Source of the DNA: a virus
DNA: 64,000 nucleotides
Strand: one strand, 5' to 3'
IMG/VR virus record: IMGVR_UViG_3300037587_000923
Coordinates: 18,046 to 82,045 of that record
In this document: piece after piece, positions 1 to 64,000 of the stretch
Layout: each line of letters begins with the position of its first letter
How positions within the stretch are numbered: position 1 is the first letter of the stretch
Notes under the pieces: generated by a model
Database searches by the model: none
Told to the model about the DNA's origin: nothing
The model's input: only the letters and a program-made list of their open reading frames with translations
Position numbers and translations under genes: made by a program

Positions 1-1
1 A

Positions 2-226
2 ATAACAAACAGGGCTCCGGAAAAGGAAGTTGTTAAGATAGGCTGCGGCACCAGATATGGCCCGTGTGTGACAATCAAACGAAGTGGCGTCGAGTGGACG
101 GAACACAAGAGTATAAATATTAGAAAGGGCATTAAATCAGCTAATATAGCTATAAGAATGCAGGCTAGGCTTGACGCTTATCTTCTTGCCGAAGCTATGA
201 AGAAGGCAGATGGGGCTGGGCTATGA
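2..226 (+). CDS. Partial small protein, C-terminal end of a tandem paralog family
   Basis: Only the last 74 codons lie in the window; the gene starts to the left. The frame is open from base 2 and stops at TGA 224-226, overlapping the ATG of the next gene. The C-terminus (LDAYLLAEAMKKADGAG) matches the ends of the next three proteins (AYLVTEAMKKAG, AYLVSKAMEDAS, AHLVAEKMMES), so this is the fourth member of a tandemly duplicated family. The zinc-ribbon part expected at the N-terminus is outside the window. Function unknown. Confidence 0.7.
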   Translation: MTNRAPEKEVVKIGCGTRYGPCVTIKRSGVEWTEHKSINIRKGIKSANIAIRMQARLDAYLLAEAMKKADGAGL

Positions 227-561
227 TGTCCGCCAAAGAAATATTCTCAACCTTATTGATTTGTCCTGCTTGTGGATCTGGTAAGTTTGGTGAACTAAAA
301 ATTGGCCGTGACGAATGCTATGCATGTGACCGGTGCAAGAATACATTCAGTTATGATTACTTAACGAGGGCCGTCATGATAAGAACGGGCAGAGAAGAAC
401 GGTTGATGATAATGATAACAAAGGGATTAGGACCACTAGGCTGGTCAAGGCTTGGTGGTTCAGCCATTATTCGTGGTGGTGATCTTAGAGATATCAATGA
501 TCGAATAAACATTAGGTGGGGTGCGTATCTGGTAACCGAAGCTATGAAGAAGGCGGGGTAA
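223..561 (+). CDS. Small zinc-ribbon protein, tandem paralog
   Basis: 112 residues. Two CxxC knuckles near the N-terminus (CPACGSGKFG, then CDRCKN about 20 residues later) form a probable zinc ribbon, followed by a basic middle and a C-terminal helix ending AYLVTEAMKKAG shared with its neighbours. The start is ATG 223 or the adjacent ATG 226, overlapping the upstream stop. It belongs to a four-gene tandem array of diverged copies. The role is unknown; nucleic-acid or protein binding is an inference from the zinc ribbon only. Confidence 0.75.
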   Translation: MMSAKEIFSTLLICPACGSGKFGELKIGRDECYACDRCKNTFSYDYLTRAVMIRTGREERLMIMITKGLGPLGWSRLGGSAIIRGGDLRDINDRINIRWGAYLVTEAMKKAG

Positions 562-565
562 CATT

Positions 566-940
566 ATGAATAATCCAGCTCTAAAACCCAAAGCTGTGCC
601 AGCTTTTCATGGTGCCCTTCTATGTCCTGAGTGTGGGAATGATGCTTACTTTAGCGAGAAGTTTGCCGCCAATGCATTCAATCTCATATGCTCTCAATGT
701 TCGCTTAACATGCAGTTGATGTGCTATGAAAATATAACGAGAGCATCTGTAGTTGCTAAGGGGATTATGAAGTGGTCTATAGCTTTTCATGATAAACAAA
801 GATATCCTCGGTGGATTTTTAGAGGCAGTCCCAAGACTTATCAATACGATAAGGACTTGTTGCGTGAAGTCAATAATAGGATTACTGCTGAGCTATGGCC
901 AGCCTATTTAGTATCTAAGGCTATGGAGGATGCATCATGA
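566..940 (+). CDS. Small zinc-ribbon protein, tandem paralog
   Basis: 124 residues, starting four bases after the previous stop. Knuckles LLCPECGN and ICSQC are spaced as in a zinc ribbon. The C-terminal block (INxRI then PAYLVSKAM) aligns with genes on both sides, showing duplication and divergence. The stop overlaps the next start (ATGA at 937). Function unknown. Confidence 0.75.
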   Translation: MNNPALKPKAVPAFHGALLCPECGNDAYFSEKFAANAFNLICSQCSLNMQLMCYENITRASVVAKGIMKWSIAFHDKQRYPRWIFRGSPKTYQYDKDLLREVNNRITAELWPAYLVSKAMEDAS

Positions 941-1326
941 ACATAAAAGAATTCAATCCATTCGAAGATGTGCTGGTCTGTCCTGAGTGTGGAAAGGACG
1001 ACTTCTCAGTTCTTAATGTTTCAAGAACTGAGAAGTCTATATATACAGCGGCATGTGCTCATTGTAAGATGCGGTTCCTGGCAGAAAGCTATACCGAATG
1101 GCCCAACGATTTTGAGGTCTCTCGTAGGGTAAGGGCGAGAGGGGTCAAAGTAAATTCAAATGACGATAGTTGGGGCATACTATTCTGTGAAGGCAAGGAG
1201 CCTGAGTGGAGATGGATGAGAGGAGGACAGCCCCCTAAAACCAGAAAGGCGTCGATGGCAAACAAAGAGATTCAAGAGCGATGGATTGCTCATTTAGTAG
1301 CAGAAAAAATGATGGAGAGCCAATAG
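937..1326 (+). CDS. Small zinc-ribbon protein, tandem paralog
   Basis: 129 residues. It has CPECGKDDF and, about 20 residues on, CAHCKMRF, then a C-terminal helix with ERWIAHLVAEKMMES like its neighbours. Translationally coupled to the upstream paralog through an ATGA overlap. It is the last of the left-end family. No function can be assigned beyond probable zinc binding. Confidence 0.75.
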   Translation: MNIKEFNPFEDVLVCPECGKDDFSVLNVSRTEKSIYTAACAHCKMRFLAESYTEWPNDFEVSRRVRARGVKVNSNDDSWGILFCEGKEPEWRWMRGGQPPKTRKASMANKEIQERWIAHLVAEKMMESQ

Positions 1327-1345
1327 AGAGGAGGTGAATATAGAA

Positions 1346-1531
1346 ATGGCAGAGCATGAATATATAGAGAAGGTTGAGACAGAGCACACAGGCGGCGGAG
1401 TTATGGTCGACTATGTGCACCTGAAGTCTGGTCAGGTACTTGGAGTATCAGACGAGTGTGTGGTGTTATATGAAGATGAAGACGCCGTGCATGAAGGAGA
1501 GCGTAGCGGACAAAAGATCGAGTTGGAGTGA
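1346..1531 (+). CDS. Small acidic hypothetical protein
   Basis: 61 residues from ATG 1346, which follows a GAGGAGG ribosome site at about 1328. A GTG at 1334 is in frame but overlaps that ribosome site, so it is not chosen. The protein is acidic, with a central beta-like segment (VDYVHLKSGQVLGV). The stop overlaps the next gene. Not recognised. Confidence 0.6.
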   Translation: MAEHEYIEKVETEHTGGGVMVDYVHLKSGQVLGVSDECVVLYEDEDAVHEGERSGQKIELE

Positions 1532-1533
1532 CT

Positions 1534-1860
1534 ATGACAGAGATCTCTCGCCAGAGGAAGTGGCAACTTAAAAAACTACAAGAAGATAATTGTGTAAGTT
1601 GCGGGCATCCTCTAAATAAATACAAGCAGTTTTGCGATGATTGTAGCGCGAAGAAGAGGCGCTATTACTGGAAGAACAAGAAGAGGCTAGAAGATCTTGT
1701 CCTGAGGCATGGAGAGCAGAATCGCAAATGGATAGTAGATGCTTTAGCCTGGGCGAGGATAGAAGTCAAAGAAGGCAGGCTCAAGAGAGGCTTCGATAAG
1801 GAGTTATTTGTTGAAGAGACACTAGGTAGAGGAAGGAGGCCATATGAACGATCTTATTAG
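1534..1860 (+). CDS. Basic zinc-finger-like hypothetical protein
   Basis: 108 residues from ATG 1534 (an in-frame GTG at 1528 is possible). CVSCGHPLNKYKQFCDDC is a four-cysteine zinc knuckle near the N-terminus, followed by a strongly basic helical stretch (KKRRYYWKNKKR) suited to nucleic-acid binding. It sits in the left accessory operon with short overlaps on both sides. The specific role is unknown. Confidence 0.65.
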   Translation: MTEISRQRKWQLKKLQEDNCVSCGHPLNKYKQFCDDCSAKKRRYYWKNKKRLEDLVLRHGEQNRKWIVDALAWARIEVKEGRLKRGFDKELFVEETLGRGRRPYERSY

Positions 1861-1978
1861 GGATGTAGGCTCGTGGATATTTATAGCTGTCAACTTGACC
1901 ATAGCCGTAATATGTGCCAGGTTTGCGATCGGAAATCATTTAAAAAAGAAAGCGAGGAAAAATCATGGAGAACAATAA
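1844..1978 (+). CDS. Small single-span membrane protein
   Basis: 44 residues from ATG 1844 after an AGGAAGGAGG ribosome site; it overlaps both neighbours in other frames. One hydrophobic segment (WIFIAVNLTIAVICARFAI) is followed by a lysine-rich tail, predicting a single membrane span. Function unknown; small membrane proteins of this kind are common in phage accessory regions. Confidence 0.55.
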   Translation: MNDLIRDVGSWIFIAVNLTIAVICARFAIGNHLKKKARKNHGEQ

Positions 1979-2828
1979 AGTTGGTAATGTATTTGAAAAG
2001 GGTGTGCTTGTGAACTTAACATCGAGTGTGTGGGGTGGTAAGAGAAAGATACCATCCTCTTACTTAAATAGGCAGGACGCTGATCCTGACTTCATCACGG
2101 CGCATAAGCTTCTTGTAGACAAGGAGAGCATCGAACCTATAGAGAAGGCCAGAGGTGCGGCAAGGAGTTGGCTTCAGAACAGGAGCCTTCCCTTCCCTAT
2201 CAAAGGAGTACTGTTCGTGCCGAAGGATATCATCGATCGCGTTGATGAAAAACTTCAGGGTTTTCAGGACGACTTCTATGAGAAGGTGAATGAATTCCTG
2301 GAGAAGTACGATGCTATAAAAATACAGTCCAAGGAAAAGCTGGGAGAGCTCTACAATCCTTCTGACTATCCAGACGACGTGAACTCGAGATTTAATTTCT
2401 CGTGGAACTTCTTCATCATGGATTCTCCGGACAACTTAAGCGCTATCTCGCCGGCATTGTATGCCAGAGAGAATCATAAGTTCCAGGTTGCCATGAAAAG
2501 CTTTGAGGAGACAGCCATGGCCACGCTGAGGGATAACTTCGGTAAGATGATAGGTAACATGGCAGAGAAGATGACTGGGACCGGCAAGAACGGCAAGTGT
2601 AAAGTCTTCCGTGATTCCCTTATAGGTAATATCAGGGAATTCATCGATGAATTCGGGTACCTCAATGTGGTGGCTGAGGACACAAAGCTCGAGAGGCTCG
2701 TCGGTATAGCCAAGGCAGCTATAGAGGGCGTCTCTGCCCAGGACTTAAGGGACAACAAGATACTAAGAGATGGCCTCTCTGTCAGCATGGGAGAGATACT
2801 CGAGGAGCTGGAGAAGGAGGACTCGTGA
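1965..2828 (+). CDS. Hypothetical protein, DUF3150-like
   Basis: 287 residues, largely helical. The N-terminal segment GVLVNLTSSVWGGKRKI followed by a charged helical body resembles, from memory, the DUF3150 family seen in phages and plasmids; this is unverified. No catalytic motif is visible. Start ATG 1965 follows GAGGAAA. The stop overlaps the GTG start of the next membrane protein, so it is co-translated in the left operon. Confidence 0.6.
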   Translation: MENNKVGNVFEKGVLVNLTSSVWGGKRKIPSSYLNRQDADPDFITAHKLLVDKESIEPIEKARGAARSWLQNRSLPFPIKGVLFVPKDIIDRVDEKLQGFQDDFYEKVNEFLEKYDAIKIQSKEKLGELYNPSDYPDDVNSRFNFSWNFFIMDSPDNLSAISPALYARENHKFQVAMKSFEETAMATLRDNFGKMIGNMAEKMTGTGKNGKCKVFRDSLIGNIREFIDEFGYLNVVAEDTKLERLVGIAKAAIEGVSAQDLRDNKILRDGLSVSMGEILEELEKEDS

Positions 2829-3004
2829 ACTGGACAGGCGTGTTAATAGTATGGGGGTTGGTGGGCATCATACTAACTCCCATGCTGCCCAGGCCAGGCA
2901 CTCGACTGCAGGCCACTCTTCTGCTTATCATTAGCGGGCCGGCAGGCTGGTATTTCTTTATCAAGATGACCATACAGCTGTACCTATATGACAGAACTTA
3001 CTGA
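2825..3004 (+). CDS. Small two-span membrane protein
   Basis: 59 residues from GTG 2825, overlapping the previous stop (GTGA). Two hydrophobic stretches (VLIVWGLVGIILTPML and ATLLLIISGPAGWYFFI) are separated by a short basic loop, predicting a hairpin membrane protein. Coupled translation supports it being real. Function unknown; a minor holin-like or exclusion role cannot be excluded. Confidence 0.55.
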   Translation: MNWTGVLIVWGLVGIILTPMLPRPGTRLQATLLLIISGPAGWYFFIKMTIQLYLYDRTY

Positions 3005-3038
3005 GGATTCAGCATGCAGAAAAAGGAGGAGGATTAAG

Positions 3039-3170
3039 ATGCTATATTTTATTGCGGTATGCTCTCTTGTTGGAGCAAATGTCTGGTACTATCTTGGCGA
3101 CACTGTTAGCGGTTCTATTTTTGTAGCAACCACCTTTATAGTGATGGCCATAAAAAACATACCACGTTAA
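3039..3170 (+). CDS. Small membrane protein
   Basis: 43 residues from ATG 3039, chosen because a strong AGGAGGAGG ribosome site precedes it; an upstream ATG at 2988 lacks one. The hydrophobic segments MLYFIAVCSLVGANVWYYL and GSIFVATTFIVMAI indicate two spans. Function unknown. Confidence 0.55.
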   Translation: MLYFIAVCSLVGANVWYYLGDTVSGSIFVATTFIVMAIKNIPR

Positions 3171-3175
3171 TTGTC

Positions 3176-3586
3176 ATGCAGAAAAAGAAGAGAACGGTAA
3201 TCTGTGACTACTGTAAAGAGAAGACTATCCTAGTGCCTGACACTAAGGTATACGGAAGGTCTTATGGAGGCAAGCTATGGATATGCGTTCCTTGTGATGC
3301 CTGGGTGGGGTGTCACAAGGGCAGTAAGGACCATGCTCCGCTTGGAAGGCTGGCCAATGATGAGCTGAGAAGGTGGAAAATAAGGGCTCACGCTGCATTC
3401 GACCCTTTATGGAAGGCCAAAATAAGGATAGATAAGTGTTCGCAGTCTGAGGCAAGGAAGGCCGGCTATGTGTGGCTGGCTAATGAATTGGGTATAGAGC
3501 TCAAGAAGTGTCACATAGGATATATGGACGTAGCTATGTGCGAGAAGGTGGTTAAGCTGTGTAAGTCGATCGGAAAGGAACAATAA
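3176..3586 (+). CDS. Zinc-finger domain protein, DUF3268-like
   Basis: 136 residues. The N-terminus has VICDYCKEKT, WICVPCDAWVGCH and KDHAPLGRLAN, the layout of the phage zinc-finger family DUF3268, in which a ribbon precedes a helical C-terminal domain. Family recall is from memory and not searched. A helical section with more cysteines (KLCKSIGKEQ) ends the protein. Its role in phages is not established; DNA or RNA binding is an inference. Confidence 0.65.
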   Translation: MQKKKRTVICDYCKEKTILVPDTKVYGRSYGGKLWICVPCDAWVGCHKGSKDHAPLGRLANDELRRWKIRAHAAFDPLWKAKIRIDKCSQSEARKAGYVWLANELGIELKKCHIGYMDVAMCEKVVKLCKSIGKEQ

Positions 3587-3608
3587 AAATTTAGGAAAGG
3601 AGGAGATT

Positions 3609-3926
3609 ATGTCAAGCACATTTAAGCCGGAAGGCGAGTTCGGGTATTCTACAAGATGGTTGTTCTTCATAGTATTTTGCATCATAGTGCTATCTATCGT
3701 TGGGTACTTAGGTATGTATACCAACGTATTTGTAGAGAGAAAAGTCTTTGAGCAGAGCTACCAATATAAGGCTGGCATGGAGCAGCAGTCGGCAGTGTGG
3801 CAGGCGTCTATTGCTGAGATAGATCGGAAGATCACGGATCCTAATCTGACAGCTACCGAGAGAAACAATCTCGAAGCTCAGAGGTCGGCACTTAACATTC
3901 AACTTAACGCAATAATAAGGAGGTAG
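3609..3926 (+). CDS. Membrane-anchored coiled-coil protein
   Basis: 105 residues, start ATG 3609 with an AAAGGAGGAG ribosome site. A transmembrane helix (WLFFIVFCIIVLSIVGYLGM, residues about 18-37) is followed by a soluble helical region rich in Gln and Glu. It is paired directly with the lipoprotein downstream; such membrane protein and lipoprotein pairs recur in phage genomes, function unknown. Confidence 0.65.
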   Translation: MSSTFKPEGEFGYSTRWLFFIVFCIIVLSIVGYLGMYTNVFVERKVFEQSYQYKAGMEQQSAVWQASIAEIDRKITDPNLTATERNNLEAQRSALNIQLNAIIRR

Positions 3927-3930
3927 GATT

Positions 3931-4488
3931 TTGAAAAGATTTATGATGGTAGTATTGCTACTGGTATCCGCAGTTTTCATGATGGGTATATCTTCTTGCG
4001 ATACTCAGGAGGATAAGGACAATAAGGCAGTGTCAATGCAGCAATCTCAGTATGCCAAAGCCCAACCTGTACCTGTATTCAACTGGTCTCTTGAGCGTCA
4101 CCTGATAGCCCAGCTCTACCAGATCAGGAATATGAAAGCAGCAACTCATTCGGTATGGCGGTCTGACAGGGGTATGATTGAAGGGGATTGTCCGAGTATA
4201 GGCTTTGGGCTTCCCTATGACACCAGCCTGACAAATCCACTTCAAGGAGTGCATGTATCCGGCCAAGGCGGAGTTGCCGCTATAGAACAGGCTGAACCGA
4301 ATGGTATATTCGCCAGCAAGAATACTGCTGCTACGTGGGTGATGTGTACAGGGGCTGCGGGGATAATTGAACCTGTATATGTAGAGGCAAGGGTTACCGC
4401 CTATCCGTATCCGGTAAAGGTCAGCTACGGGACGAATCGGGTGACCAAGGCCGGTAAAAGTACTGTTAAATTAAGAACCTCAAAATAA
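3931..4488 (+). CDS. Lipoprotein
   Basis: 185 residues from TTG 3931 preceded by AAGGAGG. The N-terminus is a type II signal peptide: basic KR, hydrophobic VVLLLVSAVFMMG and a lipobox ISSC, so the mature protein should start at Cys 23 and be lipid-anchored. The mature part has a central segment with no known motif. A hairpin follows the gene at about 4498. The role is unknown; envelope modification or exclusion is possible. Confidence 0.7.
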   Translation: MKRFMMVVLLLVSAVFMMGISSCDTQEDKDNKAVSMQQSQYAKAQPVPVFNWSLERHLIAQLYQIRNMKAATHSVWRSDRGMIEGDCPSIGFGLPYDTSLTNPLQGVHVSGQGGVAAIEQAEPNGIFASKNTAATWVMCTGAAGIIEPVYVEARVTAYPYPVKVSYGTNRVTKAGKSTVKLRTSK

Positions 4489-4497
4489 ATCTTTAGC

Positions 4498-4521
4498 CTG
4501 CCCTTGAATTATCGAGGGCAG
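4498..4521 (+). terminator. Hairpin after the lipoprotein gene, possible terminator
   Basis: CTGCCCT pairs with AGGGCAG over a 10-base loop, just after the lipoprotein stop. No T-run follows, so it may be a weak or factor-dependent terminator, or an RNA-stabilising hairpin. Confidence 0.4.
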
Positions 4522-4553
4522 CACTAAGGATTTATTAAAGAAAGGAGGTTGCT

Positions 4554-4877
4554 ATGAAGCAGCAGATAATTTGCCCTGAATGCAAGGATAAAAACCGGAA
4601 AATGTTCAAGACAGATACTCCATACCATGGCGAGTATGTGAAGTTTATCTCGGGACATGCATTAAGAGACTTTGTGTGTGATCACTGTGCGACAGAAATA
4701 GAGGCAGGCACTGAATGCTGCGCTTTCTCGATATGGGCTGATCACGGCAGACATCCTTACTATCCTTGGGAGCATGAATTTATAGAGTTTATAGACGAGG
4801 AGAGTCTTAAGGTAGCAAATGAAGTCAATGATGTTATGGCAAAGTTAGATAATAAAAAGGAGTATACCGATGGATAG
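4554..4877 (+). CDS. Cysteine-rich zinc-ribbon hypothetical protein
   Basis: 107 residues after a strong AAAGGAGG site. Two cysteine pairs (CPECKDKN and VCDHCATEIEAGTECC) suggest a zinc ribbon, followed by an acidic C-terminal half. Its stop overlaps the start of the J-domain gene, so they are co-translated. Function unknown. Confidence 0.65.
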   Translation: MKQQIICPECKDKNRKMFKTDTPYHGEYVKFISGHALRDFVCDHCATEIEAGTECCAFSIWADHGRHPYYPWEHEFIEFIDEESLKVANEVNDVMAKLDNKKEYTDG

Positions 4878-5472
4878 AGATTATTACAAGATACTTGGGA
4901 TAAAGAAGGGTGCCACGCGAGATCAGGTCAGGAGAGCTTATAGAGTCCTCTCTAAGAACCATCACCCTGACGTCAATGGTGGCGACAGTGATGAGTTCCT
5001 TAAGATAAAGAAGGCTCACGACGTACTGCTTGATCAAAAGGGCCGTAAGTTTTACGATACTTATGGATGTGAGGAGGGAGGCGAGAAGTTCAAGAATGTA
5101 GTAGCGACATTCAGAAATATCATTAAGTCTCTTATGAAAAAATACAGACCGGAAGAGCTCCCTTATCAGATCGAAAAAACAATAGTGTCGACCATAAGCA
5201 AGTATGAGAGTGATATCAGGAGAGCAGAGGAGGGCATCGCGGGACTGGAGATGACATTAACCAAACTAAGAAAGGGCAGTGCCAACAAGGACCTTCTTAA
5301 GTTGGCCACTGAGACACTCATCGATGATAACAAGGCGGCTATAGCGGCAAGCAACAATCACCTCGATATCCTTAATACCATGAAGAAGATAGTCGAGGGG
5401 TATGACATCCAATATCCGGAAGCTTCTCGGCATAATACTTGGAACCTGTCGTCAACGACTGGGACAATGTAG
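4870..5472 (+). CDS. J-domain (DnaJ-like) protein
   Basis: 200 residues. Residues 1-68 are a full J-domain: DYYKILGIKKGATRDQVRRA, then the diagnostic HPD inside NHHPDVNGG, and ending FYDTYGCEEG. J-domains stimulate the ATPase of Hsp70 (DnaK). There is no Gly/Phe region or zinc domain; instead the rest is a helical, probably coiled-coil region (residues 100-170). A phage J-protein could recruit host DnaK to replication or virion assembly, as lambda uses host DnaJ; that role here is inference. Confidence 0.85.
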   Translation: MDRDYYKILGIKKGATRDQVRRAYRVLSKNHHPDVNGGDSDEFLKIKKAHDVLLDQKGRKFYDTYGCEEGGEKFKNVVATFRNIIKSLMKKYRPEELPYQIEKTIVSTISKYESDIRRAEEGIAGLEMTLTKLRKGSANKDLLKLATETLIDDNKAAIAASNNHLDILNTMKKIVEGYDIQYPEASRHNTWNLSSTTGTM

Positions 5473-5483
5473 TAGGAGTTGGC

Positions 5484-5771
5484 ATGGCTAACTACTGGGA
5501 AGATATAGAGCACTCATTCAAGGCCCAGATATGTGAAGACGATGAGTTTGCCAAGAAGATTTATGCTGCATGCACCAATATAGAATGGAAACACAACGAT
5601 GGGTCAGTGGGAGGAGAGTCTTTCAGGGCGGCCGCAGCTATCATTGCTATGATTAGAGAGAAGGGGGAAAACTACATGGATTGGTACTGTTGTAGCCCTG
5701 AAGGAGTTGTAGATTGGGAAATAGAGGTAATCATGGCGATGATGGGGTGGACTTTCGACAAGATGAAGTGA
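5484..5771 (+). CDS. Small hypothetical protein
   Basis: 95 residues from ATG 5484, chosen for the TAGGAG site at 5472 that overlaps the J-domain gene stop; a longer frame from 5439 would overlap that gene. Acidic and tryptophan-rich, with no recognisable motif. Confidence 0.55.
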   Translation: MANYWEDIEHSFKAQICEDDEFAKKIYAACTNIEWKHNDGSVGGESFRAAAAIIAMIREKGENYMDWYCCSPEGVVDWEIEVIMAMMGWTFDKMK

Positions 5772-5800
5772 AGGGTAACAAGGAAGAGTGAAGGGGGCTG

Positions 5801-5893
5801 ATGGATACCATAATGTTCTGGCTCCATGCAGCCCCTTCTATTGTTTTGTTTTTCTGCTTGCTGAAATTACTGAGGAAGGACAAAAAACCGTGA
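5801..5893 (+). CDS. Very small membrane peptide
   Basis: 30 residues from ATG 5801 after AAGGGGGC. One hydrophobic helix (IMFWLHAAPSIVLFFCLL) and a basic tail. It is the last + strand gene before the convergent lysis cassette. It may be real or chance. Confidence 0.35.
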   Translation: MDTIMFWLHAAPSIVLFFCLLKLLRKDKKP

Positions 5894-5920
5894 GCGCCTT
5901 GCCCGGGTAAGGAATAAACT

Positions 5921-6217
5921 TCACTTCTCCTCGAGGCAAGTCTCAGCCTTCTCCATGATATAATCAATATAGTTTTTATCGTAGCAAGCGAGGTCACCAT
6001 CGTAAGGGTGAGGCTTAGGCTCACTGTTGTCAAGTTGAACAACGTCATCAAAGAAACAGTTATCGGCCTCTTCGATAATGAAGCCGATATATTCCTTGTC
6101 ATAACACACCACGTTACTGTTGGCGGGAAATAGAGCAGACTTCCTACTTTCTGGAACTACGCCTTTTCCTCCGAAGCAACCTATCATAGATACTAGACAC
6201 ACGCACATCAACATCAT
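5921..6217 (-). CDS. Outer-membrane spanin candidate (o-spanin lipoprotein)
   Basis: 98 residues from ATG 6217. The start MMLMCVCLVSMIGC is a type II signal peptide with lipobox (SMIGC), giving a lipid-anchored protein of about 85 residues with two similar CYDKxYIxxIxExAxxC blocks. Its first third overlaps the preceding membrane gene in another frame. A TM-anchored protein with an overlapping lipoprotein, next to an amidase, is the standard spanin layout; these fuse inner and outer membranes in the last lysis step. The repeated cysteine blocks are unusual for Rz1-type proteins. Confidence 0.65.
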   Translation of the reverse strand: MMLMCVCLVSMIGCFGGKGVVPESRKSALFPANSNVVCYDKEYIGFIIEEADNCFFDDVVQLDNSEPKPHPYDGDLACYDKNYIDYIMEKAETCLEEK

Positions 6218-6368
6218 CCTGATTATCTTCAATATCTGCAAGCTCCTCTCTTCTCTTTTCTCGATCCTTAACCCTGGCCCTCTGCCTACCCTCGGGTGTA
6301 TCCTTTGATTTAATAAGATAAGTGACAAGCCCCAGGATACTCGCGATGATAGTAAATATGCTACCCAT
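6144..6368 (-). CDS. Inner-membrane spanin candidate (i-spanin)
   Basis: 74 residues. The N-terminal hydrophobic helix (IFTIIASILGLVTYLI) is followed by a highly charged helical periplasmic region (RQRARVKDREKRREELADIE), as in Rz-type i-spanins though shorter. It overlaps the lipoprotein gene and the upstream holin-like gene. The assignment rests on topology and position within the lysis cassette, not on sequence similarity. Confidence 0.55.
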   Translation of the reverse strand: MGSIFTIIASILGLVTYLIKSKDTPEGRQRARVKDREKRREELADIEDNQDDVDVRVSSIYDRLLRRKRRSSRK

Positions 6369-6660
6369 TGCGGCTTAACCACCAATTACGAGCGAGGGAT
6401 AATCCTTTGTCGGCCACATGGACTACGCCTGCATTAGCCGCGACATAGGCCTGCCAATTCTCGGCTGTTATTTTTACTTCCTGAAAGTAGGCCAGTAGAC
6501 CCAAGACAGCGCTTACAGCCACAGTCTCTCCCATGCATTTTATATCAAATGTCTCACCTTTCTTCTGCTTGGACAGGAAGGACCATAACCCTATGCTTAT
6601 GCCGGTTGTAACAGAAAGTGCTACCGCCTTTACCAATACCATCAATACTTCCATTTCCAT
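6361..6660 (-). CDS. Holin candidate (two-span membrane protein)
   Basis: 99 residues, start ATG 6660 with an AAAGGAGGAA site. Two hydrophobic stretches (about residues 6-28 and 46-60) flank a basic loop with SKQKKGE. It lies directly between an amidase and the spanin pair, the expected position for a holin. No holin family is recognised from sequence, so topology and location carry the call. Confidence 0.55.
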   Translation of the reverse strand: MEMEVLMVLVKAVALSVTTGISIGLWSFLSKQKKGETFDIKCMGETVAVSAVLGLLAYFQEVKITAENWQAYVAANAGVVHVADKGLSLARNWWLSRNG

Positions 6661-6699
6661 CTTATTCCTCCTTTAGTTTATTGTTTATTTTTTTAAATT

Positions 6700-7296
6700 T
6701 TAATCTAAAGCTCCTTCTTCCTCGTTGCGATAATCAACCATGCCTTTAGTTAACAGCCTGGCTATGAGAAAGGGTGCTGCCGGAGAACTCAAGACCCCTA
6801 TCTCTTTAGTGTTGTCCAGGAAGCCCATCTCTATGAGGGCACATGGCATTTGATATTTTAACTGCCTTAGAACAAAAAAGTTATCCGTTCTCTTTACCCC
6901 TCTGTGTTTATGGTTAGGGATGATGGCGTCTATGCAGGGGACGAGAACATTGGCCAGCTTATCAGAACCTATACTGTACTCAGGCACCCATATCTCCTCA
7001 CCCTTAGCTTCCGGGTCCCCATCATTATCTTCGTCTGGGTCGGCATTGGTATGTAGAGAGAGGAAGGCATCGCCTTTGTTTTCCATAGCGATGTCAGCTC
7101 TACTACTGAGGCTGACGTAGTAATCAAAATCTCTGGTCAGCACAACATCAAAGTTATTAGACTCGAGGAGGGCCTTTGTGGCGTAGGCCACCAACATCGT
7201 GATGTCCTTCTCTCTTATGCCTTTGAATTTTGCCCCAAAAGCTTTCCCTCCGTGCCCGGGGTCAAGTATTATTTTTATCTTCTCACCAGTCAACAT
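6700..7296 (-). CDS. N-acetylmuramoyl-L-alanine amidase (endolysin), Amidase_3 type
   Basis: 198 residues, the whole protein being one catalytic domain. KIILDPGHGG carries the first zinc His, REKD the conserved Glu, SLHTNAD the second His, and ALIEMGFLDN the catalytic Glu, in the order seen in Amidase_3 (AmiC/CwlM-type) zinc amidases. It cleaves the bond between MurNAc and L-Ala in peptidoglycan. No signal peptide, so export should depend on the holin. There is no cell-wall-binding domain. It begins inside the end of the upstream exported-protein gene. Confidence 0.9.
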   Translation of the reverse strand: MLTGEKIKIILDPGHGGKAFGAKFKGIREKDITMLVAYATKALLESNNFDVVLTRDFDYYVSLSSRADIAMENKGDAFLSLHTNADPDEDNDGDPEAKGEEIWVPEYSIGSDKLANVLVPCIDAIIPNHKHRGVKRTDNFFVLRQLKYQMPCALIEMGFLDNTKEIGVLSSPAAPFLIARLLTKGMVDYRNEEEGALD

Positions 7297-7900
7297 ATAA
7301 TTCTACACCTCCTTCAAGTTCTCTATCGTAACCATACCTCTTGCTCCTGGAATGGTACAACCTAACACCTTTCCACGGCACAATCACCTTAAATTCGTTC
7401 CTGTAATCCCCGGACTCTTTAGGTATAATGTTGTGCTGGTAAGTATATTTTAAACTGTACTCGCCATGGACAGCCTTGACTCTATATGATCCTAAGCCTA
7501 CGCTTTCTGTGCCTACCTTAGCATTGTGTACAAGGTAAGTGCTGAGGGTCCATATGCTCGTCAATTTATAGGACGGGCCTACACCCAGCTCATTCTCCTT
7601 TATGTCCCTGATATTATCAAAGGACGCCTTGTCGTAAAAGCCCATAGACAACTTCTCGTTTATCTCATGAGAAGACTTTATGAGGAGGCTACCTTTGTCG
7701 CCGCACACAACACCCATAGATCTACAGAAAGAGTACTCTGCCAAAAAGCTCAGGTGTTCTACTTTGTCCTTGGCCTTGATCTTAATGGCATTAGCGGCTG
7801 TGCTGCCATTGAGTATGGAGGATAGATCGACGGAAAGCTCTCCGGAAAAGGATGTGGCGGGTAGTATTAGTGCGATGAATATAGCGAGGCATCTAATCAT
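7283..7900 (-). CDS. Secreted beta-rich protein, possible outer-membrane protein (DUF481-like)
   Basis: 205 residues from ATG 7900 (an in-frame GTG at 7912 is possible). A Sec signal peptide (MIRCLAIFIALILPATSFSG) is followed by alternating beta-strand segments, many ending in aromatic residues, in the style of DUF481/YdiY outer-membrane barrels; the last residue is Trp. A phage-encoded barrel in the lysis region could change host receptors or block superinfection; this is inference. The family call is from memory. Confidence 0.5.
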   Translation of the reverse strand: MIRCLAIFIALILPATSFSGELSVDLSSILNGSTAANAIKIKAKDKVEHLSFLAEYSFCRSMGVVCGDKGSLLIKSSHEINEKLSMGFYDKASFDNIRDIKENELGVGPSYKLTSIWTLSTYLVHNAKVGTESVGLGSYRVKAVHGEYSLKYTYQHNIIPKESGDYRNEFKVIVPWKGVRLYHSRSKRYGYDRELEGGVELYVDW

Positions 7901-8280
7901 CTCAAAGCCCACACAATAGATGACAACCCAGCGCCTAAGACACCCGAGAATATAACCATCAGTACTGCAAACATTTTGCTTATACCCTCATTTTTTAAGC
8001 TATCAAACTTATCAGTTACCTCTTTGGTGTGGTCCCGCATCATGCCGTAAAGAACGTCAATGTCTTTCCTATTGGTTCCTTCCTTCTCTTTTATGTGAGC
8101 TATGTCTTTTGCTATACCCTTCTGGTCGCCATACATTTCATAAAACTTTACCTGAGCCTCCTCAAGTTTAGTAACGTTGCCCTGTAAAACTTCTGTTGAG
8201 GAGGTAAGTTTTATGATGGCCTCATTCATGGGTTTTACCTCATCACTGATGATACCCTTTATTTTCTCATAGTCACACAT
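7897..8280 (-). CDS. Coiled-coil protein with C-terminal membrane anchor
   Basis: 127 residues: a long helical, probably coiled-coil region (about residues 1-95) and one C-terminal hydrophobic span (MFAVLMVIFSGVLGAGLSSIVWAL). This resembles XhlA-type (haemolysin) lysis accessory proteins in architecture, and its place beside the lysis genes fits. No direct similarity is claimed. Confidence 0.5.
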   Translation of the reverse strand: MCDYEKIKGIISDEVKPMNEAIIKLTSSTEVLQGNVTKLEEAQVKFYEMYGDQKGIAKDIAHIKEKEGTNRKDIDVLYGMMRDHTKEVTDKFDSLKNEGISKMFAVLMVIFSGVLGAGLSSIVWALR

Positions 8281-8314
8281 AGTATAAGATTGCTCCTGTT
8301 TTATTTTTGTTTTA

Positions 8315-8391
8315 TTAAAACAACTCTCTCCACGTCATCTGAGCAGCAATAGAATTCGCGCTGTTAGCACTGCTTCCCGCTATTGTCAGAA
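8315..8391 (-). pseudogene. Remnant of an alternative fibre C-terminus
   Basis: Just past the stop of the exported fibre-like gene, a different minus frame reads LTIAGSSANSANSIAAQ and ends MTWRELF then TAA 8315-8317. This aligns with the real C-terminus (LTVSAEASSSTTDASVS, ending LIWSEKF), so it looks like a leftover copy of the same terminal module. No start codon or ribosome site is seen. Confidence 0.5.
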
Positions 8392-9633
8392 TTTCTCACT
8401 CCATATAAGGCTAACTGAAGCATCTGTAGTGGAAGAACTAGCCTCTGCGCTGACAGTTAATGTTTCCCCTGGCTCTAAAACTATATTATAAGAAGATAAA
8501 TCTAGCGTATCGCCATCACTTTTATTTGTAGCGATACTTAAAATAATTTCTCCACCACTTAAAGTTGTTCCCGCAACGTCATAACTTACTACACTTGTAT
8601 TTGCATCAATATCGTTATAGCTTGGACTTCCCCCAAGTGTAGTATTTTTAACTAGCCGGACAATAGCCGGTTTTGTACCATCTACACCATAACTTATAGC
8701 TTTCAAAACAATTTCTACTCTATTGGTCTTAGTGACAAATAAAGATTTGTTTTGAATAGTTATTATATTCGTTTCGGTTGTCGTAACACTTGCCTTGCTA
8801 TTTGAAATAGATTCAATGTTTCCAAGATCCACTTCCTTACCCTCAATACCTCCCATCATTGATGATGTTTGAAGCATTATATTGGTGTCGTTGGTAGTGT
8901 TTACTACTTCTGCATGAAGGGGGAGTGAGGGATTGAAAATAGAAGGATCAGTAAAAGCATTTGCATATTCGATAGTATGGACTTTAATAAACCTACCTGT
9001 AGAGGGCTGCTCTATCCAAAAAGTAATCGCACCAAAACCTAACCACTGATATCTTATCTGATATACATTCCCCTTAGTTATATCAATGAATGGTAGAGTC
9101 TCCGCCCCTACAGCTTTATCAGCACTCCACGATGTTTGAGCCGTCCAATTATCAACGTTATTTTGCCGTCTTAGAACTCCAAATGTATCTCCATTGCAGC
9201 CAAAGAAAAACCCATCGACAGCGTCCCCCACACCTATAATTTGATGCGAGCCATCAATACACGCAGTATATATAGTAGTATCCCTCACAACCGAACCTTG
9301 TCCTTGTCTGTATGTCAAAACACGCCTAGACCAAAGATATGCCTCAGAGGATGATGCCGCCATTGTCTGTAATACAGCTTTAGAATTTGATTGCGTTACG
9401 GTTCCGGAACCTACCGTAGAGGTGTTTACAAATGCGGTATTTATATTATAGGGAAAACCTATTTGCACCTTTGGGGTTATTTCACCTACCAGCAGCTCAC
9501 CAAAAGCTGTTTTAGAAGGCACTATTTGATTTAAGGTATCTTCCGTCGCATAGTCAGTTGGTATAATATTACCGGCATAAGCGTTTATGTTTAAAATTAG
9601 AGAAAATATTATTATAGATAATGTTGCTTTCAT
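8386..9633 (-). CDS. Exported fibre-like phage structural protein
   Basis: 415 residues. The start MKATLSIIIFSLILNINAYA is a clear signal peptide, unusual for a virion protein. The middle (YQWLGFGAITFWIEQ, then NPSLPLHAEV) resembles a jelly-roll-like module common in phage structural proteins of giant and marine phages. The C-terminal third is Ser/Thr rich and beta-like. The protein may be an envelope-exposed or secreted relative of a fibre module. Function uncertain. Confidence 0.55.
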   Translation of the reverse strand: MKATLSIIIFSLILNINAYAGNIIPTDYATEDTLNQIVPSKTAFGELLVGEITPKVQIGFPYNINTAFVNTSTVGSGTVTQSNSKAVLQTMAASSSEAYLWSRRVLTYRQGQGSVVRDTTIYTACIDGSHQIIGVGDAVDGFFFGCNGDTFGVLRRQNNVDNWTAQTSWSADKAVGAETLPFIDITKGNVYQIRYQWLGFGAITFWIEQPSTGRFIKVHTIEYANAFTDPSIFNPSLPLHAEVVNTTNDTNIMLQTSSMMGGIEGKEVDLGNIESISNSKASVTTTETNIITIQNKSLFVTKTNRVEIVLKAISYGVDGTKPAIVRLVKNTTLGGSPSYNDIDANTSVVSYDVAGTTLSGGEIILSIATNKSDGDTLDLSSYNIVLEPGETLTVSAEASSSTTDASVSLIWSEKF

Positions 9634-9645
9634 GTCATTGTCTCC

Positions 9646-10059
9646 TTATCGACTTGCTTCGACATTAATGTTAAGATTACCAGATCTCGGCACAACTCTC
9701 AAATTACTAATAACAGGATCTTCGTCAGCAAACTTATAGTATGCTCCGCCTGGAATAGGTATGCCATTCATTGTGCTATTATTATCGAATGTGTAGTTTG
9801 GACTGGCATAGATAATAATACTTCCGTTATTTTTTATCCAACCTTTGTCGGCAGGTACGCCCATGTCCCTCAGAAAGTCAAACTCCAAAGTAGTAGTTGA
9901 AGTCACATTTTCATAGTGTTGTCTGATTATTGATCGATTTACCGAGCTATCAACAATATACCCGGTTACGTCCTTGGATTCAGCCATGGTTGTGAATAGA
10001 AGTGCGATCGCTATGGCCATAAATAATCCGCATGTTAATTTGTAGTCTGTCAGTTTCAT
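9646..10059 (-). CDS. Small exported protein near the tail fibres
   Basis: 137 residues with an N-terminal signal or anchor (LTCGLFMAIAIALLFTTMA) and a beta-rich mature part ending LRVVPRSGNLNINVEASR. Start ATG 10059 follows an AAAGGAGG site. Coupled in position with the exported fibre-like gene. Function unknown. Confidence 0.5.
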   Translation of the reverse strand: MKLTDYKLTCGLFMAIAIALLFTTMAESKDVTGYIVDSSVNRSIIRQHYENVTSTTTLEFDFLRDMGVPADKGWIKNNGSIIIYASPNYTFDNNSTMNGIPIPGGAYYKFADEDPVISNLRVVPRSGNLNINVEASR

Positions 10060-10082
10060 TGAACCTCCTTTATTAGCGTACG

Positions 10083-11111
10083 TTATATTTCACTCAATCT
10101 TTTTGTAGATACCCCAGGTATTACCTTCGATGCCTCGATAAAATTCTCAACGGCAAACCGCACCGTTGCCCCCTGCACGATATCCCAATAAATTAAACCG
10201 GTGACAGAATCATATACTTCCGTTATGTCTACACCAGAATGGAGCTTCCCGTCTATATCGTAAGGTAGCTTGGTGATTACGGCATTAGCGCTTACTGTTG
10301 TAGGTTTCGTTACTCCATCTGGCAAAAAGAGATATTCATAGACTCTACAAACATCAGGGTCAGCTGGTGCCGATATAACCAACGGCGTTCCATAAAAAGG
10401 TGGTGTTGCGTCTGCTGTAACAACTAGGGTATCAGGCACAGTAAATATCACACCAGCTTTTCGGAATACCAGCTTGTAAGTCCCATCATCCAAACCCACT
10501 GTCCACTGTCCATTTGTGTCGGTTATAACTCCACCGAGAAATAAAGACTGATCACTATTGTAAATAGATATCGCTACATCAGCTATGGGGGTAGTAGTCG
10601 CTGTTTCATATAGTTGGAAAGTTATCGCTCTGTCTCCAGTTAACAATGGGTTAGCTGTCCAGTTATCCCTGATCGCCTCCAAGCTATCTGTGGTCTGGTC
10701 AAAAGCTCTGCTTATGTCTTTATTTCTCATTGTATCGAGGAGGCCTCTTATGGTTCCTGTGGCATAGCTTGAAGATGCCGGCACATAAACTTCTCCGGTA
10801 AACTCATGAACCTCAAAGTCTGATCCTACATATGTTCCGGTATTTTGGAAGTAAATCTCATACTCTTCAGAGGTTGAATCAATATGTGTGATATCAATAC
10901 CATAAGCTCCGGCCTGATTGGTTGCGTCAATTTCAGCCATAGCAATGTCATTATACCCCGCCAGCCATGCTATCTTTGTATCATCCATCCACTCCCCGGT
11001 AGATCTTTTCTTGATGGACACGGTAGGCGTTTCACCTGTCACCCCTAGTCCGTTATCGGTTATGAAAAATCTCAGACTGACTGTATCTCCCATTCCGTGT
11101 TTAATATCCAT
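10083..11111 (-). CDS. Tail-associated protein with Ig/carboxypeptidase-like module
   Basis: 342 residues. The N-terminal half carries beta-rich segments seen in BppU-type and fibre proteins (SLRFFITDNGLGVTGETPTV); residues about 165-230 look like a carboxypeptidase-regulatory-like fold (VAISIYNSDQSLFLGGVITD, then GTYKLVFRKAG). The start overlaps the upstream gene stop. Likely a host-contact or baseplate decoration protein; exact role unknown. Confidence 0.5.
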   Translation of the reverse strand: MDIKHGMGDTVSLRFFITDNGLGVTGETPTVSIKKRSTGEWMDDTKIAWLAGYNDIAMAEIDATNQAGAYGIDITHIDSTSEEYEIYFQNTGTYVGSDFEVHEFTGEVYVPASSSYATGTIRGLLDTMRNKDISRAFDQTTDSLEAIRDNWTANPLLTGDRAITFQLYETATTTPIADVAISIYNSDQSLFLGGVITDTNGQWTVGLDDGTYKLVFRKAGVIFTVPDTLVVTADATPPFYGTPLVISAPADPDVCRVYEYLFLPDGVTKPTTVSANAVITKLPYDIDGKLHSGVDITEVYDSVTGLIYWDIVQGATVRFAVENFIEASKVIPGVSTKRLSEI

Positions 11112-12046
11112 TATTCAGTATCCCCTATTTTGGTAAGACTAAGGTTTGTTACAACACTGTATACTATGTCTCCGTCACAGTCAGAAGTATAGCGGAAATC
11201 GAGGCGGTCATCAATATTCAGATAGACGGGATAAACTACACCGGCTACTATTCTTGAGTTTTTTGATATTATCCGTATTTGGTCTAAAGAAATGGCAGGA
11301 TCCTTAACCTGACCACTACTGATATGGGTAATCCTGACCTTTACCGGATTCCCCGCATCTATAAAAGTCCCCGAATGTGGAAAATGATATCTCCTGAAAC
11401 TATCATAGTCATCACCAATATCCTTCATATCGTCAAATACGATAGTATCGGAAACAAAATCTATCCAGTCAGAAGTATTATAATCCCATGCACTCCATTT
11501 TTTATAATGAGTTGTAAAGTGGACATATTTACCCCATACCTCAAAAAATTCCGGAATTTGCTCTGTAGTAAAATCAAATGTATACACAAAGCCAGGTGCG
11601 GCATTTATTTCTGTGCCTATTAACCAATTGTGGTCTGCCTGGGCAAGCAGAGATACACCCCCAGTCAATACCCCCACTTGCCCAGTAGGATCAATACCAG
11701 ATGGATATACAGGCCCGCTAAGCGGCATTATTACTAAACCTTTGTGGGCAGGTAATACGGTGGGACTACCTGCATCAGGAGTCCTGAATATTCCCATGTC
11801 TACTTGATGTCCAGCAGGGGCGAATATAACGGTCTTATATGCTAAGTCATACCATCCTGCTTTTTTAACAACAAGTTGTTTATTTGTGTCGTCATATTCC
11901 AAAAAGTCTGTGCCTGCGACTGAGTTGCCATCAGGTGTAACCCACTGATAATATGTCCCGGCAGTTATTATAGTTACAGGACTGCCTGTGGCATTGTATT
12001 CATACATCCCACCATATATTGGAGAGTGTTTTTCAAGTTCGCCCAT
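11111..12046 (-). CDS. Tail fibre or baseplate decoration protein, hypothetical
   Basis: 311 residues, beta-rich, no catalytic motif. Overlaps its neighbours by one base on each side (ATGA-type coupling), placing it in the tail fibre operon. N-terminal segment with a single long beta-sandwich-like stretch. Function inferred only from position. Confidence 0.5.
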   Translation of the reverse strand: MGELEKHSPIYGGMYEYNATGSPVTIITAGTYYQWVTPDGNSVAGTDFLEYDDTNKQLVVKKAGWYDLAYKTVIFAPAGHQVDMGIFRTPDAGSPTVLPAHKGLVIMPLSGPVYPSGIDPTGQVGVLTGGVSLLAQADHNWLIGTEINAAPGFVYTFDFTTEQIPEFFEVWGKYVHFTTHYKKWSAWDYNTSDWIDFVSDTIVFDDMKDIGDDYDSFRRYHFPHSGTFIDAGNPVKVRITHISSGQVKDPAISLDQIRIISKNSRIVAGVVYPVYLNIDDRLDFRYTSDCDGDIVYSVVTNLSLTKIGDTE

Positions 12047-12492
12047 CAGAGCACCGCCTTTATCTGTTTAAGACTATCAGTATTGGTATCAAAGCCTGTA
12101 CCTTGTATCGCCGCAAGGGCGGAGGCAAGGGCAGCACCGGATCTATTCTCGATGGAAAATTCAGCTATTACTGCAACCACTGTCTGACCATCAACCGTTT
12201 CGTCTGGGGTCAAAACAACTTTATAATCAGAGCCAGTCGCCCAGAAGCCAATATCTCCTGTGTTGTTGGATGTATCTATATCTACGTGGTGAAGACCGAT
12301 AATAGAATCAAAAGGGCTGGTCATTATAATTCCATTGGTGGTTGTTTTTTGGGCCGCATTTCCGTCTTTATATATTTTGAGATCGGCAGCCTCAAAAGCA
12401 TCAGAGGGAGCTACTGCCCCCCCTCTGGAATCATTGGTAGTGAAATCAAGCCTTATTGTTTCATCTTCTACAAAATCACCCAGGTAATTCAT
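12046..12492 (-). CDS. Tail protein with beta-sandwich domain, hypothetical
   Basis: 148 residues. The segment TIRLDFTTNDSRGGAVAPSD followed by IKTYKDG-like strands matches the opening of the 10,083-11,111 protein and of BppU-like N-terminal domains, suggesting a shared attachment module. It ends with a helix (LASALAAIQGTGFDTNTDSL). Coupled to both neighbours. Confidence 0.5.
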   Translation of the reverse strand: MNYLGDFVEDETIRLDFTTNDSRGGAVAPSDAFEAADLKIYKDGNAAQKTTTNGIIMTSPFDSIIGLHHVDIDTSNNTGDIGFWATGSDYKVVLTPDETVDGQTVVAVIAEFSIENRSGAALASALAAIQGTGFDTNTDSLKQIKAVL

Positions 12493-13235
12493 ATTATTAG
12501 TCCCCTTTGTGCAAGTCCGTTATTTATAAGTCCGCCGTTAACTATGGACATATTTGCTGCTGATACCAATTCAAATACTGCCCCATCATTCCAAAGTTCA
12601 CCCATCTCACCCTCTACTAACTGACCAACTGAAATGCCCCCATCTGTGAGTTGCCTTGTAAAATAATTAGCCTCATCTAATTCACTTGGATAATATGTTC
12701 CATCATTAGTATTTCTACTAAACCATAAATCATGTGTATTGTGAGCAAGGCTTCCACCTCCGACACTTATTCTTAAATATCCATCTATATATAGCTTGTG
12801 GCTAGTCAAGCTATGACTACATGCTACCCAATGCCAACCCGTACTTCCTATTGCATAACTTGCATTATAAGCTGGCCAAGTTGATCCATTTCCTGCTTGA
12901 AAATAAAATTGGCTTCCAGTAGGATGAAAAAACGTGGCATACCCAGACTTGGAGGGAACATTGTGCTTCCCGATCACCGCTTGTAAAGTTATCAGGTTTG
13001 GTAAATATATCAATCCCACAAAAGTAAATTCATTCTGTTTGAAATCGATATGGTCTGCTACCGCACCAAAGTTATCTATACCGTCCCATCTTCCATTATG
13101 GGAACCCAGTCTTGGATATGAATCATCAAAGATGGCTCCAGTATTGGATATGGGATGATTCCCTTTTGCGTCGGCCCAGGTATTATTAAAACGCCAAATA
13201 GCCCTTGCATCGTTATATAGAACAGCTAAAGACAT
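12489..13235 (-). CDS. LamG-like (concanavalin fold) tail protein
   Basis: 248 residues. Features of a LamG/jelly-roll lectin fold: WRFNNTWADAKGNH near the start, then VADHIDFKQNEFTFVGLIYL, GWHWVACSHSLTSHKLYIDG and SELDEANYFTRQLTDGGI. These domains bind carbohydrates and are frequent in phage tail fibres, suggesting a glycan-binding function at the tail tip. The last 45 residues are a separate short tail. Confidence 0.7.
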   Translation of the reverse strand: MSLAVLYNDARAIWRFNNTWADAKGNHPISNTGAIFDDSYPRLGSHNGRWDGIDNFGAVADHIDFKQNEFTFVGLIYLPNLITLQAVIGKHNVPSKSGYATFFHPTGSQFYFQAGNGSTWPAYNASYAIGSTGWHWVACSHSLTSHKLYIDGYLRISVGGGSLAHNTHDLWFSRNTNDGTYYPSELDEANYFTRQLTDGGISVGQLVEGEMGELWNDGAVFELVSAANMSIVNGGLINNGLAQRGLII

Positions 13236-13269
13236 TATGCTTCCTCTATACCTCCATCTTCAATTTCAT

Positions 13270-14838
13270 CTAAGCGGCCTGCATTTCTAAATCATTCAAA
13301 GCTTTATCATAAAATCGCAGATTTCGCAAGTGCCCGAAGAGATAATCTGCCGAACCGTTATTGCCTAGGGCGATGCTGGTGCCGCTCCCTGTTACAGAGG
13401 TTGCAGCCTGTTGCGCCTTTCTCGTACCATCCTGCCAGAGATTAAAATTCGTTTCGTTATGCACCATACCGAGGCGATATTTAGTTCTTCCTGAGAGCGC
13501 TGCAGATGTGGTGGAGTTGCTATTCCCATAGAAGACTGACCATTCACCTGAGCCTTCGTTTGCCCTGAGCCTCCTGTGGGTTTCACCCTCTATGCTTATA
13601 ACAGTCTGGACATCAGCTGATCCCTGCTTGCCAAGCATGTCCACATCGATCAACCAAGTCTCGGGCTTGTTCGGCTCTATGATATTGTCTATGAAGGCGA
13701 CGCTGTAATTATCGGCCGTCCTTGCGACAGTTGATGCCGTTGTCGGGATATAACTCGATGCAAAAGGAAGCTCCTCCATTTGCGCCCCCCATGCATAGAT
13801 GCCAGATGAGCCATCGCCCTGATAACTAACTTCTTCATCCGCAGTCGCCATGTAAATCCAGAAGGTCACGACTCCTGATGACGATCCCATGTCTGGGACC
13901 TCTACAGCGCAGCGATAAAAACCGTTGGCAACAGGGGTCATTGATGCAGTAAATCCATCATCGACAGTACCTATCACGCCATTGGCAAGATCAAACCATG
14001 CGTCTGCGGTTGCAAAATCTTTGGTTCTTATTGTTAATCGTGCCCAGGCTCTTTCTCCTTGCTTTAAATACACTGACCCGGCCGCAGGCGCATTATCTGT
14101 TATGGCTGCCGGCAACTGATTAACATGATGCTTTCCATCGGAACCGTCTTCCACAATCTTCTCTGCCGTAGTTGTGTCATCAGGGGCGTCAGTGCTGTTT
14201 GTAACTGTGGAGCAACTCATTTTTGACCAAATCCCATTGTTGATTTCCTCAGAGTAGATCAGCTTATTCTCGCTGGGCCCCTCGATCAGGATCCCGATGC
14301 TATCGTCGACCATACGCTCGTAACGTGGCGTGTCGATAGCGGCAGACTTAACGAGACTATCCTGGGAGTCAATGTATGTGCCGGTTGTTGATCTGGTGAA
14401 GGTCTCTGAGCCTGATAGCCTCAAGGCATCAGCAGCACGGCGCATCGGTATGTGGACAAGGGGATCGGAGATGTTACCGATCATCCCGCTATATAGGGCC
14501 CCCATGTCAGTATCGATCTTATTGAAGGTTTGCTCTCTTAGAAAATCCATAGATCCGGCATCGCCCATATTGGGCAGGGCATAGCTTCGATTGACGCTGA
14601 AGTCTCTCTGAATTACATAACTCTGGCCACTAACAGTTGACCCTGCGTAATTGGATGACAGTGTGATCTGGGTATCGCTATCGACTGAGCCTACTACATA
14701 TGTGGCGTCACCATCTATGCTGAGCTTGAGTATATCGCCGACAGATACATTGGCCAACCATAGAGTACCTGTCCCAGCAACAACAGCAGAACCATTTGTT
14801 ACTGCGGCGACACCGTCCGTATATTGCATAGTGGGCAT
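13270..14838 (-). CDS. Tail fibre protein with carbohydrate-binding-like domains
   Basis: 522 residues. Residues 1-85 form a small beta module (AVVAGTGTLWLANVSVGD). Residues about 190-390 have the pattern NKLIYSEEINNGIWSK, then EKIVEDGS and GFYRCAVEV, typical of CBM-like domains in tail fibres. Residues about 400-520 resemble a concanavalin/LamG-like fold ending LRNLRFYDKALNDLEMQ. Probable host-surface glycan binding. Confidence 0.65.
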   Translation of the reverse strand: MPTMQYTDGVAAVTNGSAVVAGTGTLWLANVSVGDILKLSIDGDATYVVGSVDSDTQITLSSNYAGSTVSGQSYVIQRDFSVNRSYALPNMGDAGSMDFLREQTFNKIDTDMGALYSGMIGNISDPLVHIPMRRAADALRLSGSETFTRSTTGTYIDSQDSLVKSAAIDTPRYERMVDDSIGILIEGPSENKLIYSEEINNGIWSKMSCSTVTNSTDAPDDTTTAEKIVEDGSDGKHHVNQLPAAITDNAPAAGSVYLKQGERAWARLTIRTKDFATADAWFDLANGVIGTVDDGFTASMTPVANGFYRCAVEVPDMGSSSGVVTFWIYMATADEEVSYQGDGSSGIYAWGAQMEELPFASSYIPTTASTVARTADNYSVAFIDNIIEPNKPETWLIDVDMLGKQGSADVQTVISIEGETHRRLRANEGSGEWSVFYGNSNSTTSAALSGRTKYRLGMVHNETNFNLWQDGTRKAQQAATSVTGSGTSIALGNNGSADYLFGHLRNLRFYDKALNDLEMQAA

Positions 14839-14839
14839 A

Positions 14840-15019
14840 TCAATTCTCCTTCTTTTTTAGCTTCGCCATCTCTTCCTTTAGCTCCTCTATCTCCTTGTCC
14901 TTCTGTTCCATCTGGACTGTGGCATCTACGAATTTCTGGTTGAGTTCCAGCAACATCTCATCTCTTTCCGCTATAATGCTTGTCAACATCTGTTCTATCT
15001 GAAGTTCTTTAATATGCAT
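14840..15019 (-). CDS. Small coiled-coil protein between fibre and tail-tip genes
   Basis: 59 residues from ATG 15019 with an AAAGGAGGAG site. Almost wholly helical with heptad-like spacing (QKDKEIEELKEEMAKLKKK). Lies between the tail tip and a fibre gene with tight spacing. Possibly a small assembly chaperone; no family known. Confidence 0.6.
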   Translation of the reverse strand: MHIKELQIEQMLTSIIAERDEMLLELNQKFVDATVQMEQKDKEIEELKEEMAKLKKKEN

Positions 15020-15030
15020 CTCTCCTCCTT

Positions 15031-18000
15031 TTAAGCAGGCGCAAGCGTTGTTGCGGTTCCACTGGTTCCTACATATATCAATGCTCCGTTCTTTGTAGCC
15101 AATCTCCCATAAGTTCCACTTGTACCAGGTGTGCTGCTTTGAGACAACAATTCGATTATCCCTCCCCCTATCGCCCGGAGGGATATATTCCCATCACCGA
15201 CAAGGCCTGGATTTCCTTTCCCAACTACACCTATACTATTTGTGCTTTCCCCATAAACACCATAGTTATCAGTACTCTTTCCCCCAACTCCGCGAGAAGA
15301 AGTACTGAGTCCATAAACACCAAAAGAACTTGTACTTTGGCCTAAGACTCCTGTGCCACTGGTGTTGTCTCCATAAACTCCAACTGTCCCGGCTCCATTG
15401 CCCAAGCCTTTAACTCCGCCGCTGGTGCCAGCCCCGGTGGTTTGGCCAACAACCCCATGGTTAGAACTGCTACTGGTACTGCCTACAATGCCATCATTTG
15501 AGATGCTTAGGGCGCTTATAGCTCGCGCGGAACCGCTTAGGGCACGAAGAGCAATTCTGGTGCTATTGGCAGTGCCGAAGTAGCCGATTATATTGTCTGG
15601 TCCCTCCGTCCTGATCCCTATTGAGACGAGCTCCTCAATAGCTCCATCACCCCTGTTGCCGTAAAATCTCTGCTCACTCAAGGCTTCATCCATCAGGATA
15701 TTTTTTAAAGCAGGGATCACCGTTGAGTTGGTTGGATTGACCAGTAGCCCACTACAGCCTGTCAGCTGATCTCCCGATTTCCCAGTCCAACTAAAAGCAT
15801 CCCTGTCATTTGTCGTTCCCAATACCCACCCACTACCTGAGGTAGGGAAATCAGAAACATCTTGAAGGGCAAGGGTGGACTGTGCTGCCGATATTGAGCT
15901 CGGGTTATAACTTCCTTTCGTATGGTACTTTAAAGACTTAAGAGTTCCAGCCTGAATATCATCAGCATTAAGAGCGCCTCTTATATTCAAGACTGACCCG
16001 TCCCAGCTCAGATAATTAGTAGCATCACCTATCTCAAACTTGGCCTTATTGCTATCACTGTCGTCTATGCCAAGTATAAATCCTGCAGTGCTATCACCAA
16101 AGGCTGTCTTACCAGCCTGTATTGCTACATCACCAGTGGCTTCAGTAATTGCAAGAGTGATAACCTGAGAAGTTATGGTGCCAGCAGTAAGTTTATCTAC
16201 GGCAAGATCGTTTATCTTGGCATTGTTCACCGCAAGGTCTTCTATGTGGGCCGTCTGTACAGCCAGCTCTTGGATATAAGCCGATCCTATTACCTGATTC
16301 GCTATGGCATTCCATGCGAGGTCATGAGATCCACTTATATTGGTAGAAATAATGAACTGGCCATCAGAGAGGATAGGGTTTGTGTCTGAAGTTGAATAAG
16401 TCGTGCCACCGGTCCAGTAGATATATTTCTTGTCAGTATTTCCGCCCGTGATGCTGTATTCGGCACCATCATAGTAAAGTTTATGAGCATTCCACGTTAC
16501 ATAGTTTGCGGATGGCGAATCATCTGTCCAGCTATCTGCATCAAGAATAGGTATCTTCGTAAATATCTTGGAGGCTGTGATGGCGAAGTCATTGATATCA
16601 GTAGGCTCTACATTGAGTCCCTGAGCCGTTCCGTTAGCTGTGTCGGCGGAAGATTCCTGGCCGAACAGATCGACAGTTTTTACTTCAATAGTAATTACTT
16701 CGTCGGCCTCGGCTGTTATTAAAACTTCATTGCTATGTGTCTCTATCCATGAGCCAAAAGCGCCGGCGTCTATCTTATACCTATATTCGTAATGTGACAG
16801 GTCGGCATCTGTACTCTTTGCCCAGCTAAATTGAACGGAATCCATCCATTGACTTGATGCCAGCCCTGTAGGCGTTGTCGGGGTCGGATTCGTAAAAGTG
16901 CCCGTCACAGAGCCAGAGGCATTGTTGTAGATATCGTATGTTTTTAGGGCATAAGTGATGGATGGGTCAGCGCTCCCATTGTCCTGTATATTCTCATCGA
17001 GAGCATAGGCGTACTGTGCGTCTGTAAGCTTTATCTCTTTACTGCCGAGAGTTAGGCTGTGATAATTGAAATCGGTTTCTGTGGCCTCGGTCCATGAAAG
17101 CACGAGATCTCTGCCATTAAAATCTGAGGTGAGGCCTGTTGGATTTGCTGGTGCCGCCTGGCTTATTGTAATTTCGATATAGTCAGATACTCTATTGAAT
17201 TGATTCCACCGCCTGACCTTAAGCGCTACCGTTCCGTTGGCAGTAATTACCAGGCTATCAAGAAAATCTTCATAGCCATCTCCGTAGATATATTCGTATC
17301 TTAGCTCTCTTGTGGTGAAGGAGTGCTGGAGACTGTCTGATATCCATATCTCTACTTCATCGTATAGCCAATAGGGGTCGACGCCTACGCCACCTGCTCC
17401 TTGTAGCTCTCGTCCTGCAGGCTCACGCCCAGCTCCGCCTGTCTGTGAGGCACCCCTCCACTTGATCGCAAAGCGAAGTCCGTCCCAAGTATAGTTCATA
17501 GGGTCTGAGGCGCCTTCAAGTTGGAGGCCTGATGGTGTGGCTGGATCTACGGCTTGGCCATCTATCAGATTGGAGATTATGGGGGCAGTAGAGGCGTCCG
17601 CATAAATATTATTGGTACTGATCGAGACCACTCTGGCAGTCACAGTCTGGCCGACTTGGAATCTCCCTTGAGTTGCATCTATAGTGAAGCCAGTGCCCCT
17701 TGAAGTATCTTCTCCATAGTCAACATAGCTAGAACCTCCATCTGTGCTTATCTGGATTAGCGCCTTGTCCCAGAATATATTATCTTGTGGCAGATCATAG
17801 ATCAGGGTGAGGGTGGGCACGTAAGCACCATCATTATTGAAATATCCGTCTTCGGAAAGCGAGAGGTTAGTTGCATCATCAGGCGTAACAAAAGGCTTAG
17901 GTAGCGTTGTGAAAACTGAGACCTCTGGGATTATATCATTGATCGCATAAAACGCATCGTCGTAAAGCTCGAAAATATACGACACCTCTTCGTTTTCACT

Positions 18001-20490
18001 CTCTGACGCCTCATTAATCCTAAATTCCAAATCCACCCATCCGGGCAGATTGTGTGTTACTTTCACCACATCTCCCACTGTTAGGATCAAGGAGTCCATA
18101 AGCCCGGTAAGTGAACAATGAAGGTTGCCTTCGATGGCTTTTCTGCCTTCCTTCTCCGCAATATTGGCGGCTTGCCGGTATGTTGCTATTGCCCTGCCGT
18201 CTATCTGCTTATCTATGATCCTGTCCACCTTGTCCTGATGATCATAGTCGTTATATATAGCTGTCTCCTCAGGGAATGATTGTATGCCTTGAAATAGAGG
18301 ATAGCCCTTGGAGTAAGTTTTTTGTGGCGTCCAGTTCACCGTTAATGTGGTTGCGGTCTTGGCTGTATAGGTAATAGCCTCAGCTCCTATATATACAGTA
18401 TCTGTCGCATCTTCTAGGGTTCCTTGCAAGTCACCATATTCTATTGAGGTAGTGAGAACTCCTTCGATATATGACGACGTTATAAGTGCCATAGTCTGTC
18501 TGATCTCATGATCTATATATTTAACGATAAACCTATTAGGGGTCTCATTTACATCGTGCTCGAAATATTCAAAGGATCCCTCTTTAATGTTGTCGGTTAA
18601 TATACATTCCCACTTAACCCCATCGGTTTCAGTTACTGTCTGACCTACCGTCGTTGGCCACGTAGGCTCGCCTTCGGTGTCATTGGTAGTGCCAGCAATA
18701 GTACATTTATATGCATATCCATTCGATACGGTAGGCACGACGGTATCCCCGAGCTCGACAATAGTGTTTGATTGCCATGTAGGATTAGAGGCGTCATCGA
18801 ATATGTGGACCGGCAGTTTATTCGCCAACACTGGGTGACTCCAGACATCCTCTATGTTGAGCGTCGCCTTGCCAGCCGTATAGGTCAAGTATCCTCCGCA
18901 CGACGTTAACATATGCGTTATTATTTCTAGGTCATTTGCCTGTTCTGAGATTACAAGATTCATCTTATAATCGTTGGCCGTACAGACTTGTGCGGCATTG
19001 TAGAACGACACGTAATCTATAAGAGACGAATCCAAGACCTTAGATGCTTTCTCTTCCAGAAAATTTAATATGCACCATGCTGGGTTATTTGACCACTGTT
19101 TCACCGTAGGACTACCGCCAGAGTCATATTCTTGCAGTTTCAAGCCTTTGACCGTAAAGACTACATTGCTTGACTGAGGATCGGCATCTAGTTTGTTGTC
19201 AGGAAACCCGTACAGATTACCAGCGTTACCAGAGTTGACGGCGGCAAAGGCCGTCCTGAAATATCTAAATTCACGGGACAAGAATACCCATCCGAATGGA
19301 ACGGTAGGGAAATCTGACGGCCCTATAGAATTATTTGTTTCATCTCCTAATCTTCCCTCAAACCCATAAGTGTCGGCAAGATCTATGGCGCTCCCATTGA
19401 CAGTGCATCCAGTGATCTCATCTATTTCCCCTTCGCAGATACCATAAAGAGCGCTAACCATAGTCCATTGCTTGCTTGATTCAGCTGTAGGTAGTTCAAC
19501 CGCCTTCGCCAGCAATGTTCCTTGGATTTCGCCCTCTCCATATATAATGGAGAGGGCGTCTCCAGATGGCGAGTACCTTGACCTGTAAGACATGCTTAAT
19601 GTTGTATCATAAGAGCCGCCAGCCCGCCTGTTTGCCAGACTTTTTTTGCTATACGAATTATACCCTGAAAATCTAACAAAATTGCTAAACCCTTGACCGC
19701 ATGTCAGGAAGAATTTATCGCACTCTATGATGTATCTTGATGTGCTATCTATAGCTGCAGAGAATGGCGCCTCGACTGTGAACTTCTTAAGAGTTCCGTC
19801 ATAAGCCGACACCTTTCTTTGCGCTCCTCTGTTTGTGCCCGAGAGGATCTTCATGGTTCCCCTGATCCAATATCCGTCAGTAAATACCCCTAATGCTGTG
19901 TCTGTAAGTGTCGTTATGGTGCCACTTGTAGCGGTTCCTCTTGGCTTTCCATTCCCTGAATTGTAACCACAGGCCTCGCCACAAAAATCCCAGTTGCACT
20001 TAGCCGCAAGCCTACGCCATGGGGTGAACGATCGAGACCGGTCAAATGCGTTGACTATCCTGACCTTAATGTCCATCTCTGAGACTCTTGGCTTGTCCAT
20101 GAAACCAGTGAACTGAAGAATCTTGTCATCGGTAGTCGGGTGGCCATCTATGATGGTTCCGCTTGAATCAAGGAAGACTTTATATATCTCAGCTTTTTGT
20201 CCAGAGAAATCACTGGAGGCGAAGTATGCCGACATAGCTTTGTCAACATTATCTATGGTGACATTGCAGTTATCGGTCTGATTCTTCATGTGCGTCTTGA
20301 TAGAAGAGTGGGTAATCCTGTACGAGGTATAGGTATTGCCTTGAAAGGTGAGATCGCTATCATGGTTGGTTAGGCGCAATATACTTATAACACCTGTGGA
20401 TTTATCTTTTATCTCTATATAATACAGCGTGCGAGGAGTAGTGCCTTCCTTGGCTATCTCTGCTGTTATGGCGGTGGAGAGTGTTCTCAT
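15031..20490 (-). CDS. Giant tail-tip (J-like) protein with fused BR0599/DUF2163 domain
   Basis: 1,819 residues. Residues 1-290 resemble phage BR0599/DUF2163 proteins (RLTNHDSDLTFQGNTYT, and CNWDFCGEACGYNSG near 170). Residues about 290-900 resemble the lambda gpJ host-specificity core (FSGYNSYSKKSLANRRAGG onward). Two fibronectin type III domains lie near 1,130-1,330 (PTGLTSDFNGRDLVLSW and PTGLASSQWMDSVQFSW). The C-terminal region is a glycine repeat with units GVYG, GVLG and GVVG every ten or eleven residues. It would cap the tail and contact the receptor. The domain fusion is noteworthy. Confidence 0.8.
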   Translation of the reverse strand: MRTLSTAITAEIAKEGTTPRTLYYIEIKDKSTGVISILRLTNHDSDLTFQGNTYTSYRITHSSIKTHMKNQTDNCNVTIDNVDKAMSAYFASSDFSGQKAEIYKVFLDSSGTIIDGHPTTDDKILQFTGFMDKPRVSEMDIKVRIVNAFDRSRSFTPWRRLAAKCNWDFCGEACGYNSGNGKPRGTATSGTITTLTDTALGVFTDGYWIRGTMKILSGTNRGAQRKVSAYDGTLKKFTVEAPFSAAIDSTSRYIIECDKFFLTCGQGFSNFVRFSGYNSYSKKSLANRRAGGSYDTTLSMSYRSRYSPSGDALSIIYGEGEIQGTLLAKAVELPTAESSKQWTMVSALYGICEGEIDEITGCTVNGSAIDLADTYGFEGRLGDETNNSIGPSDFPTVPFGWVFLSREFRYFRTAFAAVNSGNAGNLYGFPDNKLDADPQSSNVVFTVKGLKLQEYDSGGSPTVKQWSNNPAWCILNFLEEKASKVLDSSLIDYVSFYNAAQVCTANDYKMNLVISEQANDLEIITHMLTSCGGYLTYTAGKATLNIEDVWSHPVLANKLPVHIFDDASNPTWQSNTIVELGDTVVPTVSNGYAYKCTIAGTTNDTEGEPTWPTTVGQTVTETDGVKWECILTDNIKEGSFEYFEHDVNETPNRFIVKYIDHEIRQTMALITSSYIEGVLTTSIEYGDLQGTLEDATDTVYIGAEAITYTAKTATTLTVNWTPQKTYSKGYPLFQGIQSFPEETAIYNDYDHQDKVDRIIDKQIDGRAIATYRQAANIAEKEGRKAIEGNLHCSLTGLMDSLILTVGDVVKVTHNLPGWVDLEFRINEASESENEEVSYIFELYDDAFYAINDIIPEVSVFTTLPKPFVTPDDATNLSLSEDGYFNNDGAYVPTLTLIYDLPQDNIFWDKALIQISTDGGSSYVDYGEDTSRGTGFTIDATQGRFQVGQTVTARVVSISTNNIYADASTAPIISNLIDGQAVDPATPSGLQLEGASDPMNYTWDGLRFAIKWRGASQTGGAGREPAGRELQGAGGVGVDPYWLYDEVEIWISDSLQHSFTTRELRYEYIYGDGYEDFLDSLVITANGTVALKVRRWNQFNRVSDYIEITISQAAPANPTGLTSDFNGRDLVLSWTEATETDFNYHSLTLGSKEIKLTDAQYAYALDENIQDNGSADPSITYALKTYDIYNNASGSVTGTFTNPTPTTPTGLASSQWMDSVQFSWAKSTDADLSHYEYRYKIDAGAFGSWIETHSNEVLITAEADEVITIEVKTVDLFGQESSADTANGTAQGLNVEPTDINDFAITASKIFTKIPILDADSWTDDSPSANYVTWNAHKLYYDGAEYSITGGNTDKKYIYWTGGTTYSTSDTNPILSDGQFIISTNISGSHDLAWNAIANQVIGSAYIQELAVQTAHIEDLAVNNAKINDLAVDKLTAGTITSQVITLAITEATGDVAIQAGKTAFGDSTAGFILGIDDSDSNKAKFEIGDATNYLSWDGSVLNIRGALNADDIQAGTLKSLKYHTKGSYNPSSISAAQSTLALQDVSDFPTSGSGWVLGTTNDRDAFSWTGKSGDQLTGCSGLLVNPTNSTVIPALKNILMDEALSEQRFYGNRGDGAIEELVSIGIRTEGPDNIIGYFGTANSTRIALRALSGSARAISALSISNDGIVGSTSSSSNHGVVGQTTGAGTSGGVKGLGNGAGTVGVYGDNTSGTGVLGQSTSSFGVYGLSTSSRGVGGKSTDNYGVYGESTNSIGVVGKGNPGLVGDGNISLRAIGGGIIELLSQSSTPGTSGTYGRLATKNGALIYVGTSGTATTLAPA

Positions 20491-20909
20491 AATACCTGAA
20501 TAAAGTTAATTGTTACCTGATGTATCGATTCAGACTGCCATGACCTGCCAAGGCTGTCATCGGTAAAGCGTACCGTGTACGATACGTCGTTCCTGGGGCA
20601 TGTAAATGTAAATGAATTAGTGGGGCCCACACAATAGTCAAAGAAGTCAAAGATGCGGCTTATCTCTTTCTCCGAATAGGAATTGAAGGTGAGCTGCCAT
20701 GTCTTCTTGTTGGTGGACCTCTTTGCCCTTCTTCTCTCTTTACCTGACTCGCCTGTTGAGACAAGGACCTTGTATGAGTGACCGTCAGTATATACAAATT
20801 CAGGGACGATATGCTTGCCACCGGGATCTAAGCTATCAGTGAGATGATCCCAATCACGGACCTCATCTGACCAATCGTATGAGGCTATTGCTGGTGTCGT
20901 CTCTGCCAT
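20487..20909 (-). CDS. Minor tail protein
   Basis: 140 residues between the tape measure and the tail-tip gene, overlapping the latter by four bases. The body has a beta pattern typical of distal tail or gpM-like minor tail proteins (RRAKRSTNKKTWQLTFNSYS and RSWQSESIHQVTINFIQVL). Position is the main evidence. Confidence 0.6.
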   Translation of the reverse strand: MAETTPAIASYDWSDEVRDWDHLTDSLDPGGKHIVPEFVYTDGHSYKVLVSTGESGKERRRAKRSTNKKTWQLTFNSYSEKEISRIFDFFDYCVGPTNSFTFTCPRNDVSYTVRFTDDSLGRSWQSESIHQVTINFIQVL

Positions 20910-20918
20910 CTTATCCTC

Positions 20919-23900
20919 TTAAGCTGCGTAATTCTTAATAACTTCTTTTGTTTTGCCGTTGTCTTTTATATCTTGCTGAACCACTTCGGTTATGGCGGAA
21001 GGGTTCTCTTCGACTAAGGCCTTGAAGGACTTGGCGTCAACTGCGTTTATGTTGTAAGTGACCTGCGTGGCTCCTTGCTCTTCGCCAGGCCTGAAGCCGG
21101 TACCATACTTAGTAGCTTGCAAGTCGAAGTATTTGTAACCTCGATCACCGCCTCCGCCACCGCCAGCTGCCATGCTGCCACCACCTTTTGCTGACATGCT
21201 GGCGAATGTCTGTGCGGCTATCATTCCAGCGTTTAGGTATCCCATTTTTAATGCGGTAGCTGCCATAGGTATGGTAGTAGGCGGCCCCGGTGGGTTAGCT
21301 AACGCAAGTGCTGCTGCTTGGTGAGCCGAAATTATAGCCTGCCCGAAGGCTGCGGCTTTCATTGCCAAAAAGAGTTTTTTGTTTTTTGATCCACTAGCCA
21401 CATAAAGAATGTCCATAAGACCAAGCGTCATGTTTATGTTATTCTGCATGGCGGAGAATCTCATCTGGTTGGACTGATCTTCTATTTGAGTCTTAGCTTC
21501 CTCTTTTGCTCTCGCTATTTCGACTTCTGTTGCGCCACTCTCGCGCAGATATTCCAGGTAACCATCGCGAGCCAATTTCATTTGGTCTAGCTTGTTCTGC
21601 ATGCTGAGAAGTTCTGAGACTTCAGCTGGTATTGCACCTGCCGTCTGTGTCTCTACTGATGGGACTCCCGCCTTCTGGCCTCGGAGCTGCGCCAATTCTA
21701 ACTCAAGCCTTGCTATCTCGAGATCCTTGTCTTTACTTCCGATCTTCTCTGCTCTTATGGCATCAAGCCTTGCCTGTTTCTGCCTTATGAGTATATTAAG
21801 TTTTTTGTTTTCAAGCTCAACCTCTTTCATCAACCCTTCGACAGGACTGATGGTCTTCATGATCTTTCTGATATTGAGAAGCTTCTGCTCGGCCTCTAGT
21901 TTGAGCTTGGCATGACCGGCCTCTATTTCTCCGAAATCTAACTTCCTGGCTTCGGCTGCTTGAGATTTTCTGAGGTTACCTGTTTCGGAAATTAAATCTA
22001 ATTGTTTAAAGTAGGCCGCGACTATCTTACCCAAGATGCCTTCTTGTTTAAGCAGTTCTACTCTTGCCTCGGGTGATGCAATCTTAGAATTAAGCTTAGC
22101 TGTAACCTTTGCACGCTTCTCTTCGAATTTAAGAAGGGTCAGATTAGTCGTCGCAAGGTCCCTGGCTGTCTGCAGCCCTATCTTTGTGATAGGATCGGTT
22201 TCCTTGAGATCAGCAAGTTTCTGCTGTAGACCTATAACCCCTTTCTGCGCCGCCCTTAAGGCGTTAGAATAATCTTTGGTGCGCCTTGTGAGCTTGCTTA
22301 GGGATACCCTTACCTTGTTAGCAATTTCCTCATAGGCCTTGTAGTCAATCAAGAGCTTCTTCATCTCTTTCTCGAGCCCTTTAGCATCTATCGTGCCGGC
22401 CTTATGTTCTTTATTGATAGCTCTTGCTCTTGCAACAAGCGCATCTCCTGTCTTCTCCAGGTATTTCCTGTAGTCCGCTAAAGCCTTCAACTCATCGGTG
22501 GTAGATCTTCCCAGTATCCCCGATATTGTTTCGGCTGCAAGCTGTCCGGGCTTTGTCTCTGCCAGAGCAGCGAAGGCTGTCCTGAATGAATGAGCTATCT
22601 CACCTCCAACCTTCCCTGCTTCGCTCTTTAGTTCCTTTAGCCGATACGTTGTTTCTTTGACCTGATCGGAAAACTGCTTGATCAGTGATTCCTTTGCGCT
22701 TTTACCAAGATTATCGAATGCTTTTACTTGCCCGGCTAATGATTTTTCTAGTTTTCCGATCCGAACATTATAGGCATCGGTTGACATGCTCATCAGATCC
22801 ATCTGGGCCACGATCTCTCTTATCTTTGCAACCATGGGCAGCTTGGCAATCGGATCTTTAATTTTATCCCACGCCTCGGAAAGCTTAGTGACGGCCTCCT
22901 CGAGTCGTGCCTGCTCTGCCCTTAGCTCAGCAGCTACTTGAGCCTGCCTTCTAGTTTTCTCGATATCTTTATCCTTGGCGAGAGCAAGTTCATTCATCTT
23001 CTTTTTGTTCCTGGTGAACATGGCACCCAGGGCACTCAAAGCACCGATCAACGCTATTGATGCATAAATATATGGATGTTTCGCAAGCACCGCAAGGGCG
23101 CCACTGAAACTAATCGTTGCAATCGTCAATCCCTTAAACATTGTAATAAGTTTCTTGCCATGAAGAACCATTGGGATAATACCGGCCGCAGTTGTGAGAG
23201 CCAAGGCTGCTCCGAGGCCGGTGAGCTTTTCTGCGAGAAAGCTGAGCACAGCTGTCGCGTCCCTGAATCTCTGTAGTAAGAAGCCCATCACGTCAGCCAT
23301 ACCTACAATTGCAGGCACTGCAACATCACCTATTTGTGTAACAGCTATATCCAGCTGGTTCCTCATCTTCATTAAGGCGTTTCTGGGGCCTTCCATTGAT
23401 TTTTTTAAGGCATCGTTAAGCATGTTTTGCTTTGTGATCTTCTTTTCCATATCATCAAATGCTTCACCGGTTGCTATTATCGATGCGGCCAAAATACGGC
23501 CTGCCCTTACGCCAAGGATGTCCATAGACTTGGCAGCGCTGAATCCAGCATCCCTTAATCTCGTTATTATCACAGACATTTTATTCATGGTAGGGTTAAT
23601 ATCGTTCGCACTGACGCCCACCCTCTTGAGCTCTTCTCCAAACTTGGCTGTCGGAGCAACAAGCTGTGTCATTAACTGAGACAAGCCGGTACCTATCGTT
23701 GATGCCCTGATGCCCATATTAGAAAGGACTGCGAGCGCTGCCGAGGTTTCCGCGAGGTTCCTGCCCATGATTGCGCTTGTAGATGCGAGGTAGTTGAAGG
23801 CGGTGCCCAGGTCCTCAACTGTTAGACGTGAGAAGTTAAGTGCTCCGGCGAGTACGTTTCCTATTTCAGGGACCCTGCTTGCTTCGAGGTTCCAGGCAAA

Positions 23901-24872
23901 CATAGCTGTAGTGACAGCTTTGGCAACGGTCTCCATATTCTCGCCGGATACTGTTGTGACGGCCGCAACTGTCTTCATTGCTTCTGCAGTCGCCCTTGCA
24001 CTCAAACCGGCCTGAACGAGCTTAAGGCCCATCTTGGCTGCTTCAGCGGCGGCGAGCGGAGTGGTGCTTGCAACCTCTTTAGCTGCATCGCCTACAAGCC
24101 TTATCTCCTCTTCTGATTTGGCAGTGATGGCCTCTATGTCTTTGAGGGCTTGGTGGAACTCGATGGTGTTACGTGCAGCCCTGGAGAGGGCCCCTGCTAT
24201 AGTGAATATTATTCCGGCAGAAGCAAACCATCTGATCTGGAACTTGGCATACTTACCTATATCAGCAGCGAAGCTACGCACATGCTCCATGTTCTTGATG
24301 GCATCTTTAGGGATGAACTGGCCAGCGGCTAACTGCTCCCGTTGTCCCATGAATTGCTGGCCGGCGCCTCTGGCAATAGATAAAGGTTGAGCGCCTGTTG
24401 CGCCTCCTAGCCCCATGCCCGCCTTTCCGGCCTCACGCATCTTACGAACGTAGCCGTCGAGAAGCTTGACGCCCTTCTTGAGTTCTTGGTTGGAGTGCTT
24501 TTGCTTATTGAGGTGTTCCGTGATGTGTGTTAATAGCGCACGATATTCTTCCTTGGTAGCCTTGACTCCGGTGAGCCCCTTGCGGTAGGCGATGGCGCCG
24601 GCAGCCTCTGCTTTGGCTATCTTCTGAATCATCTCGAGGCGTTGCCTGCCGAGGCCAACAGCCTTCTTGGTGGCTTTGGCGGTTGATTCTGATATCTTAT
24701 TTTGTGACGCTACTATCTGGCTGGATAACTGATTGACATTGATCTTGCCAGCCCCCCCGGCGCCGGCACTGATCTTGTTGAATTCATTCCTAATACCCTG
24801 CACGAAGCCTCTTATTTGTCTAATTGCCGTCTTTGTGTCGGCTAAGACTCTTATTTCAAGCTTCGTGGCCAT
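20919..24872 (-). CDS. Tape measure protein, TP901 core
   Basis: 1,317 residues; tape measure length sets tail length. Residues about 225-420 carry the TP901 tape-measure core: TTPLAAAEAAKMGLKLVQAG, VTTVSGENMETVAKAVTTAM, RLTVEDLGTAFNYLASTSA and GTGLSQLM. There are hydrophobic segments near 545-620 and long coiled-coil regions from about 680 to 1,150, then a Gly-rich stretch (GGGGGGD). The gene's first bases overlap the downstream frame of the chaperone pair, as usual. Confidence 0.92.
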   Translation of the reverse strand: MATKLEIRVLADTKTAIRQIRGFVQGIRNEFNKISAGAGGAGKINVNQLSSQIVASQNKISESTAKATKKAVGLGRQRLEMIQKIAKAEAAGAIAYRKGLTGVKATKEEYRALLTHITEHLNKQKHSNQELKKGVKLLDGYVRKMREAGKAGMGLGGATGAQPLSIARGAGQQFMGQREQLAAGQFIPKDAIKNMEHVRSFAADIGKYAKFQIRWFASAGIIFTIAGALSRAARNTIEFHQALKDIEAITAKSEEEIRLVGDAAKEVASTTPLAAAEAAKMGLKLVQAGLSARATAEAMKTVAAVTTVSGENMETVAKAVTTAMFAWNLEASRVPEIGNVLAGALNFSRLTVEDLGTAFNYLASTSAIMGRNLAETSAALAVLSNMGIRASTIGTGLSQLMTQLVAPTAKFGEELKRVGVSANDINPTMNKMSVIITRLRDAGFSAAKSMDILGVRAGRILAASIIATGEAFDDMEKKITKQNMLNDALKKSMEGPRNALMKMRNQLDIAVTQIGDVAVPAIVGMADVMGFLLQRFRDATAVLSFLAEKLTGLGAALALTTAAGIIPMVLHGKKLITMFKGLTIATISFSGALAVLAKHPYIYASIALIGALSALGAMFTRNKKKMNELALAKDKDIEKTRRQAQVAAELRAEQARLEEAVTKLSEAWDKIKDPIAKLPMVAKIREIVAQMDLMSMSTDAYNVRIGKLEKSLAGQVKAFDNLGKSAKESLIKQFSDQVKETTYRLKELKSEAGKVGGEIAHSFRTAFAALAETKPGQLAAETISGILGRSTTDELKALADYRKYLEKTGDALVARARAINKEHKAGTIDAKGLEKEMKKLLIDYKAYEEIANKVRVSLSKLTRRTKDYSNALRAAQKGVIGLQQKLADLKETDPITKIGLQTARDLATTNLTLLKFEEKRAKVTAKLNSKIASPEARVELLKQEGILGKIVAAYFKQLDLISETGNLRKSQAAEARKLDFGEIEAGHAKLKLEAEQKLLNIRKIMKTISPVEGLMKEVELENKKLNILIRQKQARLDAIRAEKIGSKDKDLEIARLELELAQLRGQKAGVPSVETQTAGAIPAEVSELLSMQNKLDQMKLARDGYLEYLRESGATEVEIARAKEEAKTQIEDQSNQMRFSAMQNNINMTLGLMDILYVASGSKNKKLFLAMKAAAFGQAIISAHQAAALALANPPGPPTTIPMAATALKMGYLNAGMIAAQTFASMSAKGGGSMAAGGGGGGDRGYKYFDLQATKYGTGFRPGEEQGATQVTYNINAVDAKSFKALVEENPSAITEVVQQDIKDNGKTKEVIKNYAA

Positions 24873-25089
24873 GATTCTTACGTTCCCTTCTTTTTGATTG
24901 TTCGTCTCTTATCTGGCCCCGCTCTCCGAGGATTATATCTCTCCACACAAAGTATGCGTTTGTCTCATCTAATAAAGCAGATGGAAGCCTGGTCGAGGAG
25001 GCCATCTCTCCCCCCTCGACCATCTCTATGAATGTTATGATGTTTACAATTCTTTTGTTAAGGGCTGATATGGGACAGCTCATTAACAC
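24856..25089 (-). CDS. Tail assembly chaperone, downstream frame (gpT-like extension)
   Basis: Readable as 77 residues from GTG 25089, but the same frame is open upstream at least as far as about 25,159 and overlaps the end of the previous gene. In siphophages the gene before the tape measure makes a fusion by ribosomal frameshifting, and this frame is in the expected -1 register. It ends inside the start of the tape measure gene. It probably exists mainly as the C-terminal part of the fusion protein. Confidence 0.65.
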   Translation of the reverse strand: MLMSCPISALNKRIVNIITFIEMVEGGEMASSTRLPSALLDETNAYFVWRDIILGERGQIRDEQSKRRERKNHGHEA

Positions 25090-25103
25090 TTTCTTGAAGA
25101 TTC

Positions 25104-25667
25104 TTATTGGCGCTGGCTTGTATCTTCCTTCACAGTTTCTGGTTCGCTGGAGCTTTTTTCTTTGACAGTAGCCGCAGTCCCAGACTCCTGAGTCGTCTCT
25201 TTCTCGGAGCCACTCAATGATGGTGACTCCTTGCCGGAGTTTTTTTCCGTTACCTCATCGGTGACACCGGTTACCTCTTGCACGAGATCAGTCATGAGAT
25301 CGTCCGAGAGTAGCTCTATGTTCTCAGAAGAGAACTTTACTTCGTCTCCCTCTTCATCCTTTATAGTCTCCCAGCCCGACAATGCTATTCGTAGTATTTC
25401 CAGGTTGGTCTTTAGGGAGTTGAGTGATATTCGATAGAGAGCTCCCATGCTGCCTTCGGCTAACTTTTCGGATAACTTTTCGGCTACGTCCTTTGTGTCG
25501 CCTTCTGCCACTATGTTTGCCGGAATATCTATGTCGGAGTTGGACATTATTTCGAGATTTTCAAATCTCGTCAGGCTCCTCAACATAAATACTGGAGCGC
25601 CTTCCTGCCCTCTTAGTTCTTTGGGAGTATACTTCCTTACCTTCTTAGATAGCGCTGTTACATTCAT
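25104..25667 (-). CDS. Tail assembly chaperone, main frame (gpG-like)
   Basis: 187 residues from ATG 25667, chosen for its GGAGAAGAGAG site; a longer frame reaches 25,712. N-terminal half is a folded domain (TPKELRGQEGAPVFMLRSLT, like tail-tube-associated chaperones); the last 60 residues are acidic, Ser/Glu-rich and probably disordered. Lies exactly between tail tube and tape measure. A run of six A at 25,154-25,159 can shift ribosomes into the next frame. Confidence 0.75.
   Translation of the reverse strand: MNVTALSKKVRKYTPKELRGQEGAPVFMLRSLTRFENLEIMSNSDIDIPANIVAEGDTKDVAEKLSEKLAEGSMGALYRISLNSLKTNLEILRIALSGWETIKDEEGDEVKFSSENIELLSDDLMTDLVQEVTGVTDEVTEKNSGKESPSLSGSEKETTQESGTAATVKEKSSSEPETVKEDTSQRQ
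25154..25159 (-). promoter_or_regulatory. Candidate -1 frameshift slippery site
   Basis: On the minus strand the chaperone gene reads GAA AAA AGC through six A bases. Slipping back one base on AAA leads into AAG CTC CAG, a frame open all the way into the 24,856-25,089 ORF. Conserved tail-chaperone frameshifting is established for siphophages; the exact slip codon here is inference. Confidence 0.6.
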
Positions 25668-25774
25668 CTCTCTTCTCCTGGTTGGTTGAATGTTAGAGCC
25701 CGGGCTGCTCATTTAAAAGCTGGACGAACCAGGACGTCCACCCAGGCATTGAAACCTGGCTCCTATCTGCTACC

Positions 25775-26965
25775 CTACAGCCAACTCGCTGAATAAATTT
25801 CGTTATCGTATCCCCCGCCCATCGCATCAGAAGTATCGGGCTCACATACGAAAGATACGTCGTACTTGAAGAGCCTCGAGTCTACCGTTACCGGGGTCTC
25901 TATATACCTGATCGTAGGGAACCTAACAGCAAACATGTTGCCTGCAGCTGATCCTGCCACGAGTACCAGTTCCGCCCTGGTATCGGCCCTAAGAGCATCC
26001 TCGATCGTCTTGTTTTCATAGAGAAGAGAGAAGGAGCCCTGTACCTGCCTCTTCGTTCTGATGACCTTTGTGATGCCGCTCGTGGTTACCGCTGTCCTTT
26101 TAAACAGTTCGTTGTTAATCTCGAAGGCAACATCGCTAACATCATAGGTAACCCCGCCAATCGTAACGACCATGAGTGTTGCAACGAGAGGGTCGGTTGT
26201 GTCATATGATGGACCTGTCGGGACAGCATCGCTGGAGTCGTTCGGCACGAGGGTGTTCTTCGCCATAAAGTTGAAAGCCGGGACAATGATCTCGCCTGTA
26301 GCCATGCTCATGGCGAGTTGGCTAATCTTGCAACCTGCGGCTCCAGTCCTCACATACTCCGATCCGTCCGGGTTCTGCTTCCAGTATTTCAGGTAGAAGC
26401 TTTCAAGCTCCGCCTTGTTCAACTTGTAATGATAGCCTGCTCCAACAGCTGCAGCAACAGCTGGAGTTGCTGATAGGGCTGGAGAGACAGTGAGGGTGTC
26501 AGTAGCTATGACTGTAATCCACGCAACCTCATAGGCTGTCCCGCCCCCGCCTGCCGGGTCAATAAGGACCGCATCACCCACCGCGAAGTTTGAGCCTTCG
26601 GTTGCGGTAACGGTAAACTCGGTTGCAGATGTCGCACTAGCTACCGCAGAAGCCGTAGAGGAGTTCCCTACCCCAATCGCTGCCTCCCACAATGGGTCTG
26701 TCTCTGGTGGGGTTGCCGGTGTTCCGCTCCCATGCAGTTCGAAATTCAGCGTCCCTTCCGCATTAAGCTCAGCCCCCCTTACCTGTGCCAGTGTGCTAAA
26801 TGTATCCCTTATTACAGCCCTATCTTGCATCTCAGGGTTGTATGTAGGGATAGCTACCCCTTCGTTATGCTCGATCAGGTCCGCAGCCGCAAGAGTGGGA
26901 TCAGTGCCATATGTCGCTTCCTTCTTTATGCCGAGGACGGATCTCGCCTCTAAATACTCAGCCAT
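25775..26965 (-). CDS. Major tail tube protein
   Basis: 396 residues. Position (before chaperones and tape measure) and the opening SVLGIKKEATYGTDPTLAAA fit phage tail tube proteins, with beta-rich central parts. Residues about 100-165 (AVASATSATEFTVTATEGSN and LTVSPALSATPA) look like an inserted Ig-like beta domain, common as surface decoration. Polymerises into the tail tube through which DNA passes. Confidence 0.75.
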   Translation of the reverse strand: MAEYLEARSVLGIKKEATYGTDPTLAAADLIEHNEGVAIPTYNPEMQDRAVIRDTFSTLAQVRGAELNAEGTLNFELHGSGTPATPPETDPLWEAAIGVGNSSTASAVASATSATEFTVTATEGSNFAVGDAVLIDPAGGGGTAYEVAWITVIATDTLTVSPALSATPAVAAAVGAGYHYKLNKAELESFYLKYWKQNPDGSEYVRTGAAGCKISQLAMSMATGEIIVPAFNFMAKNTLVPNDSSDAVPTGPSYDTTDPLVATLMVVTIGGVTYDVSDVAFEINNELFKRTAVTTSGITKVIRTKRQVQGSFSLLYENKTIEDALRADTRAELVLVAGSAAGNMFAVRFPTIRYIETPVTVDSRLFKYDVSFVCEPDTSDAMGGGYDNEIYSASWL

Positions 26966-26990
26966 CTATTGCCTCCTTTTTATAATTTTT

Positions 26991-27230
26991 TTAGTCTTTG
27001 GATTTCTTCTCGGGTTCAGGCTTAAATGAAAGTATCTTTTTGACACTATCGTTTAGGCATGCCGAAAAGTTATCGTGCTTGCCGGTAAGTACATCCTGAA
27101 GAACACTATCTACATGAGACCTCAACCCTTTCCTGGGCTCCAGATATCCCATTATACCGGAAGCGCACTTCTTTTTATCTCCCGACCTCACCATTTGTTT
27201 CAGGTGATTTCCTATATGCATCTCTATCAT
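26991..27230 (-). CDS. Small basic protein between tail terminator and tube genes
   Basis: 79 residues from ATG 27230 with an AAGGAGG site partly shared with the upstream gene end. Basic and helical, with several Lys/Cys but no recognisable motif. Its short reading frame includes a copy of a GCATGC motif also found at two intergenic places. Function unknown. Confidence 0.5.
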   Translation of the reverse strand: MIEMHIGNHLKQMVRSGDKKKCASGIMGYLEPRKGLRSHVDSVLQDVLTGKHDNFSACLNDSVKKILSFKPEPEKKSKD

Positions 27231-27240
27231 AAATTCCTCC

Positions 27241-27945
27241 TTATGGGTTATCTCCTATAGGCTCCCTTCTCCTGACTGCCATGGGTGTCACAAGATAGAA
27301 GCCTCCCTCTACTTGCGGGTTAAAATAAAACCTCGTATCTTGCAGGGTTATGTCCATTATGGTCTCGCCATATGGTACGAGTGCTGCGCTAAGATCTTGA
27401 TCTCTCTGCATAGCCCTTCTTACCATCTTTGAATACAGAGTCTTTCTGGTTTCTGCTGACTCTTCGTCATTGTCATAAAACAGTGTAGTGATAAGAAAAG
27501 GGTAGGTTGCCTCTTCTTTTATATGGGGTACTGTCTTCTGAACCCAATTCTCAAGCATTAAATAAAGGAAGATGCCCCTGGAATCTTCTATATAGTTGAA
27601 GTTCCTTGGCATCCCTTTTCTTATATATATGTGCTCTCCGGTATCGGTGATATTTGCCTCTGCAAAATTATTATAAAGTGTAAGTTCGGTGTCCGACTCT
27701 ACCGACTTAACTCTATACCATGAGCTAGATCCTGCGATTCTTATAGCTCCACCTTTGACTATCTTATCGCCATCAGCGCCTGAGCTTCGTAGTTCGGTCA
27801 AGAAAACTGTAGATGCGCCGGTAACAGTCGGGGATCCATTCTGAAACGTCAAGGTGCCGATCAGGTCGTTTTTGAACTCGGTAATAATATCAGTATCATT
27901 CCTGAGTTGAGTTATAATGGCGTCCTGTAAATTCTCTGCGCTCAT
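27241..27945 (-). CDS. Tail terminator/completion protein candidate
   Basis: 234 residues in the lambda gpU position. Ends resemble a tail-completion protein (LQDAIITQLRNDTDIITEFK at the start; ETIMDITLQDTRFYFNP near the end). Residues about 28-105 look like an inserted beta domain (FQNGSPTVTGASTVFLTEL). Stop and start overlap with neighbours. Confidence 0.55.
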   Translation of the reverse strand: MSAENLQDAIITQLRNDTDIITEFKNDLIGTLTFQNGSPTVTGASTVFLTELRSSGADGDKIVKGGAIRIAGSSSWYRVKSVESDTELTLYNNFAEANITDTGEHIYIRKGMPRNFNYIEDSRGIFLYLMLENWVQKTVPHIKEEATYPFLITTLFYDNDEESAETRKTLYSKMVRRAMQRDQDLSAALVPYGETIMDITLQDTRFYFNPQVEGGFYLVTPMAVRRREPIGDNP

Positions 27946-28799
27946 TTTTGCCCCCTAAGCCACACCTCGTATTGCTTCATCTCTCTTTCAATGAAGACTT
28001 CAGACACTCCCCTGGCTCGCATTCTATTTATTTCATCTTGAAGGGATACGCCCATTTCTGAAATCTCTGTTTCTTTTTCAAGGGCCTTAGCTTCAGCTTT
28101 TGGTATAGGTATTTCCTCCACCTTCTCTACCTTCTCACCTCCAGTAGGCCTTACCGAATCTTGTCCCTTTATTGCGGCTGTTAGGACTTGTTGCATATCA
28201 CCCACAATCAAGTCTATGTCCTCACTGTCAAGCACCATAAACTGTATTCTTCTTGATGGAGGACCATATTCAAATGTGCCGAGTTTCCCGGATGCTATAT
28301 GACTATATCTTTTTACATATCCAAATAACTGGACAGTATCACCGGGCCCCCAATGTATTTTGGCTGGCCAAGCTCTATCCCCGGACATCACATCGTTGGG
28401 ATCGATCCTATCTTCAGCATCGGGGCCCAGGGGATTTTGTTTCTCCTTTGCTCTACCTGATGGATAATGCTGCTTGCCTTGTGGCCAGGTGCCTCCAAGA
28501 AAAATTCTTGCTTCTTCATCCGAGAAATCTTGACTTATCGAATTGAAAGTTGTCCCTGTCAGGAAGCCCGGATCTCCATCATGGGGAAGTACCGGTATTT
28601 TCTTTTTAAAGCTTTGATAGCCGCTACCCTTTTTAACTTGTGCTGCAAAGCGGGCGGCATACTTCCCCTTAGTTTGCCGGTATGCCCTGCTGGCTCCGAC
28701 CTGGTGAAGGTTGCCGGGTTGCATCGCGGATACAAGCCTGCCGACTGTCTCATCGATCTCTTTGAAGTTAGCGACTATGCCAAACTTTACTATGCTCAA
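27942..28799 (-). CDS. Virion morphogenesis (neck/tail-completion) protein candidate
   Basis: 285 residues in the gpZ-like position. Residues 1-160 look like HK97 gp10/Mu gpG-type morphogenesis proteins (helical start, then HYPSGRAKEKQNPLGPDAED and a small beta part). Residues about 200-285 are a charged helical extension (EKVEEIPIPKAEAKALEKE) of unknown use. Four-base overlap with the downstream gene. Confidence 0.5.
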   Translation of the reverse strand: MSIVKFGIVANFKEIDETVGRLVSAMQPGNLHQVGASRAYRQTKGKYAARFAAQVKKGSGYQSFKKKIPVLPHDGDPGFLTGTTFNSISQDFSDEEARIFLGGTWPQGKQHYPSGRAKEKQNPLGPDAEDRIDPNDVMSGDRAWPAKIHWGPGDTVQLFGYVKRYSHIASGKLGTFEYGPPSRRIQFMVLDSEDIDLIVGDMQQVLTAAIKGQDSVRPTGGEKVEKVEEIPIPKAEAKALEKETEISEMGVSLQDEINRMRARGVSEVFIEREMKQYEVWLRGQK

Positions 28800-29368
28800 T
28801 TACCCTCCAGCTTTATGGATATCTCATAGATCCCTTTCGCAAAGTAAGGATTAATATTTCCACTTATCTTGAGCTGTCTGCCATCATCATCCACTAGGGC
28901 ACTCTTCCTTGTTATGCCGTTTGGTTGACAGTAAAGAGAATATGTATCATCCTTACCGCCGAAACCCGGCAACACGACTCCACGGTCTGACATCTGAGTT
29001 ATCCCACCATCAGTTATTAAGCATGGGATTCCAGTTATGCCATCGACGAACTTCTTTGTTGTATCATCGAGGATCAAGGTTTTTATAGTATGGTTGCACC
29101 TGAAGAGCTTCGCATTATATTTAAAAAACTCGCTCGCTCTTTCATCTGGAACAAGACCAGCCACCAGGTAGTAAGTGAGGGATCCGCCCACCGTAACTGC
29201 TATGAGATCACCATCAACTACTCCGCTGTCTGTCTCAAACCATGCCTCGTACTCATGGGTAACGGCTTTAAGTTTGGGTTTTATATATACATAAATGTTG
29301 ATGTCGGTTGGGGTTCGCTTGATGACCCCGGCAACGCCAACACTCTGGATTGCATCGTTAACACTCAC
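28796..29368 (-). CDS. Head-tail connector region protein
   Basis: 190 residues, beta-rich (YEAWFETDSGVVDGDLIAVT, then YYLVAGLVPDERASEFFKYN). Overlaps neighbours on both sides. Similar beta-barrel proteins act as head-tail joining stoppers (gpFII-type), but sequence alone does not prove it. Confidence 0.45.
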   Translation of the reverse strand: MSVNDAIQSVGVAGVIKRTPTDINIYVYIKPKLKAVTHEYEAWFETDSGVVDGDLIAVTVGGSLTYYLVAGLVPDERASEFFKYNAKLFRCNHTIKTLILDDTTKKFVDGITGIPCLITDGGITQMSDRGVVLPGFGGKDDTYSLYCQPNGITRKSALVDDDGRQLKISGNINPYFAKGIYEISIKLEGN

Positions 29369-29817
29369 TATTCATCATCCCTATAATCATGCCCCACGGC
29401 ATCATCTATCAATCCGTGAGGATCCACTATATTTGTAAACAGATCATCTGCTTCGATGAACAAGTGAGCTGTAGTTGTGTCCTCTCTAGCTGCGACAAAA
29501 GCTGCCTCTATCTCTCTTATTAACTCACGAAGTCCTCTTGCGACCTGACTTAACTTCAGGCCTTCAACGTCGAACTTGGGAGTATGTTTCCTGAGCTGAT
29601 CATGGTAAAAGTACAGGTTCATTAACTCAATGAGCCAATACTGTTTCGTTGCATAGTCTTCGTCGGCTACTGACGCAGGGTTTTCATATCCCGTTCTTCT
29701 GGTTGCGTAGTCGTATGCCTTCTCGTCATCACCAAGCTCATAGGTAGAATCTATCCTGCGACCGTTTGTTAACCCTAGAGCTTTAAGTTCTGTTGTATCG
29801 AGATATTTTATAGCCAT
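29368..29817 (-). CDS. Head-tail adaptor candidate
   Basis: 149 mainly helical residues in the position of a gp6/gpW-like adaptor (ELMNLYFYHDQLRKHTPKFD). Start ATG 29817 lies just after a strong terminator-like hairpin, which would separate it from the capsid-proximal genes. Function by position. Confidence 0.45.
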   Translation of the reverse strand: MAIKYLDTTELKALGLTNGRRIDSTYELGDDEKAYDYATRRTGYENPASVADEDYATKQYWLIELMNLYFYHDQLRKHTPKFDVEGLKLSQVARGLRELIREIEAAFVAAREDTTTAHLFIEADDLFTNIVDPHGLIDDAVGHDYRDDE

Positions 29818-29823
29818 CGCATG

Positions 29824-29854
29824 CCTTTAAAAGGGCAGCCGGTGAGGGCCGCCC
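29824..29854 (-). terminator. Rho-independent terminator or attenuator inside the head operon
   Basis: On the minus strand AGGGCGGCC pairs with GGCTGCCCT (one G-U) around a CTCACC loop and is followed by TTTT. It lies between the gene at 29,868-30,296 and the connector genes, so it should lower expression of connector and tail genes relative to capsid. Confidence 0.7.
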
Positions 29855-29867
29855 TGTAGTTGATTAA

Positions 29868-30296
29868 TTATTCGCCAGTATCGCCTGACTGTTTTTCGTT
29901 ATCGGAAGTTCCGTCTTCGGACCCACTACCGGCTTCAGTGGTCTTGTTGTCTTCGGAGTCTTTGCCCCCGGTAGGCTCATTGCCTTCACCGGAACCATCT
30001 TCCTTCTTAGGAGGATTCTCCACCATCTCAACGAGCTGCTTCTGGGTGTGGTCGTCTATGACAACCTCTATGCCGTGCTTCTCCTTAATCAGGGCAGCCA
30101 GCTCGGTTTTGTTCATCTTCTCCGGCTTCTTATTAACCTTGGGCTGTTCGGCCTTGGCTTCCTCGCATATAATCATACCGGACTTTTTATCTTTCCTCTT
30201 AGCCCAGTAAGCAAACCTTTCGTAGTTCTTATCTTTCGGTGTTATTATCTGACCGGGGGTCTTCCCGAGTATCCTTACATTAACCTTATAGTCCAC
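29868..30296 (-). CDS. Capsid-proximal small protein with SAP/LEM-like segment
   Basis: 142 residues in the gpFI-like position after the capsid gene. Residues about 68-98 (MNKTELAALIKEKHGIEVVI) resemble the small two-helix SAP/Rho-N fold found in many phage head operon proteins. The C-terminal 45 residues are acidic and low-complexity. A packaging-accessory role like lambda FI is inference. Confidence 0.5.
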   Translation of the reverse strand: MDYKVNVRILGKTPGQIITPKDKNYERFAYWAKRKDKKSGMIICEEAKAEQPKVNKKPEKMNKTELAALIKEKHGIEVVIDDHTQKQLVEMVENPPKKEDGSGEGNEPTGGKDSEDNKTTEAGSGSEDGTSDNEKQSGDTGE

Positions 30297-30326
30297 AACA
30301 ACCTCCCTGGTTTATTGTTCATTTAA

Positions 30327-30359
30327 AAAAAGGGGACGCTCAAAAGGGCGTCCCCTTTC
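30327..30359 (-). terminator. Strong Rho-independent terminator after the capsid gene
   Basis: Minus strand: AAAGGGGACGC then a short loop and GCGTCCCC followed by a run of seven T. Very stable stem right after the major capsid stop, well suited to partial termination that keeps capsid mRNA in excess. Confidence 0.85.
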
Positions 30360-30381
30360 GCACTAACTATGTCATCAGGCC

Positions 30382-31641
30382 CTAAGCGTGTACTTTCAAC
30401 CTGAACCAGTTACACCTTGAGACCTTAGGCCCACCGTCTATACCAGCTCCTATTTCGAGCTTATATGGCACCTTCTCGTTGAAGTGTGTCCATGTGTAGC
30501 GGCCTGGTAGAGGCCTTGTCCAGCTCGCGCCTTTGATGAGGCTAGGAGTAGACAGCCAGTTGTTTGCGGCTACCCTGTCATTCGGTACTGCCGAGAACAG
30601 AACATAGCCTTCAGGGAGAAATTGCTTGTAAGCAGTTACCCTGTCTCCAAGGAGATAGTTGTTGCTCACTCCAGCGGTGAGGGTGATCGTGTTGCCAGAG
30701 ACACCACCAGTATCTATAGTAACTTCCTCCTCTTCGCCGAGAGTGTTCCTCAAAGTGAGGACGTCACCGGCTACAAACTCAGCCGCATTCACTACTTCAA
30801 GAGTAGTATCGGCTGCTGCTGAAGCTGCGGTAAGAGTTGTCTCCTCTGCATAGAGCCTGTTGTCCCTCTCGATATCAAGTCCTGTCAACGTCTTGAATAC
30901 GGCAGTCCTGTCAGCACTCTTCTCTGTGAGAGAAGGAGCGGCAACAACAGAAGCCTTGGTATCGTCAGCGTTGTAGAACTTCTCCAGGGTATTGACAGAC
31001 ATATACGCCTTCAGTGGGGTGAGCCCCAAAGAGGTCAACATGTGATTCATGGAACCGATCATGTCTGCCACAGGAGTTGCAGAGCCAGCAGTGGTCCATA
31101 CACCGCCAGAAGTCCATGGTGGAGAGGACGCATTGTCCGCAGAATACTTGGCAGGAATGTTGGGGTTGTAGGTATAGTTCACGCCATACCTTGCTTCCGA
31201 ATATGTATCGTTTATCAGAAGTTTGGAAGTAACGTACTCAATCAGGGTGTTGAGCCTAAGGTCGAGGAAATTCAAAGCAGCAGTCTGAAGACCTTCGCCC
31301 CACTTCTCGTTCGGTATCGCAGGGTTTACTGCTTTCTGGAGAACAGCCTCGTCATACTGAACGGCCTCTCTCCAATACCCTGCCGTGTGCTCTTTGTAGC
31401 TTGAGCCAGGTATCGCTACCCTGCTGTGATCTGCACCTAACTGAATAGGTGCTGTACGTCCGAATGCCCCGTTCTGGATAAGGTCTATGATCAGATCCTT
31501 ATCAACAAGCTTCATGGGCAGGAACGCATCTGTAAGCTTGAAGGCGTCTGACGCAGGCACAAACTCGTTGATGGTAGAATCCATCACGGCTGGCCTGAAG
31601 ACTCTAGCCTCCTGAAGCTTTAACAGTTCTTGTCCTGTCAT
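30382..31641 (-). CDS. Major capsid protein, lambda gpE family
   Basis: 419 residues with the layout of gpE-type HK97-fold capsid proteins: helical start (FKLTDAFLPMKLVDKDLIID), VNPAIPNEKWGEGLQTAALN, then the P-domain segment LTPLKAYMSVNTLEKFY and the late conserved FNEKVPYKLEIGAGIDGGP. Residues about 270-350 (TLEVVNAAEFVAGDVLTLRN) look like an inserted beta domain. Strong ribosome site upstream and terminator downstream. Confidence 0.88.
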   Translation of the reverse strand: MTGQELLKLQEARVFRPAVMDSTINEFVPASDAFKLTDAFLPMKLVDKDLIIDLIQNGAFGRTAPIQLGADHSRVAIPGSSYKEHTAGYWREAVQYDEAVLQKAVNPAIPNEKWGEGLQTAALNFLDLRLNTLIEYVTSKLLINDTYSEARYGVNYTYNPNIPAKYSADNASSPPWTSGGVWTTAGSATPVADMIGSMNHMLTSLGLTPLKAYMSVNTLEKFYNADDTKASVVAAPSLTEKSADRTAVFKTLTGLDIERDNRLYAEETTLTAASAAADTTLEVVNAAEFVAGDVLTLRNTLGEEEEVTIDTGGVSGNTITLTAGVSNNYLLGDRVTAYKQFLPEGYVLFSAVPNDRVAANNWLSTPSLIKGASWTRPLPGRYTWTHFNEKVPYKLEIGAGIDGGPKVSRCNWFRLKVHA

Positions 31642-31675
31642 TAGTTCCTCCTAATATAAAGGGTTAAGGTTTACT

Positions 31676-32338
31676 CTACGCTGACTGAACGCTTATGAGC
31701 TGAAGAGCCTGATTGTCCGCCTGAACGAAGTAATCAGCGTTGTTGACCTTTGCAATGTTGAATGTCCCGTTAATAAAGCCTTTGCCACCGAACTCTGTGG
31801 ATCCGTCGAACTCAGTAGTATCAAGATTTACCAAAGCCCTTGCGCTAAGCTCTGTACCGTCAGCAAGAACGAGTAGGTCGCTTGTGGCAGGAGTGTTCGT
31901 AAACACTTCACCAGTGCAAGTGATCTTCGTGAATCCTGCTCCAGCAGTTCCGCCACCAGCTGCGCTGACGATATCGATGGTGAGACTTGTCAAAGTTCCT
32001 GCATCAAGAGCTGACTCAGATACATCGTAGAACTTGACGAGATCTCCAACCTTGAACCTCTTCGCCAGTGCATCAGGGACGTCACACACGAAGTTTGTTG
32101 CGTTGGTAATGTCAGTCATTACTGCGTTGCTGAAGAATGGCATTGCATCATATGGAGATGCGGTCGCCCTTGCAAACAGATGTGGTCCCCGGGCAACCTC
32201 TGTGTCAGCAGATGATGTTCCGTACCTTGCGCTAGACCCATCTACAGTGATAGGTATGGTTGAGCCTGGATCCCCTATCATGGCGTCTTCGCCACCCTGG
32301 TTGGTATAAGGTGTTGTTACACCAGGAAATTCTTTCAT
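31676..32338 (-). CDS. Head decoration protein candidate (gpD-like)
   Basis: 220 residues between scaffold/protease and capsid genes, the lambda gpD position. Contains beta-tulip-like segments (GPHLFARATASPYDAMPFF at about 50) and an inserted beta stretch near 95-150 (VGDLVKFYDVSESALDAG). Larger than lambda gpD (about 110 residues). Would trimerise on the capsid surface. Confidence 0.65.
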   Translation of the reverse strand: MKEFPGVTTPYTNQGGEDAMIGDPGSTIPITVDGSSARYGTSSADTEVARGPHLFARATASPYDAMPFFSNAVMTDITNATNFVCDVPDALAKRFKVGDLVKFYDVSESALDAGTLTSLTIDIVSAAGGGTAGAGFTKITCTGEVFTNTPATSDLLVLADGTELSARALVNLDTTEFDGSTEFGGKGFINGTFNIAKVNNADYFVQADNQALQLISVQSA

Positions 32339-32394
32339 CTTTTACCTCCTTGTTAAGTTTTTGAAGTTATTTATTTGACTTGGCTGTGGCACTG

Positions 32395-32934
32395 CTAACC
32401 TTCTTCGTCAGACCTGCATGTTCCGGTGGCCTTTCTTGCGAGTCTCTTGCCGTCCTCTATGTCGGCAGCCTCTGTTGAGGAACCTGAGCCTTCTTTCTTG
32501 CCGTCGCCACCAAGAATAGAGGTATCAGAACCCTCGAGAGACTTCTCCCAGTCATCAACCTCCGCCTGAAACACTGCTGCGAAAGCTTTGCCTGACTCGC
32601 TCTCCTTAGTGAAGGTCTCGCCCTCCTTAAGGTGATCATTGAAGTCGACCATCTTCTTGGTCTTGGCGTGAATCTTCTCCGGAAGGTCAGACTCGGCAAG
32701 AATACCATCCTGAATAGAATCGGCTACAGCCTTGGCTCCTGCAGTCTCCATCAGGGCGATCTTCTTGGTGCTCTCCTTCCCTTCCGTCTCGAGAGTGCCT
32801 ATTGTGCCTTTAGCCTCTTCGAGTTGAGTAGATATCTTGCTATGGTTCTCTGCAGAAACGTAGCCTTCGCGGGCTTCTTTCTGTATAGCAGATACATGCT
32901 CTGGGTATTCGGATTTCAGTTCCTTTAAATCCAT
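32395..32934 (-). CDS. Internal-start scaffold protein (Nu3-like)
   Basis: 179 residues from an internal ATG at 32,934 (Met 342 of the protease), preceded by a near-perfect AAAGGAGGAA ribosome site eight bases away inside the coding frame. The product MDLKELKSEYPEHVSAIQKE and onwards is helical and charged, as expected of a scaffold. Same frame and stop as the protease. Confidence 0.75.
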   Translation of the reverse strand: MDLKELKSEYPEHVSAIQKEAREGYVSAENHSKISTQLEEAKGTIGTLETEGKESTKKIALMETAGAKAVADSIQDGILAESDLPEKIHAKTKKMVDFNDHLKEGETFTKESESGKAFAAVFQAEVDDWEKSLEGSDTSILGGDGKKEGSGSSTEAADIEDGKRLARKATGTCRSDEEG

Positions 32935-33957
32935 ACTTTCCTCCTTTACAGTTTTAGTTTTATTTCCGAGATCCTCTTTTGTGATTTTTGTAATGAGATT
33001 ATCGGGGACATTCGATACTGTCTCTGAGCTATCACCTCCTTTTGAGTTTGTTGATATAGCGCGGGTGCCGGCAGAGCAATCTAAAGAGCTATCGTGTCCT
33101 CCTATAATACTTTCAAGCGTTCCTATTTTGTGGACAAGCCCTCTTTCAAGAGCCTCTTTCCCGTTAAATATTTTGGAATCGGCAGTTTTGGTCTTTGCAT
33201 CGTCAACGGATATCCCAAGATTTTTGGCAATGCTCTCAACAAATATTTCATACAGACCATCAATCTCTCCTTGCATAAGATCCTCCCCTTCTTTAGAGAG
33301 AGGCTCCGCTTCCCTGGCAAGGCCTTTGTACTTCCCTTGATAAATGTATTTCTTTTTGACACCCTCATTCTCATAATATTTACTGTAGTCGTAGTGGGCC
33401 ATAATAACACCCACAGAGCCAATCAGGGCAGTTTCAGAAGAAGCAATAACCTCGTCGGCGGCACTGGCAATCCAATACGCAGCAGAAGCCGCCATGCCAT
33501 CCACATAAGCAGTTATCGGTTTTTCACCACGGTTTTCAAATATGAGATCGGCAAGTTCTTTTGTGCCGTCTATCGTCCCGCCAGGGCTACCGATTAAGAA
33601 AACAATACTTTCTACGCTATCGTCTGTGAGGGCTGCCTTGAAATCATTCCCGACAATTTCCATTGATGTAGCGCCCGAAAACTGCGTCATCATGTTGGCC
33701 TTTTTAAATAAGGGCCCTTTGACGGGAATAATAGCCTTACCGTTGGCGATGGACATTTCATGTGAATGTTCCATCTCACCAAGCATCTGTTCGCTCAACT
33801 CAATACCATGTATCTTGCGGCCGACAATTCCATGGATCTGGTCAAGCCAGCTTGGAGTAATAGCCCATGCGCTTTCGGTAAGCACACCGATCACGTTCTG
33901 ATATAATTGCTGCCCGACGTTTGTTGATAGCGATTTTTTGTGGTCGTTATTCTTCAT
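32395..33957 (-). CDS. Prohead protease (S49/SppA type) fused to scaffold
   Basis: 520 residues. Residues about 65-290 are an S49 serine protease: oxyanion turn LIGSPGG at 121, catalytic Ser 158 in YVDGMAASAAYWIAS and catalytic Lys in QGKYKGLA near 211. Residues about 340-520 are helical and acidic, as in scaffolds. In lambda the C protease gene contains the Nu3 scaffold as an internal start; the same design is visible here. Matures the prohead with portal and capsid. Confidence 0.9.
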   Translation of the reverse strand: MKNNDHKKSLSTNVGQQLYQNVIGVLTESAWAITPSWLDQIHGIVGRKIHGIELSEQMLGEMEHSHEMSIANGKAIIPVKGPLFKKANMMTQFSGATSMEIVGNDFKAALTDDSVESIVFLIGSPGGTIDGTKELADLIFENRGEKPITAYVDGMAASAAYWIASAADEVIASSETALIGSVGVIMAHYDYSKYYENEGVKKKYIYQGKYKGLAREAEPLSKEGEDLMQGEIDGLYEIFVESIAKNLGISVDDAKTKTADSKIFNGKEALERGLVHKIGTLESIIGGHDSSLDCSAGTRAISTNSKGGDSSETVSNVPDNLITKITKEDLGNKTKTVKEESMDLKELKSEYPEHVSAIQKEAREGYVSAENHSKISTQLEEAKGTIGTLETEGKESTKKIALMETAGAKAVADSIQDGILAESDLPEKIHAKTKKMVDFNDHLKEGETFTKESESGKAFAAVFQAEVDDWEKSLEGSDTSILGGDGKKEGSGSSTEAADIEDGKRLARKATGTCRSDEEG

Positions 33958-35608
33958 TCTTTTTTTCCTCCTCCTCTTCCTCCACTGCCGGAACGGTTTC
34001 TTTTTTTCTGCTGTCCTCGATCAACCTCTTATCTCTTTCTCTATTGAAGTCCTTGACCCCTATAGACCTGGCTGCCCTCTCGTCACTAACTCCTATCTTG
34101 GTGACGCCTTTGTGGTTATTGCCAAGGTATGCCGAAACTTTCCCAGCTATATCGCTCTCAAACTTTACATGGGGAGTTATTACCTCGACAAGCTCGGAGG
34201 GCTCGACATTATCTTTTATGATCTCCTCCTTACCGCCTTCATGATCTACAAACTCTTTCTCAAAGGTAGTTGGGAAGTCGGCGAGTATATGGGCTGCGTA
34301 AAAACATGCCCTAAGGAAATTGTATTGTATAAAGTGAGTGAACTTATGCTGCATGTTCTCTATGTCTATCTCGAGAGGTGACCTGGAGGCGCTTAGCGAT
34401 GAGTGGGTGGAGCCCCTTACATCACCTTGGAACATGTCTTGTGGTGACTGGGCGCCAGCACCAGCTATGTTGAGCAGGTCTCTGTTGTCTCCGTCAAGCC
34501 TAGACATCTGCGGAGCCTTAACGTCATACTCCATACCAGGCATCATGAATAGCTTAGACCCAGGGGTAAGCCTTTTTGTGAGACCAAAGGCGTCCTTCTC
34601 TTCGGCTGTCATCTTTTTGAATATGTGCCAGGCGAGCTTGCCAGCTGCTGTTTCGTTGAACTTGAATACGTTGGTATAGGAAGTGGCAGCCTTCTTGTGG
34701 TCTAGCTGCCATTTGATAGCATTCCAGTATAGATTGATCGCTTCGAGGATTGTTGATAGTTGAGATGTATCTCGGGCATACTCCATTATTCCCGACATGT
34801 TTTTCCAGTGGATGATGAAGCGTCTGTACCCGCCCATCTTCTTGAACCTTCTTTTATTGACTGTAGCTTTTGAGCTCTTGAGTTTGGTGGCATCTATTTT
34901 ATCTAAGACTTTCTTCTCTTTCAAGGGATCATACATTATGTTGATGTCAGGTATGATCTCCTTATCACCTATTTCATAGAATAGGGTTTCAGCAAAGTCA
35001 TCTGGATTGGTTATAAGACCGGTGTTGTTTTCACTATTACTGCCTCCACCTATCCTCGAGGGCTCGAAAGCCCTTACTGTCGCCTTGCCATCTTTATCAA
35101 ATGCCAACAAGAGAAATAGCTCTCCCTCTGCCTGCATCCTTGTAACCCATCCTGGGCTTCTGAAGTAGAGTTGGTTTCTATGTGAATACCAGAGGTCGTT
35201 TAGAAACCTTGATATCTTATGAACAGGTGAATAAAGAGAGAAGCCTGCGCCGGCTGTGTAGTCAGACTTTGAGTTTATACTCGCATTGATAGGGCCAAAT
35301 GTTCTGTACTTGTTCCAGCATTTAATTTGGAGTTCGCGCCATTCAGGCTTAGAGTCTTTACCTTTTCCGTCCTGCTTGGTTGTCTCCTCTAGGTCATCGG
35401 ATTGGAATAATACATTCGTATTTTGCCATGGGGAGAGAGCAAGTAGCCTTAAAGATGGGTCTTCTTTGATTAGGGCTTCCCATTCCTCGCTATTGATAGC
35501 GCCTTCAAAAGCTTCTGGAACCGAGTTGGAGTTCTCTTTATTCTGGCTAGAAGCATTTCTTTTTGCCGGCTTGCGCGGCTGGTTCTTTTTGGTCTTTCCC
35601 TCTGACAT
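33947..35608 (-). CDS. Portal protein, lambda family
   Basis: 553 residues. Signs of lambda-type portals: INASINSKSDYTAGAGFSLY at about 105, YFRSPGWVTRMQAEGELFLL, WKNMSGIMEYARDTSQLST, and near 410 the segment GDVRGSTHSSLSASRSPLEI. First in the late operon, just left of the control region. Forms the dodecameric DNA gate. No terminase gene lies beside it; the large subunit is 13 kb away on the other strand. Confidence 0.88.
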   Translation of the reverse strand: MSEGKTKKNQPRKPAKRNASSQNKENSNSVPEAFEGAINSEEWEALIKEDPSLRLLALSPWQNTNVLFQSDDLEETTKQDGKGKDSKPEWRELQIKCWNKYRTFGPINASINSKSDYTAGAGFSLYSPVHKISRFLNDLWYSHRNQLYFRSPGWVTRMQAEGELFLLLAFDKDGKATVRAFEPSRIGGGSNSENNTGLITNPDDFAETLFYEIGDKEIIPDINIMYDPLKEKKVLDKIDATKLKSSKATVNKRRFKKMGGYRRFIIHWKNMSGIMEYARDTSQLSTILEAINLYWNAIKWQLDHKKAATSYTNVFKFNETAAGKLAWHIFKKMTAEEKDAFGLTKRLTPGSKLFMMPGMEYDVKAPQMSRLDGDNRDLLNIAGAGAQSPQDMFQGDVRGSTHSSLSASRSPLEIDIENMQHKFTHFIQYNFLRACFYAAHILADFPTTFEKEFVDHEGGKEEIIKDNVEPSELVEVITPHVKFESDIAGKVSAYLGNNHKGVTKIGVSDERAARSIGVKDFNRERDKRLIEDSRKKETVPAVEEEEEEKKNEE

Positions 35609-35677
35609 TAATACTCCTGATCCACCTTTAACTTTGAATTTTGCCCTTTACTTATAGCTGCACTTTTTGGACAGGCT

Positions 35678-35705
35678 ATTTTAAGAGTGATGGAAGTGCC
35701 TGCAA
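35678..35705 (-). promoter_or_regulatory. Weak leftward promoter candidate for the late operon
   Basis: Minus strand TTGCAG, 16 bases, TAAAAT, placed 70 bases before the portal start. The -35 box is poor, so an activator would be needed, which fits late-gene control. Confidence 0.3.
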
Positions 35706-35725
35706 TTACAAGCATTTATTTTTGG

Positions 35726-35744
35726 ATTTAGGCATGCTGAAAAA
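35726..35744 (+). repeat. 19-base motif shared with 44,499-44,517
   Basis: ATTTAGGCATGCTGAAAAA occurs here, upstream of the rightward promoter, and again at 44,499-44,517, upstream of another promoter-like sequence. The palindromic GCATGC core suggests a regulator-binding site. Confidence 0.5.
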
Positions 35745-35769
35745 TATAAAAATAATTCCACTTTTCTTG

Positions 35770-35798
35770 TTGACTTTCATTGATGATTAATTTATGAT
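35770..35798 (+). promoter_or_regulatory. Rightward early promoter
   Basis: TTGACT, exactly 17 bases, TATGAT: five and five matches to the sigma70 consensus with optimal spacing. Would start transcription near 35,805 and drive the early + strand genes. Confidence 0.75.
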
Positions 35799-35815
35799 GA
35801 TGAATAGTTAATGAC

Positions 35816-35864
35816 GAAGGCGGATAACAATAAAAACAAGAGGGGTCTTTAGGCCTCCGCCTTC
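35816..35864 (+). promoter_or_regulatory. Leader hairpin in the early mRNA
   Basis: GAAGGCGGA pairs with TCCGCCTTC across a 31-base loop holding a small GAGG/CCTC stem. It begins about 12 bases after the predicted transcript start. Could be an attenuator or RNA-stabilising element. Confidence 0.45.
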
Positions 35865-35876
35865 ATTGAGAAGTTG

Positions 35877-36088
35877 GGTGGCCAGCCGTTAACATAAACA
35901 ATAAAAGGAGTGAATATGACTGATATGACTGAGAAAGAAATTGAAGTAGCAGACATCCTGTTAGAGGCAATAGTGAAAACAAGGAGTAAAAGACTATTTG
36001 GTATCACACGAGCAGTTTCTGATTACGCTCAATTTATTTCAGCGGCTTGTAAAAGGGCAAGTATTAATTAACTAGAAGGCTGGCCACC
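35877..36088 (+). repeat. 11-base inverted repeat flanking a 51-codon gene
   Basis: GGTGGCCAGCC at 35,877-35,887 and its exact complement GGCTGGCCACC at 36,078-36,088 bracket the small gene at 35,916-36,071. The arms could pair in the mRNA, or mark the ends of an inserted unit. Confidence 0.5.
35916..36071 (+). CDS. Small early hypothetical protein
   Basis: 51 residues from ATG 35916 after AAAAGGAG; first gene behind the early promoter. Helical and mildly basic at the C-terminus, no motif. The flanking inverted repeat is its main peculiarity. Function unknown. Confidence 0.5.
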   Translation: MTDMTEKEIEVADILLEAIVKTRSKRLFGITRAVSDYAQFISAACKRASIN

Positions 36089-36170
36089 GCTACAATAACG
36101 AGCGCCGGATTAGGCAAAAGACACCCTTTCGGGGCCGCGTTGATTAATTTTTAAACCCTTTGAGGTTCCT

Positions 36171-36392
36171 ATGAAATACGCAATAGAACAGAGATTAAGG
36201 TTGATAGATTTCCTTCTCTCTCAATACGGGAATGTGAATCGAAGCGCTATAATGGATTATTTCGGGATCGGGGAAGCGACTGCTACCAGAGATTTCGCTG
36301 AATATAAAAAACTTCGGCCTCGGAATATGGTTTATGACGGCAATGACAGAACCTACTATAAGACACAAAACTTTGAAAAAGAGTGGGTTTAA
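36171..36392 (+). CDS. Small winged-helix/HTH regulator
   Basis: 73 residues. A single helix-turn-helix of the DeoR/WYL N-terminal kind: LIDFLLSQYGNVNRSAIMDY then FGIGEATATRDFAEYK, followed by a short wing (NMVYDGNDRTYYKT). Position at the head of the early operon suggests transcription control. Targets unknown; the GCATGC motifs are candidates. Confidence 0.7.
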   Translation: MKYAIEQRLRLIDFLLSQYGNVNRSAIMDYFGIGEATATRDFAEYKKLRPRNMVYDGNDRTYYKTQNFEKEWV

Positions 36393-36404
36393 TTAGGAGA
36401 TTAC

Positions 36405-36641
36405 ATGAAGTGTAAATGTAGTAACTGTGGCTATGAGTGGGAAGCTAGAAGCGGCATGGAACCAAAGTCCTGTCCTTGCTGTAAGACTTACACCTGGAAC
36501 AAGGGTAAGGAAACTACAAAGAGATGTAAGTGTCTTTGTTGTGGTCATAAGTGGAGTGCTCGTGGAGGGAAGAAGCCAAAGTCCTGTCCTTGCTGTAAAT
36601 CCTATAAGTGGAATAAAAAGAAGGAGGTTGCCAATGCCTGA
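36405..36641 (+). CDS. Tandem double zinc-ribbon protein
   Basis: 78 residues made of two near-identical halves, each with CxC..C, then PKSCPCCK and Y-W-N-K: KCSNCGYEWEARSG with KSCPCCKTYTWNKG, and CLCCGHKWSARGG with KSCPCCKSYKWNKK. The DNA of the two halves is also similar, so the duplication is recent. Probably binds two zinc ions. Role unknown. Confidence 0.7.
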   Translation: MKCKCSNCGYEWEARSGMEPKSCPCCKTYTWNKGKETTKRCKCLCCGHKWSARGGKKPKSCPCCKSYKWNKKKEVANA

Positions 36642-36873
36642 GTGGATAATTCAAACTTTATATAGCGCTGCCCTTGGTGCCCTTGGGTGGGCCCTGATAG
36701 TAATATTATGCTACTGCATAACTCTCCTGACCAATAAGCTTTTAACGGCCAAGGTTGTGTTGGCCAACCAGAGGCTCCTTAATATTGAGCTGAAGGTTGC
36801 GGTCGAAGAAGGGAAGGTGGTTAGTATGGAAGAGTATAAAGAGTTCAAGCGTAGAGCTGAGGGGGGACTATGA
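36634..36873 (+). CDS. Small membrane protein with cytoplasmic helix
   Basis: 79 residues from ATG 36634 with an AAGGAGG site, overlapping the previous stop. One span (SAALGALGWALIVILCYCIT) followed by a charged helix (EEGKVVSMEEYKEFKRRAEG). It ends in the start of the exonuclease gene. Function unknown. Confidence 0.6.
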   Translation: MPEWIIQTLYSAALGALGWALIVILCYCITLLTNKLLTAKVVLANQRLLNIELKVAVEEGKVVSMEEYKEFKRRAEGGL

Positions 36874-37700
36874 GTAAGGATACTTATCTGGAAGGGTATG
36901 ATGCGGTGGCGGGAAAGAAGGAGTACATTACGTCATCTCAGATAGCTTCATTCTGTGAATGTGGAGTGGAATACCTCCGCAGGTATATTATGAAGGAGAA
37001 GACGGGCTACGGTTCTGCAGCAGCCTACGGAACAGCAGGGCACTATGCTGAGAATGAGATTAGTCTTCGCCCTAAAATAATCACCAAGAAAGATATGCCT
37101 CTCGATGTCGTTCAGGATGCGTTTAGAGACCACCTTCAAAGCATCAAGGGTGATATAAGATGGAACAAGAAAGAGAGGAAGGAGGGCGTAAGGAAGCTAT
37201 GGAGGGGGATGCAAGATGGCGGGATCATCGCAATGGAAAAGCTACATCTTGAGCTTGCCCCTAAAATTCAACCCATCTCCATCGAGGCCAAAATAAGAAT
37301 ACCCCTCAAGGACTTCCCTAAAGATATACTTGGCACTTGGGATATCGAATGCAGGAGAGATATCTGGGACTGGAAGTTTAAGGGTAAGACTCCAAACCAA
37401 GCTGATGCAGACGCCAATATAGGCTTTACTATCTACAATGCTGCCAAAAAAATTAACGATGGTATAGCGCCGCGCCACCTCCATATGGCAGGGATAGTCA
37501 AGCTTAAAAGAGGGCCAAAGACTTTCGACATTATCACTAAGAGGAATGACGATGATTTCCACAGGGTTCTTCTTACTGTCAATAAGATTCAAAAGTCTAT
37601 TGAGGCCGGGATCTTCCTTCCGGCCTCCCCATTATCGTGGAAATGTAGCCCAAATTGGTGTGATTTTTTTGAGACATGCACGGATAGGATCAAGAGGTAG
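36870..37700 (+). CDS. PD-(D/E)XK superfamily exonuclease (RecB/Cas4-like)
   Basis: 276 residues. ITSSQIASFCECGVEYLRRY is the usual N-terminal helix with a cysteine; GTAGHYAENE is the conserved His/Glu block; GTWDIECRRDIWDWKFKGK supplies D and DxK of the nuclease core; the C-terminal CSPNWCDFFETC matches the remaining cysteines of an iron-sulfur cluster version (AddB/Cas4 style). Expected to resect DNA ends for the RecT-type annealase encoded just after it. Confidence 0.85.
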   Translation: MSKDTYLEGYDAVAGKKEYITSSQIASFCECGVEYLRRYIMKEKTGYGSAAAYGTAGHYAENEISLRPKIITKKDMPLDVVQDAFRDHLQSIKGDIRWNKKERKEGVRKLWRGMQDGGIIAMEKLHLELAPKIQPISIEAKIRIPLKDFPKDILGTWDIECRRDIWDWKFKGKTPNQADADANIGFTIYNAAKKINDGIAPRHLHMAGIVKLKRGPKTFDIITKRNDDDFHRVLLTVNKIQKSIEAGIFLPASPLSWKCSPNWCDFFETCTDRIKR

Positions 37701-37703
37701 TCA

Positions 37704-38267
37704 TTGCCTAAGATTTATAAACACAAAGGTAAACTCACGGTCAGCATTAACGGGAATCATGTCAGACTAAAAGATCTTGCTAAGGAAGCTGGTATCTCTT
37801 GGGACACTGTCAGAACTCGCCGTTTCAACGGTATGGCTGAAACCCTAGAAATGGCTTTAAAGCCACCAAAAGGTATGGGTCAATAGTACCTTTCTAGTGG
37901 GTATCCAGCTGTTACTATTAACGGAAACCCAAAACACCTACATATCATAGTTGCAGAGAATGCATTGGGTCGGAAGTTGGGAGGAAAAGAAGAGGTTCAC
38001 CATTTTAACGAGGATAGGTGTGATTTTAGAAATAAGAATCTGGTGATATGTGATGGTAGAGAATACCACCTGTTGTTACACAGAAGAAGGGCTGCATTAA
38101 AAGCTACTGGCTATGCAAGCTCTAGGCGCTGCAAGATTTGTAGAAAATGGGACACCTTGGAGAGTGACGATCTTTATATCGACCCTAGCGGCAAGACTGT
38201 TTTTCACAAAAGCTGCAGAAGGCTGAAACGCAAATCAAAACGAAACACTAAACAGGAGGAAGTATAA
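37704..38267 (+). pseudogene. HNH homing endonuclease interrupted by an in-frame TAG
   Basis: The frame from TTG 37704 stops at TAG 37884-37886 and continues open in the same frame to 38,267. The first part (VRLKDLAKEAGISWDTVRTR) looks like a NUMOD1-type DNA-binding repeat; after the stop it reads LSSGYPAVTINGNPKHLHII and then VHHFNEDRCDFRNKNLVICD, an HNH core with two further CxxC-like cysteines. It is one gene split by one nonsense codon, not two genes. A shorter protein could restart at an internal codon near 37,965. It sits between exonuclease and RecT genes, the usual setting of homing genes. Confidence 0.7.
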
Positions 38268-39403
38268 TGGAAAAAAATAAGGGTCTACAGCTAGTAGATA
38301 AAAAAGAAATGGCAGGGGGTGGTGGCTTTTCTCTTGCTCCAAGTAATCTAGGGGAGGCAATGGAGTTCGCCAAGATGATGGCTAATACAGACATGGTCCC
38401 TCGAGACTACGCTGGAAAACCTGCCAACATAATGATAGCTGTCCAGATGGGAGCCGAGATCGGCCTTAAACCGATGCAAAGCTTACAGAACATATCTGTG
38501 ATCAACGGCAGGCCTAGCGTGTGGGGAGACACCGCAATTGCATTAGTCAGGGTTCACCCTGACTGTGAGTCCATCAATGAATACCTTCTCGATAAAAATG
38601 GTAATAAGACCACTGGTACCGATTACGACACTGCAGTTTGTGTAGTGAAGAGGGCTGGCCAAGACGAAGAGATTAGGACTTTCAGCCTCGCTGACGCCAA
38701 AAAAGCCAGACTTATTGGTAAAACAGGGCCATGGTCTACTCACGAGAAGAGGATGTTGCAGCTGCGAGCTAGAGGTTTTGCTCTCCGTGATGTTTTTCCT
38801 GATGCATTAAAAGGCCTAGCGATTGCAGAGGAAGCTCAAGACTTACCACCTCGAGACATCACTCCTGCCAGGGAAGAAGTATTGACTCCCGAGTTCGATG
38901 TGCCCGTCATAGACACCGGCCGTAGTGTTATGGTTGAGGAGGTTGCCAATGAAGAAGTAGTTGATGCCGCCACTGGAGAGATCACTGAGGGGTCAGAGCA
39001 GAAGTCTGAGTCTGCCAAGATCGAGGATGACGACGCTCTCGATGCAACCGTTACCGGCATGATCGATCGTATTGAGAATATCGGTAATAAGTTCGAGGGG
39101 GATAACTGGCTGACCAAACATAGCTCTGAAATCAACAAGCTTCCGGAAGATGCCAAGGAAGTTGTTATGAACAACTACAAGGGGAAAATGGAAGATCTGG
39201 CATCGGAGGGTGTGGCCAAGGAAGAGGGATCAAAAGGTGACGAAGACTCCCTTGTTCTTGACTACATAAAGAAGCTGGAAAAACCTAAGAGCCTGGAGGA
39301 GCTTGACGCTATATTTGACGAGGCCCAGAATAAAATAAAGACCGGCGCAAAGGTTGTCGCCCTTCGTAAGGTTAGAGACAAGAAGGCACAGGATTTTAAG
39401 TAA
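38267..39403 (+). CDS. RecT-family single-strand annealing protein
   Basis: 378 residues. Residues about 25-190 carry the RecT signature: NLGEAMEFAKMMANTDMVPR, KPANIMIAVQMGAEIGLKPM, SLQNISVINGRPSVWGDTA and HEKRMLQLRARGFALRDVFP. The C-terminal half is acidic and helical. It anneals complementary single strands made by the upstream exonuclease, for recombination-dependent replication. The stop lies right at the first attC-like site, so it borders the cassette array. Confidence 0.88.
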   Translation: MEKNKGLQLVDKKEMAGGGGFSLAPSNLGEAMEFAKMMANTDMVPRDYAGKPANIMIAVQMGAEIGLKPMQSLQNISVINGRPSVWGDTAIALVRVHPDCESINEYLLDKNGNKTTGTDYDTAVCVVKRAGQDEEIRTFSLADAKKARLIGKTGPWSTHEKRMLQLRARGFALRDVFPDALKGLAIAEEAQDLPPRDITPAREEVLTPEFDVPVIDTGRSVMVEEVANEEVVDAATGEITEGSEQKSESAKIEDDDALDATVTGMIDRIENIGNKFEGDNWLTKHSSEINKLPEDAKEVVMNNYKGKMEDLASEGVAKEEGSKGDEDSLVLDYIKKLEKPKSLEELDAIFDEAQNKIKTGAKVVALRKVRDKKAQDFK

Positions 39404-39537
39404 CATTGGCATTGAGGGGCCGCCGGATTGATGGCAACCTCTTTCAAAAACTGAGTGGCGGGGAAAGCCGACTCCTGTAAAAATCAGACAGATGTTTAGG
39501 CGGTCACTCTCGAATAACTGGTTATGAAACTTGGAGG
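39398..39537 (+). repeat. attC-like site A (array left border)
   Basis: Starts AAGTAAC at the RecT stop and ends GTTATGA. Arms GTAACATTGGCATTGAGGGG and the complement of CGGTCACTCTCGAATAACTG pair loosely, with GAG and CCGCC in register. Long central part of about 90 bases, as in VCR-size sites. Weakest of the fully paired sites. Confidence 0.5.
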
Positions 39538-39543
39538 TAGAAA

Positions 39544-39744
39544 ATGAACACTACAGAGCAACGCATGGCGGCAATATTTAACGAGTGGGCAAAACGTTAT
39601 TCTGAGAACCCTGACGCTTTCGGGCCTATATTTGATGATGAGGGGAAGCCGGTCACCGACTATGGAGTAAGATGCGCACGCTATTTCAAAAAGGTAGCCG
39701 ATGAAATGGACAGCAAGGGGATATTACCCGCACCTGTTTCATAA
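39544..39744 (+). CDS. Cassette ORF 1, hypothetical
   Basis: 66 residues, ribosome site GGAGGT. EQRMAAIFNEWAKRYSENPD then GPIFDDEGKPVTDYGVRCAR; short helical protein, no known fold, though this type (small, solute-like, many aromatic residues) is common among integron and phage hypotheticals. Its TAA stop is inside the CATAAC box of site B. Confidence 0.65.
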   Translation: MNTTEQRMAAIFNEWAKRYSENPDAFGPIFDDEGKPVTDYGVRCARYFKKVADEMDSKGILPAPVS

Positions 39745-39801
39745 CGCTTGAGGTAAGCGGAACGAGCGTAGCGAGTTTCCCACTTGAGCGAATTGTTATG
39801 T
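39739..39801 (+). repeat. attC-like site B
   Basis: 63 bases from TCATAAC to GTTATGT. CGCTTGAGGTAAGCGGAA pairs with the complement of TTTCCCACTTGAGCG with a few unpaired bases, around AGCGTAGCGA. Textbook attC shape and size. Confidence 0.88.
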
Positions 39802-39831
39802 TGAAACTTTTAACTATAGGAGATGCTGATA

Positions 39832-40155
39832 ATGACACCTGAAATTAATAAAAAATATTTAATTACGACCGATAATTGGTTTTTGGCACCTGATGGGAAT
39901 AGTTATCGCGCAGTATTTGGAACTGTCATAGGAATACAAACAGACGAAAATACATTGGGAGTTAAAACGAATAGAAGCTCGACAAACTGGTATGTTGCTA
40001 TCGGGAATATGTTGATCGCTGGTTGTCAAATACATTATGTAATCCAAGTGGATGAGGTAAGCTTTAACGCACCTAATAGAGAAATAGAGCACGATGGTAA
40101 ATTAACTAAAGAGAGGGAAAGCATAACAAGAATATATAATGCCGATGAAACATAA
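39832..40155 (+). CDS. Cassette ORF 2, hypothetical
   Basis: 107 residues from ATG 39832 (TAGGAG 10 bases upstream); an in-frame ATG at 39,823 overlaps the ribosome site. AT-rich compared with flanking phage genes. YLITTDNWFLAPDGNSYRAV and WYVAIGNMLIAGCQIHYVIQ suggest a small beta-rich protein. Stop lies in the left box of site C. Unknown function. Confidence 0.65.
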   Translation: MTPEINKKYLITTDNWFLAPDGNSYRAVFGTVIGIQTDENTLGVKTNRSSTNWYVAIGNMLIAGCQIHYVIQVDEVSFNAPNREIEHDGKLTKERESITRIYNADET

Positions 40156-40348
40156 CGATTGAACTAAACTGCGGCGAAAGGAGAATATCATGAAATGGGA
40201 ATGTGGAAATTGTGGACACAAGGTTACTGAAAAAGAAACTGTTGAAGGTGGGAATAAAGAATGGAAATGCCCTAAATGTTCTAATATCAATAAGCATGAA
40301 AAAAAGAAAAGCGCGTTGAGCCGTCAGATTTGAGTGACTGGGTTAGGC
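40150..40348 (+). repeat. attC-like site C with an ORF inside
   Basis: Left arm CATAACGATTGAACTAAACTGCGGC (40,151-40,175, key bases only) pairs with the complement of CCGTCAGATTTGAGTGACTG, ending in a classical GTTAGGC box at 40,342. The 130 bases between the arms encode a 47-residue zinc-ribbon protein. Confidence 0.65.
40190..40333 (+). CDS. Rubredoxin-like mini zinc-ribbon protein inside site C
   Basis: 47 residues with GGAGAATATC upstream of ATG 40190. Two CxxC pairs: MKWECGNCGHKVTEK and EWKCPKCSN, then a basic tail. A compact zinc ribbon. The stop and last codons lie in the right arm of the attC-like repeat. Confidence 0.6.
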   Translation: MKWECGNCGHKVTEKETVEGGNKEWKCPKCSNINKHEKKKSALSRQI

Positions 40349-40371
40349 CGCACGAACCTTAGGAGGTAAGT

Positions 40372-40560
40372 TTGGAAAAGCCAGAATATTTAAAAGATGA
40401 ACATTTAAAATATCTAAATGAGCTGAAAGAAACCAAAATGGTACCCATGTTTGGAGCAGCATCTACCTTGAGATTATATTATGATTATCTGACAAAGGAG
40501 CAAGCCAGGAAAATATTAGCCTATTGGATAGACACATTTCAAGAGAGACATGCGGCATAA
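40372..40560 (+). CDS. Cassette ORF 3, hypothetical
   Basis: 62 residues from TTG 40372 behind a perfect AGGAGG. Helical (EYLKDEHLKYLNELKETKM, then LTKEQARKILAYWIDTFQER). Its TAA overlaps the left box of the next site. Function unknown. Confidence 0.6.
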   Translation: MEKPEYLKDEHLKYLNELKETKMVPMFGAASTLRLYYDYLTKEQARKILAYWIDTFQERHAA

Positions 40561-40757
40561 CAATTGAACTGTGCCGCTTGCAAAATTAAAGGAGAAAACC
40601 TATGAGTGGAGTTATAGACTTACCCTGTGGATGCACAATGGATGATTATTCAGGACTAGCACTTTATGTTTGCCAAGCGTGTAGAGAGCGCAAGAAGAGG
40701 CAAGAGACTTCAGAACGCGACAGCGTTTTGCAAGTCGGAACCAGTGATGGGTTAGAC
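40555..40757 (+). repeat. attC-like site P, crossed by an ORF
   Basis: Left arm AACTGTGCCGCTTGCAAAAT (40,567-40,586) pairs with the complement of TTTTGCAAGTCGGAACCAGT, with unpaired bases, and the right box is GTTAGAC at 40,751-40,757. The next ORF starts in the loop and runs out through the right box. Confidence 0.65.
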
Positions 40758-40916
40758 TGCCCCCTTTGTGCGAAGATGGGGCCGAAAGAAGTTTATGAAA
40801 AGTGGGGCTTTGATTATGAAGCAAGATATAAAGACACATGCAAAGCGCATAGACCGCTAATGCTTGAGAGAATGGAAGATGGACTGAACAAGTTGAAAGA
40901 GCTTCTGGCAGACTAA
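40602..40916 (+). CDS. Cysteine-rich cassette ORF 4
   Basis: 104 residues, AAAGGAG before ATG 40602. Three cysteine pairs: LPCGCTMDD, YVCQACRER and DCPLCAKMG, then a helical C-terminus. The first 50 residues are coded inside site P and the rest by the cassette following its right box, so the protein may be a fusion made by cassette joining. Metal binding likely; role unknown. Confidence 0.6.
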   Translation: MSGVIDLPCGCTMDDYSGLALYVCQACRERKKRQETSERDSVLQVGTSDGLDCPLCAKMGPKEVYEKWGFDYEARYKDTCKAHRPLMLERMEDGLNKLKELLAD

Positions 40917-41000
40917 CAAGACAAGCTAAGGGGCTTGAACGAACGCAGTGAGAGAAAGTCCAAGGAGTGAAACGACTGTCTTTGAGCGCCTGGGTTATGT
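40911..41000 (+). repeat. attC-like site D
   Basis: 90 bases, GACTAAC to GTTATGT. Arms AAGCTAAGGGGCTTGAACG and GACTGTCTTTGAGCGCCTGG with central AAAGTCCAAGGAG. Identical from TAAC onward to site I at 43,242. Confidence 0.85.
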
Positions 41001-41272
41001 TTTTTGATATGACAGGGCAAAAAATCGGAGGTTATTATGGACGACATAGCAATAAATGAAGGTCAAAAGATATTTGAAGAAAGATATAAAAAGGGATTTC
41101 CAAAAGTGATATTTGGGGAGACGCACATCTCAATTCCTTGCACTTGCGACGATGGCGGTGGGCCTATTCACTGGGCAACAGTGCAGAACAACATAAGATC
41201 GATAGAAGAACATTTCCGGCATGAGGAGACTTTGCGTGAATTAAGGAAAATGGATAGGGACAAAACATAACG
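40914..41272 (+). repeat. 359-bp direct duplication, copy 1
   Basis: Identical by eye to 43,242-43,600. It covers all of site D after its first three bases, the 77-residue ORF and the left box CATAACG of the next site; flanks differ immediately outside. The unit therefore runs from one left box to the next left box. Confidence 0.9.
41037..41270 (+). CDS. Duplicated cassette ORF, copy 1
   Basis: 77 residues after CGGAGGTTATT. Acidic/basic mixed helical protein: MDDIAINEGQKIFEERYKKG, GETHISIPCTCDDGGGPIHW, then NNIRSIEEHFRHEETLRELR. CTCDDGG with a nearby His may bind metal. Identical copy at 43,365-43,598. Function unknown. Confidence 0.7.
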   Translation: MDDIAINEGQKIFEERYKKGFPKVIFGETHISIPCTCDDGGGPIHWATVQNNIRSIEEHFRHEETLRELRKMDRDKT

Positions 41273-41355
41273 TTGCCCTTAACCCGCACCTGAGCCAAGT
41301 TCCTATGAAATTGGAGACACCTTTAGGTGTCGGTGGTTCAAGGGCTTGGTTATAA
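41265..41355 (+). repeat. attC-like site E
   Basis: 91 bases, ACATAAC to GTTATAA. GCCCTTAACCCGCACCTGAG pairs well with the complement of TAGGTGTCGGTGGTTCAAGG; a GACACCTTTAGGTGTC hairpin sits in the loop. Strong site. Confidence 0.88.
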
Positions 41356-41376
41356 AACTTATCTTACGGAGGACTT

Positions 41377-41544
41377 ATGAAAGCTGAAATAAAGAAAGAT
41401 GGATTTATTTGGATAACCGCTGAAGACGCAACAGAGGCATTCGCGCTTAATCATTTAGTGCCAGTTGGTGACAAGGCGGAGGTGTGTAAAGAGTGCAACC
41501 AGGTTAAAATACCCGTTGTTATAGATGCGAGCGTATTAAACTAG
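41377..41544 (+). CDS. Cassette ORF, small hypothetical
   Basis: 55 residues, ribosome site CGGAGGA. MKAEIKKDGFIWITAEDATE, then a knuckle VCKECNQVKIPVVIDAS. A small beta protein with one CxxC. Not recognised. Confidence 0.6.
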   Translation: MKAEIKKDGFIWITAEDATEAFALNHLVPVGDKAEVCKECNQVKIPVVIDASVLN

Positions 41545-41550
41545 GCAGTT

Positions 41551-41611
41551 TTATAACGAACAAGTTAAAGGGACGCTGGAACAGCGTTCCGCTTTGAACG
41601 CCTGGTTCTGA
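41551..41611 (+). repeat. attC-like site F
   Basis: 61 bases, TTATAAC to GTTCTGA. GTTAAAGGGACGC pairs with the complement of GCGTTCCGCTTTGAACGCC. The right box has C in place of a purine but fits otherwise. Confidence 0.75.
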
Positions 41612-41636
41612 GGCGTGTAACTTAAAAGGAGAAGAC

Positions 41637-41768
41637 ATGAGACTGATAATTTTAACACTTGGAATATGGGCATTGATGCATGTTGGATTTGACTTCGACT
41701 GGATGAGGGTTTTATGGACTATGGGGCTGACTGTTTATGCCGCATGGTATGATTTAATAAAGCCTTAG
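41637..41768 (+). CDS. Cassette ORF, small membrane protein
   Basis: 43 residues, AAGGAGA upstream of ATG 41637. Two hydrophobic helices (LIILTLGIWALMHVGF and VLWTMGLTVYAAWYDLI) joined by DFDWMR: a membrane hairpin. Small membrane proteins are common in cassette arrays. Function unknown. Confidence 0.6.
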   Translation: MRLIILTLGIWALMHVGFDFDWMRVLWTMGLTVYAAWYDLIKP

Positions 41769-41825
41769 AACGCCTGAGGTAAGCGGAAGCCGGAACGGCT
41801 TTCCGACTTGAGCGATTTGTTAGTT
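41765..41825 (+). repeat. attC-like site G
   Basis: 61 bases, TTAGAAC to GTTAGTT. CGCCTGAGGTAAGCGGAAGC pairs with the complement of GGCTTTCCGACTTGAGCG. The arm sequence is closely related to site B. Confidence 0.88.
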
Positions 41826-41855
41826 TGGATCTTGACTTTAAGGAGAGGCGACTAA

Positions 41856-42707
41856 ATGGCAAGAATTAAGTATACACAATGTATGGTAAGAGACTGCGAA
41901 AAGCCCCATCTATCTAAAGGCTTCTGTAATAGGCATTATCAGCAAATGTGGAAGCATGGACGCATTCTGCCTGATGCGGTGCCTATTGAAGACTTGGCCG
42001 GAGAGTTATGGGCTGACATTGAAGAGGCTGAAGGGTATCAAGTTAGCAATATGGGGCGTGTTAAGTCTCTTGTGGGCCGTGGCGGGTTAATAAAGCCACA
42101 GATCGAACAAAGGGGGCACATGAATACCCCTAAGAAGCGTGTCTATTTAGACAGGAGGGCAACAAGAGGCTGGGTTAAATTCTTGTATGTTCACCTAGAG
42201 GTAGCCAGGGCCTTTATCCCTAATAAGTTTGACAGCGCCCACACGACCTTTAAAAACGGGGATGCCTTAGACTGCCGTGCTGATAATATCGAATGGTGGT
42301 GGGAGAATCCACCTGTAGATGATGATGGGTTGATTCAGTTTAGAAAGTCGGTTCATTCTGAATTAGGGAAAAAGGTTCTGGCCTTTATTGATGGCAACCA
42401 GTCTGCCCTCGATAGTTTCGTAATGCAAAAGACTGACAAGATGAGGAAAATACTACAGAGTAAATTCAAAGGGGTCTGCGGAGACAATGTAAACGAAGCG
42501 GTGCACGTTGCTTTCAGTGAAGGCATGAGAGACATTAAACGCGGATTGCTTAGGGCAGACACACATATAGAAAACTGGTTCCTTCGGATTGCAGAGAACC
42601 AACTATTGGATGATATTAAAAAGAACAAGCACACTACATCTCAATGGGGCTGCAATGGTAATGGCGACGAGTTCGACAAATTTGATTTAATGGCGGCAAC
42701 AAACTAA
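41856..42707 (+). CDS. NUMOD4 / HNH-like protein with sigma-region-2-like C-terminus
   Basis: 283 residues. N-terminal C..C...C..H knuckle (CMVRDCEKPHLSKGFCNRHY), then NUMOD4 (ELWADIEEAEGYQVSNMGRV), then an HNH-like segment (VHLEVARAFIPNKFDSAHTT, with GDALDCRADNIEWW). Residues about 195-265 (NVNEAVHVAFSEGMRDIKRG and ENWFLRIAENQLLDDIKKNK) resemble ECF sigma region 2. Could be a DNA-binding or homing protein, or a regulator built from homing parts. Carried as a cassette between sites G and H. Confidence 0.6.
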   Translation: MARIKYTQCMVRDCEKPHLSKGFCNRHYQQMWKHGRILPDAVPIEDLAGELWADIEEAEGYQVSNMGRVKSLVGRGGLIKPQIEQRGHMNTPKKRVYLDRRATRGWVKFLYVHLEVARAFIPNKFDSAHTTFKNGDALDCRADNIEWWWENPPVDDDGLIQFRKSVHSELGKKVLAFIDGNQSALDSFVMQKTDKMRKILQSKFKGVCGDNVNEAVHVAFSEGMRDIKRGLLRADTHIENWFLRIAENQLLDDIKKNKHTTSQWGCNGNGDEFDKFDLMAATN

Positions 42708-42788
42708 CTATGAATTAACCAGTGGCCCGACCAAGCCACACTGAAAACGGACACGCCTCTTGCCATCTGGTTGAATGGCGTGTTATAA
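42702..42788 (+). repeat. attC-like site H
   Basis: 87 bases, AACTAAC to GTTATAA. ATGAATTAACCAGTGGC pairs with the complement of GCCATCTGGTTGAATGG. Good arms, standard size. Confidence 0.85.
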
Positions 42789-42812
42789 ATTTTGCATTAG
42801 GAGGGTAATTAG

Positions 42813-43244
42813 ATGAGAGGATATGCGTGTATAGGGTTGGATAACCCCAAGGCGGCAGTTAACGTAGGATCGGCTTTGAGAGCCGCAGGGTGCTATGGGG
42901 CTGCAATGGTGGCTATGACGGGCAACCGGAGCGGAAAGACACCCACTGACACCATGAAGCAGTATCGACATAGGCCGTTGTTGCGCGTTGAAAATTTGAA
43001 AGATGTTATTCCTTATGACTGCGTGCCTGTGGCAGTTGATTTGATAGAGGGAGCTATTCCATTGCCAGAGTATGAACACCCCGAAAGAGCCTTTTATATC
43101 TTCGGGGCTGAAGATGCCACCCTGGGCGAAAGAGTGACATCTTGGTGCAGGGACACTATATATATTCCCACTAACGGTTGCATGAATCTAGCAGCAACGG
43201 TTAATGTGGTGCTATATGACCGGCTTGTTAAGCAAAATTTATAA
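42813..43244 (+). CDS. SpoU/TrmH-family RNA 2'-O-methyltransferase
   Basis: 143 residues covering the whole SpoU catalytic fold: motif 1 NVGSALRAAGCYG, motif 2 FGAEDATLGE, motif 3 IPTNGCMNLAATVNVVLYDR, the trefoil-knot SAM site. Methylates ribose 2'-OH in tRNA or rRNA; the substrate cannot be told. Shorter than most SpoU proteins because it lacks the N-terminal RNA-binding domain. Ribosome site TAGGAGGG. A cassette gene between sites H and I. Confidence 0.88.
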   Translation: MRGYACIGLDNPKAAVNVGSALRAAGCYGAAMVAMTGNRSGKTPTDTMKQYRHRPLLRVENLKDVIPYDCVPVAVDLIEGAIPLPEYEHPERAFYIFGAEDATLGERVTSWCRDTIYIPTNGCMNLAATVNVVLYDRLVKQNL

Positions 43245-43328
43245 CAAGACAAGCTAAGGGGCTTGAACGAACGCAGTGAGAGAAAGTCCAAGGAGTGAAA
43301 CGACTGTCTTTGAGCGCCTGGGTTATGT
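43239..43328 (+). repeat. attC-like site I (identical to D)
   Basis: TTATAAC to GTTATGT. Apart from its first three bases it is the same as site D, but here it follows the SpoU gene, not the cysteine-rich ORF. Confidence 0.85.
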
Positions 43329-43600
43329 TTTTTGATATGACAGGGCAAAAAATCGGAGGTTATTATGGACGACATAGCAATAAATGAAGGTCAAAAGATA
43401 TTTGAAGAAAGATATAAAAAGGGATTTCCAAAAGTGATATTTGGGGAGACGCACATCTCAATTCCTTGCACTTGCGACGATGGCGGTGGGCCTATTCACT
43501 GGGCAACAGTGCAGAACAACATAAGATCGATAGAAGAACATTTCCGGCATGAGGAGACTTTGCGTGAATTAAGGAAAATGGATAGGGACAAAACATAACG
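43242..43600 (+). repeat. 359-bp direct duplication, copy 2
   Basis: Second copy of 40,914-41,272, offset 2,328 bases, no difference seen. Ends in CATAACG, after which the sequence differs (ATTGAC here, TTGCCC in copy 1). Confidence 0.9.
43365..43598 (+). CDS. Duplicated cassette ORF, copy 2
   Basis: 77 residues, identical in sequence and ribosome site to 41,037-41,270. Being unchanged, the duplication is young or kept by gene conversion. Confidence 0.7.
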   Translation: MDDIAINEGQKIFEERYKKGFPKVIFGETHISIPCTCDDGGGPIHWATVQNNIRSIEEHFRHEETLRELRKMDRDKT

Positions 43601-43626
43601 ATTGACTATATGGACATTTAATGTTG
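43593..43626 (+). repeat. Orphan left half of an attC-like site (J)
   Basis: ACATAACGATTGACTATATG has the left box and arm shape of site C, but no convincing right arm was found in the next 200 bases. Marks the right end of the array. Confidence 0.45.
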
Positions 43627-43635
43627 GTGTGAATT

Positions 43636-44007
43636 GTGAATAAGTATTATAAGCAAGTAAAATATAGACAGAATCAGAGAGATAAAAAAGAATGTTACCG
43701 TTTAAATTCTACTGATACGATTAGGGAATCTTATTATCAGCCACCTGAATTTAGAGGATTGAGGATATATGGAGATTGTGATCTCGGTTATCTTAGACTT
43801 ATTTACATTTCTCTATGGGAATGTGGACGTTTAGATTCCTATTACATACGCAACGAAAAAGTAGAAAATATTGGTAAGCGTCCAAAATTAAATGATGACA
43901 ATAGCGATTGGTGGATTGACAGTAATGGAAATCGTAAAAAATATGGCAAGGTTAATCTTGATAAGAAAATAAGAGAACTGATGCCGAATATAAGGAGGGC
44001 GGATTGA
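43636..44007 (+). CDS. AT-rich hypothetical protein at the array's right end
   Basis: 123 residues from GTG 43636, no clear ribosome site. Rich in Tyr, Asn and Arg (KYYKQVKYRQNQRDKKECYR), AT-rich codons unlike the phage core genes and like several cassettes. May be the last cassette gene. The stop overlaps the next start. Confidence 0.5.
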   Translation: MNKYYKQVKYRQNQRDKKECYRLNSTDTIRESYYQPPEFRGLRIYGDCDLGYLRLIYISLWECGRLDSYYIRNEKVENIGKRPKLNDDNSDWWIDSNGNRKKYGKVNLDKKIRELMPNIRRAD

Positions 44008-44504
44008 TGAATTGCTTCCTAGGTAGGGTATACGACGACAAGCATGCCACTTGCATTTCCTGTATTAGGGCAGGAGAGAAGACTTGTAAGCAGGTCAAGA
44101 AGAAACGTAAGGCCCACGATATTCATACAGTTATGGCTGAAGGCAAGTGGCTTATGTGTACTAAAGACCTCAGAACCCCTAATGACTGGACCAACAAGAT
44201 GTACGGTAAGAAGATTTATAGGGGAGAGAGGTCTGCCTGGGAGAAACAGTTCAGAGGGATAATCCATTTATGGGGTAAGGCGTCAGGTAAGAGGCGCCTT
44301 ACCGTTATACGGTATGTTCCTGACAAGCGGTATCTCATGAAAGATAAGACCAATAGAGAGGGAGCCATGAAGCCTCTTGAGGATGCGCTTGTTAATCAAG
44401 GAGTACTTGTTGACGACAGGGATGAGTTCCTGGAGCGTGCCGACCTCAGGCAAGAGATAGATCCGGCAAGAGTAGGGGTAGCTATCTTAGTGGAGGATAT
44501 TTAG
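44007..44504 (+). CDS. RusA-like Holliday junction resolvase candidate
   Basis: 165 residues from ATG 44007 with AAGGAGGG. N-terminal CISCIRAGEKTC knuckle; the core ends with DKTNREGAMKPLEDALVNQG then VLVDDRDEF, the acidic RusA pattern (D-x-DN-x-x-K-x-x-x-DAL and DD). RusA resolves recombination junctions as a dimer. Fits beside exonuclease, RecT and helicase. The N-terminal knuckle is an extra. Confidence 0.65.
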   Translation: MNCFLGRVYDDKHATCISCIRAGEKTCKQVKKKRKAHDIHTVMAEGKWLMCTKDLRTPNDWTNKMYGKKIYRGERSAWEKQFRGIIHLWGKASGKRRLTVIRYVPDKRYLMKDKTNREGAMKPLEDALVNQGVLVDDRDEFLERADLRQEIDPARVGVAILVEDI

Positions 44505-44517
44505 GCATGCTGAAAAA
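44499..44517 (+). repeat. Second copy of the 19-base GCATGC motif
   Basis: Identical to 35,726-35,744, overlapping the end of the RusA-like gene and lying 57 bases before a TTGACA box. Confidence 0.5.
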
Positions 44518-44519
44518 AA

Positions 44520-44557
44520 ATTGCCTGGAGATAGTAATATATGACGACAAAGGCAAT
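44520..44557 (+). terminator. Inverted repeat after the RusA-like gene
   Basis: ATTGCCT and AGGCAAT pair perfectly over a 24-base loop. No T-run immediately after (TTGTTTTTC follows 6 bases later), so a leaky terminator is possible. Confidence 0.3.
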
Positions 44558-44573
44558 AGGTGTTGTTTTTCTC

Positions 44574-44602
44574 TTGACACCCTTTTCATTACTTTGATAG
44601 GG
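44574..44602 (+). promoter_or_regulatory. Promoter candidate for the replication genes
   Basis: A perfect TTGACA at 44,574-44,579; 15-17 bases on lies TGATAGGG, a poor -10. Expression may need an activator, perhaps acting at the motif 57 bases upstream. Would transcribe the structured leader and the replication operon. Confidence 0.4.
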
Positions 44603-44627
44603 TGCGCTTACATTCCAATTTAACCTT

Positions 44628-44748
44628 TTGACAGAGGTACGAAGGATCAAATGAAAACCACTTTTAAACATAGAGAAGCCCACTCGAGCCAGAGCAATCT
44701 GGAGCAGGTCCCTTTTGGTCCACCTGTCTGTCAACTCGTGTGGGCTTC
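44628..44748 (+). ncRNA. Structured leader RNA candidate
   Basis: GAAGCCCACTCGAG (44,675-44,688) pairs with CTCGTGTGGGCTTC (44,735-44,748) over 14 positions with one mismatch. Inside, CCAGA-GCAA-TCTGG is a perfect stem with a GNRA loop stacked on the outer helix, and CAGGT/ACCTG forms a third helix: a three-way junction. Upstream TTGACAGAGGT (44,628-44,638) can instead pair with ACCTGTCTGTCAA (44,722-44,734), which would break the third helix. The region is not a tRNA. It lies 40 bases before the replication organiser, so a switching leader or separate small RNA are both possible. Confidence 0.6.
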
Positions 44749-44787
44749 TGTGTGTTTAGCCCAATCCCAAAGAAATAAAGGTGTTAT

Positions 44788-45612
44788 ATGAGTAGATCAA
44801 GACGATGTAAGGCCGGGCTGGACTACTTCTCGTTTGATGTTGATTTCTTTGACGACGAGAAAATTGAGTTCGTATCAGCCAGATATGGCTTGAAGGGCGA
44901 GGTAATTTCCATAAGGCTTTTGTGTCGGATTTACCGTAATGGTTATTTTATTAAATGGGGTGATGATGAAAGCTTGCTATTCGCAAAGCGTGTCGGAGAC
45001 GGTGTCACTCAAGAAGATGTTAAGTGTGTTGTTGACGAGCTGTTCAAGAGAGAGTTCTTAAGTAAGTCTTTATTCGATAAATGTGGCATCCTTACATCAG
45101 GCGGAATTCAAAAGAGATATATCCAAGCAACCGAACGTAGGAAAGGTGTGGAGATGATTAAGGATTATATAGCTGTAGACATTACAGATTACGATGTAGA
45201 CATTTTAGAATTAAATGATGACATTTCAAAACAAAGTAAAGTAAAGGAAAGTAAAGTAAAGGAAAGTAAAGAAGACTATAAAATTTCTTTCTCTGAATTC
45301 TGGGAGGTATATCCTAGTCGTAACGGTAAAAAGATAGATAAGCCTACCACTAAAGATAAGTTCTATAAATTAAAACCTTCGGATCTGTCAGACATTATTG
45401 TGGCAGTCCATAACTACAAAGACAGTGAATTAGTTAAACAAGGAATTGGCATTAAAGACCCTCATAGATTTATTAGCAACAAAGACAATAAAGAGTTTTG
45501 GAAAGAATGGATGAAGCCTGAGATTAATAATAGCAAGAAACAAAAGAGCCCATATGAAGCCCAAAACGAAACTAGGGCTTATCATAAACCAATTAAAAAC
45601 AGAGGACTATAA
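44788..45612 (+). CDS. Replication organiser candidate (DUF4373 / Lin1244-like N-terminus)
   Basis: 274 residues. Residues 1-130 match, from memory, the DUF4373 (Lin1244/Lin1753) winged-helix domain: LDYFSFDVDFFDDEKIEFVS, GLKGEVISIRLLCRIYRNGY. Residues about 150-165 are a KVKES repeat; residues 170-260 look like the C-terminal helical part of phage DnaD/organiser proteins (FWEVYPSRNGKKIDKPTTKD). Coupled to DnaB, so it probably loads the helicase at the phage origin. Confidence 0.75.
   Translation: MSRSRRCKAGLDYFSFDVDFFDDEKIEFVSARYGLKGEVISIRLLCRIYRNGYFIKWGDDESLLFAKRVGDGVTQEDVKCVVDELFKREFLSKSLFDKCGILTSGGIQKRYIQATERRKGVEMIKDYIAVDITDYDVDILELNDDISKQSKVKESKVKESKEDYKISFSEFWEVYPSRNGKKIDKPTTKDKFYKLKPSDLSDIIVAVHNYKDSELVKQGIGIKDPHRFISNKDNKEFWKEWMKPEINNSKKQKSPYEAQNETRAYHKPIKNRGL
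45233..45271 (+). repeat. 15-base tandem repeat inside the organiser gene
   Basis: AAAGTAAAGTAAAGG is repeated about 2.6 times and encodes KVKESKVKESK. In lambdoid phages the origin is inside the initiator gene as short repeats, so this purine-rich stretch is a possible origin or only low-complexity coding. Confidence 0.5.
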
Positions 45613-46985
45613 TGGAACAACCTGGCAGATTACCACCACAAGACCTTGATGCTGAACTTTCTGTCCTGGGAGGTTTGGTTGTAGATAGCGATAAATGGGG
45701 CGAGGTTAACGCTATCATCTCTGCATCTGATCTTTACCGACAATCCCATAAATATATATTTAACGCCATAGGCTCTTTAATATCAAAAGAGGAGCCAGTC
45801 GACTTACTTCTTCTTAACTCTGAACTGAAAAACATGGGGGTTCTGGAGGAAAGTGGCGGGACTGGGTTTATAGCACGTATTGCCGATGGTGTAGTAACAA
45901 CAGCAAACATAACCTATTACGCTAATATAATCAAAGAGAAGGCTGTCGCCCGAAATGTTATATCGATAAGTCAGACTGCTATAGCTTCGTTGTATGATGA
46001 CGGCAATGTCGTCGATGTAGTTGACGCCCTTAAGCAATCAGCTATGGGGGTAAGTTTCGATAAAGGTGATGTGAAGGTCCACACCATGAAGGAAGTGATC
46101 ATGTCATCCTTTCAAGCTATCGAGGAGGCCCATGAAAAAGGCGAGCCTATAGTTGGAGTTCCCTACGGATTTGCAGCCCTCGATAGATTTACGGCAGGAG
46201 CTATGCCAGGGGATCTTATAGTTGTAGCTGGAAGGCCAGGCATGGGTAAGAGTTTGTTTACCGGAGAGGTAGTTATTAACGCAGCCCATAATGGCTATCC
46301 TTCTGTATTGTTCTCCGCAGAGATGTTGATGCAACAATATGGCAAAAAAGTGCTATCATCCAGAGCCAGAGTTCTCCATACCAGAACAAGGACCGGTAAG
46401 ATTGAGGAGTCCGATTGGGGTAAGCTTACGAAAGCCGCTGGGTTTTTGTCAGAAAAGAAAGTCTTTATCGTCGACAAGGGCGGCCTGACCCTAAGTGAGA
46501 TTATCTCCACTTCCGAGAAGTTAAAGATGAAGCACGACATTAAGGCTATTGCTGTCGACTACCTCCAGTTGATTAAGATGAAGAAGATACCAGGGGTGAA
46601 GAGGGAGGAAGAGGTCTCTAAGATCTCATACGAGATGAAGAGCCTGGCCAAACGCCTTGAGGTTCCCGTATACCTTCTATCGCAGCTCAACAGGGAAGTT
46701 GAGAAGAGGCCCGACAAGAGGCCTATTATGTCTGATCTGAGAGAGAGCGGGAGTATAGAGCAGGACGCAGATGTTGTTATATTGCTCTACCGCCCAGAGG
46801 AATACTTTACAGACGGAGATATAGACAGGATCTATAAAGGCTGGGGTAGAGAAAAGCCATCTACGATCAAAGACCTCCTCGAGTGCATTATCGCAAAAGG
46901 TAGGGATATTGAAACAGGCACCGTATTCTTGAAATCAGAGATGCGGTATCAGTCTATATCAGACCTTAATCCAATGGGTTTTTAA
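45612..46985 (+). CDS. Replicative DNA helicase, DnaB family
   Basis: 457 residues. N-terminal DnaB domain (QDLDAELSVLGGLVVDSDKW, residues 10-115) and RecA-like core with Walker A GRPGMGKS (207-214), Walker B AVDYLQLI, and the conserved VYLLSQLNREVEKRPDKRP then SDLRESGSIEQDADVVILL. Hexameric 5'-3' helicase for phage replication. Its ATG overlaps the organiser stop (TAATG). Confidence 0.95.
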   Translation: MEQPGRLPPQDLDAELSVLGGLVVDSDKWGEVNAIISASDLYRQSHKYIFNAIGSLISKEEPVDLLLLNSELKNMGVLEESGGTGFIARIADGVVTTANITYYANIIKEKAVARNVISISQTAIASLYDDGNVVDVVDALKQSAMGVSFDKGDVKVHTMKEVIMSSFQAIEEAHEKGEPIVGVPYGFAALDRFTAGAMPGDLIVVAGRPGMGKSLFTGEVVINAAHNGYPSVLFSAEMLMQQYGKKVLSSRARVLHTRTRTGKIEESDWGKLTKAAGFLSEKKVFIVDKGGLTLSEIISTSEKLKMKHDIKAIAVDYLQLIKMKKIPGVKREEEVSKISYEMKSLAKRLEVPVYLLSQLNREVEKRPDKRPIMSDLRESGSIEQDADVVILLYRPEEYFTDGDIDRIYKGWGREKPSTIKDLLECIIAKGRDIETGTVFLKSEMRYQSISDLNPMGF

Positions 46986-47522
46986 ATGGACTCCCTTCAA
47001 GAATTACTAACGATTGACGGCGACTCAGAGAGTCCCTCTCATGAGATGTATGTAAAACTTCAACATGCTAAAAAGTTGGTTGCCATGGGTATCTTCGCAA
47101 CTGGGGCCATACTTCACTACATGAAACAGTATGATCTCTGGCAAGGATATGCCGACTCCTGGAATGAATTCTGTGCCTCTGAGGCGCATTCATATAGCTT
47201 CGCACACACGGCCATGAGGTTGTATAAGAAGTACGTCCTTGAGCTCAGGCTGTCAGAGGATACTATTGACGCATTGATGGCCCGTGACTATACTTCACTT
47301 GATGCCGCAACTAAAGTTATCACGGAAAAGAATTCTAAGGAGTGGGTAGGTAAACTCCTTACCCTTAGCAGGCAGGATATCACCAAAGAGATAAGGGTCA
47401 CTCAAGGTAAAGACGAGATCCAGCAAACAGAGATAGATAAGGTTGTTATTTTATTCTTCTCTCTAACTTACGAAGAGCGGGAAGAGGCATTACAACGCAT
47501 AAATGAAAGGAGACAAGGATGA
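46986..47522 (+). CDS. Helical hypothetical protein of the replication operon
   Basis: 178 residues, begins at once after DnaB. MYVKLQHAKKLVAMGIFATG and YADSWNEFCASEAHSYSFAH recall DUF3102/ParB-like phage proteins with an HTH-like middle, but no firm family. Its stop overlaps the HU start. Possibly a DNA-binding accessory factor. Confidence 0.6.
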   Translation: MDSLQELLTIDGDSESPSHEMYVKLQHAKKLVAMGIFATGAILHYMKQYDLWQGYADSWNEFCASEAHSYSFAHTAMRLYKKYVLELRLSEDTIDALMARDYTSLDAATKVITEKNSKEWVGKLLTLSRQDITKEIRVTQGKDEIQQTEIDKVVILFFSLTYEEREEALQRINERRQG

Positions 47523-47785
47523 ACAAGACCGATATTATCGAGGAGGTTGCGGCCAGGACGGGCCTGCCAAAAAGAAAGATCGGTATCGTGATAAATCAAG
47601 CCTTTGACGTGATAAAGGATGAGGTTGCGGCCGGCAAGAAGGTTACCATAAATACGTTCGGTTCATTCTTCCTAAAACAACTTAAAGGGAAAACGATCAA
47701 GCTGGCCATAGGAGGAGTTCATGATATGCCAGCCGGTGAGGTGCCTAAGTTCAAGGCCGCCCCAGGATTCAAAGAGAGGGTGTGA
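47519..47785 (+). CDS. HU/IHF-family DNA-bending protein
   Basis: 88 residues, full HU length: MNKTDIIEEVAARTGLPKRK, VTINTFGSFFLKQLKGKTI and the final KFKAAPGFKERV. The beta-arm is shorter and lacks the usual RxGRNPxTG, replaced by GGVHDMPAG, so DNA-intercalation details may differ. Likely bends DNA at the origin or at packaging and recombination sites. Confidence 0.9.
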   Translation: MNKTDIIEEVAARTGLPKRKIGIVINQAFDVIKDEVAAGKKVTINTFGSFFLKQLKGKTIKLAIGGVHDMPAGEVPKFKAAPGFKERV

Positions 47786-47790
47786 GGTCA

Positions 47791-47915
47791 ATATAACATT
47801 GAGTTCAGCAGGACCGGATTGAAAGCAAACACATTGGAAGAGGGAATGAACATGAAAGGCTTTTTGATTAAAATTAAAAACAGTGTTAGGGATCGGCTGC
47901 AACGTGGGGTTATTT
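47791..47915 (+). repeat. attC-like site Q
   Basis: ATATAAC just after the HU stop to GTTATTT at 47,909. GAGTTCAGCAGGACCGGAT pairs with the complement of GATCGGCTGCAACGTGG with several unpaired bases. The start of the next ORF lies in the loop. Moderate evidence. Confidence 0.5.
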
Positions 47916-48148
47916 GCGAATATGAGGCAGATAGATTATGGATCATTACAAGCTGGAGCTGGTGGAGGCACAACCACGGGATGCCATTTTGGAAGGCAGT
48001 GCGATGGACTTTTATGACCGATGTGTGGGACAAAATAGATAATTTTTATTGTGGAATATGGTTGCAGACAAGGGGCCGCTATTTACATTGGAAAGTTGAA
48101 AAGCAAAAAGTTGAAATATGGAAGCGAATTAAAGAGAAAAGCAAATAA
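47846..48148 (+). CDS. Cassette-type tryptophan-rich hypothetical protein
   Basis: 100 residues from ATG 47846 (AGAGGGA site); an in-frame start at 47,819 adds nine residues. Very Trp-rich and basic: LWIITSWSWWRHNHGMPFWK, then TRGRYLHWKVEKQKVEIWKR. Possibly membrane-associated or nucleic-acid binding. The TAA stop is inside the left box of site R. Confidence 0.6.
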   Translation: MNMKGFLIKIKNSVRDRLQRGVICEYEADRLWIITSWSWWRHNHGMPFWKAVRWTFMTDVWDKIDNFYCGIWLQTRGRYLHWKVEKQKVEIWKRIKEKSK

Positions 48149-48185
48149 CCAGACGATGATTCCTTCGGAATATCGCGGGTTATTT
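48143..48185 (+). repeat. attC-like site R
   Basis: 43 bases, AAATAAC to GTTATTT, arms AACCAGACGATGATTCC and the complement of GGAATATCGCGGGTT closed by a TTCG loop; one extra G on one side. Could also act as a transcription hairpin. Confidence 0.6.
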
Positions 48186-48215
48186 GCCGAACACAAATTA
48201 ATAAAGGAGACCAGA

Positions 48216-48611
48216 ATGATAAGACCTATTGTAAAGCCTAACAACGAGCCATGTAATGAGGTTGATATAACCCTAGAAAATGGACTTGCCTACTCACCAC
48301 TACAAGGCAGGGAATGCTTGATCTGGGATCTCATACATACCGTCGAAGCTGCCAAGGTAGAATTCCTTACAGCAAAGCACATCGGATATAACAAGAAGGC
48401 GATGGCGCTATCCCATAGCAATGGGGTTACGATAATGCTAAACCCTACGATAAAGAAGCTTTCCAGAAACAACGGCAAATACTACAAAACAATCAAGGTA
48501 AGCTATTATGCCACAGATGGAAGAGAGCGCACCGTTAAGTTTGTCGGCAAGCATTCGGCTATGGTCCAGCGTGGCTTAGAGATTTTAGGAATAGAGAAGT
48601 ATAAGAAGTAA
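48216..48611 (+). CDS. Degenerate peptide-deformylase-like protein
   Basis: 131 residues from ATG 48216 with AAAGGAG. The order of segments follows peptide deformylase: LTAKHIGYNKKAMAL (for GLAAPQIG), GVTIMLNPTIKKLS, then IKVSYYATDGRERTVKF and AMVQRGLEILGI, where QHExDHLxG would be. The catalytic Cys motif EGCLS and both His of HExxH are missing, so it cannot be an active metalloenzyme. It may have been kept for another role. Fold call is by eye. Confidence 0.45.
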   Translation: MIRPIVKPNNEPCNEVDITLENGLAYSPLQGRECLIWDLIHTVEAAKVEFLTAKHIGYNKKAMALSHSNGVTIMLNPTIKKLSRNNGKYYKTIKVSYYATDGRERTVKFVGKHSAMVQRGLEILGIEKYKK

Positions 48612-48629
48612 GGGTGACAAGGAGATTCG

Positions 48630-50996
48630 ATGGACTTTCTTAATCACATAAAAGAAGTTGAGTGGATAAGCGCCTCCCAATATGCCAAAAAGTATGAGCT
48701 GGACAAACCCAAACTCACCTATTGGCTCAAGAAGAACTTCATCCATCACCAAAAGAAGGAGATATCCCCCGGCCGGCATGGCTATTTAATCCCAGATATC
48801 AAGCCGCAAGACCATCCCAACTTTTCAAAGAAGGGGCCTGACCCCAGGAAGAACAAAGGGGCACGCAAGCCCTACACCAGGAAAGCCAAGTCCAAGCCCT
48901 CCAAGGAAAGAGACTTCGTTCTTGAGAACAGGAAGAAGATCCTCGAGCCATTTCTGGATAAGTTCCTGGAGAAGGCCGACCCTGGGCAGATGTTCTTCTC
49001 AAGCAAAGAGCTGCAAAAGATTATCGACGTACCTAACTCAGCCCTCTTCTCTAGGTGGAAAGAGTGGGGTCTTCGAAGATATAATGCACCGGCCAAGATG
49101 CAGAGTGGTCCCAACAAAAAAGGGATATCGTATTGCTATGCCAGGATGGAATTGGTTAGGTTTCTCTCTGGTAAGCCTATAGATCCCAAAGAGCATAAAA
49201 GCATCGACATGAAAATGGTTGGTGGTCTGGCCGGGGCGGAGGAGGACATCCTTGACGGATGGTACCACTACGACGAAAAGAAGTGTTATCCAATGAACGG
49301 CCATGGCTTCCTGCAGTGGCTCAAAGATAAAGAGGTCAGGATACAAAGCAAGAGGGCCAAGAAGTGGGTACCGATAAAGCTTTTGGACTTTCAGGAAGAG
49401 TTTATCGTTGAGGCCCTGAAGCAAAAGCCAGACGGAGACTTCTGGTACAATCTGGTTATAGCCAGCTGGGAACGAGGTGAAGGGAAGACCATGGTGATTG
49501 CCCTTATAGCCATCTTCCGGTTCTTCAATATGTTCGGTGAGGTAATCAACCTGGCTAGTGAAAGTAAAGAGCTCGCATCGTTTATTCACTACAACCTGAT
49601 CAAAGGTATAATAAACAACACCCCCGAGCTAAGGAAGACACCTGGCCTTCTCGTTCAAGAGAAAGAGATAACGCTAAATAAAGGACCCGGGGATCCGGTA
49701 TGTATTATGAAAGCGGTACCTACTTCATCAGGGCTCCTGCCAGGCACGACATGTGCCGTATTCACAGAGCTCCATAAGTTTAAGAAAAGAGCATTCTTCA
49801 TCGACTTCTGGTCTTCCACAAGAGCCACACCAAACGCCATGACCCTCGTTGATACAACAGTGGCCCCGAAGGGCCACATAGTCCACACGTTATGGGAGAA
49901 GTATTGTAGCGGCAAGGATCCGCTCCTCTACTTCAATCACAAAGAGGATGATATCCGTAATCCCGAGACAACAGCAGACCAACTCAACAGCTTCAAAGGT
50001 ATTATGCTGAAGAATGAGTATGACCTTTACTTCCGGAATAGGTGGGAGGATGCTGCAGGAGGTCTCTTCTCAATAGAGTCCATAAAGAAAATGGGCTACG
50101 CCGGCATTAAGGTTGGTGGAAAAGATATACTTGGCGCATCGCAGGACCTCGACAAGGCGATCGAGGATCTGGACAAGCTTGACCAGGAGAGGTCCACACT
50201 ACTTAGGGGCGGCATTTCCGCTGGCCCCATCACTGAGGCGATAAAGCAATTAGAGGATAGCCTTATCAAGATGGATGACCTCTACAGCCTTCCGGCAACA
50301 GCGGAAGACTTCGACATGCTACAGAAAATGTTTGGGGTGAGTTTCATGGTTGGTGTTGGCTTGGATAGGTCTAAGATGGTCGGCGCCACCCCCGACAATA
50401 CTGTCTTCTCATGTGTAGCCAGAGGTATGGTAGATGAGAATGTGAGCTATTACTTCCTGCTCGATATGTTCGTAACTACCAAGCCGACCTCTATGTTCCT
50501 GCAAGATAAGATGGTAGAGTGGGAAGGTAAGTATGGCTGGATAGATAAGGTCGCTGCAGAGGAATATCAGTCACATGATTTCCATATGTGGTGTGAAGAC
50601 AACGGGTATGAGTCTGAATTTATATCCGCCACATTCAAGAAGCAGGAAGAATTATTTACTTTGATGTGGAGCGTTGTCGATGCCGGCTTTTTGAAGAGCC
50701 CCTCTGTCCCATACTACAGGGATGCCGAGGGCGAGATAAGGCAAGGCTATACCAACAAGGATGATATCTTCAGGGAAGAGCTGGGCGCCTTTGTTCACGA
50801 CCCCAACAAGAAATTCTTCGGCGCCTTGGAGAAGAGAAAGAAGGCCGCCCCAAAAGATGATACGGTATACTCGAGTGGTTGGGGAATTTACGCATGTCAA
50901 GGCGAGAGCCTTGCTGACATTGGCGCCAGGTCAGGTAACACCGGATGTATACAACTTATTGGCAACGACGACACCATTGGAAACTACGATGACTGA
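48630..50996 (+). CDS. Terminase large subunit with long N-terminal DNA-binding extension
   Basis: 788 residues; usual TerL is 450-600. The ATPase has Walker A ASWERGEGKT (about 278-287) and a Walker B-like AVFTELHKF near 376. The nuclease domain has GVGLDRSK with later acidic residues (DKVAAEEYQSHDF). Residues 1-190 hold two or three HTH-like segments (ISASQYAKKYELDKPKLTYW, FSSKELQKIIDVPNSALFSR) joined by a basic linker, which could do the job of a small terminase. Packages DNA through the portal. No separate small terminase gene was recognised. Confidence 0.82.
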   Translation: MDFLNHIKEVEWISASQYAKKYELDKPKLTYWLKKNFIHHQKKEISPGRHGYLIPDIKPQDHPNFSKKGPDPRKNKGARKPYTRKAKSKPSKERDFVLENRKKILEPFLDKFLEKADPGQMFFSSKELQKIIDVPNSALFSRWKEWGLRRYNAPAKMQSGPNKKGISYCYARMELVRFLSGKPIDPKEHKSIDMKMVGGLAGAEEDILDGWYHYDEKKCYPMNGHGFLQWLKDKEVRIQSKRAKKWVPIKLLDFQEEFIVEALKQKPDGDFWYNLVIASWERGEGKTMVIALIAIFRFFNMFGEVINLASESKELASFIHYNLIKGIINNTPELRKTPGLLVQEKEITLNKGPGDPVCIMKAVPTSSGLLPGTTCAVFTELHKFKKRAFFIDFWSSTRATPNAMTLVDTTVAPKGHIVHTLWEKYCSGKDPLLYFNHKEDDIRNPETTADQLNSFKGIMLKNEYDLYFRNRWEDAAGGLFSIESIKKMGYAGIKVGGKDILGASQDLDKAIEDLDKLDQERSTLLRGGISAGPITEAIKQLEDSLIKMDDLYSLPATAEDFDMLQKMFGVSFMVGVGLDRSKMVGATPDNTVFSCVARGMVDENVSYYFLLDMFVTTKPTSMFLQDKMVEWEGKYGWIDKVAAEEYQSHDFHMWCEDNGYESEFISATFKKQEELFTLMWSVVDAGFLKSPSVPYYRDAEGEIRQGYTNKDDIFREELGAFVHDPNKKFFGALEKRKKAAPKDDTVYSSGWGIYACQGESLADIGARSGNTGCIQLIGNDDTIGNYDD

Positions 50997-51036
50997 GCGG
51001 GCTAACATAACAGCTTGAGATAAGAGGAGGACGGCA

Positions 51037-51294
51037 ATGAAAGGGACAGTAATGGTGGATGGTGAGGAGTATGAAATAGTACCGTTAAGTGGGGAAACCC
51101 TCAAGGAGCATTTCGGAAAGTTGCTCGATTTGCCGAGAAGTAATCATTGCGTAGATTTAAGGGAGCCAGTGGTTATCGCGGTTAAAAGAAGTGATGGTGC
51201 TACTGAATATTTACATTGCAGCAGTATCGGGGGAGGATGTAGAAGACATGATGGCAAGGGCAATTACTCATTTATTGTTGGAAAAAGAAGATAA
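51037..51294 (+). CDS. Cassette-type hypothetical protein
   Basis: 85 residues, AGAGGAGGA site. Beta-rich start (TVMVDGEEYEIVPLSGETLK) and a Cys/His-rich end (LHCSSIGGGCRRHDGKGNYS). Follows a half attC-like box after the terminase gene. Function unknown. Confidence 0.55.
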   Translation: MKGTVMVDGEEYEIVPLSGETLKEHFGKLLDLPRSNHCVDLREPVVIAVKRSDGATEYLHCSSIGGGCRRHDGKGNYSFIVGKRR

Positions 51295-51430
51295 AACATT
51301 TTTTGTGCCGTGCAATAGACAAGGGCATATATTCCATGAGCATCAAAAGCAATTTGAAAAGATACCTGAATACCACAGGTGCAAAGTATGTGAAAGACAC
51401 CTGAATAAAATTAAAGACCGTTTGTTATAG
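51248..51430 (+). CDS. Small zinc-knuckle protein overlapping the previous ORF
   Basis: 60 residues from ATG 51248, ribosome site GGGGGAGG 11 bases before, overlapping the previous gene by 47 bases in another frame. FVPCNRQGHIFHEHQKQ and HRCKVCERHLNKIK suggest a zinc-binding fold. Stop lies near the left box of site K. Confidence 0.55.
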   Translation: MMARAITHLLLEKEDKTFFVPCNRQGHIFHEHQKQFEKIPEYHRCKVCERHLNKIKDRLL

Positions 51431-51439
51431 AGAAGCAAA

Positions 51440-51500
51440 CATAATGATTAAGCTAAACCGCCGCGCCATTTGCGGTCGGATTTTCAGCGCCTTGTTATGG
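51440..51500 (+). repeat. attC-like site K
   Basis: 61 bases, CATAATG to GTTATGG. AAGCTAAACCGCCGC pairs with the complement of GCGGTCGGATTTTCAGCGC. The left box has T in place of C, otherwise standard. Confidence 0.75.
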
Positions 51501-51531
51501 CGCACTTACCCTAAAGAGAAAGGAAAAAGTG

Positions 51532-51717
51532 ATGGAAAAAATAGAAGTAAGTTTAGAACCTTTAGTCAGATTGCTTGGAGCAGTGAGTGGGCCACCACAT
51601 TTAATTAGAGAACTTCAGGCGACAAGAGGCCCGTTGGTTGGCGATGACAATCCGATAAATATTTTGATAGATGAATATAACAAAGTGATTAAAAAGAAAG
51701 GAGGTGATGTAAATTGA
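51532..51717 (+). CDS. Cassette ORF, hypothetical
   Basis: 61 residues from ATG 51532, AAAGGA upstream. MEKIEVSLEPLVRLLGAVSG, then a basic end IDEYNKVIKKKGGDVN. Small helical protein. The stop overlaps the start of the following TTG gene (TTGA), so translation is coupled. Confidence 0.6.
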   Translation: MEKIEVSLEPLVRLLGAVSGPPHLIRELQATRGPLVGDDNPINILIDEYNKVIKKKGGDVN

Positions 51718-51893
51718 GTTATTCATTGAATCACCCTTGTGGGGATTGCACCAAGGCGGATAAGTGTAATGATCGACACTTTATCCAAGGTGGAATCAAC
51801 GGGATACATGACGTATACCCGTCTGAAAAAGGGCATCTCGGTAGTGGCACCGTAACTATTGAATGTTCGCAGCATGAAACAAAAGAAAAGTAG
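51714..51893 (+). CDS. Small cysteine protein of a common phage type
   Basis: 59 residues from TTG 51714 behind a perfect AGGAGGTGAT. LSYSLNHPCGDCTKADKCND then HFIQGGINGIHDVYPSEKGH and VTIECSQHET. A widespread short phage protein with four Cys and several His; role unknown. Shares the cassette with the ORF before it. Confidence 0.7.
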   Translation: MSYSLNHPCGDCTKADKCNDRHFIQGGINGIHDVYPSEKGHLGSGTVTIECSQHETKEK

Positions 51894-51899
51894 TAATTT

Positions 51900-51926
51900 G
51901 GCGCGGCCTTGTAATGAGGCTGCGCC
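51900..51926 (+). terminator. Hairpin before site M
   Basis: GGCGCGGCC pairs with GGCTGCGCC (one G-U) over a 9-base loop, ending at the first base of the CATAAC box. A cassette-borne terminator without T-run, or part of an extended site. Confidence 0.4.
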
Positions 51927-52048
51927 ATAACGCTATTATCAGCGGCCGCATTTAGAAAGGAAACTTATGGACAAGAAAACGACACCAGAAAGCAACACAG
52001 ATCAATTAAGCACCGTGGTTAGCGGTCGGTTGCATAAATTGGTTATGA
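51926..52048 (+). repeat. attC-like site M, crossed by an ORF
   Basis: 123 bases, CATAACG to GTTATGA. GCTATTATCAGCGGCCGC pairs with the complement of GCGGTCGGTTGCATAAATTG. VCR-like length. The following ORF starts in the loop with a good ribosome site and runs out through the right box. Confidence 0.68.
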
Positions 52049-52263
52049 GACCAGGCCCCGGATGGCATCACTTAGGCGGCGCAGTATGGCAACATGATAA
52101 TGGATCTAAAATACATGTTGGTGGCTTGATGGTATACCCCCATAACGGGGAAATAATAAGGCACTGGGAGCAGCTTGAAATAGTGAATAAGCTTATCAAA
52201 ATTAACGGTGGGAATAGAAAGCGTGGATTAATGGCATGGGCCATGAACTTAGCGGTGTCATAA
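51967..52263 (+). CDS. Cassette ORF starting inside an attC-like site
   Basis: 98 residues from ATG 51967 (AAAGGAAACTT). The first 26 residues are coded by site M; residue 27 is the ATG inside GTTATG, an alternative start with no ribosome site. Core VMRPGPGWHHLGGAVWQHDN then GLMVYPHNGEIIRHWEQLEI. The DNA suggests that the site supplies the translation start for whichever cassette follows. Confidence 0.6.
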   Translation: MDKKTTPESNTDQLSTVVSGRLHKLVMRPGPGWHHLGGAVWQHDNGSKIHVGGLMVYPHNGEIIRHWEQLEIVNKLIKINGGNRKRGLMAWAMNLAVS

Positions 52264-52300
52264 CACTTAGCTCTCCGAAGGAGGAGCGTTGAGGTTATGT
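52259..52300 (+). repeat. Short attC-like site N
   Basis: 42 bases from CATAAC (stop codon inside) to GTTATGT, closed by GAAG: ACTTAGCTCTCC pairs with the complement of GGAGGAGCGTTGAG. Identical to site S at 55,751. Confidence 0.72.
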
Positions 52301-52327
52301 TGCTCACGGAATTAACAGAGAGGAAGC

Positions 52328-52453
52328 ATGGAAGACGAGATAGAGGACGGGGTAACAATAAAGACCAACGTGCCAGTCAAGGAGTTTCTTGTCGATGCTT
52401 TAATAAATTTGGGTATGCTCTTGCTGGGAATAGTACTAAGTAAAATATTTTAA
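52328..52453 (+). CDS. Small single-span membrane protein
   Basis: 41 residues from ATG 52328. Acidic start (EDEIEDGVTIKTN), then one hydrophobic helix (FLVDALINLGMLLLGIVLS). Follows site N; may be a cassette gene. Function unknown. Confidence 0.5.
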   Translation: MEDEIEDGVTIKTNVPVKEFLVDALINLGMLLLGIVLSKIF

Positions 52454-52464
52454 GGAGGTTGTGA

Positions 52465-52764
52465 GTGACTGAATTTGATTTCGATATAAATGAGGAGTTG
52501 GAGGAGATCAAGGTAAGCTCCCTCCTTCGTAGCGTTACAGAGAAAGGCAGGGCCCTTCTCTTGAAGAGATTACTGGGGCCCCTTCTGACGCCTGGCATAT
52601 TAACTCCCAAGGAAGCGGCATTCTTCTTCCTAAACGCCGCGCTTGATAAAAGCCCCAAGATGATAGCTAAGAGCTTTAAGTGTGACCTGTCCGGGGTCTA
52701 CTCTATCCTCAGCAAGGCCGAGAATAAGATAAGGGAACATAGGAAAAACAATGAACGGATATAG
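52465..52764 (+). CDS. Small HTH protein, sigma-region-4-like
   Basis: 99 residues from GTG 52465 behind AAGGAGG. LTPKEAAFFFLNAALDKSPK, then MIAKSFKCDLSGVYSILSKA resembles sigma region 4 or LuxR-type HTH. No region 2. Could regulate or act as a packaging-related DNA binder. The end overlaps the next start. Confidence 0.6.
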   Translation: MTEFDFDINEELEEIKVSSLLRSVTEKGRALLLKRLLGPLLTPGILTPKEAAFFFLNAALDKSPKMIAKSFKCDLSGVYSILSKAENKIREHRKNNERI

Positions 52765-53383
52765 AGCAAGGATCGATATGATCGGAAAGATATTCGGGGC
52801 ATTAACAGTGATAGGGTTCAGCTATAAAGATAAATTCAATAAAGCTCGCTGGAACTGCCGGTATGAATGTGGTTCCGGGAAAATTGCTGAAGGCTCAAAA
52901 TTACGCAAAGGTGAAATAAAGTCTTGTGGTTGTCTTACGGTAAAATTAATAAGCAAAGGCTTGACCACTCATGGCATGTCAAAAAGCAAAATATATAAAA
53001 TTTGGTCAAGCATGAAAAATAGATGCAATAACCAAAGAGATCCAGCTTATGTTTGGTATGGAGGTAGAGGCATAAAGATCTGTGCCCGCTGGATGAAGTT
53101 TGAGAACTTCCTTATTGATATGGGAGAGCGCCCAGATGGCATGTCTATAGAACGCAAAGACAACAATGGCAACTACGAGCCTGAAAATTGCAAGTGGGCG
53201 ACAAGAGAAGAGCAGGGAAGAAACACAAGCCGTAATGTTTTTATCACATTCAATGGCGAAACACTCCACACATCAGAGTTTGCTAGGAAAGCAGGGATGA
53301 GCCCAGCCTGCTCGCACAGTAGATTAAGGTATGGTTGGCCCATAGAAAGGGCTCTCAATGAGCCGGTAAGAAAACGGCAATAA
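52751..53383 (+). CDS. Homing-endonuclease-like protein (AP2/HNH type)
   Basis: 210 residues. GKIFGALTVIGFSYKDKFNK is the phage-typical N-terminal domain with CRYECGSGK and SCGCL; the middle SIERKDNNGNYEPENCKWAT is the signature of a phage HNH/AP2-like homing family; an HTH-like end (SEFARKAGMSPACSHSRLRY) follows. Free-standing homing genes cut unoccupied sites in related phages. Confidence 0.75.
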   Translation: MNGYRARIDMIGKIFGALTVIGFSYKDKFNKARWNCRYECGSGKIAEGSKLRKGEIKSCGCLTVKLISKGLTTHGMSKSKIYKIWSSMKNRCNNQRDPAYVWYGGRGIKICARWMKFENFLIDMGERPDGMSIERKDNNGNYEPENCKWATREEQGRNTSRNVFITFNGETLHTSEFARKAGMSPACSHSRLRYGWPIERALNEPVRKRQ

Positions 53384-53393
53384 GGAGGTAAAG

Positions 53394-53555
53394 TTGAACG
53401 GGAAGAAATCGAAGAAAATTAATGATCTAGCAAGGAGCCTACTCGCGGAGGTAGCTGCCAAGGATATATCAGAAGAAGAGAGGACCCTTGTGTTGAGTGA
53501 GATACGAAAGAAACTAAAGCGAGACTATAAGGCTGGGAGATTGGTGTTTAAATGA
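53394..53555 (+). CDS. Small helical hypothetical protein
   Basis: 53 residues from TTG 53394 after a strong AAGGAGG. Basic start (NGKKSKKINDLARSLLAEV), acidic middle and a basic end. The stop overlaps the next start (ATGA). Function unknown. Confidence 0.55.
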   Translation: MNGKKSKKINDLARSLLAEVAAKDISEEERTLVLSEIRKKLKRDYKAGRLVFK

Positions 53556-53830
53556 AAGACATTGTAATAATAGAGGGCCTCAGGAAAGAAACCTTTCTCT
53601 ACAAAGACGCTATCTCTGAAGCGATAAAGAAGTTGGGGGAGAGTCACCCGGTCGCATCTAAACTTGGAAGGGTTCTCAAGCTGGCCAAGTATCAGCCTAT
53701 TCCTTGTAAGAGATGCGGGCGCACCCTAAGGAACCCCAAGGCCATACAGAGAGGCATGGGTCCCAGGTGCTACGAGATACATATTGAAGAGTCTCAGAGT
53801 GATATATCTTTCAAGAAGGAGACCGTATGA
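53552..53830 (+). CDS. Zinc-binding protein, DUF6011-like
   Basis: 92 residues. PIPCKRCGRTLRNPKAIQRG then MGPRCYEIH is a C..C...R..G.GP.C pattern matching, from memory, the DUF6011 family of phage proteins. The first half is helical. Function unknown; translationally coupled on both sides. Confidence 0.7.
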   Translation: MKDIVIIEGLRKETFLYKDAISEAIKKLGESHPVASKLGRVLKLAKYQPIPCKRCGRTLRNPKAIQRGMGPRCYEIHIEESQSDISFKKETV

Positions 53831-54096
53831 GTAAGCGCGAAAAGAGACTTGGACTCCTCTATGAGGATGATATCAAGTATTCGAAAAGTGAAATCGCCGA
53901 GATGTGGTTTCACTACAGGGTGGCCAAGCAGTATGCCTGCATGGGAGACGTGTGTGAACGCATAGCTTCCTTTGCTTTAACCGAGCAGGAATTCACCCAG
54001 ATGGATTATAAAGAGAGCGTGCCCTCAAACAGGTCTCCTTACTGGATAGAGACCATTGAAGTGCCAAGGGGCTTCGCAGAGAGGGAGATTTATTGA
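53827..54096 (+). CDS. Hypothetical protein
   Basis: 89 residues, helical, basic at start (MSKREKRLGLLYEDDIKYSK). One CMGDVC pair. It overlaps both neighbours by four bases (ATGA). No recognised fold. Confidence 0.6.
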   Translation: MSKREKRLGLLYEDDIKYSKSEIAEMWFHYRVAKQYACMGDVCERIASFALTEQEFTQMDYKESVPSNRSPYWIETIEVPRGFAEREIY

Positions 54097-54407
54097 TGAT
54101 AGGTTTTCCTAAAGAGAAGACGTTTAGGTCAGAGGAGTATAAGGATTATATCCGGTCGCTCCCTTGTTGTAATCCTAATTGCCCCAATCATGGCCGCTTA
54201 CCTAGCGAGGCTCATCATACTGAAAAATCCGGGACTGGCTGTAAAGGATCTGACCTTAGCTGTATTCCTCTCTGTTGTCATTGCCATGTGCCTGGCGTTC
54301 ACACCATGGGTCACATCACGTTTCAGCAGCGCAACAATGTGGACTTCAACAAAGTGCAAATCAAGTGTTTGTCTGGCTTTATAGAGAAGGAGTTGATTAA
54401 TGATTAA
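54093..54407 (+). CDS. HNH-type nuclease candidate (DUF968-like)
   Basis: 104 residues. Zinc knuckle CCNPNCPNHG, then EAHHTEKSGTGCKGSDLSCI and PLCCHCHVPGVHTMG: the His-His and Cys pairs match phage DUF968/NinG-style HNH proteins linked to recombination. Probably a small metal-dependent nuclease. Overlaps its neighbours. Confidence 0.65.
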   Translation: MMIGFPKEKTFRSEEYKDYIRSLPCCNPNCPNHGRLPSEAHHTEKSGTGCKGSDLSCIPLCCHCHVPGVHTMGHITFQQRNNVDFNKVQIKCLSGFIEKELIND

Positions 54408-54765
54408 GGATGTAACCCCGGTAGTATTCTTAGTTGATAATAAAAAACACGCCATAACCCTTAATTCGTTTGAGCTTGTATATAAGAACTCTCCCATGGA
54501 GCGCACCGAGATAACGGGAGAGATATCGTTTATGGCCGTAGACCACCAACAGAAAATACTAATATCCAAGCCCATGCTAGTTATTCACCTAGGGACCTCA
54601 GTGCTAACGGCTGTCATTAAGGAATACGCTATTCTCCACAACAGCTTGATGAATTCTGGTATGACATCAGCTGCCACCTCATCAGAGTGTAGAGTAGAGT
54701 ATGAAGTTATAGACGAAGAAGAAAGAGACCCTTTCATCGCAGCAGTGGAGGAGGCCGTCTCGTGA
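54400..54765 (+). CDS. Hypothetical protein
   Basis: 121 residues, mixed alpha/beta (TPVVFLVDNKKHAITLNSFE). No motif. Coupled to the HNH gene and the next zinc protein by short overlaps. Confidence 0.55.
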   Translation: MIKDVTPVVFLVDNKKHAITLNSFELVYKNSPMERTEITGEISFMAVDHQQKILISKPMLVIHLGTSVLTAVIKEYAILHNSLMNSGMTSAATSSECRVEYEVIDEEERDPFIAAVEEAVS

Positions 54766-55052
54766 CATTGGAGCTTTTTAAAATACCAGAGCATGTCAAG
54801 GCTCGGCAAGCCAACCCCAACCCTATGGTGAGGAAGGGCGGAATCCTCAAAGGATATAAGTGTGGTAAATGTGAGCATCTCCTAGTCACCGAAAGCCCGG
54901 CAGGTAAGAGATTTTTCAAGTGTCGCCATAGGGGCGTTACTAGCGGAGCAGCGACAGACCACAGAAAGGGATGGGATGCCTGTGTATTGTATTCCGAGGA
55001 AGGCGAACTCCCTTTCGTCACAGAAGTCAGGAGGGCCAGTGCCAGCCACTAA
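54762..55052 (+). CDS. Zinc-ribbon-like hypothetical protein
   Basis: 96 residues from GTG-type start at 54,762. YKCGKCEHLLVTESPAGKRF then FKCRHRG and WDACVLY suggest one zinc site. Basic N-terminal half. Overlaps the next gene by 14 bases. Role unknown. Confidence 0.6.
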   Translation: MTLELFKIPEHVKARQANPNPMVRKGGILKGYKCGKCEHLLVTESPAGKRFFKCRHRGVTSGAATDHRKGWDACVLYSEEGELPFVTEVRRASASH

Positions 55053-55293
55053 ATCTAATTACGGCAAGAAGGTCGAAAGTCTCGATGACCTCCATAAGCT
55101 AGTCCAGGCGAGGAGGGCCGTGATCTGTCCCGGGAACAACGGCGCCATAGTACCAAATACAAACGTGGCAGCAGCGTGGGTCTTTAACTTAAACGGAGGC
55201 TCGTTATATAGAGTATTTAAAGCCGGCCTCTATACCTACGAGAAGGTCGATAAGTTTATAAAGGCAGTCGAGGAGGCTGTTGAGTCAACATAA
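55039..55293 (+). CDS. Small hypothetical protein
   Basis: 84 residues from GTG 55039, chosen for its AGGAGGG site. ESLDDLHKLVQARRAVICPG, then AAAWVFNLNGGSLYRVFKAG and a helical end. The stop is inside the left box of site O. No known motif. Confidence 0.6.
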   Translation: MPATKSNYGKKVESLDDLHKLVQARRAVICPGNNGAIVPNTNVAAAWVFNLNGGSLYRVFKAGLYTYEKVDKFIKAVEEAVEST

Positions 55294-55498
55294 CATGGGA
55301 ATTCAGGGGCTTTTGCCGACAGGAGGAGATGGAAAGATGGATAAGTGTGAAAATAAAAAATGCCCAGACAATGATGACTGGTGCAGTAAAGGATGCAGAA
55401 GTATAAGCATGAGCATGTCGATAGGCCATTGCCCAGATTACCTTACAACTAAAAAAGATCCATCGGCAGAAAGTCCAGCCTGCAATGTGGGGTTATAA
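55288..55498 (+). repeat. attC-like site O enclosing a whole ORF
   Basis: ACATAAC to GTTATAA, 211 bases. ATTCAGGGGCTTTTGCCGA pairs with the complement of TCGGCAGAAAGTCCAGCCTG with three unpaired bases. The arms are strong; everything between is a 53-residue gene. Confidence 0.68.
55337..55498 (+). CDS. Cysteine-rich mini protein inside site O
   Basis: 53 residues from ATG 55337 (AGGAGGAGA). Eight Cys: MDKCENKKCPDNDDWCSKGC, then GHCPDYLTT and SPACNVGL. Likely metal-binding or disulfide-rich. The last codons and stop form the right arm and box of the repeat, so coding and recombination site share bases. Confidence 0.6.
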   Translation: MDKCENKKCPDNDDWCSKGCRSISMSMSIGHCPDYLTTKKDPSAESPACNVGL

Positions 55499-55501
55499 AT
55501 T

Positions 55502-55747
55502 ATGTGTGATTGGAATAACACGGTAGTTTTGGAAACTGCAAGCGGAAAGAAAGTGGACGTTGATGGCTGTATAGCACCCCTTGTAAGCGCCTTAAATGCC
55601 GCTGGCATAGAAACGATAGCTTGCTGCTGTGGACACGGAAAACGCCCCGGCAATATAGCATTAAAAGACAAGAGAGAATTAATTATTGCACCAGACTACA
55701 AAACAGGGAGAGAAATTGACAGGGCGTTTCCCCCTATAAACGATTAA
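55502..55747 (+). CDS. Cassette ORF, small Cys-rich protein
   Basis: 81 residues from ATG 55502 right after the GTTATAA box, no obvious ribosome site. VDGCIAPLVSALNAAGIETI then ACCCGHGKRPGNIALKDKRE: the CCCGHG segment recalls small phage proteins with a metal-binding turn. Function unknown. Confidence 0.6.
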   Translation: MCDWNNTVVLETASGKKVDVDGCIAPLVSALNAAGIETIACCCGHGKRPGNIALKDKRELIIAPDYKTGREIDRAFPPIND

Positions 55748-55748
55748 T

Positions 55749-55791
55749 TTATAACACTTAGCTCTCCGAAGGAGGAGCGTTGAGGTTATGT
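55749..55791 (+). repeat. Short attC-like site S (identical to N)
   Basis: TTATAAC to GTTATGT. Identical to site N from ATAAC to seven bases past the right box, but follows a different gene. The next 35 bases hold no ORF. Confidence 0.75.
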
Positions 55792-55826
55792 TGCTCAACT
55801 TAAGATAGGGGCATGAGGCCCAGAGG

Positions 55827-55883
55827 AGGCAACCAAACTCAAACAATACCGTGTTGGCGGTCTGTTTGAACGCTTGGTTGGGC
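55827..55883 (+). repeat. attC-like site T
   Basis: 57 bases, AGGCAAC to a perfect GTTGGGC. AACCAAACTCAAACAATACC pairs with the complement of GGTCTGTTTGAACGCTTGG with a few unpaired bases. One of the best sites in the window by box consensus. Confidence 0.87.
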
Positions 55884-55907
55884 AGCATTTAATGAGAGGG
55901 GTAAGCG

Positions 55908-56078
55908 ATGAAAAGAGTAGAGTATAAGTACGACATTGACCAGAAAGTAAAAACACCATTTGGAGAGGAGGGTATTGTTTCGATGCTTGGCTTTGATGAA
56001 GCTGGCAATCAGTATCATGTGAAGACTGCCAATGACAGCCAGTGGTTCAAGGAAAAACAACTCACCGAAACAGATTGA
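55908..56078 (+). CDS. Cassette ORF, small beta-barrel-like protein
   Basis: 56 residues, GAGGGGTAAGC before ATG 55908. YDIDQKVKTPFGEEGIVSML then NQYHVKTANDSQWFKEKQLT: a short SH3-like/KOW-like beta pattern. Follows site T. Role unknown. Confidence 0.6.
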   Translation: MKRVEYKYDIDQKVKTPFGEEGIVSMLGFDEAGNQYHVKTANDSQWFKEKQLTETD

Positions 56079-56086
56079 TGCATTCT

Positions 56087-56110
56087 GGGCGGTGGCTAAG
56101 GCTGCCGCCC
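56087..56110 (+). terminator. Strong hairpin after the last cassette ORF
   Basis: GGGCGGTGGC pairs over all ten positions (two G-U) with GCTGCCGCCC around TAAG. Ends in a GCCCAAC left box with the arm ACACTTAGCTCTTCGAAG, a degenerate relative of sites N and S without a right arm. Confidence 0.5.
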
Positions 56111-56168
56111 AACACTTAGCTCTTCGAAGCAATATCGCCCACAAACTTTAGCAACCAGGAGGAAGAGG

Positions 56169-56771
56169 ATGAAGAAGAAAGCAGATAACGTAACAGAGGA
56201 ACTTTGCAAGAAACACCTAGCTTGCAAGCTCAGCAACGATGAGCTGCTTGAGGTAGGCCGTGAGCTGGGCAGGAGAGAGAACGATAAGCTCGCTCTGGAC
56301 GACGAGAAGAAAAAGGCCAATGCCGAGTTCAGCTCCAGAGAGAAGAGCATCAAGGCCGACATCGGCGTTCTTATTCACAAGATCAATACCGGCGAGGAGC
56401 ACAGGGAGGTCGAGTGCAATAATGTGATCAACTGGTCTGATAGGTCGAGACAGATCATCCGTCTTGATACCAACGAAGTTGTCCGGACAGATACCGTCTC
56501 TGAGGCCGATTGCCAAACTCGTCTCGATCTCAAAGAGAAGGAGATGAAAGAGGCCAAGAACGGACCATACGGTATATGGAATGGCGAGAAGTTTGTGGTG
56601 GACGACAAGAACGAAAGGCTCGAATACACCACGGTATCAGCTGCAGCCAACTATCTGGCCATGATGAGAAAGGAAGAGGGCGTGACTCTCACTGTTGAAC
56701 CTATCTCCTCCAAGGATCTAACCGAGAAGGTCGGTGACCAGACGGAAGAGAGCGATAAAGATAAAGGGTAG
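56169..56771 (+). CDS. Phage coiled-coil hypothetical protein
   Basis: 200 residues, AGGAGGAAGAGG site. Residues 1-85 are helical (ELCKKHLACKLSNDELLEVG, EKKKANAEFSSREKSIKADI); the middle has beta segments with CNNVINWSDRSRQIIRLDTN; the end is acidic. Such proteins are frequent in phage early regions, function unknown. Confidence 0.65.
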   Translation: MKKKADNVTEELCKKHLACKLSNDELLEVGRELGRRENDKLALDDEKKKANAEFSSREKSIKADIGVLIHKINTGEEHREVECNNVINWSDRSRQIIRLDTNEVVRTDTVSEADCQTRLDLKEKEMKEAKNGPYGIWNGEKFVVDDKNERLEYTTVSAAANYLAMMRKEEGVTLTVEPISSKDLTEKVGDQTEESDKDKG

Positions 56772-56824
56772 AGGTCTGCAGGGATGAAGGTACTTTTACC
56801 CAAGATAACTGAGAAATTAGTTGA

Positions 56825-58050
56825 CATTTATTTCTCACAAGATTAATATTGTTTTTGTGAAAACAAGATATACATTTAGGTTTTATCCTACTCAAGAGCA
56901 AGAACAATCTCTTGTCAAGACTTTCGGTTGTGTTCGTGTTGTATATAACAACGCACTTCGAGCCAGAATCGATGCTTGGCATAATGGTGAGAAAGTAAAC
57001 TATAACCAGTCTTCTGCTGCGCTTACACTTCTTAAAAAAGAAGCTGAATTTATGTGGCTCAATGAAGTGTCCTGCGTTCCTTTACAGCAAAGCCTTAGAC
57101 ATCTACAAGTAGCATTCAAAAACTTCTTTGATAAGCGGTCCAAGCATCCTACTTTTAAGTCTAAGCGATCCAGGCAGAGCGCTGAATATACTTGCTCAGC
57201 TTTTAAGTGGGATAGTGGCAATCGAAATCTCACCATTGCCAAACTTGGTAGACTTAAAGTGAAGTGGAGCAGGAGCTTCCAGAGTAACCCCACTACAGTC
57301 ACGATATCCAAGGACTGTAGTGGGAGGTACTTTGTTTCGCTTGTTCTCGATGAAGCTGTCGACCTTATACCTATGACCGGGAAGAGTATAGGTATAGATG
57401 TTGGCATAAACCGTCTTGCTACGCTTAGCAATGGCGAACGTATCCCTAACCCAAGGCATACAACGAAGTTTGCCAATAAACTTGCCAAAGAACAGAGGAG
57501 GCTTGCCAAAAAAACCAAAGGAAGCGGGAGATGGAACAAGCAGCGACTCCGTGTTGCAAAAGTTCACGCCAAAATAGCAGACTCTCGCAAAGATCATTTG
57601 AATAAAGTTACTATCGATTTGGTTAAGCGCTTTGATCTTATTTGTATCGAAGACCTGAATGTTAGAGGCATGGTAAAAAACCATCGCCTTGCCAAGCATA
57701 TCTCGGATGTTTCCTTTGGTACTTTTAGGGCAATGCTCGAGTATAAAGCCCTATGGCATGGCAAGGAAGTGGTTGCTATTGATCGTTTTTTTCCCTCCAG
57801 CAAAAGATGCTCCGCTTGCGGGTTTGTAGCATCCAAAATGCCTTTGGATGTACGTGAGTGGACATGCACAAATTGCGGTGCATGTCACGATCGTGATGAA
57901 AACGCAGCACACAATATACATGCGGTCGGGCAGACCGTCAAAGCACGCGGAGAAAACGTAAGACTTTCTTAGGCTTCGGCTTAACAAAGCAATTTTCTAT
58001 GAAACGTGAACCACTTAATAGCTAAGTATTAAGACCCCTCGACTTTCAAG
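56825..58050 (+). mobile_element. IS200/IS605-type TnpB-only element
   Basis: About 1.23 kb, no TnpA. Left boundary follows TTGAC (56,821-56,825), a TAM-like pentanucleotide; a left hairpin TCACAA/TTGTGA lies at 56,834-56,860. The right end has a 7-bp hairpin CTTAATA/TATTAAG (58,014-58,033) and ends ACTTTCAAG. Boundaries may be off by one or two bases. Movement would need a TnpA in trans. Confidence 0.8.
56857..57972 (+). CDS. tnpB: TnpB RNA-guided nuclease (OrfB, IS200/IS605)
   Basis: 371 residues from GTG 56857 (VKTRYTFRFYPTQEQEQSLV, the usual TnpB start). RuvC-I Asp in SIGIDVGINRLATL (about 181), RuvC-II Glu in LICIEDLNVRGMVK (about 265), zinc ribbon CSACGF and CTNCG, and RuvC-III in HDRDENAAHNI. 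All catalytic residues are present, so it is probably active. TnpB cuts DNA next to a TAM under guidance of a reRNA made from the element's 3' end. Confidence 0.93.
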   Translation: MKTRYTFRFYPTQEQEQSLVKTFGCVRVVYNNALRARIDAWHNGEKVNYNQSSAALTLLKKEAEFMWLNEVSCVPLQQSLRHLQVAFKNFFDKRSKHPTFKSKRSRQSAEYTCSAFKWDSGNRNLTIAKLGRLKVKWSRSFQSNPTTVTISKDCSGRYFVSLVLDEAVDLIPMTGKSIGIDVGINRLATLSNGERIPNPRHTTKFANKLAKEQRRLAKKTKGSGRWNKQRLRVAKVHAKIADSRKDHLNKVTIDLVKRFDLICIEDLNVRGMVKNHRLAKHISDVSFGTFRAMLEYKALWHGKEVVAIDRFFPSSKRCSACGFVASKMPLDVREWTCTNCGACHDRDENAAHNIHAVGQTVKARGENVRLS

Positions 58051-58070
58051 GGAGGATGCCAACTCTGCGC
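57850..58070 (+). ncRNA. Predicted TnpB guide RNA (omega/reRNA) and guide
   Basis: By analogy with characterised TnpB systems, the RNA scaffold spans the 3' end of tnpB and the right end, including the CTTAATA/TATTAAG hairpin, and the guide is the host sequence just outside (about 58,051-58,070, starting GGAGGATGCC). Limits are inferred, not seen. Confidence 0.5.
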
Positions 58071-58175
58071 TGATCATTCCAAGCGTACCGAAGGTATGGA
58101 TATTATAGAGACTTGGGAGTGTAAGCAGAGCGTTATCAAGCTGAACCAACCACAAAGACCACGTAAGAGGTAATC

Positions 58176-58511
58176 ATGCAGGAAGTTTTAGTCGAGCCAG
58201 AATCTATATCAGGATATTGCGAGCCATTCAAGACCGATTACATTACGGTAGATAGCTGTAAGGCCAGAAAGGTAATTGCGGTCCGAGGCAGGGATACTAC
58301 CTTGAGAAGATGCAAGAAGTGTCCCGGTCTTCTCGAGAGCAAGGGGAGCAATAAGCGTATAGGGCAATCCAACACAGAGCCGCCAGCCAGACCCTCACGT
58401 ATAGGTTGGTGTGATGATTGTCGTAAGCACCACTCTAAATGCACGAGGTTCAGCGTCAACATGAACCTGTGTTCGGCTTGCTATCAGAGATCGAGGCGGA
58501 GGGAAAAATAA
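58176..58511 (+). CDS. Cysteine-rich hypothetical protein
   Basis: 111 residues. CKARKVIAVRGRDTTLRRCK then KCPGLLE, and a second cluster WCDDCRKHHSKCTRF and LCSACYQRSRRR: two zinc-binding clusters and a basic tail. It starts two bases after the interrupted gene. The stop overlaps the next ATG (TAATG). Confidence 0.65.
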   Translation: MQEVLVEPESISGYCEPFKTDYITVDSCKARKVIAVRGRDTTLRRCKKCPGLLESKGSNKRIGQSNTEPPARPSRIGWCDDCRKHHSKCTRFSVNMNLCSACYQRSRRREK

Positions 58512-59017
58512 TGGATCTATTTGGATACAAGTCAGCCGACTTTTCGGCTTGCAGAAAATACCGGTATACACTATGGCGCTGGTGGGATAAGTCCAAGCCT
58601 TATGCTATGTTCGTTTGCCTTAATCCCAGTATCGCAGATGAGATCCAGGACGATCCTACTGTCCGGAGATGCATTAACTTCTCTCGTGACTGGGGGTATG
58701 GGGGTTTTGTAATGACAAATATCTTTGCATACAGGGCCACGGATCCGAAGGAGATGAAGAAGTATTACGAGAACCTCGGCCCTAAGGAATTGACTACCGA
58801 TCTGGCCAGTAATGCCGTCCATCTTATCAAGCTCTCAAGGAAGGCAGGTGTGATTGTTGCTGCATGGGGGACGCACGGAGCATTTATGAACAGAGGAGAC
58901 CGGGTATCAAAACTGATCCCAGGGATGAAGTGTCTCAAGATAACAAAGGGCGGCTTTCCTCAGCACCCATTGTACCTGGCGAAGGATAGTGAGCTGATAG
59001 ATTTTAATGGGAGGTAA
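58511..59017 (+). CDS. DUF1643-family protein
   Basis: 168 residues from ATG 58511. Pattern of DUF1643: YRYTLWRWWDKSKPYAMFVC, LNPSIADEIQDDPTVRRCIN, FSRDWGYGGFVMTNIFAYRA, then VIVAAWGTHG and KCLKITKGGFPQHPLYL. The fold is uracil-glycosylase-like by general belief, but activity is not established. Phage role unknown. Confidence 0.85.
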   Translation: MDLFGYKSADFSACRKYRYTLWRWWDKSKPYAMFVCLNPSIADEIQDDPTVRRCINFSRDWGYGGFVMTNIFAYRATDPKEMKKYYENLGPKELTTDLASNAVHLIKLSRKAGVIVAAWGTHGAFMNRGDRVSKLIPGMKCLKITKGGFPQHPLYLAKDSELIDFNGR

Positions 59018-59019
59018 TT

Positions 59020-59457
59020 GTGGCAATACTAAACTACACAACATCCATATCTACCGAGAAGACCGCATCAGAGATACAGAAGAAGCTGGCGATGGCCGGA
59101 GCCCAAGCGGTGCTATGTGAATACGACGAAGACGGCGTTATGAAATCTATGTCGTTCCGGATTGGGACACAACATGGTCTCGTTTCATTTAGGCTGCCAG
59201 CCAATATCGCGGGGGTTTACCATAGTCTCGAGAGAGACGATAAGGTTCCGAAGAGATACAAGACTTCTGACCAAGCTGCAAAGGTGGCATGGAGAATACT
59301 CAAGGACTGGATCGAAGCACAGCTCGCCATCATAGAGGCAGGTATGGCGGAGATGACAGAAGTATTCCTTCCTTATGCTCAGGACAGGGAAGGCCGCACT
59401 ATGTACGAGGTATTCAAAGAAGGTAAATTGAAGATGATTACTGAAGGGAGGAGCTAA
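59020..59457 (+). CDS. Hypothetical protein
   Basis: 145 residues from GTG 59020 with GGGAGGTAATT. TEKTASEIQKKLAMAGAQAV, then a beta stretch (MKSMSFRIGTQHGLVSFRLP) and a helix; similar proteins sit in many phage early regions. The stop overlaps the next start. Confidence 0.65.
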   Translation: MAILNYTTSISTEKTASEIQKKLAMAGAQAVLCEYDEDGVMKSMSFRIGTQHGLVSFRLPANIAGVYHSLERDDKVPKRYKTSDQAAKVAWRILKDWIEAQLAIIEAGMAEMTEVFLPYAQDREGRTMYEVFKEGKLKMITEGRS

Positions 59458-59672
59458 TGGCCGTATCGTTTAGCTGTAAATGTGAGGAAAGGAAGAAGCC
59501 TGTAAAGGAACGCAACTGGGCCGTCTGGCAGCGACATTGCCACCACTCAGCCTTTGCCGGTTACCACAAGACCCCTTCAGACTATAGCACCGTAAAATGT
59601 TATACATGTGGTGCTATCGGCAGAACGAAGGCCGCTTATGTCCATAGCTTAAAGGACGCAACTTTTAACTAG
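59457..59672 (+). CDS. Small zinc-binding hypothetical protein
   Basis: 71 residues. FSCKCEERKKP, RHCHHSAFAGY and VKCYTCGAIGRTK give a Cys/His-rich fold. Role unknown. Tight spacing to the Toprim gene. Confidence 0.65.
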   Translation: MAVSFSCKCEERKKPVKERNWAVWQRHCHHSAFAGYHKTPSDYSTVKCYTCGAIGRTKAAYVHSLKDATFN

Positions 59673-59681
59673 GAGGTAACA

Positions 59682-60545
59682 TTGGACGAATTTACTAGAA
59701 GCTGGATAATAGAAAACGGAGTGCCGATCGTGCAGAGCTATGGCGACACCCTAACAATAAGGGCCCTGCACTATAGACTGGTTGCCATAGGCATGACCAA
59801 CTCCACTCAACACTACAAGAGAGTCGTAGCTGCCATGGGTAAAGCCCGGTGGGACGGCTTGCTTTCTTTCGATGCTTTCAGAGATCTCGACAGGGATGTG
59901 ATAGGCGAAACTAAGTATGAAGTTACCGACGTCGACGAAGGCATAGCGGAGGCAAAGAAGCAAATAGGTCTCTGGATGAAGAACTACTACAAGAACAGGT
60001 GGGAGAATCAGCCCAAGTACGTGGAGGTCTTTATAGAGAAGAAGGCCCTGCAAGGTGTGTTCGAGGGGCCATGTCGGAGCAATAGGGTGGCGCTCGCTCC
60101 CTGCAAAGGATACCCCAGTCTGACGTATATGCATGACGCCGCTAACCGTATGATAGGAGCGGAGTCACAAGGCAAGGAGACTATCATCCTGTACTTCGGT
60201 GATTACGATCCGAGTGGTGAGGATATCCCTCGGAGTATCCAAGAGACCATGCTGAGGATGGGAGCTGATGTCCGAGTGGAAAGGATCCTCCTTCTCGAGG
60301 AGCACGTCCGGGCATGGGGCTTACCACCTGCTCCAACCAAACTGACTGACTCCAGGTCAAAGGCATGGAATGGTCTCGGTCAGGTAGAGCTCGATGCGGT
60401 TGAACCAAACAAGCTCAAGGATATAGTAAGCGATGCGATCGACGAACACTTCGATTATGGTCTGTACGATGAGCTTAAAGATCAAGAGGAGGAGGAAGGC
60501 GAGCAGTACAAGGAAGAGCTTAAAGAGTTTGTGAAAGGATTGTAG
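59682..60545 (+). CDS. Stand-alone Topo VI-A / Spo11-like Toprim protein
   Basis: 287 residues from TTG 59682 with AGGAGGTAA. Winged-helix part with a probable catalytic Tyr 31 in TIRALHYRLVAIGM (compare the R..YY pattern of Topo VI-A), Toprim Glu 119 in VEVFIEKKAL and DxD 174-176 in YFGDYDPSGEDIPRSI. No Topo VI-B partner is in the window. Relatives called mini-A are known in mobile elements, from memory. May make breaks or transfer strands in phage replication. C-terminal tail acidic. Confidence 0.75.
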   Translation: MDEFTRSWIIENGVPIVQSYGDTLTIRALHYRLVAIGMTNSTQHYKRVVAAMGKARWDGLLSFDAFRDLDRDVIGETKYEVTDVDEGIAEAKKQIGLWMKNYYKNRWENQPKYVEVFIEKKALQGVFEGPCRSNRVALAPCKGYPSLTYMHDAANRMIGAESQGKETIILYFGDYDPSGEDIPRSIQETMLRMGADVRVERILLLEEHVRAWGLPPAPTKLTDSRSKAWNGLGQVELDAVEPNKLKDIVSDAIDEHFDYGLYDELKDQEEEEGEQYKEELKEFVKGL

Positions 60546-60555
60546 AGGAGGGACC

Positions 60556-60953
60556 ATGAAGAAGTTTCTATCAGTACTGGCGGATGAGCTTAGGACTGAA
60601 GGTGAGAGGATAGCACAACAAGGCGATGGCCTTATGGGAGTAGTGGGGGTGGAGGCGGCTATATTCGGGACTATATCCGGAACAATGGGTGCTCTGGCCA
60701 ACTGCATCGAGCTGCACTGGAGAAGATCGACGATGAAGATATATGCATTAAGTGTGGAGGTCAAAATATCCATGTGGGTTTCCACAAAGATCTCTATGCT
60801 TGTGGTAGTGGCGATTCAAGGGAACATCTCCACTACACCTGTCCATGCGGACATAACTGGACAGAGCCCACTAAAGACGCTGCAAACTATAGCTCAAATG
60901 CCAGCGATATGGAAGCCGGCACGCTAAAATCTTCTAATTGCTCAGTTAAATGA
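60556..60953 (+). CDS. Zinc-ribbon protein with an internal frameshift
   Basis: From ATG 60556 one frame runs MKKFLSVLADELRTEGERIA onward, but after the G-run at 60,645-60,649 the convincing coding frame is one base back: EKIDDEDICIKCGGQNIHVG then HYTCPCGHNWTEP (two CxxC), stop TGA 60951-60953. That second frame has no start codon of its own. Either a programmed -1 shift or an indel (natural or from assembly) joins the two. Confidence 0.55.
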
Positions 60954-60990
60954 AATTACTTTTGCACATCTTTTTCAAAGGAGTCTCGAG

Positions 60991-61245
60991 ATGACAGAGG
61001 GTGAACGTATCGCCGAGGAAGTCTTCAACACCATGGATGGTAAGGTCAAGTGTAGGAATTGTGGTAAGTGGAAGCCTCAACGGAACATACTTCCTGCCGG
61101 GGTATGCTGGGCATGCATAATAATACCCATAGAGAGTACGCTTGGTATAGAAGTAGAACCTGCAAAAGCAAGGACTAGGCTGATGGGAGACTTCAGTGCG
61201 AAAGTTATACACACAGGCACCCTTATGAAGAGCATCAAAGCATGA
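60991..61245 (+). CDS. Small CxxC protein, right-end family member 1
   Basis: 84 residues. GERIAEEVFNTMDGKVKCRN then CGKWKP and VCWACI. Same pattern (IAxxV...M.G...C..C) as six genes downstream. Stop overlaps the next start. Role unknown. Confidence 0.7.
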   Translation: MTEGERIAEEVFNTMDGKVKCRNCGKWKPQRNILPAGVCWACIIIPIESTLGIEVEPAKARTRLMGDFSAKVIHTGTLMKSIKA

Positions 61246-61397
61246 CTGACGACGAGAAGATAGCAGAGGAAGTGAGTGAAGCTATGAAGGAACTTATAGT
61301 ATGCCCTCTCTGCAAAAAGGAATTCAGGAAACCGGATGAGGAAGATGACACCCTCTTTCTTGATGGAAAACCCTGGTGTGGGTGCCTACCTTTCTGA
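61242..61397 (+). CDS. Small CxxC protein, right-end family member 2
   Basis: 51 residues from ATG 61242 (ATGA overlap). DDEKIAEEVSEAMKELIVCP, LCKKEF and WCGC. Shortest of the family. Translationally coupled. Confidence 0.65.
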   Translation: MTDDEKIAEEVSEAMKELIVCPLCKKEFRKPDEEDDTLFLDGKPWCGCLPF

Positions 61398-61398
61398 T

Positions 61399-61611
61399 AT
61401 GAGTAGAGATCAAGACATAGCGGATAGAGTTTCCAAGACTATGCTTGGGTACAAAAAATGCCCTAAATGTGAAGATCTCTTCAATCCACTTGCTCTGACT
61501 TTAGATCTCTGCCCTAAGTGCTTTGAGTTAGTTAAATGGGATGGCCCAGGCTCTAATCCGATGCATAATATCATAGAAGCAATAGTGGAGATGAAGAAGA
61601 ATATTGGATAG
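61399..61611 (+). CDS. Small CxxC protein, right-end family member 3
   Basis: 70 residues from ATG 61399, two bases after the previous stop. RDQDIADRVSKTMLGYKKCP, KCEDLF and LCPKCF: a two-pair zinc ribbon. The next gene starts inside its end. Confidence 0.7.
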   Translation: MSRDQDIADRVSKTMLGYKKCPKCEDLFNPLALTLDLCPKCFELVKWDGPGSNPMHNIIEAIVEMKKNIG

Positions 61612-61855
61612 AGATCAAAACATAGCTGACGAAGTCTATAGGGCCATGTCGGGGCTGAAGATCTGCAGTCGATGCAAGAAGGAGTTTAAGCCTATAGCTT
61701 CAGAGGATATCTGCTGCATGCTCCCAATGGAAGTTGCCGCTATGGCAATGGCTCACGCCATAAAGAGGGCTGGTGTTTCATCAGTACAGGCGGCTAGGGC
61801 CTTTGAGGGAGTGAGTAAGGCTATGAGTAAGATAACTATAAACAAGGAGGATTGA
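61604..61855 (+). CDS. Small CxxC protein, right-end family member 4
   Basis: 83 residues from TTG 61604 overlapping the previous stop. RDQNIADEVYRAMSGLKICS, RCKKEF. The second half differs from other members (helical, MAMAHAIKRAGVSS) with only one more CC pair. Confidence 0.68.
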   Translation: MDRDQNIADEVYRAMSGLKICSRCKKEFKPIASEDICCMLPMEVAAMAMAHAIKRAGVSSVQAARAFEGVSKAMSKITINKED

Positions 61856-61856
61856 T

Positions 61857-62240
61857 ATGGGAGTAGGAATGCCGGAGCACTTATTGCTTCATGAGTTTGG
61901 GTCACAGATAATGGGAGCCTTCGATGAGGTACCCTATCATGTGGGGTCGTCTTTAACCAAGAAGAGGGGCTGGAGAGATGTGGACGTGAGGCTGATGCTT
62001 CCTGACGACAAGTACGAAGCCATGGGGCTGGGTGACCCTAAACATCCACACGAAAACCCGAAGTGGGTGTCGCTGGTTATGGCGTACTCGGCTCTCGGCC
62101 GGCAGATAACCGGTCTCCCTATAGACTTCCAGATACAGCAGTTTACTCTGGCCAATGAGCTATACCCCAAAGGAAAGACCAGAATAAGATCAGCTATAGG
62201 GTTTGTTCCGTTAAGGATAGAGAGGCTAAATAGTAAATGA
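61857..62240 (+). CDS. Hypothetical protein with nucleotidyltransferase-like segment
   Basis: 127 residues. YHVGSSLTKKRGWRDVDVRL has the GS...DxD look of a minimal nucleotidyltransferase, followed by LMLPDDKY. The rest (SLVMAYSALGRQITGLPIDF) could complete a small alpha/beta domain. Weak but suggestive. It overlaps the Dam gene start. Confidence 0.5.
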   Translation: MGVGMPEHLLLHEFGSQIMGAFDEVPYHVGSSLTKKRGWRDVDVRLMLPDDKYEAMGLGDPKHPHENPKWVSLVMAYSALGRQITGLPIDFQIQQFTLANELYPKGKTRIRSAIGFVPLRIERLNSK

Positions 62241-62752
62241 GTGGAATGTTCGGGCAGAAGAGGGAGCAATCCAAACACAAGAGCGTTGAGTGGTATACGC
62301 CCGCCTGGGTATTCGAAGAGCTGGGATTAGAATTCGACATGGATCCAGCCAGCCCTCACGATATGGAGAGCCAGGTACCGGCCAAGAAAAAGTACACTAT
62401 CTTCGACGACGGGCTCAAGAAGCCTTGGTACGGGAGAGTATGGCTGAATCCTCCCTACGGCCCTAAGATATCAGTGTGGATGCGACGCCTCATTCAACAT
62501 GGTAATGGCATCGCCTTCGTCTTCAGTCGTACTGACGCCCAGTGGTGCCAGGAGGCTCTTAAGTCCGCTACCGCAATACTATTCTTGGCCGGCAGAGTTG
62601 AATTCATACCGGGTCTCGAGAACCAGCACAAGAAGAGCCGTTGCGGCGCCGGTACCGTCCTCTTCGCTTTCGGAGAAGAATGTGCCGAGGCATTGAAGAA
62701 GTTAAGCGATCGAGGCGTGTATATTAGGAAGGGGTCAAATGCCCGAAAGTGA
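62237..62752 (+). CDS. dam: Phage N6-adenine DNA methyltransferase (Dam family)
   Basis: 171 residues matching the phage Dam family (pfam05869 type): VEWYTPAWVFEELGLEFDMD, PASPHDMES, WLNPPYGPKISVWMRRLIQ with the catalytic NPPY, then FVFSRTDAQWCQ and FLAGRVEFIPG. It would methylate phage DNA against host restriction or mark it for replication timing. The symbol is by family only. Confidence 0.9.
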   Translation: MSGMFGQKREQSKHKSVEWYTPAWVFEELGLEFDMDPASPHDMESQVPAKKKYTIFDDGLKKPWYGRVWLNPPYGPKISVWMRRLIQHGNGIAFVFSRTDAQWCQEALKSATAILFLAGRVEFIPGLENQHKKSRCGAGTVLFAFGEECAEALKKLSDRGVYIRKGSNARK

Positions 62753-62984
62753 AGGACCCTTCACGAGCGGTACAACATTGACCGAGGAGGAAATTGCTGA
62801 TGCAGTCGCCGGTACCATGATGGGCTATGAGGAATGTTGTGAGTGTCACCGATATTTTCCTCCAGCTAATCTTATTAATGCTACTACATTGGCCATATTC
62901 CCAGACAATGAGATACCGTTCAAGGCATGTGGGCTATGCTTTGATAAAATAGTTAAACGTGGTGATGCATGGCCGAGAGAGTGA
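62739..62984 (+). CDS. Small CxxC protein, right-end family member 5
   Basis: 81 residues. LTEEEIADAVAGTMMGYEEC, CECHRYFPP and a later CGLCF. Overlaps Dam by 14 bases and the next member by 16. Same family pattern. Confidence 0.7.
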   Translation: MPESEGPFTSGTTLTEEEIADAVAGTMMGYEECCECHRYFPPANLINATTLAIFPDNEIPFKACGLCFDKIVKRGDAWPRE

Positions 62985-63289
62985 ACACAACCGACGAGAG
63001 TGTAGCTGACGCAGTGGCGGCTGCGATGGCTGGGAAAGATTGGTGTAGCGCTTGCTGTAAATCCTATGAGCCAGGACTTCTTTTAGATACTAACCAGGAA
63101 AAATCAGTGTGCCCCTATTGTGGCTTAGGCCTCCTCCTGGTGACAACAATGATCAGCCCGGCCGATATTCAAGAACTATATTCCTTGCTAGGCCCGAACT
63201 GGGTCAGAATGAGGGCGGCATGTGACCTGTTTAATAAAGGATTTAAGCTTACAAGGGTGCGGTCAATGATTTTGGCAGGGAAGATATGA
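62969..63289 (+). CDS. Small CxxC protein, right-end family member 6
   Basis: 106 residues. TDESVADAVAAAMAGKDWCS, ACCKSYEPG and VCPYCGLG; it has an added helical C-terminal part (LFNKGFKLTRVRSMILAGKI). Stop overlaps the next start. Confidence 0.68.
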   Translation: MAERVNTTDESVADAVAAAMAGKDWCSACCKSYEPGLLLDTNQEKSVCPYCGLGLLLVTTMISPADIQELYSLLGPNWVRMRAACDLFNKGFKLTRVRSMILAGKI

Positions 63290-63516
63290 CTGACGACGCT
63301 GAAATAGCAGCAGCTGTTTTCGGGGTCCTTGCCGATGAGAAGCAATGCCCTCGCTGTAAAGAGTTCTTTCCTGACAAGGAGCTACGGTTCCGCTATGAGG
63401 AGTGTGACTATGATCACACCTTGAAGAAGAGTATTCACTGTTACCCATGCTTCAAAGAGCATTTCCCGGGCATGATAGGCTTCAACTTGGAGACAGACTA
63501 CATAAAAATAAAGTAA
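63286..63516 (+). CDS. Small CxxC protein, right-end family member 7
   Basis: 76 residues. DDAEIAAAVFGVLADEKQCP, RCKEFFPD and HCYPCFKEHFPG. The last gene of the right-hand early operon; a G-poor, C-rich sequence follows. Confidence 0.7.
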   Translation: MTDDAEIAAAVFGVLADEKQCPRCKEFFPDKELRFRYEECDYDHTLKKSIHCYPCFKEHFPGMIGFNLETDYIKIK

Positions 63517-63951
63517 TCTCCATCATTCCCTATCCCTTAATCCCTATCCACAAAGAAGCCCACCATATCCTCCCTGTACGAACACCCCTACCTGAATACC
63601 AATACACCCCTAAAGCCATCTAAACCGCTTAGAACGCAAATACGGAGTTCACCCCCTATTTAACCCCTCCTCACTGATCAGATAGTTAAAAACCATGGAC
63701 AGTCCACGATTTACACCGCGAAAACACTTCTAAAACCCTACAGGAAAGGGATGGGGAAACCCTACTGCAGAGCTGATCTCTGGACATGACATTGCGGTGA
63801 AAATTAAGGAGAGTCCTATAGGTTGAGAGCAGTGGCGGTATATCAAGTCAGATAACGGGGGGTGATTATAAAGAATAATCATGCCCACATAGAGAAAACA
63901 AATAGTAGATATATAGAAAGTAAATACTTAAAAAGAAAGTGAGGAGTTAAG
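63517..63951. other. Non-coding region with C-rich stretch and short repeats
   Basis: 435 bases without a convincing gene. 63,517-63,630 is C-rich with very few G on the + strand (CCCTATCCCTTAATCCCTAT), as in Rho-loading (rut) sites after operons. Further right lie a direct repeat AAACCCTAC (63,733 and 63,757), a palindrome TGGACAGTCCA and ribosome-free AT-rich sequence before the last gene. May be a terminator region or part of an origin. Confidence 0.5.
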
Positions 63952-64000
63952 ATGTTCTATTCAAAGAAAAAGTCAGTCACAAGCCAGATAAAGGAAGTAA
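63952..64000 (+). CDS. Start of a gene cut by the window end
   Basis: ATG 63952 with GTGAGGAG nine bases before. The 16 visible codons read MFYSKKKSVTSQIKEV, open at the window edge. Function unknown. Confidence 0.55.
   Translation, partial: MFYSKKKSVTSQIKEV

Follow-up and report, generated by a model that had tools for sequence, protein, structure and literature searches.

An integrase-less phage array of probable integron gene cassettes with attC sites antisense to the genes

Background

In the canonical integron cassette, the gene and its attC site lie on the same strand, with the attC at the 3' end of the gene, and in a complete integron intI and attI stand beside the cassette array. In Treponema-type integrons, intI, the attC sites and the cassette genes share one direction, with the attC sites beyond the 3' end of intI. 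In chromosomal integrons the leading-strand template carries the attC bottom strand, an arrangement kept for stability, and inversion of the array increases cassette loss (PMC11023631). Clusters of at least two attC sites from which intI is absent (CALINs) are already known in phages, and five of the six phage sites tested recombined with IntI1 (Qi et al. 2023, PMC9892861). The locus described here resembles those phage CALINs in that attC-bearing cassettes reside in a phage genome without intI; it differs in that the genes uniformly oppose the attC sites, whereas that study notes only divergent attC directions in phage P12002L.

Results and discussion

The window, a stretch of 64,000 nucleotides from a virus record (IMG/VR IMGVR_UViG_3300037587_000923, positions 18,046-82,045), contains between 39,398 and 43,600 an array of attC-type recombination sites alternating with short genes, about ten integron gene cassettes in all, inserted into the early recombination/replication operon of the phage at a point between recT and a gene for 123 aa; recT and exonuclease genes adjoin the array. 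Genes were called with a simple script, and sites were sought with an attC covariance model (A1/R1) trained on 19 known attC sites, all from known integrons. An unfiltered R1 scan of 38,000-45,000 matched eight sites, that at 39,398-39,527 weakly, and all of them on the minus strand, where the maximum score was 41.2 bits as against 7.8 bits on the plus strand. Eight model-supported sites lie within 3.4 kb in a record of 82 kb that encodes no IntI (TIGR02249 scores at most 26-27 bits, its cut-off being 265), and the locus is a CALIN and not, in this record, a complete integron with intI and attI beside the array.

All genes of the array are on the plus strand and all attC sites on the minus strand, so that every gene flanking a site in the window is opposite to it. 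Taken in plus-strand order, attC A (39,398-39,527; 9.0 bits, a weak match) is the last site by attC polarity, and its R' core (TAA|C on the plus strand) is the stop codon of recT. The stop codon of gene A (39,544-39,744; 66 aa), a TAA, falls on the R' core of attC B (39,739-39,801; 41.2 bits), and gene B (39,823-40,155; 110 aa) follows. The loop of attC C (40,150-40,348; 13.6 bits), about 150 nt long, contains a 47-aa zinc-ribbon-like ORF (40,190-40,333, plus strand; weak, sub-cut-off Pfam zinc-ribbon matches) and precedes gene C (40,372-40,560; 62 aa). In the loop of attC P (40,555-40,757; 19.7 bits), also long, gene P (40,602-40,916; 104 aa) has its ribosome-binding site and its start, and from there it crosses the L''/R'' half. 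Next come attC D (40,914-40,999), which R1 missed and which is 84-86% identical to sites of phage G010, two of them scoring 35.1 and 28.1 bits with R1, and gene D (41,037-41,270; 77 aa); like genes B, C and P, gene D stops at TAA|C. They are followed by attC E (41,265-41,355; 28.7 bits, DNA fold z -4.2), gene E (41,377-41,544; 55 aa), attC F (41,551-41,611; 27.8 bits) and gene F (41,637-41,768; 43 aa), which has a homologous cassette segment (76%) in phage G007. Beyond attC G (41,769-41,821; 29.6 bits), gene G (41,856-42,707) encodes a 283-aa HNH endonuclease with NUMOD4 whose DNA is 90% identical, box to box, in phage G001, and beyond attC H (42,702-42,788; 19.5 bits), gene H (42,813-43,244) encodes a 143-aa RNA methylase of the SpoU/TrmH family (PF00588, 54.8 bits). 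By sequence identity, attC I (43,242-43,327) and gene I (43,365-43,598) are exact copies of attC D and gene D. The array is headed by J (43,596-43,640, minus strand), a lone R' core followed by sequence that is partly conserved in phage G008; J sits at the position of an attI and, judged by that position, may serve as one.

The R'' and R' boxes pair as RYYYAAC/GTTRRRY, as seen in the model matches and in counts of stem pairs. The L boxes pair as well; one additional base in the L'' arm is left unpaired and sets the polarity, and sites B, E, F, G and P align to R1 on the minus strand. The two stems show covariation, with 137 double changes compared with 60.6 in shuffles. R1 is weak on or misses sites A, C, D and H and gave no match at E<=1 in five other phage loci (L002, L004-L007), a two-sided attC DNA pattern proved too strict, and DNA folding, with unremarkable energies at several model-supported sites, is a poor test on its own. 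The window attC sites may recombine as folded bottom strands acted on by IntI.

The repeats listed in a preliminary description of this DNA are all present and share one orientation, I being an exact copy of D with its gene and J an orphan half, and its view of a phage-borne, integron-type array without an integrase is borne out by the R1 matches, the exact duplication and the lack of IntI in the record. Of the four sites named there as decisive for the model, B, E and G score well above its noise and H moderately. Its placement of attC polarity on the plus strand was mistaken, and it overlooked a second attC cluster at 51,439-55,883. This cluster consists, all on the minus strand, of an attC at 51,439-51,500 (24.5 bits), another at 51,925-52,048 (17.7 bits) of a type also found in G001, G006, G007, G008 and G009 at 79-91% identity, a short attC-like hairpin (52,258-52,300; weak R1 scores on both strands) with an identical copy at 55,749-55,791, and an attC at 55,793-55,883 (15.2 bits; DNA fold z -3.8). 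A plus-strand gene (51,967-52,263) starts in the loop of the second site, crosses R'' and stops at TAA|C. Also missed was a degenerate copy outside the window, at about 15,449-15,518 of the record.

The orientation of the sites is also given by an exact duplication of 359 bp (40,914-41,272 and 43,242-43,600), which comprises precisely one minus-strand cassette with R' cores at both ends; another duplication, independent of this one and bounded in the same way, is present in phage G010. Both are cassette-sized and end at R' cores, as mobile cassettes would. From the minus-strand attC matches and the duplication boundaries it follows that genes and attC sites are antisense to each other, and the canonical arrangement of gene and attC on one strand, with the attC at the 3' end of the gene, is not found in the window. 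Instead, the attC lies 5' of the gene, whose TAA stop coincides with the crossover core (TAA|C, the complement of G|TTA), and a cassette reads, in gene direction, C, attC, ribosome-binding site, gene and TAA. Since the attC sites read opposite to the genes, the recombinogenic bottom strand is the coding strand.

This reversal is recurrent. In the first eight viral records, a flanking gene is opposite to its attC in 121 of 128 cases, compared with 14 of 102 in bacterial and plasmid integrons (Fisher 2e-39 on gene counts that are not independent; 3e-7 by record). A second DNA pattern yielded six viral records beyond these, five of them reversed and one ambiguous. Altogether, pattern scans and one published phage brought to 12 the number of viral records, other than that of the window, in which the polarity is reversed. 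Among the phages of Qi et al. (PMC9892861), MW202573 is reversed too in the present analysis and TJE1 is not. P12002L, lacking a model match, and PH101, with mixed directions, were not counted as reversed. The literature searched contained no recurrent phage integron of reversed polarity, phage CALINs as such being already known (Qi et al. 2023).

A true IntI, scoring above the cut-off, is encoded in three related reversed records, G001, G010 (with a frame break) and G025, two of which carry phage structural genes and are clearly tailed phages. These phages share with Vibrio-type sedentary chromosomal and class 1 integrons the attC structure, the R'/R'' boxes, the G|TT crossover and cassette duplication, and the three IntI-bearing records also share the presence of intI and an attC polarity that runs away from it, with the expected geometry at the array end and a candidate attI in G001. 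In contrast to those integrons, gene polarity is inverted relative to attC, with the attC 5' of the gene. The phage cassette genes run toward intI and so could not be expressed from an integron Pc promoter. In the integron of phage Rctr41k, intI and cassette genes are co-directional as in the IntI-bearing phages here, but there the attC sites share that direction and are located past the 3' end of intI, whereas here they point away from its 5' end and the genes alone are flipped. It is an evenly balanced proposition that tailed phages own a class of integron with the usual IntI/attI/attC layout and with cassette genes inverted to form an operon that runs up to and into intI, the cassettes making up a phage-to-phage pool whose gene polarity separates it from bacterial integrons and on which phages lacking IntI, such as this one, draw in trans.

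Between and within phages, attC types are 79-98% alike while their flanks are unrelated. Identity between G007 and G008 is confined to an attC, the HNH gene of the window recurs in G001 with different attC sites on both sides, and a 73-aa gene is boxed in G001 and unboxed in the window. As this recurrence shows, the repeats are not fixed terminators. The return of some attC sites in the absence of their genes, and of the HNH gene in the absence of its attC, is not accounted for by simple exchange of cassettes through IntI. All three observations, together with the recT and exonuclease genes next to the array, favor an alternative that we consider rather unlikely: the sites formerly served IntI, and exchange now proceeds mainly by homologous recombination at the TAAC/GTTA boxes or attC stems, performed by the phage RecT and exonuclease, with gene and attC moving separately. 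Against it, both exact duplications are full cassettes, as expected of IntI, homologous recombination would have to work on very short boxes, and some array-bearing phages also carry IntI.

It is quite improbable that the locus is an ordinary CALIN captured from a host chromosomal integron, with genes and attC sites in the same orientation. Phage CALINs and phage-captured fragments of chromosomal integrons have been published (PMC9892861), and the boxes do contain stop codons, but the polarity part of this explanation is already refuted by the model and the duplication boundaries, and bacterial attC sites retrieved with the same DNA pattern share a strand with most of their genes. Least probable of all, the hairpins could be RNA elements (terminators, mRNA stabilizers or translation leaders) spread as mobile regulatory hairpins, a reading suggested by their location between co-directional genes, by the ribosome-binding site and start codon within some of them and by the recurrence of some without genes, and opposed by the attC model match in sequence and stem layout with its unpaired base in the left arm, by an Rfam scan that matched no family, by the two exact duplications of whole cassettes cut at R' cores and by the intI genes adjoining three related arrays.

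We therefore hold it highly likely that 39.4-43.6 kb is an integrase-less phage array of about ten cassettes with attC sites antisense to the genes, accompanied by a second cluster at 51-56 kb. Direct support comes from the sites and their polarity, from the cassette-sized exact duplications, from attC types and cassettes common to otherwise different phages and from the reversed phages that carry IntI. Searches of the array and its attC sites against annotated phages (megablast and short distant searches) returned nothing; RecT and DnaB used as baits found distant relatives only, without attC, and the 77-aa cassette gene found no relatives.

In the antisense array as we interpret it, IntI supplied in trans by a co-resident phage, a lysogen or the host would fold and recombine the window sites, and new cassettes would enter at the 43.6-kb end. 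The genes would be expressed as phage early transcription reads through the array, and not from an integron Pc promoter, and the identity of bottom and coding strand may favor exposure of that strand as single-stranded DNA. The earlier proposal of a host-supplied integrase may be too narrow, as intI adjoins the arrays of G001 and G010. A proposed role of RecT was set aside: the link is one of adjacency, the recT stop codon being the distal R' core. The phage's own tyrosine recombinase (record positions 16,848-17,849) was set aside as the cassette recombinase, since its score falls far short of the IntI cut-off and it shows no relation to the second recombinase of G001, which is XerD-like, and one recombinase common to all the phages is ruled out, five of eight having no tyrosine recombinase match.

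Conclusion

If the polarity rule holds, phage integron logic differs from that of bacteria, in that early transcription reads the cassettes and the recombinogenic strand is the coding strand; phage arrays may use a more mobile arrangement. The exchange of partners between genes and attC sites bears on the unsolved origin of gene cassettes, and if tailed phages do own an integron class, the formation of cassettes could be followed in these arrays, given the separate reshuffling of genes and attC sites at the R boxes. The arrays also supply small phage early genes that could be screened as a pool for functions such as counter-defence.

Identity and polarity of the repeats

The IMG/VR record is 82,045 bases long, the window being its bases 18,046–82,045, and its PHROGs matches (head maturation protease, a weakly matching large terminase, tail proteins, RecT-like annealase, exonuclease, RusA-like resolvase and DnaB) indicate that it belongs to a tailed phage. 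The array is bounded by the end of recT at 39,403 and the start of a 123-aa gene at 43,636 and, as the preliminary description had it, consists of short plus-strand genes alternating with imperfect inverted repeats. An attC covariance model, R1, was built from an alignment of 19 sites (from plasmid class 1 integrons, the Shewanella integron of prophage M16-3 and an IMG/VR contig whose intI is class-1-like) on the known pairing of the R and L boxes. In an unfiltered scan of 38–45 kb, this check, called for in the preliminary description, recovered eight of the sites proposed there, with scores from 41.2 to 9.0 bits and all eight on the minus strand, the plus-strand maximum being 7.8 bits; other phage DNA (loci L002 and L004–L007) gave no matches at E ≤ 1. 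Site D was not recovered in the 38–45 kb scan; three sites of phage G010 match it at 84–86% identity, and R1 detects two of these three at 35.1 and 28.1 bits. Across 54 distinct phage attCs, pairing in the two stems is kept at 83%, and the cells changed on both stem sides number 137 versus 60.6 in shuffles, a count biased towards the model because the alignment was fitted to it; the covariation signal is lost when partners are slid out of register.

The box order known for attC appears when the sites are read on the minus strand (site B, for example, reads CATAAC-AATTCGCTCAAG...CTCAAGC-GTTATG), and the plus-strand orientation originally assigned to them is contradicted by the minus-only R1 matches and by the boundaries of duplications. 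Positions 40914–41272 are identical to 43242–43600 over 359 bases, with an R' core at each limit of identity; this unit, consisting of attC D and its following gene, forms a single cassette if attC is read on the minus strand and no cassette if it is read on the plus, in agreement with minus polarity. A second duplication, in phage G010, has TAAC cores at both limits and contains an attC with the gene 3' of it, which agrees with the same polarity. Judging from the core-to-core limits of the two duplications, the cassette in gene direction is C-attC-RBS-gene-TAA, cut at TAA|C. Most cassette genes of the main array, as well as recT, end in a TAA stop with a C directly after it. At site P and at 51925–52048, the RBS and start codon lie within the attC loop and the gene runs through the L''/R'' half, and the loop of site C contains a 47-aa ORF.

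A second attC cluster occupies 51439–55883 of the window; its sites are on the minus strand and its genes on the plus. A short attC-like hairpin of 47 bp occurs in it twice, in identical copies that adjoin different genes. Just past the cluster, at 56821–57972, lies an IS605 OrfB/TnpB-type gene (383 aa) with a TNB domain.

Reversal of cassette genes in phages

A different phage, G001, was reached via the HNH cassette gene, a DNA motif from one attC type led to five further IMG/VR records with 5–8 attC matches each, and the published phage MW202573 completes a set of eight records, window counted. Within this set, 121 of 128 genes, flanking 66 attCs, lie opposite to attC, whereas 88 of 102 genes, flanking 52 attCs and called with the same gene caller, share the attC strand in comparison integrons, which comprise plasmid class 1 integrons, a pair of prophage integrons, 12 bacterial genome loci that the same motif retrieved, and a viral contig with mixed directions (L017). 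A second motif, not derived from the first attC type, added six records, five reversed and one ambiguous. Counted by record, the phages are 13 reversed and two normal (TJE1, Rctr41k) and the comparison loci 0 reversed and 17 normal (Fisher 3e-7; ties L021 and L052 and mixed L017, G026 and PH101 excluded), in a sample that is non-random, both motifs being derived from the window or G001, and that includes some short contigs presumed to be viral.

In MW202573, every gene flanking the published CALIN, an attC cluster lacking intI (L025, 2069–3738), opposes the attCs. In phage H101 (NC_029094, 76.5–78 kb), the annotated genes by the attCs are all opposite to them, and an ORF that lacks annotation but has a good ribosome-binding site runs the other way.

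Qi et al. 2023 described 17 phage CALINs and showed that IntI1 acts on five of the six phage attCs tested (PMC9892861). Those are phage attC arrays like that of the window; the opposed gene direction is noted here and has no mention in the text of that paper, nor did we find a report of it in the literature searched, whose scope left out most subscription papers and all preprints.

Integrases, candidate attI and cassette exchange

Above-cut-off matches to the IntI family model TIGR02249 occur in G001 (397 bits), G010 (347 bits) and G025 (468 bits). From their gene content, G001 (major head, tape-measure, tail-fibre, endolysin) and G010 (terminase, portal, tail-sheath) are phages; we are less sure of G025, a 9.3-kb contig. 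The G001 protein carries the integron-specific patch and clusters with IntIs, separate from XerD, with support 99/98. The G010 gene (L043:3938–4941) has a frame break near 4105, from either decay or assembly error. In all three, the attCs are directed away from the intI 5' end, as in any integron, and the cassette genes toward intI. A 59–68-bp sequence with a TAAC core at its start occurs twice in G001: just before intI (L008:548–614) and where a second small array, which contains the HNH cassette, begins (9107–9174). This repeated sequence is a likely attI candidate, an identity that would provide a third sign for the polarity proposed here. Half-site J of the window has the same position as the G001 candidate, and the 123-aa gene stands where intI would be; the sequence after J and the 123-aa gene are partially conserved in phage G008 (protein identity 66%).

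The attC types common to different phages have 79–91% aligned identity with unrelated flanks (43–62%), and G007 and G008 share one attC without a single difference between R' and R'', next to differing genes. The HNH gene is common to the window and G001 box to box, with different attCs on both sides, and a 73-aa gene that is a boxed cassette in G001 (L030, 3119–3340) occurs without boxes in the window (36171–36392; DNA 76% identical). Taken together, these comparisons argue that whole cassettes move and that genes and attCs also exchange partners at the boxes, the latter by an unexplained route. A degenerate attC B, 93% identical to the window's copy over 56 bp and broken in its R' core, lies upstream of the window at L002:15449–15518. 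The C-terminal part of the window's HNH/NUMOD4 cassette protein (41856–42707) has a weak, sub-cut-off match to sigma-70 region 2.

Implications

Because genes and attCs face opposite ways, the attC bottom strand, which is the recombinogenic one, doubles as the coding strand. In chromosomal integrons the bottom strand is held on the leading-strand template, and array inversion raises excision (PMC11023631); should phage early transcription follow the direction of fork movement, a reversed array would have it on the lagging-strand template instead. Alternatively, the reversal may serve co-transcription of the array with intI. The sequences establish the sites, their polarity, cassette-sized duplications, a shared pool and IntI in related phages; an IntI may act in trans on the window's array, where new cassettes would enter at the 43.6-kb end and their genes would be expressed via phage read-through.
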